A DNA stretch of 64,000 bases from Saccoglossus kowalevskii (lineage: Eukaryota; Hemichordata; Enteropneusta; Harrimaniidae), in the NCBI RefSeq assembly GCF_000003605.2, contig NW_003116954.1, forward strand, positions 55,561 through 119,560, given 5' to 3'. A program made the translations under genes and the position numbers. Of this stretch, positions 1 through 64,000 are shown piece after piece. Under the pieces are notes generated by a model. It had not been told where the DNA came from. It saw only the letters and a list, made by a program, of their open reading frames with translations, and did not search any database. Position 1 is the stretch's first letter; each line of letters begins with the position of its first letter.

Positions 1-261
1 TTTCCGTTGCTAAGTAGGCCAACTTATGCAAATTAGGTCAATATTTATTGTTTGCGCTCAAAGCCGATTATTCTGAAATCAAAGTGAGCGGTCTGCTGTT
101 ATAAACACATATCCTAACTTTTTTGTTAAAAATGTCTTTTTTGGGTGTACTGGTTACTATTTTGAGTGGGAAACACATCCATTGCATGCAGATAGACAAA
201 TGCCACCAAAATAGACAATAAACAAAAAATGTATAAAATAGTGACTGTTATGTCTACTACA

Positions 262-911
262 TCCTTAAAGAACTGTCCATAACTATCTTATTGGTCGACG
301 TCATTGTATCATTACATAAGTTTTACATAAAGAACTGTCCATAATTATCTTATTTGTCTTTGTATCATTACATAAGATTTATTTAAAGAACTGTCCATAA
401 CTATCTTATTGGTCTGTGTATCATTACATAAGTTTTACATAAAGAACTGTCCATAATTATCTTATAGGTTTTGGTATCATTACATAAGATTTACTTAAAG
501 AACTGTCCATAACTTTTTTATTGATCTGTGTATCATTACCTAAGTTTTACATAAAGAACTGTCCATAATTTTCTTATAGGTTTTGGTATCATTACATAAG
601 ATTTACTTAAAGAACTGTCTATAACTATCTTATTGGTATTTGTATCATTACATAAGAATTACTTAATAACTGTCCATAATTATCTTATTGGTCTTTGTAT
701 AATTACATAAGATTTACCTAAAGAAGTGTCCATAATTATCTTATTTGTCTTTGTATCATAACTATCTTATTGGTCGACGTCATTGTATCATTACATAAGA
801 TTTACCTAAAGAAGTGTCCATAATTATCTTATTTGTCTTTGTATCATTACATAAGATTTACTTAAAGAACTGTCCATAACTATCTTATTAGTCTGTGTAT
901 CAATACATAAG
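262..911. repeat. 56-bp minisatellite, about 11-12 copies
   Basis: Tandem array built on a unit of about 56 bp containing AAAGAACTGTCCATAA, then CTATCTTATTGGTC or a variant, then GTATCATTACATAAG. I count about eleven copies plus one partial copy near 755-805. Units alternate between CCATAACT and CCATAATT forms over much of the array, and two adjacent pairs (about 383-495 and 495-608) are near-identical dimers. This points to a 112-bp higher-order unit. No coding potential is seen. Confidence 0.9.
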
Positions 912-1117
912 GCAGCATTATGCGAGTACATAACATGTCGTCACCATTACAAATAAACGATTGGAGGTCTTTTGCGATGTGGTTCTTAACATGCACATTA
1001 TTTATGCTCACAAATACAACGTTTGTGTGAAAATGTTACTGCTACTGTTATTCATTCAATTCATTTGAACTTATACAAACAATAATTTCTAAATTAGACT
1101 ACCCATGAGAATGTAAA

Positions 1118-1190
1118 TAATGGCTCAACTTATGGTACTTGATTTTCATAGCTGAAATTTGCTAAAGGCCGACATTTACGACTCATGGGC
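1118..1190 (+). repeat. dispersed repeat, copy 1
   Basis: The sequence ATGGCTCAACTTATGGTACT and the roughly 50 bases after it (TTGATTTTCATAGCTG...GACATTTACGACTCATG) match the stretch at 2852-2925 with scattered mismatches. The two copies are in the same orientation and bracket a 1.7-kb, less AT-rich segment. Confidence 0.55.
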
Positions 1191-2202
1191 TGGGCGGAGC
1201 TTAGTATTCTAATTTGGCTGATTATTCAACGACAGCAACTGTCAATTGTTCATTAAATGTAGATAGTCCTAATCTTTTGTTTTTGTGTATAGTTACTGAT
1301 CTGAGCTGTGTAATGTGGAAAAACAATTCATTTCTGGTAACGAGGCGGCTTGCATCATCTCAGACCCAGGTGAAACGAAACTCATTCGTTCACGGATATG
1401 ACCTACATGTATTATCTTCCATGACCTCAGCGGCTTAGATCGATCACCGGGTCGTAATATTTTTCAATCATATGGGAAATTGTTAGTTTCGCGTCACATA
1501 TTCACGTGTTCGTGCCATTGCCAGTGATCATGTTTTTTTGTTTTTGTTCTTATTTTGGCTAGGGTGCTGCAACGACGAAGAACATCAGCGGCGACATTGT
1601 TTACATTTATAGTGGAACTTGCTACAAAGTATCAACTCGGTTCACACGCAATTTTGAACTTGGATTGAGGTCGTTCACAGACATCTGGCAGAGAAAACAA
1701 GAATTTTGAAACTGCTCAAGATTTCTTTTGCAGTCGCAGGTTATCGTTTATTTTTTTGACAAACTAAAACGAATTCCAAACTAAGCCGGTCTAGTCAAGC
1801 ACAAGGATGCGTAAATGTGCATTTTTATCGGATATATATCAATTTGGCCCGAAACGCAGTCACGGCAAAACTTGGCCGAGCAATTTCACGACAAAATGTA
1901 CACTGTCCGTACTCATTTCGCATACGAAATTGTACGTGAACGTTGTACGTGGTGCTTCGTGCCAAATTAGATCTTGGATCAAAAGATTATGCTCGCTACG
2001 AGCCTGGAATAAAACATATCACCAACCAGCACGGTGGCAGTAAATCCCTTTCGCTCATTTATTCTGAATTATGTTATTTAGGAAAAACGCTGAATACTAC
2101 GTCCACGCCCTCGATACCAGTCACGTGGAAAGCGTCAACATTTTTTTGAATGTTTTTCATGACATGCGTATCGCATTTCATTCCAAGCGATTCTACATTG
2201 AA

Positions 2203-2222
2203 CACGGTTACTAGTAACCGTG
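2203..2222. repeat. perfect 20-bp palindrome
   Basis: CACGGTTACTAGTAACCGTG equals its own reverse complement, and symmetry stops at the flanking bases. It could be a dyad protein-binding site or a hairpin. Nothing nearby indicates which. Confidence 0.8.
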
Positions 2223-2851
2223 ATTGAAATGAGATTGTCGACCGACCAAACACCATCGTGTGGACCTTTCCTGATGAGCGCAGTGGACGAAGGTTGTTGA
2301 ATAAAAGGAACATCGAGTGTATATATATATATCATAACTACAGGCAAAATTGTTAGGAACGGCTTATGAATGCCGTTTATCGTTGACAAGTTGATTTCAA
2401 CCACCGTCTGTGTTTTCAGACAGACGCAACCTCATGCCCCACGTTACAAAGAAGCTCGTCTGTGTTTTCGTTCCTGTAATTCATTCCATTGTATCTAACA
2501 TAAACAACGCACTAGTGGCGTTTATTTTACCTCATACGCAAAGTAGGCATTATGGAAACGATGTGGATGGAGCTTACAGTGCCGGGAAATTCGAAACTCG
2601 ACGCTTTTGAAACCCATTTTCCGGCAAAAGTAAATGGTCTAGCTGCCAAATTCACTACTATTTTTATGCATGGCTTCCCTGAACATTCATGGCGCCACTC
2701 ACGTTTAAAAAATAGAAAATATAATGCAATAAATCACTGTTTCTCGTGTTTTTGTTGAGCTTTTAGTCCCGGTTGTTGATGTGGGTGAGGGTGACTTCAT
2801 TTGAATAATATACTCCGCCCATGCCTGTTTATATACCATGTCGGTCTGTTC

Positions 2852-2925
2852 ATGGCTCAATTTATGGTACTTGGTTCTCACTGCTGGATTTTGTTGGAGA
2901 CATGACTTCCATGAGTCTGACAAAA
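2852..2925 (+). repeat. dispersed repeat, copy 2
   Basis: Second copy of the repeat at 1118-1190. It starts ATGGCTCAATTTATGGTACT and continues TTGGTTCTCACTGCTGG, ending near CATGAGTCTG. The similarity is by eye and imperfect. Confidence 0.55.
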
Positions 2926-5900
2926 TTGAAAAATTGGTAGATATTTTTTGGCAAATTAATGATCGCTTGAATAATCAATTGGTAAAAATCACTGGAAGTT
3001 AATATCGATCTCATTGTTTTGCTGCGGGGGATAACAGCCTTTATATCTCTCTATCACATGGGAAAAAAACAAAAGATAGTGCAGCCGAAGCTATTGGGGG
3101 CATACTTCATTGCAAGTCAGTAAACACAAACACATCACACTACTACCCCACCACTTCCTTCACGTACATACACCAAAACGCCTCAAAATATAATATACGT
3201 TGTACTTTGACTTTACAATATTGGGGGCGCTATACACATCGGACGAGATTCGGCTCAACGTCTTGGCAACTATTAATGCCTGTTATTTATACACAGAACA
3301 AGAACGATAATTTAACATGGCCCAATATGTTTTATTTCACACAATGTTTCTCAACAACTTACATTCTAATGCAATGTTATAATTTAACGTCATCAGAGAC
3401 ACCTACTATTGACATTTAGTTGTTATATTGAAATTATTATTTCTTTCCGTTATTTTCATGCAAACTAAAGAGAAACATCTTTTTTGATGTTCATCAAGAA
3501 TTTTAATCTGCTGCATGTTCATGATAACTAATTCTGGTAGTTCACAATACAATGTACGTTCTAAAAGTTAAATAAAGCATCTGTGTGTGTTTAGGAAGGA
3601 CAATAATCTTCAATAATGAATTCTTCTTATTAATTATATCAGTTATACCATAGGAACGGACATAGATCATGGCCAATAAGAACAATTCGTGATCATCTTG
3701 TGTGTGTGATAAAACTCAACAATTGAGCCACTAATACTGTTTCAACTTCAGACTTCAGTTTTTTTTTTCTTTTTACGCGAAACGTTGACAGGTACAAACA
3801 ATTCCCAATTTATTATTTGAGTGAAACAACACGCAAATTAGATAAGGATATGCGATTGTGTGCTTTTAAAATATTGATGGATTCATACCCTTTATGTACA
3901 ACTGCCTGTATATCATGGCATGTTCTTAAAAAGAGCTATGTTCGCGAGTGACAAGATATAGGAAATACAATATAATATTTCATATACCAAAGTTACTATT
4001 TCGTGATTATATTTTCCAAACCAATTACCCCCATATTGTGTGGAGATAAAAAAGCACACAGACATAATGAAAGAGATAGTTGAATCTATTTTAGATCGTA
4101 TTGGCAATTGGGCTAAGACGGTTAGTTTCACGGGGAAGCTTAGTTAGGTATATTTTTGAGATGGTTGGGCTTGATGGTTTATTTTTAATTCGCAATCATT
4201 TAGAACTAATCATAAATTTAATCACAAATCGTATGCGCCTCGATGAAGATAGATATCTTATATGTGCTGTAAGCACCTTGTGGTTTCTAGGTAATAATAC
4301 ATACTCCTCCTGCTGTACATATATTATCTATAGTGTTCTCTCCTTGCCTTAAACACTTTGAACACACTTCCGTGACTTCAATATAACGTATAACAGCATC
4401 ATAGACTAATCGTGATCATGTTAAAAGAAGCCATGTGATTACGTCCTATTACATAGAGGACAGAGAATTGTACATATCACAATTTATAAAACGATCCCCA
4501 CCACGTATACGTTTTTTACTTAATTTTCACACACTGTTTTGTAAACTTTTCTATAAATATCACTGATATAATGCATTGCCATATGATGACACTCAGTAAT
4601 ACTCCCGATGTCTCATGTGCGCCTCTATAACGAGCAGTGAAGAATTATTGATGAAAAACGATGACTGTTGACAGGGTGGTAGCTACCACTGTATTAGTAA
4701 TATGTATTCGTTTTGTCGTTTGTAAAGACACATTTGTACAAAGACGGCGAAGTGGTTTATGGTAACTATCATCGCTATTGTTTGAAAGAAGGGCCTTTTC
4801 AACAAACCTCGCACACTTTACGCAGCATCTGTCGATTTTAGTTATGCAGAGAGTAGTTTCACTATTTTGTAACATCAGTGATATCAAGTGTATGTTTGAA
4901 CGTGGTATATCAGTTAAGTTTCTTATAGTCTAAACGAGGGCATACATGGCAAGCTGGCGTCACATGTCTACTGTTTTGAGATATCTAATCACTGCCTCAG
5001 TGTGACCGCAAATTACACGAATGCGATATAATGACTGCGTTGTTTTCATACTAATGATACGCAGCTCCTCTAAATGTGATTTAAAATGAACCTATTTAAG
5101 TTAATATTATTTCGTGGAATACAAATTGGTTTTTATAGTAGCCAAGTAATGCATTAGATAAGTATTAATAAAACACCTCGAAGCCATTTTTTCTCGTTTT
5201 CCCAAAAATGAATTTGAAAAAAAAGGTGATGTGTTAAAATGGGCAAATATCATAGCTAAGTTGTGCAAAATATTTAACCACTGCCCGGGAAATATCCAGC
5301 AAAAAATGGAGATTCCTTTGTAGCTAAGAATGACTTGCGTCGTCGGGGGCAATTTTGTTTACGAGGAAACTCATCCCTCAAAATGGCTTCCATTACACGA
5401 CCACTCGGCTCGCAATTACATCCCCCTTATAATGTTTCAAACAATACGCACAAGTTTGTGACAGCATCTATTTCATTTCAATGCAAGATATATATATTCT
5501 TAACAAATTCACTTTAGAATATCAGGAAGACTACTTGTTATATAAATATTTGTAATCTTTTATTTATAAAGGTTTTAGACAAATTTCTCCCTAATTGTAC
5601 TATTTATCAATGATCAACTCAAAATGAATATCGACTTAATTATTATTTGTCTTTTAACAATATTCAACCGATCATCTTGTGTTACTTAAATCTTAGGCAT
5701 CGCCGTTTTATTCCGACACAGCAAGGATAACTGTGTTTTATATCACGTTTACAGTGTCTTTAAATAAAATGCACCCACCCGTTCATAACATATGTTGCTT
5801 AGTATTACACTCATACTAGTATGTAGTTACTCTGTAAACTGCTACTCGTGTTTTGCATTCTGTGATGTTATCATTATATTAGTATAGTATATTTACTTAT

Positions 5901-8900
5901 AAACGGATCAGTCAAAAAGTCCAGATACGATTTACTGTCAATGAAATTAAAAGTCCTACAATTATTTCCATGTATTTTCTTACAAGCAGAGATTGAAGAC
6001 AAAATATAGACCTGTCAGTTGATACCATGACATTTTTCCACGATGTGTTGCATTCTGAGAAATATGTTAATTGGAATATGGTAAGGTTTGGAATAATTCG
6101 ATAAATAAATCATTCTTTGTAAACTGGCATCATATTCACGTATTATGTAGTCGCTAAGCAATGGGCACTTGATCATTGAATTTAACTGTTCCAATCAAAT
6201 GATACCGTAGTTGCTTGATTTGGCAACCAATTCTTGTCAAAAGCTCGTTGAGAGCAACTCAGCCCACAATAATGAGCAGCGCGTCGTTCTTTATTCCCTG
6301 AATATTGTAATATGAGCTAATACAATATATGCCAACATTGGAATACATGCCGATTGTCTCACCAAATGATCTTCCATGTGTTCCTGGGTCTTTATTTGAT
6401 GTTGATTTGACTCAACCAGTTCTATTGTTTACATGGGACATTTGGTGGCAGCCACGGCGTCTTTGCTAGCACTAAATAAAATGAATAAAAATTATTTGAA
6501 ATAAAATTAAGATAAATATGATAAATGACATACTGACATGCACACATACTAAATACAGCTTCATGTACTTGTTATTTGTATAAGTAATAATTGAGGTATA
6601 TTAGGAAGAATGTAGCAAATTCAAAGATTACCATTAATCCGACAAAAAACATAAAAAAAATTGTGCTCACCCGTATCATTAAAGTGCACTTAATGGCATT
6701 ACAATTTGTATAAGAAGCTTGACTTAAATGCAATAACGGAATAATTAGTATCAAAAAACAGATGCTTGTACTTTTAATCGATATGCCATACCGGTTTCGA
6801 TGCTACAATGTGTCATTCTGTAGTTTTAATGTAAAGCCACTAGTATTACATAATTATATTACATAGTTTTGTGTTTCTTCATTTACCTATGCATTGAAAT
6901 ACAAAAACAAAAACAGTCGATATTGTTATACTTAAAAAAACAATGTTAAAAAGATTTTTAAAAATGGTAAATATGAAAACTTTAATTTAGTAACAAATAT
7001 TGTTTCTGAAATTGTTATCCGAGAGCAAAACAGTTTCAGACAATTTGAAAATTAAATTGTTACATTAGGTATAAATAAGACATGATAAAAAAATAGCCGA
7101 GCCTCAGCAAAAATAGAAGAACTGTTAGACAACACACGTAAAAGGTAGTCAAAATTACTGCGCACCAACATACAAACGTGAACGTTATCGATTTACCGGC
7201 ATGTGACTGCCCGTTCTCAATTCCGTTAATCAAGATCTTTTTTTGAAAACAATAAAGATGAATATAAAATCAAACATTGTTGTTTGTTGCGTAAATCCCG
7301 TGATATACATACGCCTTCAGTATACGGTGGCTAAACTGCCAATGAACGTTATTTTTATTTTTGAGTTAAACCATATTAAACGTGTAATTCAATACTGAGT
7401 CTATAATCGGATCTATTGATTGGCATGGTATTTCAGACATCCTTCTTTACTATTACACAACAGTATTGTAATCGGTTCACGTTATATCCTCCCGTCCTAG
7501 ATTATCAAATTCGTTCGAAGAAAATTTAAAGTGTCCATGCAGGACGACTGACACTAATCTGCTTCGGATTTGTTGTCTTCAAATATTCTAAAATAGCATG
7601 TTTGAATTAGTGTATGCCATATTTGATGTGTTGTCAGTACTCAATATGTTGGTCACATTCTTTACATAATATCGTTGTAAATAATAATGAAATGCTACTA
7701 CTTATCATTAACAATCGTTATTGCGTTTCCATTTACTAACGTGACAAACGAGTTTACGTGTATACCTGAGTATCAGTAATAGTAATGATCTGTTATCATC
7801 TTCAATATCCCGTTATTCTGCTGTTATTGCAAGCTAATGTTGTATAAATATAAAACACTCTGAGTGCCAACCAACATCTATCCACACCTCATAATACAGA
7901 TGATACAAAACGTAAACACATATATGTCATATATCTGAAAAAATGCAATATATACCGGGGTGCATCAAATGCTGTTATATATGTGTAACATCACTCATAT
8001 TGCACTAGAGTAAATGTAACGTTTATGTATTCACGTCACTCCCCATGCTCATCCTCTCCGTATGTATCATTGACACAATCTTTACGAGTACATGGCATTG
8101 TAAACAGGTGTGTCTTGTGGATAGATTTCGTATTTTAATAATATATATCTAATAGTGATATAAACAGACCATATGATACAACAGACATTTCGAAGCTTTC
8201 ACGGAGGGTGACATATTATATGTTTGGTTCACGAAAACTAGATTTGTCAAATCCTAAACTATATAGACTGAGCATCAATTCATAGAGAACATTAACAGAA
8301 AAATTGGAATTCGCACATGCGCCGCTTTAAAACACGCCTAATACTCGTGTCAGTTTGAATTATTTATTACTAGTATACATATTAGCTCTTAACTGAAGGT
8401 CATTGAAATCTTACTTTTTGCGATCATGAAATACGGTTGATTGAATATTTGGTCTCTGGGGGCGACAAATTGCAAAATTAGATATATCGCGGCTTCTGTT
8501 GATCGCATCTGTGTCATTTGCTTGATAATTTAGCGTATCATGGACATTCATGCGATGTATTATACGACAAAAGGTCAGTGGTTTTATAGCTACAAATAAA
8601 CAACCATATGCTATGTGTAACACACATTCAGGAAAACTGTATTTATTTGTTACAATATAAATTACGCCGTTACATGCACGTTCTGTAATGCTAAACCTAT
8701 CTCACAACGAATAACTATCCAATAAATAATCATATAGAAAAACAAGAACATGAAAACATAATACTTATTTGCAGGCCACTACGTTAAAAACAGAACCAAT
8801 ACATGCCCTGTGGGCTTTTCTAAAAGTACTGTATTATATCTTCGCTTGTATTGGTAGAAATAATAGACGAGTGTTGCCCTAGCCATATGTTTTCGTATAC

Positions 8901-11759
8901 TATGATTAATATGTTCTCAACAGCATACATTTCGAACTAATATATATAAAGTATCTGAATGTTTGATTTTTGTTTGTAATAATTTAAAAAATAATTGATG
9001 TAATTGTATGTGTGCAAAATGCCTCAACGTGTTACGCTAATGTGTCTTTCATGTTATCTTTCAGTCCCTTGGTTATGATTCTTATTAATTATCCACCAGC
9101 CCTTTATTAGTTTGTGATCAATACGTGAATATCGACTTTGTGGAGAAATTATGTCTGACAGTGAAATACGTGCTCAACAGTAAATCATTTTTACTCCTTT
9201 GAATATATTCGTGTTCATTTGAAAACAAATTATGAAAGCATAGCCTATTTCATTTAACTCCAGGGGGGATATATTTCCTAGTTAAAATCAAAGAAAAACA
9301 TGTTCTCTTAAATGAATATCTGTAACCTATAACTTGCATAATATTTTATCCCATGGATATCACGTGTTCGATCAAAAGCATTTTTCAGATGAATACGTGC
9401 AAGTGGTGAATCGTGTTGTGGGATAACAATAGTCTCCCTTATTACGTGTTTCCCAAATAAATACAATCCATTGCTCAATTTGATATCGATAATGGATGAA
9501 ATAGACATAACATATATATATTGGTATATAAACCATACTGTAATCATTTCTAGCACTGTTTACGTGCATATATTAAAAATTTATGCAATCGGTAGACAAA
9601 ACACGCATATAAAATTAACAAAGTACGTGAAAATATTAGATTTAAAAAATCGTTTCGTATCACATAATATATATGGTACTGTGAAAGAACATTAATGAAT
9701 TGACTTGTTGTTACATTCATGATGAAATTAAACACATATATTGGATGCAGATAACTGTATGGTGTGATATGCTACATCATTAATACGACATTTATTTCAT
9801 TGATTCGATTTATTTCATTGGTAAGCATTGTACAAATTTAAGCGAATATAACTGGTTTTCTTCCAGACGTTATTGGTATGTTATATTCTTCTTTTCTATT
9901 CTGCCATCTATTTATGTACACAAGACGGTTTACCAATCACTGTTTCATTCGATACTTTGCTATTTGAATGTTTAATCTGAAATTATGAATTATTCACTAG
10001 TTTATGTCACATACGCATTGATTTAGACATTTGTTATTTGTTAGAAAAAAACATCTCCTGGGCATTTTCGAGCAAATGATGATAACTTGTTACAATAGAA
10101 AATAAATGGCTCAAACAACACAATTATTGTGAATGTTTGTCCGGTGTTTTGTAAGGACTTTTATCTGGATGCTGTCTGTCAGCCCGACCATCCACTCATC
10201 CATCCAATCGTCCAGCAGCATTATATTTCCCCGACATGTGTAGATGGATTAAGCACAAAGTTGGTAATAGGACAATAATACATTTACACGTCGATTTGTA
10301 TTTCGTTTGTTTAATCTTTTACTGGCTGGTGAGTCGCCCCCCCCCCCCCCGAAGAAACACCGGAAATCAAAATTTCGACATGTCATCAACCGTTTCGCAT
10401 GTACGCCTTCGCAGATTACATTCAAACTGGACCTTTATTGTGTGACGTCCGTTATTTTGTTTTGCAATGTGATTCACATGGCTGACTGGAGCCTTTGTTG
10501 ACATTTTATATGTTTTGGCCATTCCATGAACGTGCTCTAATAGATTTAATTCAAAGTAGGTATAAAAACACAGATTAATGGATACATAATGATTCAATGA
10601 CATGTGGCCATTCTAGTCTTAAAAAGACAATGAACGCATTATCAACCGTTTTTTAGATACGTCTTGGTCGATTTGATCAGTTACTGGTAGCCTTCATTTT
10701 TTGTGTTTAACTTATTTAAATAAAAAACCGTCATTGTGGATATATACTCATGTGTCATTGACCACATATGTGCTTTTGTTAAACATGGCATAAATTATTG
10801 TTGCCTAGTACAGTTTCATTCATACGTGGTGATTGTTTTCGAATGTCCTCAGCTATTTTAAGAACACATAGCATAATTGTATGTATTCACCAACAGTCAT
10901 ATGTGGTCTTGGCAAATTCGATATATATATGAATGAATCTTATTTTCCCAGTAACACCATACACTTTAGTCTATTCATGATATGAGACTATGTACTTTGT
11001 TCCAATGGCGGGAACTGTGACATCTTGTTTTGTTTGGCATTATGACCAACAGCATAATAGAAAACCATAATGTAAATGTCAAGATTATTTGTTTCAATCG
11101 TAGCCAACTAGCTTAAACTGTCATCATGGTGTCGTCATTTTCTGTGATATATGATATTCAAGTATGTTGCGCTGTGAAATGGGAAACGTAACAGCTGTAT
11201 GAATTACAGATGCTGTGTGTATAATCATGTAACAGTGAGTGATAGAAAATATGGTGTATACCCATCCACTGTTCGATACAATTGGACAGTATTTCTATCA
11301 GTATATACAGATTAGTTTTCATGCGTACTGTTATCACAACCTACATAATTCTGGCGATTGAATACAGGTATAATTAGAATTGGTAAAGTCGATTAAGTTT
11401 CCGCAATAATGAAACACAAACCAGCAGTTATTGTTCGCGTTCTGGTTTTCATTGCAATTATAAACTATCGGGTAATCTCAGCCTGTGTATTTACTTTCGA
11501 AACGGAGAAGCAAGAGCACCTGGAATCTATCAGTCAGACACAAAATCATAACAACTTCTAGCCCATCAATGTTCAACAAATGAGTATATATTAGGTTTTT
11601 TATATTTATCAACTGAGAACACCTTGAATTTCACCACCTACTGTCAGTTTATAGACACTTCCCATTCATGAATCTCAGACAAATCCATGCTGACTTGCAA
11701 TCGGCATATGGTTCATTTCAACGACACATTCGTATATAATTGCAATACTCAGATTAAAT

Positions 11760-12007
11760 GGCGGTGGTCGTCGCGCTGCGCATGTGCGACATTTGTGTTG
11801 ATAAACATTGGTTAAGTATAAGGTTTTCCCTGGGCGCATCTTGCACTAATTACCGCCGATGACTTCTTCGATACCTTCCAATAACCTAAAAAAATATCTA
11901 ATTAAAGCGTGGTAACGTCTCAGTTTGTACTGCCCAACAGTCAAAGTCGCCATTTTTTTATATGATACCTATATATCTCGCTCATGCGTGGCGTGACGAT
12001 TACCGCC
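11760..12007 (-). mobile_element. MITE, copy A
   Basis: A 248-bp element with imperfect terminal inverted repeats of about 30 bp. The left end reads GGCGGTGGTCGTCGCGCTGC, and the reverse complement of the right end reads GGCGGTAATCGTCACGCCAC. The CpG-rich termini stand out from the AT-rich surroundings. The interior, read on the minus strand, aligns with copy B at 12233-12445, sharing blocks such as TGGCGACTTTGA/TGGTGACTTTGA and TATTGGAAGGTA/GATTGGAAGGTA. No coding capacity is seen, so it is a non-autonomous DNA transposon of unknown superfamily. I could not settle a target-site duplication. Confidence 0.8.
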
Positions 12008-12232
12008 CTTCATGTATTTTGAAGTATATGTATTTTGCTGATGGACACGAACACACGATACGAAACACTCAATTTTGTACACAAATGTTACATTTTTGAC
12101 AGTGAAGTGAGCTGACGCAGAACAAGGTAGGTATGCGTGTTGGTTTGCTGGGTTAGTTAGCAAGTGGTCGACCTGTTGGCATATATCCTAAAAACGCTGG
12201 CCCAGAATGTCGGAACGGCAAAGAGTTAAACA

Positions 12233-12445
12233 GCTGTGGTCGTCGCGCCACGCATGCGCGAGATATGGGTCTCATATAAACAAATTAAAGATGGTGACTT
12301 TGAATGTACGAACTGATACTTTATCAAGCTTTAAATAGATTATTTTTTTGGTGATTGGAAGGTAGTAATCATCTGTGGTTACCGTACTTAGTGCACGTCG
12401 CGTCCAGGTTTGAAACTCATACATGCGCGTTGCGACGACCATCGC
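12233..12445 (+). mobile_element. MITE, copy B
   Basis: A 213-bp element with imperfect terminal inverted repeats. The left end is GCTGTGGTCGTCGCGCCACG and the reverse complement of the right end is GCGATGGTCGTCGCAACGCG. Its interior matches the reverse complement of copy A, so two members of one family lie 225 bp apart in opposite orientations. The divergence suggests independent, old insertions. Confidence 0.8.
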
Positions 12446-14197
12446 TAATCACAGTATCGGTCAGGTCGGCTAAAATTGCACAATTAAAGCTATAGTCATG
12501 TGCATGCATCGCAGTAAAACGTTTGAGACTAGAGGCGGTCAAAGAATCGCGTTATATCGAATCTTGCGAAATTTTAAAAATACAGTACACATCTTTAAAC
12601 CGCACTTTTCACATTTTCAAATGTTCTATTTAAAACCAAGTATACACATTTTACAATATGTTCTATAATACATTTCTGATATAAATATCTTATACCTACT
12701 CAGTAGATAATAAATCTATTCACAATAATAATCGTATTTCAAAGAACAAAAATTCAACGGACAAAAAACATCTCAGAATAAATAAATAATATATGCATGC
12801 AAGTCCCGTTTTTTTATCTCATGTTTTTTTTCAGATAACTGCTGACATCCCCGGACTCCCGTAAATATTATCTAATGGATGTGGTGCGTGTTAGAGATAG
12901 TAGACGACGTTGTATACTGTCCTCCGATGCTCGTTTTAAAAACAGAACTACATATTCACGAGTTGTTTATTGAAAATGATTGTTTCAGCTGAATTATGTG
13001 GCGTATATTGTATCTTGTATTATGGGTTATTTAAATGTATTGATGGCGTAGACTTAATAACTTAACGAACATGAGCGGCAAATCAAAAAGTGACGAACAT
13101 ATCTTTATTTAAATACCGTCATGGCAAAACGTGACATCCTCTAGCGAATCAATCACTTAACTAAAACAAGAACAAACTTGAAGAAACTCTATAAACGCCT
13201 GAAGTAATCGGCTATCATTTAAACAAATGATAAGATTTTATTGAATTTTGCACTATACTGTTGTTCACAAAACCTAGATAAAATGTAAGATGACCTTTTT
13301 TCACGAGACGAATGTCAATCCACTATGAAAATAGGTATTTTAGGGCCTTTTATCATTAGTTTCTATGGTGGACAATCTCTTGAAATAGAGACATTGATGA
13401 AAACATAAGCAATTTTAAGATATTTTTCACAAGTTTACAGGGAATTCTGATAAATGCCATATATATATTTTATGAAATAATGCTTTAACGTGGATTTCCA
13501 TATATATATATATATATATATATAATATTTTTTTCTTGCAAATTCATTCGGCGTCCTCGCTCGCCATGGTTCATTTATTCAGCCGTCGCATCACCATTAT
13601 ACCTTGGCGTGAATACCGCTATAATCCTGTATTCACTGCCGACGAAACACGACGGCACATGCTCTGCTGCGTTTCCATGGTAAATGAAATACAAATACAC
13701 ATGGGGTGTTTCCATAAAAACGTGAATTCATGTGCTTGTCAGTTAGTCTATAGCTTGACATAAGACGGCAAAATCTATTGGTTTAAGTTTGAAATTTGCA
13801 CAGGTTTATGACACAGGAACGCTGACTGATAGGTCTAGATCCTTGGTGCGCCCAATAAAAATCAGCTCAAATACAAATCATACAGTTGGCATAGTTGCTT
13901 CACCTGCACAAAGGAAGTGCCTTAGTTGCCGTCAATAAAATTTGTCAAGGTTGCGATGCTGAAATTCGGCATTACTATAATTGTGACTTGTGTTTAGGCT
14001 GTAGAAAAACTGTAGTAATGAAAAAAAGGTATGGTGATGCTTGCAAATTTTATTTGCAAATGATATAGAATATTGACGCCCAAGGTCAAATCAGCTACAT
14101 GCCCTTATCCGGATTCAGATGTTCAAGAACAATCTACGGGAACAACATCTGTCAGTCTTTATAGCCACGCATTGTATCAACTATGACGCTATATTGG
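12446..14197. other. no supported gene
   Basis: AT-rich sequence with a (TA)n run near 13500-13525. A short CpG-containing patch around 13545-13690 has an open frame but no recognisable domain. I see nothing else here. Confidence 0.6.
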
Positions 14198-14300
14198 CGA
14201 TCCGCTCCGCTAGGATTGCCCGTAAAATCACTTTTGTGTGTGTGTTGTCGATCCGCTCCGCTAGGATTGCCCTTAAAATCACTTGTGTGTGGGTGGGTGT
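14198..14300. repeat. 51-bp tandem duplication
   Basis: The block starting CGATCCGCTCCGCTAGGATT occurs twice, 51 bp apart (14198 and 14249). It continues through GCCCG/TTAAAATCACTT and ends in a GT-rich run. It directly precedes the larger tandem array and may be part of the same unstable locus. Confidence 0.8.
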
Positions 14301-14328
14301 GTGTGTGATTTCCAGTGTTTTCGCGTAT

Positions 14329-15117
14329 TAATTCTTCTGTGATTTTTTTGGCTTGACCGATTTCGTTCAAACTTGGCAGGCAGGTCACACCTTCACCCTA
14401 GTTAGTAGCTAAAATCTTTAAAAAATGTTGGCCCCGCCAAAAAAAAACTGATTTTTGGATTGCTTCGCGCCAAATGTATCTCCTCCTAAAACATCTCTGA
14501 CATAGCTCATTCTATTCAGCTTGAGCGTGGGCATCAAGTTACTATTTGAGTTTCTGATATTTGTTTTCATTACCAAGAAATTTGACCCCAAATTAAGGGT
14601 AACTGTTCACCAGAAATAGGTTTTTAACTCTTCTGTGATTTTTTTGGCTTGGCTGATTTTGTTCATATATGACAGGTAGGTCGGACCGTCACAAATTGGA
14701 AAAATATCCTAGCCCACCATTGCCATGTAAAATCTGACAAAAAATTCTGGCTCACCGTTTCCATGGCAACAGCCAAAACACTGATTTTTTGAAAACCTTC
14801 GCGCCAAATGTATCTCACCATATAATTCTAAGATTAAAAAGCACGGACGTAGCTCATTATACTCAGCTTGGGTGTGGGCAAAATTTACTTCTCTTTTTTT
14901 AATGTATACTTTCATAACCGAGAAAATTGACCTCCAAATTGGGGTAACTTTTCACAAGCAACGGCTTTTAACTCCTTTGTGATTTTTTTGGCTTGCATGA
15001 TTAAGTTCATACTTGACAGGTAGGTCGTACCGTCACTCATTGGGAAAAAATCACCACTGCCATGGCAACATCCAAAAACAGATTTCTGAATACTTTCGCC
15101 CCAAATTTATAACCTCC
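14329..15117 (+). repeat. tandem array of about 300-345 bp units, 2.5 copies
   Basis: Three copies start at 14329, 14623 and 14968, each with CTTC/CTTTTGTGATTTTTTTGGCTTG. They share further blocks in the same order: GTTCATAC/A..TGACAGGTAGGTCG, CGCGCCAAATGTATCTC, TAGCTCATT.TACTCAGCTTG and AAATTGACC.CAAATT. The third copy stops after the CCAAAT block. Copies 2 and 3 contain CCATGGCAAC, a near match to an RFX X-box. The units are diverged, so the array is not recent. It could be a local duplication of a transposon fragment. Confidence 0.8.
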
Positions 15118-18100
15118 TACCTGTTCTACCTACAACATGATATTACTGAAACCAAGCGGATTATTATGGTAGTCATGATAGTCAAACATTTGAAAACTAC
15201 TACCCCCGACCAATATGTTTGTTTAGTGGATTTTTTGGGAGGCCACTCAATAGGCGATGCATGTACGTGGCAATGTGTCAAGTATTGTGGACACTTCCAC
15301 AACTTTTATTCAAAATCACCAAAACCATGCATTACTCGTACCACAGACATGATTTCACCGCCGTCACTCGCAGTTCAATTTCTGATTGATAAAGCATAGC
15401 CCCATCACATTCTGAATCTGCACTGAAAAACTTCGAAAAGCGAATGTCAATATCGCCATGATAGACAACAGGTGGCATGCACGAATTCGCCAGTTCTGAG
15501 TCACCTAACTTAGTTTCGGGATGCCGTATTGATAAGAACATTTTGCAGCTAGAACATCAATCCCAATCTGCTACAATTCTGAAGGCATTATCTTGGGTCT
15601 TTCCCTTGAATCCTTGAATCCAGTTCTGGCAGAGAACACATGGCAAAATTCTAATATTGGCATATAAAAGGTGTCACCATTCACTCTACCCCACTAAGAT
15701 GAACAAGTATTTATTTCACTTTCACCTAAGCAAATTACTAACAACAAATTCTAATATACACTGGTTAGTTAATTTGACATGCATAGGCGGAAAAATAATG
15801 TTTTTAAGAAAAACAATCACTATGGTCCCTTTCATCAGTGTTAAACAAAATAACTGAACAGGCCTTCTTAAGATGCACACATTGTCACAAAGTCTCGCAA
15901 GAAAGAAGGCGTTAAAATGAACAACTGGCTCTGTCCATCAGACATGAATCCATTTTTGAAGGCAGGTCAAGTGTTGACCTCTCTGAAGATAAAGAGAAGA
16001 TTGCAGATGAGTATTTGTGCTAACACTTCCCCAAGCCTTACTAGATCACGATTTGGCTATTGGTTGTTGTCAACACTTGATTTTACCAGGAGGTATATTT
16101 CTTCATACAAGACAGTATCCACATCCTGGACCCAATTAGGACAGGTCATTCGATTATTTACCAAGACAAAAATGTGTTAAATGTGTATTTATTATGTATG
16201 GTGCCGTTTTCTAATGGAGGAAATGGGATTGCCCACTGTTGGAAGTCGAACACTATTCAAGTCTCGGTATTATCAAATACCTACACATTTTGAATTCGTC
16301 GGTACAGAATATATCCTTTAGTGTTTTAGTTTTAGTTAGTAATTTGTTTCTGTACAATCAGCAAATGGCCCTACATGTTAGAATTCACGTAATACACAGT
16401 GGTAGTAGTTTGGGGATTATGTAAATTAACCGCACGTTAACTCAATTTAAATTTATCACAAAACTTAATGACACAAAATGAATAAAGTGCAAATTAAAAA
16501 AGTCTGATTGTTTGTGGTCCATATATTGTTCGTCTATATGTATGTACAGCAGTAAGCAACATTGTTCCATCATAATACTATGTCAAACACATGACTGTTA
16601 AGGTCATAGTCAGTAAAGTTCAGTACATGCTCTTGTCACAAACAACATTCTTAATCATAATCATATCTAACCGTAGTTATGATTGGAATCATCGAGATGG
16701 AATAGTATTATTGACTTGACGTACAACAAATTATATTTTATATAATATTCGAAAGATGTTCCTAATGTATATACCTTCGTCGTGTATTCTTTTATACATG
16801 GTCGGGACATTGGCCCTTTCTCCATTCATGAAATGCAATACCATTTGAACATAGTGAACGTGTATTGCATCGGTGGCTTGGATCAAAAGGATTTTATGCA
16901 ATTTCAAAAAAACGTTAAATATTTACCCGGATGCTGCCGATATTGTCATTATCTTTTATAGGTTTTCTTATAATCATTAACACCGCTGCGTATATATGCG
17001 TCAGGCATGGTGATGCATATTCCCCGAGTATGCGTATGAACATAGATATTGCTTTTACTATGATTGAAACAATCTGGAAATTCAAATAAAGCATATATTA
17101 TCACATCATCATGGTGCATATCATTCCCAGTTGTTAAGTTTAGTGTGACATATCAATAGTTGATATGGTACGGTAAACGTGTCAGTATTTACTTTAAAAG
17201 TCATGCTATGCTTGGTCGAACAATTTGCGGGGGAAACCAACCTTGCAGCGGTACATCTCTTAATGCAGCAATACGAGTGTTTCAGACTGGATAGCAACAA
17301 TTACTCAAATGTTTCTATGACACTAACACGAAATAATTTCTATCAATAGAAGAGTAATATTCCTTTCTGCTGAGATTTGACAGCGGTCGACTGCGATTAG
17401 TGAAATACACGCCAACCTATGCGCTTAGACGTCATTTAATATTAACATGAATTAGCATATGATTCGTAGGCGTAGTTGAGTAAAATTACGATTTCTGTTT
17501 TATTGTCGTTGATCATGTAATAAAGGAATAGAGCTATAGAATGTATTTTATCCACTCGATTTCATATCACATTGGTGCAAGCCGCACTACTAGCTCTACG
17601 AACACGTAACATCGAGAGATATAACCCAATAATACTGACCTTTATTTCTAATTATAGTGAGAAGCCTCTTCTATGGTTAACCAATAAACATGTAATAACT
17701 GTGGCAACAATGCAACTTCTACATTATCTAGAGTATTTCTGCTCGCTGTTCTGATTTGTTTATTTGGCTACTGTAAAGTTCTGTTCGTTCCTAATAACAA
17801 CTCACGACTGGGAATGCATAAGGTTCTATGTTTGTATTGTTGACGTTTCATATAGTACTCACGCATATACGAATGTGATGAATGATTGATCAACCCTTGT
17901 CAATAAAATAACAATCAATTGTTGCGTACCGTTTATTTTTTTTAATTCACATGACCTACATCTTGTTTGATACATTGCTACAAGAGAATAACTTACACAA
18001 TCAACTATTCCAGACGTTATGTTGTTGATATAACATATCAAGTTAGTGTGTCAAATAATGTTTTAGTAAAAACAATACGGTACTCAAAAACCTACGTTTG

Positions 18101-20648
18101 AACTTACTTGACCAACTATAAACCTCAAATTACGTTAATTTGCCTAATCACTAACCAATTGCAAACTTAAAAATGATATGATAATTTCTAACCCATTATT
18201 TGTTTGTACAATTAAATTAAATAATAAACAATAATAAACATATATTTAAGCTTTAATATAAAAAGTATGATCTTGCAAATTTGTGGTTTAGGGATAGTGT
18301 GAAGCCAAGGACGTATTTAGTGGTTCCTGTGTTTAACTGATCTTTCACAACACATAATTTTATGATTCATTCGAATATACGCACTCACTGTTAGAGTTTC
18401 ACTTTTATTACTGTACATTATGAGCTATATATTCATAGAAAGACATGTTAATAGTTTTCAACTTGATAATATCTTAGCTTTTACGGCTCCGATAGTTTAT
18501 TCTTATTGTTCATTCGTGGCCGCATTCTAAAAACCATGAAACAATACTAAAGCAAGGATAGTAAACATTTGGCTCTCTTGCATTGTGTTCAAAACTGTGC
18601 CCTTGATTCGAGTATATATTTATCGGCTACATTATTGGCCACATACTATATGCCTTCTCTAAAACAACATTTGTCCACGACTGTTATTCGATAAACAACT
18701 CCAACTAATTATTATGTGTTCAAATTATAGCTATCATTTGAAGCCCTATAAATCCCGTGTATTTATAGGATTACTCTGTAATTAACCGAGTCGCATTCCC
18801 AGGAGCAATAATATGAATTATTTACATTTAGATATGTTATCACACAATGAAGAATCACACAAACCCATCACCTCACTGGGTACAATAAAATAACATCCCT
18901 GTGAAAACATCTTTAAACTAACAAAATCAATGTTTGTTGATAATAATACTCTATTCTTTGAAAGAGAGAATGAAACACAATGAAAACATGAAAATCTACA
19001 CCGATTGGAAATTAAGTCAAACAACTGTACGCCATTTAAAAAAGACAATTAATGTACAATTGTCGAGGGGAAACGTGGCTTACATATGCACTGTTATTGT
19101 TATTTGAGGAAAACATTATTTCACATTCAAGGTCATCCTATCGTGACTGAATATTTTAAAGGTGTGAGTTTGTGCCCAAGAAACAATAAATGTCAAATTT
19201 ATTTAAGTTATCAAAGCCATTGGCTGAATTGTAATAATTAGATGACGCAAGGCTCTTTAAAGAAAAAATCAAGACTAACAACATATGCCTATATGAGAGA
19301 GCTTGGCAAATGTAAGTAAATGCAATTTACAGTTTTTTTATATATTCTAGATATTCAACTTTTCATCAATTCACGTAGTCTACCATCTTAATTCGTCAGC
19401 AAAGGATTATGAGTAAAGTATGACATTATATCCACTGTTGTGAGAAATTGAGAAAATGATTCCATCTATAACTTCAAAAGTTGAAAGTTTAGAGGATACA
19501 TGCATAAAAATTGTTGTCATGTCAACAGAACTGAAAATATTAATTTTTGTGTTTTTCTACCGATTGCTCAATTTTTCGCATATTTTATACAGTTATCGAT
19601 GCAAGTATGTTGTACAGATAATATTTAATATGTTAACCACAAAAGGGGACAAAATGTTTCATTCCATGTAAAAGCAATGATTTTTATTTATTTTACGTTT
19701 TTGGCAATATCTTTACTTTTTAAACTAATTCACGTCAGTATTTGTTCACGTCTTTGATGACAGTATTTCCTCATTTTTTAACAACAGTTGATATCATGTC
19801 ACACTTTACTCACAAAGTTTTGCTGTAGAATCAAGATGGCGGAGTACATAATACTGATGAAATGTTGATATCTAAAATGAAATCTAGAATGATTGAATGA
19901 CTGAATGAATGAAAAGTGATATAAAAACTATAAATTACATTCTCATACATTTGTGGAGCTATTTAATCTGGAATCATTATGTTATTAGCCTTGACTTTTC
20001 CTTCATTTTTTCCTTATTCTCATTTAGTTAAATCTGCTCACATGTTATGGAATTTTCTTAGAGAAATATTTTGAAATTATCGTCAACATGCAAGAAGTTG
20101 TTTTTGACTCTAAAAGAGTTGTAAACATTGCGAATTCTGTAGAATTAGCTCATTCTACAATAACTGTATCGCATTTTTAGTGACTACATTTTAGTGACAA
20201 ATCATTGTATCGGGGTATGACGCACAAAATACGTCTTTATGTCAAAAACCCGAACAAGGTAATGCAGCTCAACAGAAGCATCTGTGAATACGCAGCAAAA
20301 CGAAATCGACTGACTATATTAATATTTGACTGAAAGTAAATAACAGAAAGGCGAAGAATCAATTTAACTATAAATATATATATATATATATTGATCGTAT
20401 TGTACTTACTTCACTGCCAACGAAAATAGTACGTGTTAAATTGAAAAAGACAAATATTGTCATAATAATTGCTGTTCATAAGATATAAATTGTCTACATT
20501 TGCGTTATTATATGTATATATGTTCAATATAAATAGAATATAACCCAATATTATTGTCTAAACAAATTTAGCGACTTAAAGCACAGAGGAGTATGTCGTG
20601 ATATATGCAGCGTTGCCATGGGTGAATTTCGAGTGAATAAGTTATTTT
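15118..20648. other. gene-poor stretch
   Basis: Short open frames exist on both strands between 15.1 and 16.4 kb (for example near 15332-15541 on the minus strand), but none has a recognisable motif or convincing start. From 16.4 to 20.6 kb the sequence is AT-rich with no coding signal that I can support, apart from a TA run near 20373-20391. Confidence 0.55.
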
Positions 20649-20662
20649 GTTACCATAGTAAC
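20649..20662 (+). promoter_or_regulatory. RFX X-box-like site upstream of the GPCR gene
   Basis: GTTACCATAGTAAC fits the RFX-family X-box pattern GTNRCC-N(0-3)-RGYAAC with both half sites intact. It lies about 430 bp upstream of the receptor ATG. A second, incomplete half site (GTTGCCATGG) occurs 35 bp before it. RFX factors drive ciliary and some neuronal genes. Function here is inferred from motif and position only. Confidence 0.5.
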
Positions 20663-21092
20663 CAGTCCATATTAAATGAACCTACGCATACAATACTGAC
20701 CGGACAGTTGATCGTCCAATCAGAAGACATTTAGCGGTATTGAGTTGTTTATCGGAGAATCATTTGCAACTGAAGATGGAGCTATGATCAGTGTCTAATG
20801 CAGAGGAGTGCGTACTCGTTTTGAACCCATATGCATGCTACTGGACGCGAACACTGCTGTAATTGTATCTGTTGTCTCAAAGTCATATACTGTGAGTGGA
20901 TTTTGAGCGCGGATCGATAAAGACGATTGACCTAATAGTTACGTTATTCCGAGGCTCGTAATACAAAGAAGGATTTCACAAACATGCACATACGGGTGAG
21001 TCGGACGCGAAAACATGTATACACAAGCATATCTACTTAGAACGAGCCGTTGAAATTTGAATTGTTGGACGCCGAAAGTACAACTTTGCAGC

Positions 21093-22190
21093 ATGGATGA
21101 ACAAAACCATACTTTTAGTCGTCTAAATGCCTATTTTGATGACCCTCATCATATCATACCTATGATTATGACTGTTGTGACAGTGCTAATTATTCTTGGT
21201 AATATATTGGTGATTGCAGTCGTATACCGAACCAAAGCATTTGCTAATGCCAGTGGCATGTTCATGACATCGTTAGCGTGCGCTGATCTCGGTGTTGGCG
21301 TGTTTGTGTCACCATTGTCGATTTACCCAGCCTATATCAACTACTGGCCGTACGGACACAGAGTTTGTACCATGGCAGCATTCTTCACCGAGCTCTTCTC
21401 CTGTATATCAGTCTGTTCTCTAGCTTTGATAGGCATCGATCGTTATTTGGCCGTATCGCAGCCACTTGCTTATAAAACAATTATGCCACCGGAAAGAGCC
21501 CGCAATGTCATTCTGGTAAAATGGTTTTTACTTTTATTGATGTGTTTGCTGCCAGTCTTTGGTGTTGTTGAAGTGATGTATTACGCCGATCTTTACATTT
21601 GTAACGTGGCATGGGAGTTGGAAATTGGATATGCTCTTGGCGTCTTTATACTGGTAATCATACCCAGTTTTGTAGCCGTGTTCTTCTGTTACTTTCACAT
21701 ATTTCGCATATCACACAAAGCAGCGAGACAGATAGATCAGCAGAGAGATAGCATACGCAACAATGTCCAGTCAAAGACGATTGGTAGTACAAGCAAACGT
21801 AAAGGTGCTATGATGTCGTTTATTATCATCGGCTCATTCTGTTTGTGTTGGACGCCTTGGTTAGCTCTGCAAATCCAAGAGTCGGTTGTATTTGCACGAT
21901 CTGAAAGCACCGGGAGTGTCATCTCGGGACATCCACATTTGCCACAGGCACATTTTGTTACAATGTGGCTTGCAATAAGCAATAGCTTCTTCAACTGCGT
22001 TATATATTTTCTCTCCAATAAATCGTTCCGCAAAGGTGCCAAACGTATATTTCGAACCTTTGGCTTTATGGTAGTGTGTAAAGGACGGAAGAGTAACCGG
22101 GGTTCCGAGGCAGTAATTGATATCTGGTCGATAGCACCCACGCATCGTCGCGGCACGTTGGTTGTTGACAACTCTGTAGTTGTAACTTAA
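21093..22190 (+). CDS. rhodopsin-class GPCR, GPR21/GPR52-like
   Basis: Intronless gene for a 365-residue seven-helix receptor of the plasma membrane, predicted to signal through G proteins. Visible landmarks: GN in TM1 (N37), LACAD in TM2 (D65), C92 at the top of TM3 with partner C170 in loop 2, DRY at 116-118, W144 in TM4, P191 in TM5, CWTP at 252-255 in TM6, and WLAISNSFFNCVIYFLSN in TM7. The TM7 block, including NCVIY in place of the usual NPxxY, matches my recollection of vertebrate GPR21/GPR52, as do YFHIF at the end of TM5 and DRYLAV. The N terminus is short, with a glycosylation sequon at N5 (NHT) and no signal peptide. I chose the ATG at 21093. The open frame extends 12 codons upstream but only to a TTG, which is unlikely in an animal. 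The ligand is unknown. A divergent amine-type orphan receptor is the alternative. Confidence 0.85.
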   Translation: MDEQNHTFSRLNAYFDDPHHIIPMIMTVVTVLIILGNILVIAVVYRTKAFANASGMFMTSLACADLGVGVFVSPLSIYPAYINYWPYGHRVCTMAAFFTELFSCISVCSLALIGIDRYLAVSQPLAYKTIMPPERARNVILVKWFLLLLMCLLPVFGVVEVMYYADLYICNVAWELEIGYALGVFILVIIPSFVAVFFCYFHIFRISHKAARQIDQQRDSIRNNVQSKTIGSTSKRKGAMMSFIIIGSFCLCWTPWLALQIQESVVFARSESTGSVISGHPHLPQAHFVTMWLAISNSFFNCVIYFLSNKSFRKGAKRIFRTFGFMVVCKGRKSNRGSEAVIDIWSIAPTHRRGTLVVDNSVVVT

Positions 22191-24291
22191 TCAATTAGAT
22201 ACTATGCAGACGTTGTTGTAATAAGAATTAACAATGCGACCAAATACGTAGGACACTTTTTCTATGAATTTCCGATTTCACCTTATTATTTACATCATTT
22301 TATGTGGCACAATCGAAAATAATGTTTTTAAATATATCTTGTACGTATTTATCCGATATTTACACCAGACGTTAACACCTAAATTATTGTAAATGTTCAA
22401 TGCTCATATTTTTCCACAATGTTCGGTTCATAAAAAAAATATAAATCATAATTTATGCCTAACACAGCACGTAATGTGACGTATTACTTGTATCGCTTTG
22501 TTTTTGCTCTAACTTTAACTCGAAGAAATTCGTATCAGCAATTTGTATGTCAATCAGTAATTTCGAGATAAATATCTCGAGAACAGTGGAATCGTTGCAA
22601 CAAAGCATAAATCGAAAAGCATTCATTTGTATGTCTTGTCCGACACAAAAAGCATTAATATTTATAATGAAAGTTACAAATTAACATTCTGATAAGTGTA
22701 TTACAACCTATTAATCATTACAGGTATGAATATTAAGATGGCACAGAAAATGATTGTATTGTATTGTTTTTGTTCGATTGTTATGATCACTAGTTCTAAG
22801 TTGTGTCATTGACATTTATTGTTACTATAATACGAAGATACCTCAAAGTATGCACGAAGACAGTACAGCGCCATTTCCTAATATGGTAGTATGAAAATAC
22901 CCCGTAAAATACCGCAAAATTACGGCACGCTGTAACTTATGGTGTTACGGTGACTGACGTATAATAATAGTATTTATTTCAAAATGCTAGGGCTCTTTTA
23001 ATTCTTCAATCAGGAATAATAATCATTTACATGCCATTTTAAAATATTTGTCCATGTCCGTTATACTTTCACCACAAAATATTTGTTATGGAATAAGTAC
23101 ACATGAGTACACATGAATCGCAGTCAGATGACCGAGTAATACAATACAACCAAACGTTGGATATAAAGTTGATTCTTCGCGAGATAGTATTCGAGCCATG
23201 AGCATAGAACCACTTTCAAACAAGTGATTGAAAATGACACAGTCCCCGTTAAAAATAAAGTTCTCTTTGTGCGCGTCATGTTAAAGCGGAGAGATTGTCG
23301 CGAGCGTGTCTTTGAAACTTGAGTTCGAAGTGGCAAAAACAACATTTGTTTATTTACATCAAATTCGAACACCTGTTGCGTGACGACCCCTTCAGTTTAG
23401 GACATAGCAATAAAAAAATCATAGATCACAAGTGAAAGTAAAACAAATTGAGGTGCATGTCTATGTTAATAAAACTTGTTTAAAAATTGTTTAAAGTATG
23501 TTTGAGAAAAGTCTGAGAATGGGAATGAGGCACTAAAATTACATTACCATACATCTCATAAATATGAATGCTTGTTGCCATGGTGCCCTACAATGACTCT
23601 TTACATGGGACTTACAATGTTAACATATGTGTAATGACCGACTTTGATATTCTTGGATGGGGAATACAGCAATTGCAACTTTTTGTAATTGTATTGTTAG
23701 TCTGGACTAAAGTGGCCAATAAGCCCTTTGTACAAGTCAAGCGCACTCTTGTGTCGAATAATATGATGATGGCAGTGTCCTCAAATCTGCAGTTTTAATA
23801 AATATCAGTTCAAAATAATGCGTTTAACGTTTGTCATATATCGCCTCTCAGATATGGTTATGGGGATATGAACGTTTTTAACATAATATACTTGTACATG
23901 CTGGAGGACGCTCAACTTGGAGGGAATATAGAAGAAAACATCTTGTGCATCTGCCAGCAATTGTGGTACAACTGCTGATTTTGGAGTGTAAAGCATGTGC
24001 AATGGGGACTGATATGTAAGCATTTCAGCATTTCTAGTTCGAGTCGAGTGATCGTAATTAAAAGCTCAACCACTTGGAGGGACATGTTTGTATTGTAAAT
24101 GTGAAAGGAGGATATAACTGAAAGACAGGATTTGAAAATAAATATAAAATCTTTATTGTTACCTTAAACAAGAACATTTAACCAGCGACCTTGTGATTTT
24201 TGGAACAATTTATATCTAACACAGACAAAAAAATATATCAAAAATTATAGCCTGACATGTATAATCTATGTACCAAATTAAATAAATAAAA
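22191..24291. other. receptor 3' flank, no further gene seen
   Basis: The receptor 3' UTR presumably lies here, but I could not pick a convincing polyadenylation signal. The rest is AT-rich, with only short open frames lacking recognisable domains. Confidence 0.5.
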
Positions 24292-24502
24292 CAAGATGGC
24301 TGCCACTCGGCCATTTTGAATTGAATCGCTAAACTACTGCATGTGCATATATCCCACATAAAAATACTATACACATACAAAGAATGAATTGAATCGGTCC
24401 AAAGGATTCTGAAATATGATTCCGGTTGAACGGACGCACAGACGGACGAAGACCGAATTATAAATCCCCGTTTTCGAACTTCGTTTGAACGGGGACTAAT
24501 AA
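24292..24502 (+). mobile_element. short interspersed repeat with 3' hairpin, copy 1
   Basis: The element includes GGTCCAAAGGATTCTGAAAT, a run of ACGGACG-type units, GACCGAATTATAAATCCCCG and a terminal hairpin (stem CCCCGTT/AACGGGG), and ends GGGGACTAATAA. A diverged copy occurs in reverse at 63753-63935. The left end near CAAGATGGCTGCC is uncertain. With no coding capacity and a conserved hairpin tail, it is a SINE- or MITE-like non-autonomous element. I cannot tell which. Confidence 0.65.
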
Positions 24503-27500
24503 ATTACGACACGAAGCGAAGTTTATTGTAGTACCGGTATATCAACAGTACATACCTCATATTTGGCTTGTTTACGTCCAATAGCCAACTGTTGCAATAG
24601 GTAGTGCGTAGTACAGAACATAAATGCTTGTATCCATCTAGCCCGAGACATGCAAACAACACAACCCAAAGTGCTTACCCATAATCGGATGTGGTTTGTA
24701 CTAACATACAATGGTTCACACAACTCTAGTTGCAGTCACCAGCACGTGCCATCTATGTCTGACATGCAGTTTTCTTTATTTCCATATTTCTATAACCATT
24801 CTATATACCCTACATAGCTAAGAAAATCCCCGTCACCTGACCGTGTGTTTGAATGAATGAAATAATGAAATATGTATAAATTGCCGACAGTTTTAGCATT
24901 GTTTAGACAAATTTGACTTTTGAAGAACAAATACAGCCAGTATAATGTTTTGGAAAAATCTATGTTAATTGGTACAAATCATGGAGGATTCATGGAGGTT
25001 AATTCTTAGTTCTGTACAATCCCACAACACTAGAAATGCATGAATTATTGTGATGATGTCAGTGTCATCATGTAATGCATATGAAGGCCGGAGAACGCAA
25101 AGTAGCAATACTATATTGCCTGGAAATGACGTAATACAATGTCTGAATATGAATGGCAATGTTCAGTTATAATACAGTTCAATAAATGTTGTATAGTATA
25201 AGAAATTATCTATTTGGAGGAAATCGGTTTTATGTAAATATGAATGCTACTTCATCAGAGAACTATAGCTCCATGATTTACAACATATGGAACAAATGAA
25301 AAATACGTGCCTTCAAAAAAATATCACAGCGATGATGTGACTTTTTATTTCTGCCATCACATAATAGGGTTGAAGATAAAAAAAAACATATAGTTTTCAT
25401 TGACATATATATATATTTCACCACATGAATAATACGAAACATTTCTAGCATAGACATTAATATATATACTTAGAAAGCACCTAATTCCAATCGAATAAAA
25501 TCCAATGTAAAGTATCCAATCACGTCGTGACTTTAGCTGTGTCTTAAATTGAATGATTTTTATAAGTATAAATTGAATTAATGTGTATACTATTTTTGCT
25601 TGGTCATTTGAAGTGATCACCTTCTTTACAATCACTTACTAAAATATTCAATACAGTCAACGTATATGAGATTAGACAACAAGCCCACGGTGATTAATTC
25701 AATTCACTGCGATGTATTTGGAAAATAGAATAAAATACAACACCGAGTTGTCAATGCATGGCAGGACACATAGCTGATGAATTAAGACGAGATGTTTTAT
25801 GTCTCTGTAAGCAATCACAATTCCATTCGTGTTAAAATACAATACAGAATTTGAGTGCGTGCATGAGTGCACGTTTTCAATGTACTCTAATCCTGACATG
25901 CCACATGCCGTTAAACATAACTGTAAAACAAGTAGTTGCCATGGATACAATATTGAATAATAGTTACTCAACACGACATTTTGTAAATAGGTTTATTTTT
26001 TATAAAACCGTTTCCGGTGATCACGCATACGATTGGCATAAAGTCAACGCATGTCGCAGTCTGATTAGGTACTATATTATGTTACAGGATTTTCTAAATA
26101 AATACAATCGTACGACTGGTCATATTTTCACTACGAATTAGAGTATTTGAAATAGCTTTCATATATATATATATATAAATGTTGATGTATAACCATGTGC
26201 AATTGTCATCCTCTGCATACAGTCCCGTTAACAGTAACTGTATTGAGTAAAGACAAAAATATCAAACGTGAATGTATTTATTGAAACGCGAAACAGATAT
26301 CGGCGGTCATTTATATCTCTGGAATATACTTAATTGTAAACCCCAGTACGAGAACAACATTATTTCAATATGCTTTATAAGAAACAAATAGTGTCATATG
26401 AATTTAAAACTGCCGGTCTCAAACTTCCTAATTATTATATACTGGCACAATGTGCTTGAATAGGCGGTTCTTTGTTTAGTTGACTAATTTACCAGTGAAG
26501 AATAATTAGTTGAGTCCTTGGAAATGCAATGTTGTTATCAGTTAATTGAGCTAATTCGTTACTTCTTGTGGAAATGTAAAGTTAATTTAAGATGTGTAGG
26601 CATTCTAAATTATATTAAGATCGTATCACAACAATGTGTTGTTCAACTTTTTTCATCAGACATTTTTTTTAAATAGTAGGAATACTACTATTGGCTTTTT
26701 TTCGTTGTTCGTCTTTTCTATGAGTTCGATTTTTCGCTGTGCCTTTATTAGACAGTTCTCTTTGAAACTGGGTCTCGGAATTTGTATGTGCTTCATAGTT
26801 CTGGAGGTATAGACCGATGAGCTGTGAACGTGTTTACCCATTTACCGTGCAAAGTAAATTTGAATGTTAAAGAAAGTATAAAATATAATGTTTAAGAATC
26901 TGCATTTTTTTTAAATGTTTTGGTTCGTTTACCCTTCTCGCTAATTCAATTCAATTCAATTCAATTCAATTCACTGAAATGTAAGTTGAAAACAGCGTAC
27001 ACTATTTCAACACAGTCAAATTTGAATTATGAATAAAACACAATATTATAAATAGAAAGCATTAGTTTACGTCAGTGTCACAAAGTTAATCAAGCAACGC
27101 CATAATATCAGTAAAGACTTAAACTTTATATCACGGCATATGTACAGCTGTGACACACCCACATACAAACACGTGACGGTGACATCCACTGTGTATAAAG
27201 TACATATACAGTAGCAATTTTTTCATTTGAATACAATTCTCGAAAATTTGTTCCGGATCCGGTTCCAACGGTCAATACAAAACGTTCATATTACACGTCA
27301 GTAGCGTTGGCATAGTGACACCACGGTAGTCAGTTATGAGCTATTACTTGAATAACCTATTTATTGACTTGCTATGTAGATTTTCGTCTCCCGCAGGTCA
27401 AAATGATTGTGAAGCTTTCAGAAAAACTACACACAGCGTGGGTTTAACATGCATATATGTGTGTAGGTTGCTCGCGAGAATTCATGTCGTACAAAAGAAT

Positions 27501-29274
27501 CTTAGAGAAGAAAAATCTTTGACATGTTCAAATGTTTGCTATTCTATAACATCAATGTATGCATGAGAGCACGTAGTGACGTGTTCGTTTACATGTAACA
27601 CGCGTATTGGTTCACTGTCGCCTGGATTTGTCACGTATGTCCTACCAATGAAGTTATTTTCAGGTCAATTGTCATTTTATGTATATTGTATACGATAGTT
27701 ACCGTTTGTTTTTAACTCCGTTTGAGAATACATTTTTTGGGGCCATCTTACTCTCGTGATAAACGATGAACTACTCCAACATATCACAACATTCCCACGA
27801 GTTTGTATCTTTCGTGAAGTCCGCCATGCGACATCCGTCTGACCGTCCGTTTGATCTTTAGCATTATACTAGTAAAATTACCGGAAAAATCCGACTTTTG
27901 ACATCCCGAAAATATCCGAGTTTTGACTTGCATAATATATATATACATTAATGTATAAACGAAAAATAAAAACATATACCAATATTATGAACAAATTATG
28001 TAAATCATATGTTATTTATTATGCAAATTAGCCACCATCCTTAACCAAAATCCTGGGAGAACACTGCCCGGGCTTGGGAAGTATATTGGGCATATAGAAT
28101 ACTGGAATAAAAACGTCAGAGTTTAGAACACGTTGTCTTGCGATTTGCGAGATTGGTGGCGCTATTCTATCTCTTGTACTTTTTGTATGGGTGAAAACGA
28201 CGAGACTAATCGTGGCCATTATGTCACATACCGTCAAAGCTCCCAATAGAGAATTACTATCTTTGTACAAAAATACCGCTCTGCGTTTGTTTATTCATTT
28301 ACCGATTTTTTTTATCAGTTTGTATTGTTTGAATACTAATATTCGCCTGGCGATTTTATTGACATCTCGTTTCTGTTTGTCGATATTTCACTTGAATGAT
28401 TCACGTACAGTGGTTATTCATAATTCGCCAGACACGATGACACATTAAAGTGGGGAAGACGTCACCTGCGCACGCGTCAGATGGGCATAGCGTGTCATTG
28501 TTTACAAACAAGCGTCTACCAATGAGCCTTTGCGTTTTTAGCGTGTGTTGGTATCGTCGCTTATGACTCAATTTTTGTACGTGTGCAGGTGGCCCTCCCG
28601 CTTTAAGATTCAAGTATACTGTGCATCAAAAATAAAGTCTAACGTACTATATAATTATGAAGCATTAACGTAACTGTATATTGTTGTAGAATTAACCATT
28701 GTGACACGCTGTAGTGTGAATCCTATAACAGTTTATTGTACATAGTACAGTAACACAACTATTTGAAATTGGAATAAACTGAAATTTTGCACACAGATAA
28801 AATATAATTAAAATATATATTATGATCTGATTTTAGTTAAGTAATGCATTAATTTGAGTTGATTCATCGATAACATCGATTTATTCCTGTAGATATCTTG
28901 GCACCCATTTGGTTCAGTTCAAGTGAAATTGTCTGCATATCCCTGGTCAGATTTTATTGACAGTGAACACACAAGTACTCGATATTACACACAAGTACGA
29001 TATTATGCGCATCCTTGATGATTTTTTTTTTTGCAGAATCTCGTTCATATTAATTTGACAACTTTGTGAAGTGGAAACAGAGACTGGGGGATTAGTTCAT
29101 TCTAGACTTTGGTAGAACATATTCAAAATAGCACATTGTAAGCTGCAATTTCTTTCTAGCTTGTATAAATATATTGAGTGACACATTTTCGTACTAAAAA
29201 GAATCAATACAAAATTTTTCTTTAAATTTAACTTAACAGTTAATGGGAGCACACGCTACAGCTTCTGCTTACTT
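24503..29274. other. gene-poor stretch
   Basis: No recognisable gene. Simple repeats occur: TA runs near 25407 and 26161, and a CAATT pentanucleotide run at about 26944-26973. Open frames here are short and show no domains. Confidence 0.55.
26944..26973. repeat. (TTCAA)n pentanucleotide microsatellite
   Basis: About six perfect repeats of the five-base unit TTCAA (equivalently CAATT) in an AT-rich context. It is a simple microsatellite with no other feature attached. Confidence 0.85.
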
Positions 29275-30350
29275 ATGACTGAATGTTTTGTTTTGTTTTT
29301 GCAGGACTGGTGCAGAGCCAGAATCTTTTTTTTTTCTCAGAAAGCAAATCAAGTACTATACCATTGTCATTACTATACCTTGTCATTGTCAGAATTATAC
29401 GTTCATTGGTCATTGTGTTATAACTGTACCACAATTACACGATTTATTACAGCTGGTCAATTGTACCCGCACAAATCATTATACCATTTTTGCATTGTGT
29501 GTACTACCTTGCTCAAAACTGTCCAGAAACATTCAACTCAATCAAGCATCTGTCCATTATTTATATTTGTATTGATTGTTGTTTGACTGACTTTACTTTA
29601 TTTCACATTTCTGTTATGTTCTATATACTGAACTAAGTCAACTAAATATTGAGTTTTTACCGTTGTACTTGTATTTTCAACAAACCACTGGAACTACATA
29701 TAATATAAAAGCATATTATGCATGATGCGTATCTGACAATATTGTAGGCCTTTTTTTTCTTTTGAGGAATCCTGTCAACCAGAGCATAAATATGTGTTCA
29801 ATTCCACACGATTTGTTAATATTAATGTATAATAACAATGTATTTCTGAATTTGTATCATTATCATTATGTCTTTAGTGGAGATATTGAAACTAATCCAG
29901 GAATGTAGATGTATGTGAAAACCCAGTAAAGTTGTTGTCACAGGTACTGTTCATGTACACCAAGGATCATTGCCGTTTCTCAGTTCCTAATCTGGTGATA
30001 GTACTTGTATGACAAACAGTATCATTGCACTAGCACCGTCTTAAATATTGAAGATTTCTTACTGGAAACATTCGGTAATTGACATTGTCCTTGAATTAGG
30101 AATTCAGTTGTATAAGGAAGTTTGTCAAAACAATTAGAAAAGGAGAGAAATGCAAAGAGATAAAGTAGAAAAAATATAGAACAGTTGGAGAAGGAGAAGA
30201 ATGCAAAGAGATTAAAAAGAAAATATATACTTGAGGAAAAGTTGTATGTTAAGAGAATGAAATGTAAAAATGCAGTTGGAAACGATCGATTTAATAATAA
30301 ATTTTGAATTTCAGAGAGATTTATCTGAAAAACATAATGATCAACCACTA
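29275..30350 (+). mobile_element. decayed LINE-like relic with 2A-like motif
   Basis: A plus-strand frame at 29876-29905 reads SGDIETNPGM, which fits the 2A-like ribosome-skipping core D(V/I)ExNPG(P) except that the final proline is replaced by methionine, followed at once by a stop. 2A-like motifs are known in several invertebrate non-LTR retrotransposons. About 220 bp downstream, at 30131-30290, a frame encodes lysine- and glutamate-rich coiled-coil-like sequence with a 51-bp tandem duplication (QLEKERNAKR then QLEKEKNAKR) and an in-frame stop between the copies. No reverse transcriptase is visible, so the element is truncated. The family is unknown. Confidence 0.4.
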
Positions 30351-33300
30351 TTCTAGAGAAAGCTAAACAATATCAAGGGAAAATTTGATTATTTCAAGAA
30401 TTTAGCCAATTTTTGGTCTCAACTTAACCAGTTGTATCAACTATTCCATTGCGGGCAAGGTTTCAATAGTTTTAATTAAATTATACGTGCAGCACATCGC
30501 CAACATCACCATAACGTGATAATAGGAATTTAAATTTAAAACAGAAAAACGACGACTGGATATGAATGAATTTGAAACGTTTCACATAAATGGTAATGAA
30601 CTTTTCATTGCTAGTCATGGCATCACAAAAAATATCATATTCCAAGCTAGCCAAATAAAGAATATATATATATGTATTTCTTGAATTGAGTAATTTGTTA
30701 TCATTTTTAAGTTAAGTTAAACGTGTTATACGTGATAATAGAAATAATTTAAAAGATATAAGGGATAAAACAGATAAGAGGAAAGTTGCAGCTTCGACGA
30801 CGATCTGGTTATGAATAAATTGAAACGTTCCATCTAAATTATTTATTTATTTAAATTTTTCCGTTTTTTACCTGTTATTTTTGAATTGTTAATCTACTTT
30901 TTAAAAATGCTGGTGTCCTGGCCAGTGAAATATTACTACTGGTTAGAACTGTTTCCCAATTATTACAAAACAAAACATTTTCACAGTATAAATAGTACTA
31001 TGTTGCGTCACATGTTTATTTACAATATATGAACTACTTGTATTTAGGATATAACATTTTAAGGGGAAAAAAGCAGTATTTGACAATATAATACAAACGC
31101 ATCTGAGAAAAGCATTTCACGATTTGCCAAATCAAATTCAATATTAATAATAGTCATATTAAAATTTGCATAAATAAATTTATTTCTCACATGCTCCAAT
31201 CAGTTCAGTATTAATATATTAGGGCATGTGTTATGAATGTATAATGTAATATAAAACTAACTAGAGCCAGCCAATCTACTGTAAGGTGTAATAATCATGT
31301 GATATGCAATGGCCAATCACTGGATTACTGAAATAGAACTGCAAGCATGTTGATCGTATGACATGCTAAACTGCTCACACCCTGTACTTCCTTTCTGCGT
31401 TCTCGCACTAAGCTAAGGTAAGTAGCGACAATGTTAAAGTACATCATATTCTGTAACTGATAATTTGTTGGTTTCACGGAAAAGTACTACCCAAGAAGTC
31501 AACAAAACATCCAAATAATGTTTTATTTAACAACAATGATATGAAGCTAAGTGATTCCTGCCGAGATCTTGTGTGGCAGCAAACTTATAAAAAAAACAAG
31601 TTTACAAGGTTATATGCTATATGCGTACTACATTCGAACTTAGGGTGAACATTTCAAACAGAAAACATTGTTTGTGGCTCAAAATGAAATATGACGGATG
31701 CCACATCTGGAGCTGATTATGCTCACTGGCCTATCATCATGTTATGTATACCATGTCAATCGTTGCCAGTCGTTTGTTTTGTGTTCTTAGACTTGTACAC
31801 TTTCTATGTAAATTTCCTTATATAACTTTTTTTCAAAATATCTACAGTTGGGTATGTTATTGCTAATTTTATTAAATATGATTTGGTTTGAATTGACTTG
31901 ATAATTGGTAGTTATGTTACCAATGCATCTTCAAAACCGTAATCTAGTGATGGTTCCTAATCTCAACAGGGTTAACTAACGGTTATTGGTGTCCATGAAA
32001 GACAATACTTTATGCAAATGAACCAGAACTACGAAATAGAAATATATGAGACAATCGGGGTACCGCATTCGTGGCCCTACAGTATTATACTCGTATACTA
32101 ATTTGCATTACTTTCCCGCGAAAGCACGTTTAAAGTCTGATATTGCCGGGTCACGCATGATATGTACCATATTTATATCCAATGTATATTTCGATTGTAA
32201 TTTTCATAAAAACATTCCTGTATCGTTTTGCAATAAAGAATTTAGTAATGCATATCTCCTACAGATAATATTTTTTCCCAATTTATTACATAATTCTTTA
32301 ATGTAAACTTATTTATTATAACATTATTTGAGGAGTCAGTATGACCTCGCAATGAAGATGCGAATCTTGCATTCCACTAGTAAAATATGCGATGTCAGGA
32401 TTGAACTATTTTGTTATTTAGTACAACTACCATATTATATTCAGATAGAATTATTATGAATTATAAAAACAAACATTAATATTTACTCGTAGTTCAAAAC
32501 ACCAGTTATTACTTGATGACGAACCTACATCGTTAGTGTCAGTTTGATCGTTTTATGATCAAAATGCATATTGAAATGTGCATTATTATTATCCTATTTC
32601 AGTTTATCTCTCTGTTTTCATAAATGTTTCCATTGTAACCAATAACACATAATGATTTTGAGCTAAATATTCTATAATTAGTGATGAAATCATGAAATAA
32701 TAATGAATTTAAATTCACTGATTTTAATTGATGTAATTTAACCCGCTTTCATAAACCGAATAAAACAAGCTACAACTAACCATACTCATTCATCTAGTCA
32801 ATATTCTAATACTATGGTAACACATGATTGGAGCGAAACGATTACTTGGCATAGTCACTAATAACGGTAAAGTAATATCATTATGATTGTATGTTCGATA
32901 TACACTTACAGCATTGTTTTCGAAGTAAAAAAAACAGTATGTGTCTCAACCACACCTCTTCCCGCCATAGTCCCGTAGTATATATCTTTTTTAAAGATTC
33001 GCGGCCCAGGCGTCATGGGCGAGTTCATTTAGATCGACACGTTTTGGCCTTTACGTTTCTCGTTTCCTCCTTCACATTTACTATATTTTAGTAAATTCAT
33101 TCACACTGTACTCAGAAAACTTTAATTTATAGGAGCTGCGTTGTATCACTCCACCAGGCATATAGACACTTTACTTGTCACCTTCATTTTAACTGATTTA
33201 GAAATGATATAAACATACCAACGGATGTGTGAGGTACCCAAAGGGTCTGTGAATTATATACCATGACGGACACGTCCTTTTTCAGGAATGAATGGTGTTG

Positions 33301-33769
33301 TATTTATAGTTGTTTATATATTATGTGAAATATATATTATGTGGCAATTATACGTCTTTTTCATCATGAAATTAAACTAGTAAGCTTGTTTAATGTCCAG
33401 TGCAAATAAAACATACTATACTAAGCATGCTAATAAAGGAGCTTTCTTGTAATTTTGTTTCACGGTTAACCAGCGTAAAAAAAAACATAGGGCTAACTAA
33501 TTCGGTCCAATATGCCGGCTGTACGTTGTTTTCCGAGGGTGGATCAAATCATTTTCTGATACGCCATTAGATTGAAGTTATCAGTATTTGTTTTGCTGAT
33601 TATTAGTTTCTGCTGTTTGGAAACATTGTTATTCACTTATTTACATGCTATGTGATATGATATTGTCCATTCGAAAGATTAGTCTTCATTAGAACTGGGC
33701 CTAACTCGCAATTACAGCTTTCTTAATTTCATCTTAAAAACATTTGAACAATTTGCATTATATACAGTA
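30351..33769. other. no supported gene
   Basis: Very AT-rich, with only short frames lacking domains. At 31411-31423 AAG|GTAAGTAG follows a pyrimidine-rich stretch and would make a good splice donor, possibly of an untranslated exon, but nothing confirms it. Confidence 0.5.
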
Positions 33770-33975
33770 TCATGCTTCTTTCAAATCCTTGTTGTTAATT
33801 TCTTGGGCATCATAAACAACCTTTATATAATGGTCTTCAGGCTGTAATTGAAAGTCATAATGATGCCCTCGCCATGCATCAGGAATCTCCCACAATAAAT
33901 CAGGTATTCTAATCCATCTACCATTCTTTACAAACGTAGGCACAGTTTGGTCTATTGACTGGATTTGAACCTTTC
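33770..33975 (-). pseudogene. unidentified coding-like fragment
   Basis: A minus-strand frame stays open for about 68 codons with protein-like composition (PDLLWEIPDAWRG, then HHYDFQLQPEDHYIKVVYD). It has no start codon of its own and ends in a stop, so it could be the C-terminal part of a degraded protein. Other minus-strand coding-like patches lie at about 35880-36000 and 36890-37010. I do not recognise the family. A decayed mobile element is the simplest explanation, with a host exon as the alternative. Confidence 0.35.
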
Positions 33976-35124
33976 ATGTATTCCCGATAATCTATTCATA
34001 AATATAGTTTAAATCCATTAGGGCAGTGTGGTTTGATATGTGTTAATAAAATCAGTTGATTCATTTTGTGTGGCACTTTTTGTCTGGTTGGCACAACTGA
34101 GTGGAGAAGTAGCGCTGACAAAGAGAACTTTTATCTTTATGGAAATTGTATTTAGGCCTCTCCAGATATTATTGGAAGCTCTGGTAACTTTTGGGCTTGG
34201 TAATTTTTACATTCTCCAACAAATTCTAGTCAGAACCCTAGAGTAGTTCTGTATACTTCGGTACAGTCAAACTCTATCATTTTCTTGGGTGATTTATAAT
34301 GTAACGTAGGAGGTACTACACTTTGCCTCCTTCCCTCTGGGATCCTCTTATCGAACATCTTGTCTATGTTATATTATTGTTGTACTGATGTAAACTTTCT
34401 TTTCAAATGCCTTATTCTATAATATGCAACTGTCTCGTATTTGGCATAACTTTATCCCCACAAACGCAAAACGAACGATCAACATTTCCATGGTTCAATT
34501 ACTTAAGCTGTTACGAATAAAGTCTACATCGGTGTCTATACAAACATATTCTGTGCGAGTTACCTGTCTTCTTAGTATGTCTTTTGTTGAGAATAGTATG
34601 GGTACCCGGATGTTCACTAATGGAAATCCAATAAAGTGCTGCTGTACATTTCTAGACTGGTTAAAGTCGTTTTGTTTTCCTTGTCATTGCTTTCACTAAG
34701 TTGAATACTCATTTTCTATGTAAACCACTAAATTTTGAAATTGAAATCATCAGTAAGGTGAAGCTAACCTGTCTTACGACGGTGTAATCGCAGCTCATGT
34801 TCCCTGTTGGGACTGTCCTGTTACCGTGGGCTTTCTTTTACATGTTTCTCCCATTTTAAATGGTATCTTGCTCGCTATGATATTTTGATTTTTGAAATTA
34901 GAAACGTGCTTGGCCATAGCATTTTCACACAAAATTAGAAAGATCACACAATTGTTCGTGCTGTCATATCCACTGTACTGATATCAGGCCATCTTCTAAT
35001 TCTGTAGTGAATTGCTGAGCAATAATGTAAGGGTTCTTCATCCATAATGATCTTCAAAAAGTGGCCTATCCTTTTGTTGCTGTAATAATGCATTGTCCAC
35101 ACATATTTTACCATCGTAGAAATT

Positions 35125-35415
35125 AAACACAATCAGCTCTGAGTAAGAGATTCTAAAATTAGTCAATTGAGAAAGAAGTAATAATTCTGAAATCATTAAA
35201 GTAAATGTGTAATGTACTCCATTCTTACACTGCATATCGCATGACACTTGATGAGTTTGTCCGATTTGTTACCAGGCACTAAACAAAAAAGCGGTTTAAT
35301 TAATTTATCACTAACATTTAAAAAGGTGTCTGTGTATCATCGACGACATACAATATGTAAAACTTGTAAAATTCTCCTCCTATTTCATAGTAATCTATAA
35401 AACACAATCACATCT
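35125..35415 (+). repeat. 290-bp dispersed repeat, copy 1
   Basis: This unit starts at AACACAATCAGCTCTGAGTA and continues through TTAGTCAATTGAGAAAGAAG, ATGACACTTGATGAGTTTGT and ATCGACGACATACAATAT to TCTATAAAACACAATCA. Copy 2 at 37945-38225 keeps all these blocks in order. The unit begins and ends with nearly the same AAACACAAT motif, as expected of a monomer cut from a tandem satellite. Confidence 0.8.
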
Positions 35416-37944
35416 GATAGATGGGTAGATGCCTCAGGAATAAGCAAGATATTCAGTTAGAGAATACAGTAATTAGACAGATCATGAATAGGATGGATTA
35501 ATGGGCAGGGGCAGTGCGTGGCTGCTAACACACTTTTCTGCCCCAACACACTGCTCAAGATAATATAGTATGAGGCTACATCATAACACCATGATTAACA
35601 TGCACAGGAACCATTGTATTGTGTTGTATTATAATGGGTAATAAAAATATGCCTTTTCATGAGGTGGCCGTGATGCTTGCTTGTTGTGTTTTAACAGCTG
35701 TTAAGAAATCTGAACTGTGAATGTTATAACCACTTTTACTGTAGTAGTTTTCCAACTGTCGGTTGAGCTTCTTGAAACAACTTTTATCATTGTGATGTTC
35801 TTTTTAATTTCCATTATATATCTTCTGCTGATGAAAATAATTTATGTGTGCACCGTGAAATTCTCTATGGTTTGACATTTTCATAAATTCGTTCAAAAGC
35901 TTGGATTGTGGCATTTTCTGTAGCATCCTAATATTCAGCTCTGACACATTTAAACAGTTCTTCTTCCATTATCCTCCTCTCTTCCAGTGTACTAGCCTTA
36001 CACGTCATACTAGTGAAGAAACATTACTTCTCTAACATGCAAAAGGCTGCCATTAGAATTATTGTCATGCAATATACTGATCGATTGCCAAACGTTTTCT
36101 CTGCTCCTCCACTATTGTTGTATTGTCCTGTTTGGAGGAATGTGGGATTCAGATGAAATTACTGCTCAAGTGACCCTGGCAGCCTTAATGAACAAACAAT
36201 GAATGGAATGAAGCTATGATCACAGTACAGAAGTACTGAAAACAAGGATAGAGAGTTATCAAACCGCCATGAATTCAAACATTGTAAACATTAGTGTAGA
36301 AACGTCTCAGCACAACATTAAAAACAGCAGCTAGACAGCACTTTCTAATTCCAACTCCCCCTTCTGTTTGTGTGTTTCGTAGGTGTATATGAACAAGACG
36401 GCGATTACACCATTGGGGGCTATGATTAGCTTGACCACTGTCTGAGCATTTAGTGAATTGTTTTCCAACTGCAATCTTTGTCATCGGAGTAGGTAGGGAC
36501 ACAATGCTATACTCATTTAAAAATTTGCAATATTGAGCACGTAAATTGTCGGAAATGCCGTAAAAAATGTAGGATAGAGTGATATTAGTTGTTAATCACA
36601 TATATGTCAGTTGCTCGTGTATCACCCCATATCACATTTGTAACAAGCTCCATCAAAATTTGATTAATTGCTGTTGATATATTTGGTCGAAACGTAGTAT
36701 TTCAATCTTCGACAATTAGATTGATTCAGTAGTCTTTCCAACTACTTATTGTGAATCCAATCCTTTTGTTTTTTGTTCATTGTTGTAATATTTTCCAATA
36801 CAAACCGACCAGGTTCAATCCTTGACCCAGCAATCGTTAGTCATAACATTGTGTTCATTTGTGTTGTCTCCCATGCTAGTTTGTGTGCGATTTGCAGCAT
36901 TTTATTTTACACGTTTTATTATCACTCTATCAAGGTCAAAGGCCCAATTGCATTCCAGATCCAGTGAAATCATTGTTTGCCTTCCTTCCATAATTATGTT
37001 TGCCAACGTCTGGTCTGTCTAAAAAAATTGAATCCTAGTACCATTAAATTGTGCTTTGCTATTTGATTTTGGGATATATGTTCTGTTGTATTTAATATGC
37101 AAAGCAGCAATCCGCTTCCAACAAGAGCTCTGAAGTAATATTCAATATTAGATGCACACATTAAATTTGAGCAACTGTCAGTGTTTAAATGCACACCCCA
37201 CTATCTTTGGTCACTGGCAAAGTTTCCTGTAAACACCATGTTATTCACAGTCAACCTTATAATGTGTCACACAGATTTAAAAGAGTCAAATCAAATTCTA
37301 GAACTTGGAACTTATCTAGATATGCCAGTATTGTGATAATCAATCATTCTTTTAGTGGATTAAGAAAAGCTAATTTGTGCAAATTATCTATGAATCTTTG
37401 ATATTATGAACATTTCTTTTCTATTTTCTTACTGTTTTTAATTGAATTAAAACAGTGCCTCTCCCATCCGAGGATAACACATGTCCTAAATACACTAGTC
37501 TATAATAGAAAGCATTACTTATTTAGCTACAGCTATGTAGTTGCATAGTCACAAAATATTCATCCCCCAATCTGTTTATATCCACATACACTTTTTTCCA
37601 AAGACGATAATGATTTTCAGATTCAAACTAATCACTAATTATTGAGACTGAAGATGCCCCTATAATCCAACCCGTTTTAAAGCAGTGTCATTATGTAAAA
37701 CAACTTGCCGGGAAAAGTGATGTTTTTTTCATATACATTTGAAATAGCAGATTCATGGGAAGCTACTAAATCTTCACTAGTATTTCTCCATCATAGTATT
37801 TTAGTACTATTGGCATGTGATTTATGCCTGTTAGATAAATGGGATTAAACAAACAAACAAAGAAAATAAGTCTCTTTATTTAAAGGTACATCACTCTGCT
37901 GACTCATTTTGGCTTCGCTTGTTTCAACAAATGTTACCATAGTT
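35416..37944. other. segment between 290-bp repeats, no supported gene
   Basis: Minus-strand coding-like patches lie at about 35880-36000 (MEEELFKCVRAEY and, a little further, IQAFERIYENVK) and 36890-37010 (IIMEGRQTMISLDLECNWAF). They are too broken and short to annotate as genes, and no family is recognised. The rest is AT-rich. Confidence 0.35.
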
Positions 37945-38225
37945 ACAATAACACACATTCAGCTCTGAGTAAAATTCTAAAATTAGTCAATTGAGAAAGA
38001 AGAACTAATTTCGAATTCATTGAAATCTAATGTGCTTCATTTTTACAATGCCTATCGAATGACACTTAATGAGTTTGTCGGACTTGTTACCAGAAAAAGC
38101 AGTTTAATTAATTTATCAATAACATTCGAATAGCTGGTTGTGTTTCATCGACGACATACAATATTAACTTGTAAAATCCTCCTCCTGTTTTATGGTAATC
38201 AATAAAACACAATAAGCTCTGAGTA
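37945..38225 (+). repeat. 290-bp dispersed repeat, copy 2
   Basis: Second copy of the unit at 35125-35415, in the same orientation. It shares GCTCTGAGTAAAATTCTAAA, TTAGTCAATTGAGAAAGAAG and CATCGACGACATACAATAT. The sequence straight after the copy restarts the unit (AATAAAACACAATAAGCTCTGAGTA), which again suggests a former tandem array. Confidence 0.8.
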
Positions 38226-39479
38226 AAAGATTTTATGTATATAGTTTCAAGCATTAATGCGGCGATTTCAAACGGTATAATTTGGTTTTAATTGGCAGTA
38301 TGATATTTTTCAGCTCACAAGTATTTTCATCATTTCAATTTGGGAAATTTTGAGAATTTGGAGAGGAGACGTATGGAAATACCAGTCTGTGATCATGGCC
38401 TCTCTGACTGGTCGTCTTCAAATGACAAACAATAGCTTGCTCGATGATTGGACAATTTATTTTTGTAATAATTATTTGAATTATTATCAATCTAAATGTT
38501 GTTCATACATACCATAAGTGCAATTGGCAATTTGCAAATTCCGAAGTAAAAATATTTTTCAATTGTTAAGAGGAGGTCAAATGTGGCATTGATCTCTTTT
38601 AAATCATGTCGCTCGATCTTTTCCCACAGAATACATGGCTTCTTCTATTGTTTGATGCTGAAATGGGCTAAAACTAAGTAATACATCGAGCTAATCCTTG
38701 CTAGTAACGTAAATCATGCGTCTCTCACTGGTTACAAATGTAATTCCTATGGTGACTTAATTTCGTAGTGATGTAATCAACTGTTATTTTCTATTGGCCT
38801 ATCTCTGGTCTCTCAGTTGGTCTACAATTAAAATTGCAATCACCGTTGCTTCTTTATCCAGTAATTATGAACTAGAAGTCTGCTTTGAATGTTTAACCTT
38901 TCCATTACACTTTATCTGAGATGCAGTATAAAGCGCATTAATTTACAACTTTTCTGGGGGGTCGTTGTCGATATTCAGCGATTCCACATCAGTCCCAATG
39001 CTTATCAGTGTATATAAACATAAACCTTGGTGTATGTCGACTCATACAAATCCATTCACACAATTGGTCAAAGTAATTATTCAATTGTAGAATAGGGACA
39101 TTATGATTAGATTGTTTGTGTTCGTTCGCACGTGCCCTCCTAATTTACTAGTTTTTGGGCTTAGAAGCAGTTCTGAGCACCATGGGTAACATTGACAACC
39201 AGGGACCGTTCACATTTACCAATGACGTTTACTACTTGCTCAATAACTATTGCTTGACAACGGGGAGAAATGCTAGTAAATGCGACTTAACTTGACCTAC
39301 ACATTGAATCTAAGTGTTTTAAAATATGACACACTTTAAAATCACTTTATAAGTGTTATATAATTAAACACATTATGTGTTTTCTTAAAATCACAAATAC
39401 TTCACTTTGCAATATTACTCTTTCAAAGTAGCAGCATTTTATGGATGTTATTGCATATAACACATTGTTTAACGTGTAT
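38226..39479. other. no supported feature
   Basis: AT-rich sequence without an open frame or repeat that I can support. Confidence 0.5.
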
Positions 39480-40225
39480 TAAAATATGTGAACCAAAAAA
39501 TGCTTATAGTAACAACACTTTTAGAAGTGCATTTTTCGAAAAGCGTTTCTACTAGGAACTAGTTTTGAAAAGTGTTTATTTTAATAGTGCTTTTACTGGA
39601 CACACATTTCTGTGAAGTACAACACCTTTAAAAGTAATCTCACTAGACATAAATTTTGTGAAGTGAAATTTATGATCACGAAACGTGGAATAGTGTCCCA
39701 ACTGACATGTTTTACTATCACAACTCTTTGAAAAAATACTAGTATTTCACTAGACAGACATTTTGAAAAAGTGTTTTCACTAGAAATATCTGATTGCAGC
39801 TGTTTGAAAATTGCTTATAACAGAGACACGTTTTAAAAATGGTTTTCTACTGATAATATGTTAACAAAAATCATTATTCTTTTGCATATTGTTAATTAAC
39901 GAAATATATCAAACATTAAAAATATAAAGAATAATAACAATCCTAAATAAATAAATCCTCGAATTATGTGCAGCTGAATAAGTTTTTTTTCCTGAAATTC
40001 AAACCTTTTATGGAACTGTAGAAACCAAAATATCCAATAATTGTGAACACTGACACTTCAAAATGAATTAGTAATGAAGCAATACAAACAAATGCATCTT
40101 TAAATTCTTTCGTCATTTATATGAATGGACGTGCCAAATATTTCCCCTGTGGTATTGACGCCTCGAATGCAGCACACCCGGGCACATCACATTCTTGGTA
40201 AAAACAAACAATAGTGAGACAAATA
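39480..40225 (+). repeat. long dispersed repeat, copy 1
   Basis: About 750 bp that recur in the same orientation at 54470-55245. The left part is made of degenerate AGTGTTT...CACTAGA units. The right part has the blocks GCAGCTGAATAAG, CTGAAATTCAAACC, AATTGTGAACA.TGACA, CCTGTGGTATTG and GTAAAAACAAAC. Similarity fades to the left of 39480. No coding capacity is seen, so it is probably a non-autonomous element or an old segmental copy. Confidence 0.75.
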
Positions 40226-42171
40226 AAAACAAATTTACTTCAGTAAAACATGCTCACTAAAAATAAATGTGTCTGTGTCATTCGCCTTGGTCAAATGACT
40301 TTGTTGCTTATTTTCACCACTTTTAAAATCATCCATAACAGCAGTGTGGTATATTGTTTAGTTATTTCAACACAGAGGGCGATTAAAATGAACAAACAAT
40401 AATCCATATTAACAGGACAAAATTAAATGCCACTATTAGCAAAGTCATCTCGCTTCAATCTTTTTTTAAGTCTGGCAAATATTATATTATCAAAATTCAG
40501 TTAGCAATATTTAATCATAATTATTGTTTTAAGCAATGGGACACGAGGCGAAGCACACTGTGGCTTAATAACAAAAAAACGTTGTACTCATAGGTTGGTA
40601 AGAGCATATAAGAGTCCATAAAATTATTTCTTCCACAATTTGGTGCCCTGCGATGGTTCTGGTTGCTAACTGACAAAGCATTTGAATTTATTAAAGTCGC
40701 AACATCATAAAACATCTATTTCCTGAAGGTAACGCCATAAGTAACTCATTATGTGTGAGTTATGTCAATAGCATATATAATGTTTACTTACCAGACACCA
40801 GTTCGAGTGTTATACTATAGTTTAATTATTTTTGCACAATTTTGCCTAAATGTGGTTGCGTTAATCCATACATGTCTTATCAAAACACTAAGTGTTTTAT
40901 TTGTTATGTTTGTGTGTTTACAATGTGCTTAATTTCCATTAATAAATGGTTTAATTACTTCGACAAACACCTTCCCCAAAATACAAAAAACACTACTGTT
41001 TTGATAGAAAATACAGGTGTTTTATAATATTGTAGATATGTTTCTTATTTCAACAGTGTGCTTTAAATTAAAACGGTGTGTTTCCACGGAAACAGTATTT
41101 GTTCGTGCACCAATCATATGTCTAACCATTCACTGGAAAATAATGATCAGTAGTAGCCACATTGACTAGCGACGCGCTGGTATCATCAGCTTACAAAGAC
41201 ATGCATTGTTTTTCTACACTTGAATGTACATTGTTAGTGTTCGATCGCCTAGCATAAACCGGGATTTACTGCAATACATAGCTGGATCATAGCTGATTTT
41301 TTTTAAAATATGACCAAACACAGTAGCGTAAAATTGACTGATATCTTAAACTACATCACTTCATGAAAATGTTTGTTACATCACTTCATAAAAATGTTTG
41401 TTTCATTTTAAGTAAATAACTGTAATTTTCTAAAAAATAGATTCATAACTAGTTTTCCTGCGTTATTACTGAAATATACAAATTTAAAACAGATTTAGCC
41501 AGGCCCCAGGCGCAATACTTGGCGACGAATCTGTCACTGATAATTAAAAAACAATTATTTCTTTATTGACCTCATTGAGTATTAAAATGTACATCTTTGC
41601 TGGTTTACAATAAATCACAATCAGTTCTGAAAAAACATTCTATATTGTGTCTATTGAGAATGCAATAACATAGTAATAAGTATGAATGTATTGAATGCAT
41701 AAATAAAAAAGTATAAGCACACGCATTTTACCTAACTAATAATTGATACTTAATTATTACTTAATAATTTATTAAATAAACGTTGCATTATTTTTTACTC
41801 ATTACATGTTTTGTATTAGTTACTTTCAATATCAGCTTTCATTCAAGAAAATCCATTTTTGTATTACACATGCTTTATTTAAATATGTATACATAAGCAT
41901 CTGTTGAGGGCAGTTTGTCTGCGCTTTCGTGATAAATTTAACAACTGACTGAAGCTACCATATCATGTAACTAAGTTGGAATTAAAGAAAGTGTTGTATT
42001 AAATTGAATAATATATTTTGCATTGATACAACATTTGGTTTTCATATATAAATGATTTTATATTAACATACTGACTACCATATATATTGCGAAACTTTTT
42101 CTTCCCTACACGCGTATGATATGTTATATATATCGTTTCTCTTTGTTATATAGTTCTACTAGTAAACGTCA
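40226..42171. other. upstream flank of the channel gene
   Basis: AT-rich. A 25-bp tandem pair (ACATCACTTCATGAAAATGTTTGTT, twice with one difference) lies at 41353-41402. Just before the start codon, TTTCTCTTTGTTATATAG resembles a splice acceptor, so part of the 5' UTR may be on an upstream exon. No core promoter can be named with confidence. Confidence 0.45.
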
Positions 42172-42637
42172 ATGACCTCCACAGAAATGATCGTCATCGA
42201 GGGTAAGACTCAGCCTGATGATGGAAAGACAGGTGCACCAATCGTTGAAGCCGCGTCCAAAGAGACCGAAACGCCTCGTGGAATACCCACCAGCAAAAAA
42301 ACCAAGAAACTCAGCAATCGCATATCCCAATTTGCATCAGCAGCATCAGCACATGGGATCAGTCGTGTATCATCATCGGTAAAACCAATGCACAAGATGA
42401 TATGGAGCATTATTGTTTTGGTTTCCTTCTGTGTGTTCACTTTACATGCCAGTGCATTAATTATTAAATATTTCGACTTCGATGTAACCTTTAAGCTGAC
42501 AGTCACAAAGAATAACACCATTGAGTTCCCTTCTGTGACATTGTGTAATATGAATAAGATGCGAAGATCAGCTATAAAGAGCACAATATATCATGACATA
42601 GCTAAATCTGATGAATATTTCCCAATCGTGTATAAAG
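42172..42637 (+). CDS. channel exon 1: N terminus, TM1, post-TM1 motif
   Basis: First coding exon, 155 codons plus one base. An in-frame TAA lies three codons before the ATG, which supports this start. Residues 1-60 are a polar, lysine- and threonine-rich cytosolic tail. HGISRV (61-66) carries the His-Gly pair needed for gating in DEG/ENaC channels. TM1 spans about 77-99 ([18 protein letters not shown]). After it come a sequon at N114 (NNT) and [15 protein letters not shown] from 119, matching the family's FPAVTxCN motif. The donor is AAAG|GTAAGA. Read-through of the donor would add only 11 residues before a stop. Confidence 0.9.
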
Positions 42638-45600
42638 GTAAGATATGTGTCTTTCTTATACTTTTCATTTAATCTTAAGTTCTATACTATTTCGAAACCA
42701 AATAATTTTTATTTATATTATTTTACTCATTGCTAAATATGAGTAAATCCGGACAATAGTATTGATGAATGATTTTCAGTTATGCTTTTGATACTATAAC
42801 CATCCTGATAGTTTTTGCAACTTGGACCAAGGAACTGTTTGTTACCATTTTCGATGTGTTTGGTATTCTATCATATGTTTTTGATAATGTTTATATGAGC
42901 CAAGATCCAAAATCGGCATTACAAATATAAGCATTATGAACGTTATTAAAAGCCATATAAAAGTCTCACAATTTTGACATGTTTAAGATACAAACTTATT
43001 CATAATCAATGTTTATCTTTCCAAAAATCGCATTCATTCTGATGAGTCACATATTGAAACATATTCATGGTACATGGTTGACTGATATGCAGCGTGTCAT
43101 GGTGGCGTTAAGTCATCTATCACTTAATTTGTTTGTATAGTAATTGCAAGATTTAAAATTTACAACAAATACATATGCTCGGCAGTTTTTTGTTGAAATT
43201 AGTCTCTTATTGTGGAATGAGCTTGCAACTTTTCAGCAATATAGATAGATTTTTAACTGTATCAATATTTTTAAATGTTGTTTGAAAACTCACACGGCAC
43301 GGCGGTGTGTGACGAATTAAGCGTTAATCCTGTATAGTATAGTCATTGGGTACATAGTGTACCAGATTTTTATTGTGTCACATGACACTATGATATTGAT
43401 AATTTTATATTGCATTTTGCGGGACATAATATATAAATAAGATAACATGGTGTTTCTAAATATAGTTAAAATATTAAATATTAAAACCAAGTGTATATCT
43501 AATTTGCATACTCAGTTTGAACAGCCTTTTGATCAATTGACAGCGAATGTCCAATATGTTTCTAAAACCTTTTTTTCTATCACAAGGGCCTTGTTCAGAA
43601 AATGATATAGCATGTAACGACATCGAAAATAACTGCATCAAACCATATATGCAATGTAATGGTGTAACAGACTGTTTAAACTCAGAAGATGAAAATAACT
43701 GCCGTAAGTAAACTAATGGTACATTGTTATGACATATTAAACTGCTTTTAATTAGGGTTATAGATAAGGCTTATATCCATATTGTTAGACTCCTGTCATT
43801 ATTTCTTCTTCTCGGCGGATTCTTTGGTCATCTATTATTACTTATTGAACTTTGTAGACCCTGAGTGAAAGTTATGCAGTGAAATCTTGCGAAAAGTTTC
43901 CACTACTTTGACAGCCATCTTGGAGTGAAGTTAAAGTGGAAGTAACCATTTGAAAGCTTATTTGGGGTTCTAGGCATTCTGATGTTGTTGCTATGGCATC
44001 ACTGGTAGATGGACTACCTATTTTATGAATACAAATTTAGCAGTCACGTCACGTACCCGTTACATTCGATATCTTGAAAAAGAAATTTAGAACCACACAA
44101 TACATTTATCTGAAATTTGGTATTTAGCATATATGTGTATGTAAGGCCATTGCCGTTCGGAAATTTCTAATGATTGATCACGTTCTTTGGCAGTTATCTT
44201 AGATTTCTTCTAAAAAGGAAGTAGTTGTATACTGATACGTGAAATTGATCGGTTTGAAATTTGTCATCTATAAATTGATCTACTTCATACAGCACAACGA
44301 TTATTTTAACCAATCACGTGATTTGATCATCGCAATTATTTTAAGCATTTGTTTTTCATGAGTATGTAATCAGTCAGCTTAAAAATTAAGCATGTAGTGT
44401 ATATGATCAAAGTTTTTAAGCACACGTTTCTCCTCTCCGTTGAATTTTCATCAAGCCATTTGTGAACACCACTGAACGTTATATTTCAAATCATGCTGTA
44501 CTTATTGGCCCTGATTTGATCTGATATACCTAATTTTCAGGATTTTGATTGGTCAACATTTTCGGCAGTCATATCGGATTGAAATAAATTAGAGGTTACC
44601 ATTTTGATCCAAAGTTTAGGCATTTTGCTTATTTTGTTCTCTTGTTATTGATATGTAAACTAGCAATACGTCACAAAAAAAAAACGCCATACTGGATTTT
44701 TAAAATATTTAACATATGCAGACATTGTGGCGCGCTCCTTGTTACAAACCATACACATGGCTTTGTATTGTCCCTTATGATATCAAGTTTCATTTGGCAG
44801 GCAATGCATTTTTTCTGATTTTGTTCAAAATTACATTTTCGATTACTTTATATTATCGAATATGATAATATAAATAATAACAGTGATATATTAGTTATAG
44901 TATATGTACACTTTTATAATGGAGGTTAGATTTACCAACTACCTAGAAAATTGTATCCGTAATATTGCTTGCACCNNNNNNNNNNNNNNNNNNNNNNNNN
45001 NNNNNNNNNNNNNNNNNNNNNNNNNTTATATATTTTATATATATATATATATATTGTTTTTAAGGCGACTGTTTTGAATCTGAATTCAAATGCACCGAAG
45101 GCGAGTGTATCCCATTAAACCAGAAATGTGATCACAAATTTGATTGTTCAAACGACTTGGACGAAGCAGATTGTCCTAAAGGTATGTATGGTTTATATTC
45201 ATAGTTGCCTTGGGTGTATGTTTGTATATATTGCTAAAATAGAAACCAACTGCAGCAGGCAATAATTATATAATTAATTCCAAGTACAATTATGACATTG
45301 ATCTATGTTAATAAATGTATATGTAAGGGATTTGAGGGTTTATACGTAACATAATTTGGTTGATTCGATGTATTAGCGGGAAATTTTGATTTTACCAATG
45401 TTTTTATCAATAAAATTTATCTTTTATTTGACACAAAAGTGTGTATTGTAACTCATCTCTCTGTCGTCTTAGTAACTTGCACTGCATTCCAGTGGACGTG
45501 TGACAACTTAGACTGCATTCCAAGTTCATCATTTTGTAATGGAATTCGGGACTGCTACGATTACAGTGATGAACCTGATAATGAAGATTGTAAATATCCA

Positions 45601-48600
45601 CTGCGTAAGTACAAATCTATACACGATATAATATTTGTGTGTCCCATATATTTTGTTTTGATATTGGCGATGTTATATTGTTTTGACTCTGGCACTTTAA
45701 CGTGCACAATGTCATATTCAAGAGTGGTAAAACTTTATTGGGTGAAATGCAGAAGGAAACTGAAAGTATTTTGATTTTGTTGCATTGTAGTAACGTTTGT
45801 TATTATATTGGCAAAAAAATCGTGTTTAACAAACTGTGTAGGTGTAACAATGATTTTTTCTCTACACACATTCTAGAACATTGATGTAGTAGAAACACTG
45901 AATTGGCTAAACACTGGTCCTTTTAATCGCCTTTCAGAGTTTTACTTTACGTTAGTAAATCGACAAATCAAAATTCTCTCGTATTATCACTATTAAGAAC
46001 CAAATTAAATTGTGCAATAAGTCTTATCCCCTAATAGCGCACAATTATAATCGTGCTATGCTTCCAGAATTATGACGGTATACTTGATATGTCTTCTTTT
46101 TATTGATGACAGAACAATGTTCGGAAAGTGAGTTTCGGTGTAATGATGGTACTTGTATCAGTGGTTCCAAAAGATGTGCCCACGCGTTGTTTTGGAATAT
46201 ATGTTCTAAAGGTGAAGAAAAACAAAATTGTGATAGTTGTGAGTAACTTTCTTGTTCATTTTTAATATTATATTTAGTGTGAGATTGGAAAATAAAAATA
46301 AAGAAAAATTGCTATCGTTTCCCTATACTATTGAGAAGACATGCATTAGAGACGATGGTGATTTTATGCTGTAAAATTTATACTCCGTTGCGCATTATGG
46401 TTATAAAGTTTTGAAATATATGAGCATATGAAGTATATGAAGTTATTTACATTCATTACATATATGCCATAATAGTTATGCTTTCTTTTGAGGCACCATT
46501 ACGATCTGTTGATATAGATAGGTCATAATAACTACTCTTCGTTTTAGAAAGTGTCCTATGAGACCAATAAGGTAATTCATGTACAGATATGCTATGTACG
46601 AATGTACAACATAAATATCACGTGAAAAAATTACCGGTATTACCGGTAAAGAGAAATAAATGCAACGTGTTTGTATTGTGCCGACTGGTAGCTGGGATAC
46701 TAATCATGTTAGATAAATACATTTACAAGTAGATACCAGTGTACGCGGCGAATAGTAATGCACTTCCTAATTGTTCTTAAAATTAATTCAATAAGCATTG
46801 TACCCACTATGTTATTCGTTGACTGATTTGTTGACTGACATATCCATCGAAATCTATACAGATATATCCCACCATTTGATTAATTGCTCAAACGTTGCTT
46901 TTTATGATTGAACACCAAACACAGTACATAGTTATGTTAATATATTTTTACATCAATCGAATTTAACATTCCAACATATTCTATTTGGCAGATACATGTC
47001 CCGACTTCACGTGTATCAACCACAAGTGTATTGGGGATGCAGATGTTTGCAACGGATATCACACGTGTCCTTTGGGAGAGGATGAAAATCCCGTGATGTG
47101 CGAAATTCGTGAGTAAATAATTTTGCAGTATCCTTGCAAGTTTGTATAGTGGAAATATTACTCCGAATTTGAATCATAAAATAGAAGTTACTTGGAGTCC
47201 ATGAACACAAAACAACTACAAATTAAGCACATAAACATTGCATTATTTAACATGATCGAATCACTAAAGGAATGATATATAGACTCCGAGGAGATGATAC
47301 CATTTTGTCATTTGATTGGTGGACGACGTTACACTGCATTAACAACTTATGAATCAATTCTCAATGTCATCAATTGCCCACATTATTAAGGCAAACTATG
47401 TTCTACGTATGATGGTACACACCCTATTTAGTCAGTCACTATGCCCGAGGATGTAGTAAATATGCAGACTTTAAAAAAAAAACATTATCTGTTTTCGTTC
47501 AAACCATTGGACCAATGGTTTTGTGGGGAACATCGCGCCCTAACATTCGAAAAGTGTACTTCTAAACGTTTAACACTGATAGATAGCGTATCAAATTATC
47601 ATTTGAGTAAACTATAAGTATTCAAATTGCATATTTTATTGGACAATAACAAAACAACTTTGTTGACATTGGTAATGAGAAATGTAAAACATTTCCTGTG
47701 GGTAAATATGTGTAAGTACAGTAGTTAATAAAAAGTAGATATGATTGGCAATCGAATTATATTCTTCAGATACATGTCCTTATTTCAAGTGTAGCAACCA
47801 CCTCTGCCTTGACGAATATGACGTATGTGATGGTTATCCTCAGTGTCCCAATGGAGAGGACGAAGATGAAGCTGCGTGCAACAACAGTAAGTAAATATTC
47901 ATCCACAATTGTTGAAATATTCCCGAAACGAATCACCCATTATTACTCATAATAACATTATTAAAACAACCAAAATATCCAGCTATTGTAATTGCTACTT
48001 GTCATGCAACAGTACAATAAAAAAGTACCGAATGGAAGTTGGGTGTCACAATGGTAACTTTTATAAATATGGACAAAATTTTGATTCACGTCATTGCACT
48101 GTGGATTTTCGAAATATGATGAATTTTTTCACATCTGATATTTTGAAGATATATTATATATTAACTATGTACATGTCATTGTAAATCATGAAAAAACAAA
48201 ACATAAAAACTTTGCTATAAAAGTTGATGCCTTGACATTAAATGACCTGCATGAAAAATAAGCACCATCAATAACATATTTGAGCGATAACAAAAATTGA
48301 GCATAATAATGGTTTGAACACAAAATTAAGATTATGCTGTATTGTTTTATCAAATTATTGACATCAAAACCATTCGCAACAAAAAGATTTGATAAACAAA
48401 AGTATGTAAAAGTGAAAATAATCAAAACGTTCATCTTTATACAAACGTTTCCATGTAGACCTTGTGCAAGTAATAAGAAACCCGCCCCTATGTATATTTA
48501 TGGAGTAAATGACGTAATTAATTATTTTGTATTCACATATAAACCAAAAGCTGCAACATCAACAAAATCTCATGCATATGCAAGATTACCCTATTAACCA

Positions 48601-51600
48601 TGAATCGATGTAGGCTATACGTGTAGTGTCATTTCAGCAAGCATTTAGCGGGCCATCTCGTTCTCAAATAAATATTATCAAGAGATTAACACACGACAAC
48701 CCGTGATATCGCGAATTTTATCATCGTATTTTCACGAGTTCTACCGCGTAAAACAATCAAGATCACTTGTAAATAGGACATCACGAAAATATCGCGTAAT
48801 ACTTATGATAGTAAATAAGTGATAGATAAATTCGAGATTGACGTAGTGAATTGGGTGTATAATTTGGTCTGGTATGAATTTCTGTTAATTAATCTCGGTA
48901 AAATAACACTAGCAAAACCAAGTGATTGATCGGTTGGAGTTGTCCATTCAAATGATCGTTTTTAAATATTTTCGCAGAACAAACATTATGTCTTTGAAGC
49001 TGAAATGGTAAGAACCAATGCGGTAGGTGTGATGTAGATCGGGGTGATTTTGATCAAGTGTAAACTTTCTCTACTGTTTGAACTCGGTGATTTCCGATCC
49101 CCCCCCCAACAAACAAAGAACCTAAAAGTCGACTTCGACAAAGAGAGTAAGAAAAGTCGACCCTAAATAATTTTGGCTTGTAGTGATTCTGCAGTGATGA
49201 GTCTTGTGTTTTGAAATATCCTATCTTTGCCAGCCAAGGATCGTTTATTCCTCCATCGCCTCACCGTAACATTTCGGCACAGTATATTTAAGTCTTCATA
49301 TAAGAGATAGTTTATTCAACGCATTGTACAATCACATTGATATATCGTAGACAAATAGAAATAGATTATGCTGTCAGTATATGAACACATATTTCAACCG
49401 TCACAATATAACTGTATTTACGGTAGGTCTCTGGGTATGAGCTGTGAATTGAACGACCTTTATTAAGCTAAAAAGTACTATACACAAGATTATTCTTCCA
49501 ATACTGTAGTCAGAGCTATTGAATGCAGTACAGTTCAAGAAAACAAGAAAAACCTTTATATCTATATAATCTATATTTATTTCATCTTTTTATGTCTGGT
49601 GTCGTTTAAATAATACCATCCAGATGTTGGCTTCTTGATATTTACTAATGGGGTTTTGGATTTCCATTATGTTGCCATAGTAAGCTGAATCTTACCTTGT
49701 TAATTTTGTAGCGATATGTACTGAGTTCAAGTGCAAGAGTGGGCAATGTATCAAACTGCGTTTTACCTGCAACGGAATTAACCACTGTCCTGATGGCGAT
49801 GATGAAGACGCCGATCTATGTGGACACCGTGAGTTGTTTATATGAATAATTATTCTCTACATCTTAATTCTAATAATATCCTTCATACACCACTAAGTGT
49901 TATCATATATTCAGCAATACACAAACCATTATTATACATTTAGCACGGAAAGCAATATACTGTAAAGTTCTGCATTCGCTCGAGCGTTCGAATTATCTTT
50001 TATATATAGTAAACTAAATTACCAGCCTTAATGCGTTAAAATTTATTGATTGTCACATTTGAACACTTTTCTTTGATTACATTAAACTCTATAAAAATTA
50101 ACATCACTCCTGGGATCTAACAATTACAAGTTTAGGCTATGAATGTGCACAACATTCATGATATGGCCAGTATATAAAATAGTAGTTGGACGTACATACG
50201 CCATACTTTCGAAAAATGTTCGTCAGTATCGGTACGTTAAAGATACACAATTTGAACAGATACAAATTTCAAAACATTACAAGGCTTTACCTGTATCAAA
50301 TGCTTGGCTACTGGGTTGCTAAGAAATGAAATACATTGTTATATAAGTTATTGTGCGTGTTATGCAAAAAAAAACTCTTTTCAAATACCTATCACCTTGT
50401 GATCACACTCAGAACTATGGCTGCATTATTTATACTCCCAACAGAACAAATAGTGTTTAAACGGTAGTTGATAAAACAAAGTGTCAACTCTGCCTAGAAT
50501 TATCCTATCATAATAACGTGTTCTATTTCTGGTGCATAGTATTTTAACTGGTTTTGTTCGTTTAGGTGTTACAAGTGTGTCATGTTGCGCGATTCAAATT
50601 CAGGTATTATATGTATGCAATAAGTTTTACTTACAAGAAAACGGAAAATTTGATTGTATGAAGAGTATCTACATTTTAGCAATGTTTGATACTGTAATGA
50701 ACTTTGCCATTTTATTTAAATTATTTTTAATAAAAACATTGGTTTTAAATTTTAAAAAAATACTATCTGAATGAAAGTGATTTCTTTTATCTCGTATCTC
50801 CGATCTCTTCTGAAATTGAAGCGGTCTTTACTATATACATCAGCCAATTAAAAATGAAAGAAAAGTGCATTAGTTGCAATTGATATTCTGTTTATTGATA
50901 TGGTTGTTAAAATACATACGAAGTCGTCTTGTATTTTTCTCTCTGATTCATGCCATTATTTGTGTTTATCTTCTTGGTTGATTCCGTGGATAATCAGGTT
51001 ATCACATTTCATCTGGCTTTCTTGTTTATCTCCAGCTTGCCTTTTGAGTTTCAGTTCGTCATTCGCCCACCCTGGTCTTAACTCCCTGTAATTCTTCTCT
51101 AAGTATCTTAACCGCTCCTGTTAATTCATCGACATTAGCATTTCTGATACAATATCTAAGCACTTAGTGTTAATACTTACCTTGCTCAATGGCATGTTAT
51201 CACTGCTTTCATTTCGTGGGTATAGTCATTGCGTTTTCAGTGCAAAATAGAATACGTTTGCCATAACTGTATTCTATGGTGAATAATTAATTGCTCTCCT
51301 TTTAATCTCCATAGTTCCGTGTCACGAGTTCAAGTGCAACAATAGTCGATGTATTCTCGAGGAGTTTGTATGCAATGGGAGAGATGACTGTAACGATGGG
51401 TCCGACGAAGATCCTGATATGTGTTCGAATTGTAAGCTATAAATATGTTAATTTTCCATATTTTAAAATAGTAGATACAACAAAAACAACAACAACATGT
51501 ATCTACTCAGTTGAAGCTGCGATGAATGAATGAAAGTAATAAACACGGATGAGGTATACAGATCAGATGATGATCTGATATAAACAATACTATTTATTCG

Positions 51601-54600
51601 AGCATTGGCTATCCAGCATCAATTCATTATTAACATTAAAAAAAGAAGTCTGTAGGGTACTTTTCTTTCCCCATTTTAAAACTAAAAACTGTGCCACTGT
51701 ATTTGGACATTATGAATATGAGTTGATAGAAATAGTGTGGCAACTGCAATAAATATTATAATGATGATGACTTAATATTATCAATGTTCTGTGTTCTGGA
51801 ATTTCATTTTCCGCGGTCTAAAAATATAACCACGCTCTATTGATTGAACGATGACACTGAGAAAATGGTGCGCTTCCATTTGAACCACTGTTATAATATA
51901 AATGTGTTTATACTACCAGAGTTTATTCCGAAAATCTTGGACACAACATTCATATTTTATTTTTTCTGCAAGGTATATCGATGATTGGATAAATGAGTGT
52001 GAAGCAATTGTAACACCCGGGGAAAATATATGTTCTTCACATTGTTCGAGTCAATATGAAGACGTTGATATAATTTCTGATACATTTGATTAATAATTGA
52101 TTAATGATTAATAATATAATTGTATAGCTAAAATAACAATATAACTTTAGACCACTAAACGAAAATCCCATAGGCAAAATACAACTACATAAACAATACA
52201 TTATACAAAATGAAGGTGATTAATAAGCAGGTGTTTCAAAATGAGTTTGCACATCTTGTTCCCCTAAGCCCTTCATACCGGTATTTAACGTCTCGTCCCG
52301 CAATGGTCAGAGGCAATTGCATCGCAAATGCCAATTAATAGACAAAGTTCAATTATCAAAGTAGAGTGGTCAAATGTTGATGATATTGATCAAAATATTG
52401 ATGGTTGATTCTCGCATGAATGACTTATGTTTACAAAATCTGAATTCAACCAAAGGTTGTCATATTTCATCGCAATTAGTTATACCTTTTTTTTTAATTT
52501 TTTTAAATCTCTGTCATTTGGTATTTATAACAAATATTTCAATATGTTAAATGTTAAGGTTAATAACTTATTACTTCAACAGCAACATTTAAAAAAATAT
52601 ATATATTCTATCATATACTTACCGTTCAATTTAAAGTTCATTTGTTCAAAACTCTATCATATGTTATGTATACTAACTATCTTATTATTTGCAATGTTAG
52701 GTATGTAAATTAAGTCATTAAATCAACAGCAATTATTTTTAATTATATAAAGCATAACTTATTTTGAAATCTATAATTTGTGTAGATGTGTGTTCTGGGG
52801 TAGTGTGTCGACACGGAACATGTGTAGCTGAACACCGTTTGTGTGATGGGCGAATGGACTGTTATGTTTTCCATGCACAGGATGAAGATCCTAATTTATG
52901 TAGAAATCGTAAGTAAAAAAACTTTGAAGCTGTTATCTCTTTTGTTAACAATCTTTGTAAGAATATAACATAAGATGCCAGTAAGAAAAAGACAAATACA
53001 AAAAATGTGTTCAATAAGCCACACATAGACATTGGCCCATAATAATCTATCTTGCAGTGTTAAATGACTGTTTGATTATTAATACACATAGCGGTAGGTA
53101 ATCTATATAGATATAATTCAATATAATAAGATTATGACTTATGTGAATCTTGACAAACGAACATTTGACTGAACACTCGAACTAAAAACATTGTGTTGTT
53201 TTACAAACTGCTATCAATGCATTACTTGCACTAGCTTAACGTCATACTTGAATTAATTCTGAAGATTTCACCTCAAAAAATATGTATGTTTGGTACATGC
53301 ACACAATAAAAATGTGCTTTTTTGGTCAAAAGTGATTTAAAGAAAATTAGCTCCTAAACCATGCTTCTGTTCCCTGTCAAAATTGGTTTATGGGTACATC
53401 TGTTTACTATGAAGAATGTGCCTTGTTGAAAACTGTCTACCAGTTGTGAATTTTGCAGGGCAGCAGCCCAAATTTCACTACTTCAAATTTATGCATATAT
53501 TAACACCCAGGCTAGTTGTTTGTACGATTGTTGTAACACTGTTCAAAGAAAAACAATACCCCGACGGCGTTTTGAAGATAAACACATTGTCAATCATTTG
53601 TGAAAATTTCAAAACAAAAGGTCAAAGCGTCTAGGAGCTATTTTTTTTGTTTAAAGTTCTAGGATGTGCACTAAAAAGAAGATGAGATAGTTGCTAATTT
53701 GCATAACAATCCACTCAGTAAGAAGTTTGCTAATGCTCATAATTTAAATAGCTGTAACAGTTCCAAATTTAAAGTATTATCATTTTGTTAAAAGTTAAAT
53801 ATAGTGCATAATATGGAAATCCCGTCACTTCTTTTTTTCACCATGTTTCTTTGCTATTATTTATGTATAGCCTTGCTAAATCTTGCTAAGCATTCAAAAG
53901 AGAATGTTTGCACCTTTTAACTATATTTCAAAATCGTTTTTTGAGTATGTTCCACTATTCACAATTCTACAAAATTTTAACAGTTTATAGCCAAGACTGT
54001 TTGGACAATAAAAAGCAAAAAAAAATATCACTCCCAAGTGCCCACGAACCTGCATCTTTACATTAAGCAATACTTTTCATAGGTACATGTGATGGGTTCA
54101 AATGCAGTGATGGCAAGTGTATTAATGAGCTCCTTGTCTGTGATGGGAATTATGACTGCTATGAGGAAGACGATGAAGAACTTGATTTATGTATAAATAG
54201 TGAGTATTCATTTAATCGTTTCTATCAATATCATTTGTAGTGAATTGAATTATTTTCAAAATATATGTAATTAGTAACCAAGTGATAACATATTAATAAT
54301 AATAAATAAAAATATATTTCTTTTTTTGTGATAAAACATTTAAAGTGTTTATAAGATTGTCCCCACTTTGAATACAAGTGTTTTTAATCTGCATAATTAC
54401 GTAAAGTTGATTTTATGAAAACACTTACAGTCAGTGTTTTTATTGCACAATTTCAGGAATGTTTTGGCCATAGCACATTAGGGAAACTGTTTCCAATAGG
54501 AACATGTTTAATAGGAAGTGTTTATTATCACAGCACATTTAAAAGTGATTTTACAAGACACGCATTATGTAACGTGTTTACATGAGGAACATGCACTGAA

Positions 54601-57600
54601 TAGTGCTTATTATCTTAACACTACTGAATGCTCTTTTACTAGATACACATTTTTAAAGTGTTTATGATCACGGCACGTACAAAAGTATCCCAACTGAGAG
54701 CATGTTTGCAACTATGATATTTGCATATATTTGCTTAGTGATTGCACTTAACTTCTATTTTGAAAAGTGTTTCCACCAGAAATATGTACTGAGAAAAGTG
54801 CTTTAACCCAAACTGAATATTGACAAGCGATTTTTATTTCAAGCACGACCAAGAACTTTGCACTATTGTACAGTAATCATAACACACAATGAACAAGTCA
54901 AATAATCGAGTAAGTTTGAGTATAATATTAACAAAACAGACTTATATAGTTGTTGTAAAAAAAAATAATATTAATCGCACAAAGAAATGTCCTCGACGTA
55001 TATTCAGCTGAAAAAAAAGTATTTACTGAAATTCAAACCATTCGTTAAACTGCAGATACAATACCTAGTAATTGTGAACATTGACATTACAAAATAGATG
55101 ATTATTAAACTGAAACGAACAATAATAGCTTTAAACCTTCCTTCTTTGACATAAATGCCAACCGTTTCCCATGTGGTATTGTTGTTTCGAATACAGTCTA
55201 CCTGGGGACATTCTCGAGAAAAACAAATCGTTGAATGAGCGTGCGCGCGACCAGTTATTTGAACAAGTAACATATAATGATGTTAATCGCGCACACCGTC
55301 GTTTACGAAAAATATCTCAACATGTTTGCAAAGAGATAACAAACTAAATTATTTTCCAATATTTGTTTTCATAATGTATTTATTGTAATAATGGAATTTC
55401 TAGTTAGTAGCTAAATAGTAATGTGATATCAGAAACCATATTAGATGGCATTCAACATTGAAGCTTCGCAAATAGAATAATAGCTATGAAGAAAACGAAT
55501 CTAATGATTTGATCGCAGGGAATTACCGCATTAACGACTGATTGGTGCTGCGTCATTCAGCTTACTAAATCGAGCAAGGATAACAGCACAGTGCATGATT
55601 AACTCGATCGGTTATTATTATGAAAAATATATAAATATATAAAGCTGTTTATTATTGCAAATACTAAAATCAATTTATTGCTGAATGCACAGTATTTTCA
55701 GTGTTGACGTGTGTGAGCATTTTTTCTAATAAATAAGCTGCATATAGTCGATCATAAGCATTGCTATTATTATAGATGCATACCACAGACGGCATACAAA
55801 CGTGTCCTGTATATGAACACTTATATATTCGGTTGTTTTGGTTACTCTATCAACTTATTTGTCGTCTGTATAAACATTTATGAAATCTGCATAGTCGACG
55901 TGTTTTGGAAAGTGCTTCACGATAAAAGCATTTGGAAGTTGTATAGTTACTCTCATGAATACAGAAGTGCCTAATACATTATCACTTTGCCAAACATTTA
56001 TAGCCTGTTGTGTTTGTTGAAACATCGTGGACGAGTTTTTAAAGTGTTTCAAATTGAAAAAAAATGTTTAAGTCACATGTGAGAATCCTCAAATGTGACA
56101 GACACTACAATCGCCATTCACTAAATGAGGAGTATTAAAATCCATTAGATCACGAGGTACTCAATTCACCACGTGTGTCGATTTCCGGTTGTACTTTTAG
56201 GATCATAAGATCATATACCCGTAATTGTCTAGGAAAATCTAGGCTTCGGAAATATACCTAATTTGCATATATTCAAAATGGCCGTTTTGTGCATTTTTAC
56301 AACATGGAAAATATAACAATTAGGACATATCTTTAATTCTAGATGACATTTTTTATATATTTAAGTTGCTGCGATATGGTTTGGTGTGTGTGAATGTATG
56401 CGATTGTGAAACATTTGATTGATTAACAACCATTTGCATAAATCCAATATGGCCGTCAAAATAGTATCATTTAAATATGCAACCTCGGGCGGCCCCTCAG
56501 AGTCTGTTCCACTTAATGACTCCAAAAGCCACGCCGTCGGGTGAGGGGGGACTGTCACTTCTGGGGTACCAGAGTCCTGCATTCGGTATTGCTTTGGAAC
56601 CTGCCGAGTGATGGACGTAGGGGCAACGCATCGACTGTGTTGATGGGCGGACCTTGGTCCCCCGTGGGGTAGAGGCCTAAGTCCTTAGGGTAGGTAAATT
56701 TTATGCTCAACCTTTTCCACCTGACCAAGCGCTATCCGACCAGGCAGTGTTTGAGACCTAGCCAGCAGAGTCTGGAGTCAAATCTCGCGTTCTGATCAGA
56801 TCCTTCGGTTCCTTCCCCCAACCCTGGTACCACAATTTTGTTGGTTCAGTGGGGTGGGCAAAATGGGTGGCCGTGTTTATCAAATATTTTGACCGGTTAT
56901 TCGGAAAAATCCATGCATTGACTGCAGATGGCGATCCTCAACCTTTGAGTTGTGGCCAGCCCACTGAAACAAATTGTTTTGCGCCGCCAGCACTCTGAAG
57001 TCTCAATCGGGGAACGCACCAGCCTCCTAGACCCATTGACCGGTTGGTACAGGTGGGACCTGCGAGCCAGTTTGGCTTCTGCCAAGGGCAAGCGGTAATG
57101 ACCCCAAGCTGAGAAAACATAACGACCAAAGTCGGCACCCACTAGCCAGAAGTGGCCAGGAGGCAAGGTTCTGGGGGAGGGAAGAGTGGCGACGCTCCCG
57201 TTAGGAAGAAGGGACCAGGTGTTGGTCCCCCCTTTCTCTCTCTGGGGTCGCCTACCCAGCTCGCAGGGGAAGCAGGTTTGATGCTTCCACATGCGGTAAG
57301 GGGGATGGGCATAAGTTCGGCGGAAGGCTGAGTCAAAACATATCGACTTCTTACAGGCCTCACGAGGTCTCACCTCGCCGGAGGAGAGATCACCCAGATG
57401 TGGAACCATCGAACCCACAAATTCCAATCGCACTCATTGCGCCAGTGTATTTCAGTTTGGAGGCAGCGCGTAACCGATTCCTTGACTCTCCAGGTGGCGA
57501 TACACGGTTACAAGATCCTGCTGCAATCCCCACCCCCCTGGCACCAGCCCCCGTTCGAGGCACTACCAGGGGATCCCCACAAAGTGAGAGCAATTCGACA

Positions 57601-60600
57601 GGAGGTAGATAGTTTGCTTACAAAGGGCGCTATACACAGGATAGGGCACTCGGCATTAAGTCCGGGCTTCTACTCGCGAATATTGGTGGTTCCAAAGACT
57701 ATAACTGAGACTACGGGTGGCTGTGCCACATGGACTTAAGCATACCAAATCAATATGAGCTTCCTGGAAACTCCAAGCACCATATTATTCTCTNNNNNNN
57801 NNNNNNNNNNNNNNNNNNNNNNNNNNNNNNNNNNNNNNNNNNNNNNNNNNNNNNNNNNNNNNNNNNNNNNNNNNNNACCTTGAGGTTTTGCAGGGCTTCA
57901 TACGTATTCACCTGATTGTGGAAACAGGTGGTGCTACTGCTGTGCTGGTACACATCACAACGATACACATCAACGTGTACCTAGATGGCTGGTTGCTACA
58001 CAACCCAACAAGGGGTTAGTCAAGCAGTAAGGCTAACACCAGATTTTCTAGACCACTTGTGCTTCCTAGTAAATCGAAACCATCCTCAGCCAACAAAACA
58101 GTTGGTGTTCCTGACCAGGGAGTTCGACACAGAGGTCGGATTGGTATGGTCACCTCAGGCCCATTCATTGCCTAAATGACGTAGATGAACGCCTAGTCAG
58201 CATTCCCTCTGTGTCTCTCTGAGAAGTAATGCGGATCACCGGAATGATGTCAGCGGGCCGCAATGTAGTTCCCCCAGGTCGCGTTATGCAGCCACCCATT
58301 ATAGGATACTTTTGTCACAACCCCAGGGAACTGGAGAGGTGAGCAACACTCTCGGACCAAGCGAGGAATGCCTTGCCCTGGTGTTCGGCAATTGCCAACC
58401 TCAGGCAGGGGGTTTCCTTGGACCCACTCGCAACAGCTGTGACTCTGGAAACGGATACCTCCCTCACATGTTGGGGAGCGCACCTATTGCACCAAAAAGC
58501 CCAATGGAAAATATGGCCCCTGCATTAGATTCAGGACTGCCATATCAAATGGCTCGAACTGAAAGAAGTGTGCTTAGCACTACTTCACTTAGTTTGAGAC
58601 CACAGAGTCTTGCTTTGCACGGCCAACACATCGGTGGTCTCCTATAGCTACAAGGAGGGGGACCAGATCCCCATCATTGTCAGTCCTAGCAGAGAAAATT
58701 CTCCTTTAGTACCTGGAATACAATGTGGAGCTAGCCGCACACCACCTTCCAGGGGTGAGAAACAGTCAAGCGGATAGCCTCTCATGACGGCTCCATCACC
58801 AGAACACAGAGTGGCGGATACCCCAATGGGTAACCTTCAGACAGTGGGACGGTCCAATGTTAGACCTATTCCCCACACCCCAGAACACCAAGCTACTGAC
58901 GTATACAATATTCCTGCCGATGCCAGGAGCCTTTGTCGACCCCCGTGAACCCACATGGACGTGTAAGCCTTTCCTCCCTTCCTGCTATTCACCGGGTACT
59001 GGAGAAACTTCGACAGGAGCGCATCTGCACTTTGACGCCGGTAGCGCCCAATGGGCCAAGCAAGGTCTGCTTTCCACTACTGCTAGAAATGTTAGACGAA
59101 ACACCAGGGGTGCATCAGGACTTCCAAATCTGCTGTTCCAACTGGACGGTCCACTGCCTTTGAGCCCGGCAGTGTACCACATACATGCATCAAGGCTCTC
59201 GGTTGACTCACTCAGTGGGCTGCTAATTCCTGGCCAGGGCGAACAGGGATCCCACCAATACAGCCTATGCCTCGAAATGACGTGCGTACACTGATTGGTG
59301 TAGTGGAAGGGAGATCCATGCCATTTCTTTGTTGGCCAGACAGCTGACTTTTTGTCCATCGTTTGAACGAAATGGATTGTCCTTTCAGCGATTGTTGGCT
59401 ATAGGTCAGCCTTGTCACTATTGGGATTCTCTTGGAACTAGGCTAGCTGGTTGTCCTACCATTAGGAGACTATTAACTGTTTAATCAGAGGCCTAGAGCC
59501 CGAAACCAACCAATTGGAACTTCTCAGTTGTGCTGGTCGCTCTAAGCAGACTGCCCTTTGATGCTCTCGATCAGCACCACTCAAATTGTTGAGGTGGAAA
59601 ACAATCTTCCTACTCACCCTCGCCTCAAGTAGGCGTCAGGCTGAAGTAGGGGCCCTGTCATTCTCGGACGGGTGTGTCGTATTTAAGGAACAATCAAGTC
59701 GTGATAAAAACACGAATTGGGTTTCTCGCCAGGAAGCAAATCCCAGGACGCGATCCACAACAGATCGTCATTCCTGTAATGACTGACAAGGAGGCAGCCC
59801 CTGAATTTCTCTTGAGGATAGTGAGATGCAACTGCTCCACAGACTGTCGCAGTCTCAGATGTACCTGCAGAAAGCACAACTCTGAATGTTCTGCAGATTG
59901 TGGTCAATATCGAGGATCAGGATGCACAAATGTAGTCCAGATATCTGATGAAGATAGCGATGACGATTAGCAATTAAATTTTTAAACAATAAACTTTTGG
60001 ACAGAATTATAACTAATTAATACAGTTTGTTAAATCAATAACATAGTTTATAGAGTTGATATTTTACATTTAAATGGTCTATTGTGTATATAGTATAGCA
60101 AATTTGTAGATCCAACCAAGGTGTTTCATTCCTCTAGTTTTTTTTTTTTTTTTAGATGGGACGGCCATGTTAGATTCATACAGATGAAGCATCTGTCTAC
60201 CCAGGAAATCATGTATTTACATCTGTTCTGTACTGTACGATTATGTTTAAAATATGCTAGCATTCTAGCATCTTAAACTTATCACGTATGCCACATAGAA
60301 GAAAAGCCGGAAGAGAAGTTACATTAAATAATTATATTATCGCGGCCATATTGAATTTATGCTAATTTTCAGTTACCCAATCAACACATTTAGCACTCTC
60401 ATACCTTCCCTGACTCAAAACAGTACCATAGCATCATGAATTTTTAAAATACCCCATCTAGAATTAAAGATATGTCCAAATAGTTATATATTTCCATGTT
60501 GTAAAAATGTGCAAAACGGCCATTTTGAATATATGCAAATTAGGTATATTTTGGAAGCCTAGATTTTCCTAGACTTTTAGTATGTCAATCTAGATACCTT

Positions 60601-61481
60601 TCCGAAAAGCACTGTGAAGAAATTATTTCTGTTGCAATTTGTGACGGGTTGGCCCCCTTTTTTGCTAGAATGACTGGACTAATATATACTTTCCAAAAAT
60701 CAGACACATTTTCTTTAATAATTGCTGTATACTCGAGTGCCTTTGACTAATTTTGTTGATTCTTCGTAAAGTATTCTCATATTATTTGTCAATGTACAAA
60801 TTATTAAATTGAACTGCATCGTCATCAACAACATCCAAACTTGTTACAGATTAATTTGAGTCAGAGTGGTATATATTTTACTGAGTTGGAAACCACACCA
60901 CTGTTTAGATTTTTTCTAAAATTGATAAAATGCTCAATTATATATTTAAATTGTGGTGTATATAAAAATGTTGGTGTATATAAAATAATCCGTTGCTATT
61001 AATTAATTTGTTTAAAGAATAGTTACATGTATTATTTCTATTTTGGTGGATTGATTTCATGGATAACATTCACCTGTTAAAAAGTTAATTGCGATGTGAT
61101 TCACTTTTGACGATTTGTGGGACAATATGCATTTTAATGTATTGATGTATGCGGAGAGGATGTTTAAAAGTTGAACTCTATAAAGATGTGGTGCGTTTGG
61201 TGTGTTTAGTATCTAAAGAAAGTCAATATTAGAATTATGATTTGTTTAAAATTGTCCATGAAATACCAATCATGATACAAATCAAACATCAACAATACTA
61301 TTTTGGTTTTGAATATTTTTTATAACAAATTGAATGGCATGATGATCTCTATTACTAGGATGCAGTGAAATGTTTGGATTTTTATGTCACAACCGTAAAT
61401 GCATAAGTAATTCCTCCGTGTGTGATGGAAACAAAGATTGTCGTGAAGCAGAAGATGAAGATATGTTGTTGTGTACGAATC
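42172..61481 (+). CDS. DEG/ENaC-type channel with LDLa array, 5' part, 12 exons
   Basis: Partial gene. The twelve exons detailed separately join to 596 codons plus one base: a cytosolic N terminus, TM1 and start of the ectodomain, then eleven LDLa modules. All introns are GT-AG and all interrupt codons after the first base, so every module exon can be duplicated or skipped without a frameshift. The DEG/ENaC assignment rests on HG before TM1 (61-62), TM1 at about 77-99, and FPSVTLCN at 119-126. Members of the family are trimeric sodium-permeable channels gated by acid, peptides or force. The cysteine-rich palm and TM2 with its selectivity filter are not in the window and should follow downstream. 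The module array is very unusual for this family. The alternative is a chimeric gene model of two neighbours, but the uniform phases and lack of any intervening stop or start make one transcript likely. Confidence 0.8.
43587..43703 (+). CDS. channel exon 2: LDLa module 1
   Basis: Phase 1-1 exon of 117 bp (residues 156-194) with six cysteines. It starts CSENDIAC and ends with the acidic [11 protein letters not shown], a usable calcium site. Cysteine 1-2 spacing is six residues, as in classical LDLa. The acceptor TCACAAG and donor GTAAGT are good. It follows the channel's post-TM1 segment directly, which places the array about 35 residues after the FPSVTLCN motif. Confidence 0.9.
44976..45025. 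other. assembly gap (50 N)
   Basis: A run of 50 N in the intron before LDLa module 2, followed by a TA microsatellite. The round size suggests an arbitrary placeholder, so the true missing length is unknown and could hide another module exon. Confidence 0.95.
45065..45181 (+). CDS. channel exon 3: LDLa module 2
   Basis: Phase 1-1 exon of 117 bp (residues 195-233). [16 protein letters not shown] and [15 protein letters not shown] give a textbook LDLa module with six-residue first spacing and an intact DxxDC...DE calcium signature. Donor GTATGT. Confidence 0.92.
45473..45604 (+). CDS. channel exon 4: LDLa module 3
   Basis: Phase 1-1 exon of 132 bp (residues 234-277), the longest module. It has [16 protein letters not shown] and [18 protein letters not shown]. 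The last loop has 11 residues instead of eight, yet keeps SDE. The donor is C|GTAAGT, and a long open frame continues into the intron, which should not be mistaken for a separate gene. Confidence 0.92.
46113..46238 (+). CDS. channel exon 5: LDLa module 4, atypical
   Basis: Phase 1-1 exon of 126 bp (residues 278-319). All six cysteines are kept ([16 protein letters not shown]), but the fourth loop is longer (AHALFWNIC) and the usual DC...SDE acidic cluster is replaced by [11 protein letters not shown]. The calcium site is probably weak or lost. Donor T|GTGAGT. Confidence 0.85.
46992..47108 (+). CDS. channel exon 6: LDLa module 5
   Basis: Phase 1-1 exon of 117 bp (residues 320-358). It is the first module of a variant type: only four residues separate the first two cysteines (CPDFTC) and ten the last two ([12 protein letters not shown]), against six and eight in modules 1, 2 and 4. 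Donor C|GTGAGT. Confidence 0.9.
47770..47886 (+). CDS. channel exon 7: LDLa module 6
   Basis: Phase 1-1 exon of 117 bp (residues 359-397). It has the same variant spacing as module 5 (CPYFKC...[12 protein letters not shown]). The exon start ATACATGTCC is identical to that of the preceding exon, consistent with a recent tandem exon duplication. Confidence 0.9.
49712..49828 (+). CDS. channel exon 8: LDLa module 7
   Basis: Phase 1-1 exon of 117 bp (residues 398-436). Variant spacing: [31 protein letters not shown]. The preceding 1.8-kb intron shows no further module on either strand. Donor C|GTGAGT. Confidence 0.9.
50905..51125 (-). mobile_element. LINE ORF1-like relic in intron
   Basis: On the minus strand one frame reads coiled-coil-like sequence ([15 protein letters not shown], then [15 protein letters not shown]) followed by [16 protein letters not shown], a stop, then [16 protein letters not shown]. 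The (R/C)xNLIIHGI block after a coiled coil is typical of ORF1 proteins of non-LTR retrotransposons. Only this piece is visible, with at least one in-frame stop. It is a decayed, truncated copy lying antisense in the intron between modules 7 and 8. Confidence 0.55.
51315..51431 (+). CDS. channel exon 9: LDLa module 8
   Basis: Phase 1-1 exon of 117 bp (residues 437-475). Variant spacing with the most canonical calcium signature of the set: [17 protein letters not shown]. Donor T|GTAAGC. Confidence 0.92.
52786..52908 (+). CDS. channel exon 10: LDLa module 9
   Basis: Phase 1-1 exon of 123 bp (residues 476-516). CSGVVC keeps the four-residue first spacing, while the last loop is stretched to 12 residues ([14 protein letters not shown]). 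DGRMDC and DED are kept. Donor C|GTAAGT. Confidence 0.9.
54083..54199 (+). CDS. channel exon 11: LDLa module 10
   Basis: Phase 1-1 exon of 117 bp (residues 517-555). Variant spacing: [31 protein letters not shown], with a strongly acidic last loop. Donor A|GTGAGT. It precedes the largest intron (7.2 kb), which is filled with repeats. Confidence 0.9.
54470..55245 (+). repeat. long dispersed repeat, copy 2
   Basis: Direct-orientation copy of 39480-40225, in the intron after exon 11. The left part shows degenerate units of about 95 bp around AGTGTTTATTATCACAGCAC. The right part keeps CAGCTGAA, CTGAAATTCAAACCATT, AATTGTGAACATTGACA and TGTGGTATTG in the same order. Confidence 0.75.
56227..56345 (+). 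repeat. left terminal inverted repeat of composite element
   Basis: It starts GTCTAGGAAAATCTAGGCTT and ends TTTAATTCTAGATG. It matches the reverse complement of 60455-60574 with only a handful of mismatches. Weaker inverted similarity continues inward to about 56455 (block AATATGGCCG). Confidence 0.9.
57794..57876. other. assembly gap (83 N)
   Basis: A run of 83 N inside the reverse transcriptase part of the fossil retroelement. It probably reflects a repeat-induced assembly break. Confidence 0.95.
59785..59970 (+). pseudogene. CxC-type cysteine-rich coding tail
   Basis: The frame ends in a TAG at 59968-59970 and contains [26 protein letters not shown] and an acidic tail DEDSDDD. This Tesmin/TSO1-like CxC cysteine cluster is familiar as the C terminus of repeat-borne proteins in many invertebrate genomes. 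It is not a usual DIRS part, so it probably comes from the element that owns the flanking inverted repeats. The AT-rich sequence after the stop, with AATAAA at 59988-59993, may be that element's 3' end. No promoter or upstream part of this protein is recognised. Confidence 0.5.
60455..60574 (-). repeat. right terminal inverted repeat of composite element
   Basis: Reverse complement of the left repeat, ending AAGCCTAGATTTTCCTAGAC. ACTTTTAG follows immediately and also occurs about 30 bp before the left repeat. I cannot confirm it as a target-site duplication. Confidence 0.9.
61359..61481 (+). CDS. channel exon 12: LDLa module 11
   Basis: Phase 1-1 exon of 123 bp (residues 556-596). CSEMFGFLC gives a seven-residue first spacing, like the classical modules, while the last loop ([12 protein letters not shown]) has ten residues, like the variant ones. 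DGNKDC is kept. The donor C|GTAAGT opens an intron that does not close within the window, so the gene continues to the right. Confidence 0.9.
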
Positions 61482-63752
61482 GTAAGTATGCAAATAGGCA
61501 GGCTAAATTTAAATTATCAAATATTTCAATATTTTGACTTGCGTATTCGTATATATTAGTTCATCAACTGTGTGTCTCACCAATCGTCTACACTTTCGTG
61601 TGATTACACCCATCTTATATATTTTGGGGGCATTTCCATGCTTAATAATGTGCTGTATACATATGATGATAGACAATTTCGATTAAGTGAGGGTATTCGA
61701 AAGCAATATTCCCCTGTCGAAGATCGGTCTGTCGATGTGAGCTACGAAATAAAGAAATTCGAGTTGAAAATCGAATCGTTCGATTTTTGCGGCAGACGTT
61801 CGACGCGCGTCTTTCATGCATCTCGCGAGATCTCGCAGTTGAACGGAAAATCACCTATTAGAGGATGGATTTTTGAGAGCCTATCAAAGTATTTAAAAGC
61901 TTGTGTTATTATGACATCAATTATAGGATATTGTTCATTCATCGTATATGTTCATTGCATAATCTTTATCAGATAATAGCATTTTAACTATGTGTGGAGT
62001 CATGTGAAGAACACCGCGCCCTCTGTCGTCGAAGTTGGAGTTATTTGTGGGTACCCCTATGGAATTGTTATTTCTTTTGTTTCGCTTTAAGTATACAAGT
62101 ATTTCATGTACTTTGCCGGCTTTTGACGAAAGTTGTTTGCTAGTAGTCGACCTATTTGGTATTGTAATACACAACTTAAACAGGTTGATTCTCCCAAATC
62201 TTGTTTACCCGTATAGTGCAAACTGGCTCCTCTTTCATCACCCATAAAAAGAACCTGTTACAATATCTACTCACCTCAGCAAAATTAGATATGTTGGACG
62301 CAGGGTGGGGATGCATATGCTGGACAGACATGGAATCAGAATGCAGATATTTTATTACATTATTTGGAAAGAACAGAAAATGGTTAGGTTAGGTCTAGAG
62401 GCCTGTTTGCAAACAATTCAGGCAGAACGGTTAGCTACTATGGTTCAGAAAAATATGAGAATGGAGTCACCATTCTTGAACCAGTTGGTGTTCTAGAGTG
62501 TCGATCAGAACATTATTCTAGAATACAAGCTCATCGGGCAGAATGTAAAATAAACTCAGAACAAGACAAAGTATATCTTGCTATTTGGCCATTTATATGT
62601 ATATATATGCTATTTTCATTTAGTTTTGAGTTGTATGGAGATTTGTTCTATGTCTACTGCATGGCATCAAATGTAGTACGTAGTTGTGTGAAAACTGTAG
62701 ACCTGCTGTCATGAAATAAAATAAATGTAATTATTATGCTATCTACACCAACAGCAATATAATTTAGCAATCGTTATTTTAGCATTCGGCAACGAACAAA
62801 TTACGTCATCAGCAAAAAATGCATCCCATTTTATTTATGACATTCAAATACATTCAGTCGTTGTCATAATAACTGTAAAAAACACATGGCCATGTTATAG
62901 CTGTTTGTTTTATACAACATCTCTTTGAGTTTGAATATATTGTGCAAGATTACTTTCGGATGTTTTAAGACCAGTTACATCGTACATTACACAATTAATG
63001 CAATAAATTATGTGTTTCTATGAACAAAATTCAAAACAAAACGTTCATACGTAACACATTGTGAGCAGCTCATATACAACATCACATACACTAGTGGGTT
63101 CTCAGTGATTTTCATTTATCTTGTTTTCGTTATTTGAGACTCGGTGCGAGTAAATTACAATACATTTTATTTGTTCATTTCCAACTAAACGCAATTGAAC
63201 AGTGGTACCTAAGGTACTGGACAATAAGTACAGAGGGGTAGGCCGGTATTTTTTTAAGGTCGCGTACATGAAAATATTTGACCCTTCAAAAACATTTGCA
63301 AATCTTCCATTGAATGGTGCATGCAAAATTGTGACCCCCTACTTCTAAGTGTAAGGATAATACATGTATTAAAACTGTATATACATACTAATTAATGCTC
63401 CACTACACAGCTAGCCCAGCTATCATAGAGAGGGGAACAATATATGATACTGTGTATGTTCCATATTCGGGTGATACATACACAATTGTATTGGTTTTGA
63501 CTGAGAATCAGCCAATTTTTGCTGGTCTAATGAATTCTAGTAATAATTTCAAAAGTATCGAGAAGCATTTTATCTAAAGCTTGTTAGAAGATTTGCCCAC
63601 CACACAGTGTAAATATATGTTAATGAAAAAAAAAATCTCATTCACCAAATCATCTTCAGTGTATTTCTCTCTTGAATCAGTATTGAATAAAATAAGATAT
63701 ATGATTGAAAACATTAAACATATCAAAAATAAACAAGATATACTCAGTCAGC
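61482..63752. other. start of next intron, no exon seen
   Basis: No further LDLa or channel exon was found to the window end. A CpG-rich patch at about 61730-61850 includes TCTCGCGAGA (61821-61830). Short open frames at 62200-62500 have protein-like composition in places but no recognisable domain. Confidence 0.5.
61821..61830. promoter_or_regulatory. TCTCGCGAGA palindrome
   Basis: Exact match to the CGCG element bound by BANP in vertebrates, inside a local CpG-rich patch in an otherwise AT-rich intron. It could mark a cryptic or alternative promoter. The motif is short, so chance is possible. Confidence 0.35.
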
Positions 63753-63935
63753 TTTATTAGTCTCTGTTGGAACAAAGTTCAAAACGAGGACTTATTATTC
63801 GGTCTTTGTCCGTCCAGAGTCATATTTCAGGATCCTGTGGACCAACTCTGTTCATCCTTCGCATGTACCTAGTACTTTACCTGAGACATACGCATGTGGG
63901 TCATCATCGTAGCTTTAGATATAACTTAAGTTTTT
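63753..63935 (-). mobile_element. short interspersed repeat with 3' hairpin, copy 2
   Basis: Reverse-orientation, diverged copy of the element at 24292-24502. On the minus strand it reads GGTCCACAGGATCCTGAAAT, ACGGACAAAGACCGAATAAT, then the imperfect hairpin ending AACAGAGACTAATAAA. The 5' limit is uncertain. Confidence 0.65.
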
Positions 63936-64000
63936 AACATGTCATTCAATGGAAATACAATTGCTGAATGAATAATAAGATTAGGTGTTTGTTGAGGCAA

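Follow-up and report, generated by a model that had tools for sequence, protein, structure and literature searches.

The window analysed here is a stretch of 64,000 nucleotides (C1055:55561-119560) which contains the first part of a gene whose product is a DEG/ENaC channel subunit bearing serial LDLa modules. The animal is probably a hemichordate, an acorn worm: mitochondrial gene order and codon use favour this over an initially considered mollusc or annelid, and a search with molluscan haemocyanin (PF14830) gave no match, nor did its controls. The gene overruns the window: eleven LDLa exons lie inside and four more follow beyond its right edge, in C1055 and in the same orientation. In total 21 exons were assigned to it, in the order exon 1, 15 LDLa exons, finger, beta2, palm and two thumb exons. 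Coordinates are given in window numbering unless prefixed C1055.

42172..42637, + strand: exon 1, with start ATG, cytoplasmic N-terminus with HG motif, TM1, beta1 FPSVTLCN and the start of the finger; donor GTAAGA in phase 1 (Pfam ASC, splice borders)
43587..43703, + strand: LDLa module 1, phase 1-1 (profile, Pfam, borders; closest to C958 module 1)
45065..45181, + strand: LDLa module 2, phase 1-1 (profile, Pfam, borders; closest to C958 module 2)
45473..45604, + strand: LDLa module 3, phase 1-1 (profile, Pfam, borders; closest to C958 module 3)
46113..46238, + strand: LDLa module 4, phase 1-1, six cysteines, most acidic calcium positions gone (Pfam 20.5 bits, under the cut-off; borders)
46992..47108, + strand: LDLa module 5, phase 1-1 (profile, Pfam, borders)
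47770..47886, + strand: LDLa module 6, phase 1-1 (profile, Pfam, borders)
49712..49828, + strand: LDLa module 7, phase 1-1 (profile, Pfam, borders)
51315..51431, + strand: LDLa module 8, phase 1-1 (profile, Pfam, borders)
52786..52908, + strand: LDLa module 9, phase 1-1 (profile; Pfam 21.3 bits, under the cut-off; borders)
54083..54199, + strand: LDLa module 10, phase 1-1 (profile, Pfam, borders)
61359..61481, + strand: LDLa module 11, phase 1-1 (profile, Pfam, borders; closest to C958 module 14)
C1055 119849-119974, + strand: LDLa module 12, right of the window
C1055 121668-121781, + strand: LDLa module 13, a half module with four cysteines, right of the window
C1055 122716-122832, + strand: LDLa module 14, right of the window
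C1055 126776-126913, + strand: LDLa module 15, right of the window
C1055 130361-130670, + strand: finger exon, right of the window
C1055 131090-131196, + strand: beta2 exon, right of the window
C1055 131454-131617, + strand: palm exon, right of the window
C1055 131734-131820 and 132045-132153, + strand: two thumb exons, right of the window
C1055 133374-145594: N run of 12.2 kb, starting 1.2 kb past the last thumb exon

Spliced in silico, the 21 exons yield a stop-free protein of 1020 amino acids in which all phases agree. The 15 LDLa exons, all bounded by AG...GT, are of phase 1-1, which agrees with the phase 1 end of exon 1 and the phase 1 opening of the finger exon. Exon 1, which the sequence-only reading had taken for the start of a DEG/ENaC subunit on account of its HG motif, TM1 and FPSVTLCN, is recognized as such by Pfam with 68.4 bits (ASC positions 1-91, E 8.4e-19), and TM1 followed by FPxVTxCN is a feature of the DEG/ENaC family. 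The end of the finger, beta2, the palm and the cysteine-rich thumb were located at C1055 130361-132153 and correspond to ASC positions 129-328. The joined protein obtained 154.7 bits for ASC and 260 bits for Ldl_recept_a; no third domain was detected in it, and EGF modules, a YWTD propeller and LRR were likewise not found (Pfam, E 0.01).

The palm and TM2 had been expected to the right of the window, and this expectation was borne out in part. Finger, beta2, palm and both thumb exons were found with matching phase and orientation, and with an in-phase palm present the objection that no channel palm exons follow the array falls away; TM2 was not seen, and a 12.2 kb N run lies beyond the thumb exons. 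Within the readable sequence of C1055 55561-219060 (163.5 kb, of which 31.3 kb are N) no TM2 exon was detected, the top score of 9.2 bits being placed upstream of the gene. At the 15 loci of the genome with both exons listed within 20 kb, palm and TM2 are separated by 1.9-8.9 kb. Ten of the eleven TM2 exons read genome-wide contain GxS, and the eleventh (C4796, L031) reads GFC.

All eleven single-module LDLa exons of phase 1-1 proposed for the window were recovered at their positions, the last proposed nucleotide, 61481, being the exact donor of module 11. The former count of at least eleven rises to 15 with modules 12-15. All 15 modules were submitted to Pfam and matched PF00057, 13 of them above its curated cut-off of 24.1 bits; modules 4 (20.5 bits) and 9 (21.3 bits) remained below, and module 15 lies narrowly over it (24.5 bits). 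With an LDLa profile built from 20 seeds, eight of them from C1055 itself, the modules scored 16.4-52.1 bits, compared with 9.7 bits for the best match elsewhere in the 163.5 kb of contig (31 kb N). Six cysteines are present in 14 modules and four in module 13. The acidic calcium set (D/N after Cys4, D before Cys5 and D-E before Cys6, the last pair judged by eye from the module sequences) is kept in 11 of the 15 modules, with D after Cys4 in six of these and N in five. Modules 4-7 each lack part of the set; module 4 has retained its six cysteines and lost most acidic calcium positions, and C958 module 4 looks alike by eye.

Two further genes of the genome were read for comparison. The gene on C4507 is readable from TM1 to TM2 and has the order TM1, five LDLa modules, ShK, one LDLa module, finger, beta2, palm, thumb and TM2 (GLYIGVS), with GVS as selectivity filter and an ASC score of 264.5 bits in Pfam; a short in-phase exon (605454-605524) was left out of the protein used for the Pfam and PDB searches. 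The gene on C958 comprises TM1, at least 18 LDLa modules and a palm, and 17 of the 18 modules allow phase 1-1 under one loose splice rule. Modules 1-4 and 11-15 of C1055 are closest to modules 1-4 and 14-18 of C958, in order and with the half module included, and by this sequence comparison C958 is a close paralogue whose array is colinear with that of C1055 at both ends. Across nine paired modules (333 codons) pN is 0.19 and pS 0.78; the corresponding values for the channel exons are 0.21 and 0.57. As judged from these sequences the LDLa modules are under constraint, a statement that for the pooled modules means only that pN is far below pS, as synonymous change across them is saturated.

The arrangement is repeated throughout the genome. 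Palm exons were matched 45 times, and 22 of them have listed LDLa matches upstream on the same strand within 40 kb (expected: 0.12); this figure is a lower bound for array-bearing palm loci, since scoring covered 150 of the 1658 LDLa candidates. For the same reason 23 palm exons, that of C1055 among them, have no listed LDLa upstream. Eleven of the 22 loci also possess a TM1 exon, with the LDLa matches between TM1 and palm, and none of the seven N-terminal matches of the LDLa-less type has a listed LDLa match downstream. The family thus likely has at least 23 members built like the C1055 gene, 22 by position plus C1055 itself.

These data bear on two simpler accounts of the locus. N runs occur in the contig, one of 50 bases within the array itself, and LDLa exons might therefore have come to lie beside a channel exon by chance or assembly error, or in a pseudogene. 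Because of the paralogues we regard this as very unlikely: both C4507 and C958 repeat the order, as do 22 of 45 loci by position, and the 1020 codons are stop-free with pN far below pS. The second account assumes two overlapping transcripts: exon 1 would be spliced directly to the finger exon to give the channel, and the LDLa modules would belong to another transcript, for a secreted protein or a receptor, or only to a minor splice form. Skipping of the whole array would indeed keep the frame, both flanking exons having phase 1 at the junction. Against it stand the LDLa modules that are flanked by TM1 and palm in the same orientation at no fewer than 11 other loci, the colinear array of C958 and a joined protein in which Pfam finds only ASC and LDLa, so that we consider this account improbable. 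The architecture of the C1055 gene, a DEG/ENaC subunit with an LDLa array, is in our view close to certain.

The point of insertion was judged from a sequence alignment of C4507, whose array follows a stretch aligned to residues 43-116 of the ASIC2 chain and precedes a part aligned from residue 157, with the alignment unmatched between. As the rest of the finger follows the array, the latter is an addition to the finger and not a substitute for it. According to this alignment it would be located after helix alpha1 and before the remaining finger, apparently at the site occupied by GRIP in ENaC. PMC6197857 places GRIP between the finger helices alpha1 and alpha2 and describes the finger as a region of strong difference between ENaC and ASIC. 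A profile of the C4507 and C1055 sequences from finger to thumb has ENaC subunits as its best PDB match (3e-31). ENaC (SCNN1A, B, G; PDB 6BQN, 6WTH) thus shares with C1055 the DEG/ENaC core and has its own regulatory insertion between alpha1 and alpha2, but GRIP is built of beta strands and contains protease sites, whereas C1055 has 15 LDLa modules, one per exon. The C4507 core without its modules matches ASIC2 (6L6P) and FaNaC1 (8ON7) equally well (both 1.6e-35), and with ASIC and FaNaC the family has FPxVTxCN, the palm, the thumb cysteines and TM2 with GxS in common, TM2 having been read in paralogues. The agonists of these channels are protons for ASIC and FMRFamide for FaNaC, and their fingers are not known to carry an LDLa array. 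LDLa modules in the ectodomain are found in the LDL-receptor family and the relaxin receptors RXFP1/2, which are endocytic receptors or GPCRs, and RXFP1 signalling requires an LDLa module. The joined C1055 protein differs from these receptors in that neither EGF modules nor a YWTD propeller or LRR were detected in it.

We consider it probable that the locus represents a single gene, intact in its readable part, for a DEG/ENaC subunit with 15 LDLa modules in its finger which would act as a calcium-folded antenna pulled by a ligand; a calcium-stabilised binding antenna borne by the finger is the most likely function of the array. Protons, peptides, force and proteolysis are known gating stimuli of DEG/ENaC channels. 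LDLa-bearing subunits would assemble into a trimeric cation channel, and their calcium-folded modules would project as antennae at the ectodomain rim. An antenna bound to a ligand, to matrix or to a neighbouring cell surface might then pull on the finger between alpha1 and alpha2, or let it go. The matching part of ENaC carries GRIP, the removal of which has been proposed to open the channel via finger and thumb; gating through the LDLa antenna is an inference. The symmetric 1-1 exons would moreover permit changes of array length by splicing or exon duplication without a frameshift.

The apparent position at the GRIP site and the first rank of ENaC subunits in the PDB are also in keeping with an inhibitory, protease-regulated module: the intact array would shut the finger-thumb cleft, cleavage in or beside it would open the channel, and binding would be secondary. 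However, 15 to 18 modules seem far beyond the needs of an inhibitory tract and the paralogues differ in module number, and we judge this function rather unlikely. Somewhat less probable still is an array that serves surface delivery or lateral assembly, through adhesion to neighbours or binding of chaperones, and has no part in gating. LDLa modules of other receptors do bind chaperones such as RAP, but for an array placed on the finger a role in gating is plausible.

A description of a DEG/ENaC channel with an LDLa array was not found in the openly searchable text of published papers; predicted-protein records combining ASC and LDLa may well exist. The terms "LDL" and "lipoprotein" do not occur in PMC9822975, PMC9949801, PMC10148893, PMC10507113, PMC9234716, PMC6827283 and PMC11526382. 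An LDLa array in the outer part of a DEG/ENaC channel is an unusual combination, and a gripped external partner may control the channel. A natural binding-array insertion in the finger, constrained and multiplied in the genome, would give a handle on the transmission of force or ligand binding from finger to pore. A receptor-channel made by exon shuffling would be clearly exemplified as well: the inserted exons are all 1-1, and the exons on either side meet them in phase 1. Only as a tentative extension do we suggest a hemichordate class of receptor-channels with LDLa-array fingers, gated directly by lipoprotein, matrix or microbe-surface ligands and forming a large, diversified sensory or immune-like family; as part of the same tentative reading, the module set would vary by paralogue, the modules at the two ends being fixed and those between them variable. 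In the three genes read, the arrays comprise six (C4507, plus ShK), 15 (C1055) and at least 18 (C958) modules.

The gene under study begins in the window, which spans 55561-119560 on contig C1055 of a 572 Mb genome, and runs past the window's right end; the next 100 kb of C1055 were examined as well. Its exons are listed below, in window numbering unless the contig is named.

42172-42637: exon 1, with the N-terminus, TM1 and FPSVTLCN; Pfam ASC positions 1-91, 68.4 bits
After exon 1, within the window: 11 LDLa exons, each with AG/GT borders and phase 1-1
C1055 119849, 121668, 122716 and 126776: four further LDLa exons, also phase 1-1
C1055 130361-130670: finger exon, ending GHQREDTILQC...KKC, recognized by eye beside relatives
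C1055: beta2 exon, EYGNCFTFN, recognized by eye beside relatives
C1055, after the LDLa exons: two thumb exons, recognized by eye beside relatives
C1055: palm exon, 83.4 bits with a profile built from nine palm exons of other loci

The ASC match bears out the sequence-only reading of exon 1 as part of a DEG/ENaC channel, and the exon borders confirm its eleven single-module LDLa exons of phase 1-1; the channel palm that it proposed to look for right of the window was indeed found downstream of the array. When joined, the 21 exons gave a stop-free protein of 1020 amino acids, with agreeing phases at every junction. Pfam recognized ASC with 154.7 bits as two stretches, of which the second covers 129-328, and Ldl_recept_a with 260 bits, 12 stretches passing individually, and no other domain at E 0.01. 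We regard it as very probable, nearly certain, that the gene has the architecture of a DEG/ENaC subunit with an LDLa array. An alternative is that LDLa exons and channel are found in separate transcripts, and in its favor the frame survives skipping of the entire array, so that a short form is possible. A run of N of 12.2 kb starts at C1055 133374, 1.2 kb past the last exon, and no TM2 exon was found in the readable part of C1055 outside this run. Since TM2 follows the palm at a distance of 1.9-8.9 kb in the 15 family loci with both exons listed within 20 kb, the TM2 of this gene is expected inside the N run.

LDLa modules have a fold which is built around calcium. All 15 modules of C1055 match PF00057, and 13 pass the curated cut-off (modules 4 and 9 lie below it). 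Six cysteines are kept in 14 modules and the acidic set in 11, if N is allowed at the first position. A half module with four cysteines (C1055:121668-121781) pairs with a half module in a paralogue on contig C958 (module 16, about 34134); its presence in both genes shows that it did not arise by recent decay.

The C958 paralogue, a close one with a longer array, carries TM1 and at least 18 LDLa modules on the strand of the palm exon (27500-30001 lying outside the sequence examined); the opposite strand of this 20 kb stretch yielded no LDLa module. Phase 1-1 is allowed by a loose splice rule in 17 of the 18 modules, module 1 failing it. In a score matrix of all modules, modules 1-4 of C1055 were best matched by modules 1-4 of C958, and modules 11-15 by 14-18, both in order. 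The middle modules (C1055 6, C958 9) showed many-to-many matches, which indicates that growth or loss took place in the middle of the array. Over nine paired modules (333 codons) pN was 0.193 and pS 0.776, the latter too high for a pooled dS; dN/dS was computable in five of the nine pairs and ranged from 0.04 to 0.17. The corresponding values for 223 codons of exon 1, the palm exon and the first of the thumb exons were 0.206 for pN, 0.567 for pS and 0.228 for dN/dS. Amino acid identity was 65.5% for the paired modules and 62.8% for the channel exons. According to the pN and pS values these nine modules are constrained about as much as the channel exons.

A compact family member, readable to TM2, is located on contig C4507 (604842-614329, minus strand). 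It comprises TM1 (FPAVTVCN), five LDLa modules, ShK, one LDLa module, finger, beta2, palm, thumb, beta strands and TM2 (GLYIGVS); its first exon seems to open at an acceptor, in which case the start codon would be located upstream of it. Pfam gave ASC a score of 264.5 bits, with 128-455 of 455 as the best stretch, and also recognized six stretches of LDLa and a single ShK. The ShK exon L040 (C4507:611007-611126), amid the LDLa exons, is likewise of phase 1-1. The best-matching subfamily differed between searches against solved structures: the C4507 core without modules matched ASIC2 and FaNaC1 (each 1.6e-35) and ENaC gamma (1.7e-31), and a finger-to-thumb profile of C4507 and C1055, which are 37% identical there, ranked ENaC alpha first (3e-31), followed by FaNaC (2.6e-24) and ASIC2 (2.3e-22). 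Eleven TM2 exons were read at other loci of the genome, and ten of them carry GxS; the remaining one, L031 (C4796:107228-107611), reads GFC, and judged by this motif the channel may have altered selectivity or be impaired.

When C4507 is aligned with ASIC2, its N-terminal part corresponds to chain residues 43-116 and the match resumes at 157; the array falls between these parts, where exon 1 ends, and the finger segment after it is longer in C4507 than in ASIC2. The N-terminal match presumably extends to the alpha1 region of the ASIC structure. According to PMC6197857, the stretch from alpha1 to alpha2 forms the GRIP domain in ENaC, which lies at the ectodomain rim, and loss of its protease-sensitive segment has been proposed to shift finger and thumb. 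From the alignment we infer that LDLa array and GRIP would occupy the same place. The array could be an antenna attached to the moving part of the channel, and a ligand or tether load on it would alter gating. This mechanism is offered tentatively, as somewhat short of probable; architecture and mechanism, combined in one statement, appear reasonably probable to us. Alternatively, the array may have an inhibitory role like that of GRIP, or one in delivery or adhesion.

A palm exon used as query matched the genome 45 times with an E of 0.1 or less, the C1055 palm included (the two weakest at 0.005 and 0.03). LDLa association was assessed with 150 scored of 1658 candidate matches, the C1055 modules lying outside these 150, and the counts are lower bounds. 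At least 22 of the 45 palm exons were preceded by such an LDLa on their own strand at no more than 40 kb, where about 0.12 would be expected from the density of these matches. Among the same matches LDLa lay downstream of four palm exons, which may belong to tandem neighbors, and on the opposite strand for two. At 11 of the 22 loci the matches listed also included a TM1 exon, and there LDLa lies between TM1 and palm. These positions show that LDLa-array channels form a family. DEG/ENaC genes devoid of LDLa appear to exist beside it: seven N-terminal matches (five on C3473 and single ones on C2355 and C648) run from TM1 through the finger unbroken by an array, two of them with internal stops, and none has an LDLa within 40 kb downstream among the matches listed. 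The five on C3473 are clustered (25621-111409) in both orientations, and one holds two stops.

The mitochondrial contig of this genome is 17037 bases long, of which 16363 were examined. With genes assigned by eye from translated sequence, nd5 is the neighbor of cob, nd6 is encoded on the opposite strand, and cox1 and cox2 are on different strands. ATA occupies positions of COX2 and cytochrome b that normally carry isoleucine, and in COX2 AAA occupies positions that normally carry lysine. According to PMC2697986, ATA codes for isoleucine in echinoderms and hemichordates but not in Xenoturbella; AAA codes for asparagine in echinoderms and for lysine in Saccoglossus and is missing from Balanoglossus; and adjacency of nd5 and cob is shared by Xenoturbella and both hemichordates. 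The animal is therefore likely to be a hemichordate, perhaps one close to Saccoglossus.

A search of published papers, not extending to predicted-protein databases, brought up none that describes LDLa modules in a DEG/ENaC channel, and the main text of the DEG/ENaC and sensory-receptor papers checked makes no mention of LDL or lipoprotein. Channel family and module are each known; what looks new is that they are combined, on what scale, and where in the channel the array lies.

Apart from this family, a single open frame of 1735 codons (C4670:36558-41390) accounts for 25 of the 150 LDLa matches listed, in contrast to the one-module exons of the C1055 type; the palm exon search of the genome found no match on C4670. 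In the window, the intron that separates LDLa module 10 from module 11 includes a block (about 56500-59970) with 46-57% G+C, or 41% in its bin containing an N run, against a background of 30-34%, and with long overlapping open frames. Five of its ORFs gave no Pfam match at E 0.01, and the block looks like a decayed mobile element. At 21054-22190 (+) an intronless open frame of 378 amino acids encodes a class A GPCR (7tm_1, 159 bits), the nearest solved structures being GPR21 (2.2e-35) and GPR52 (1.8e-33).
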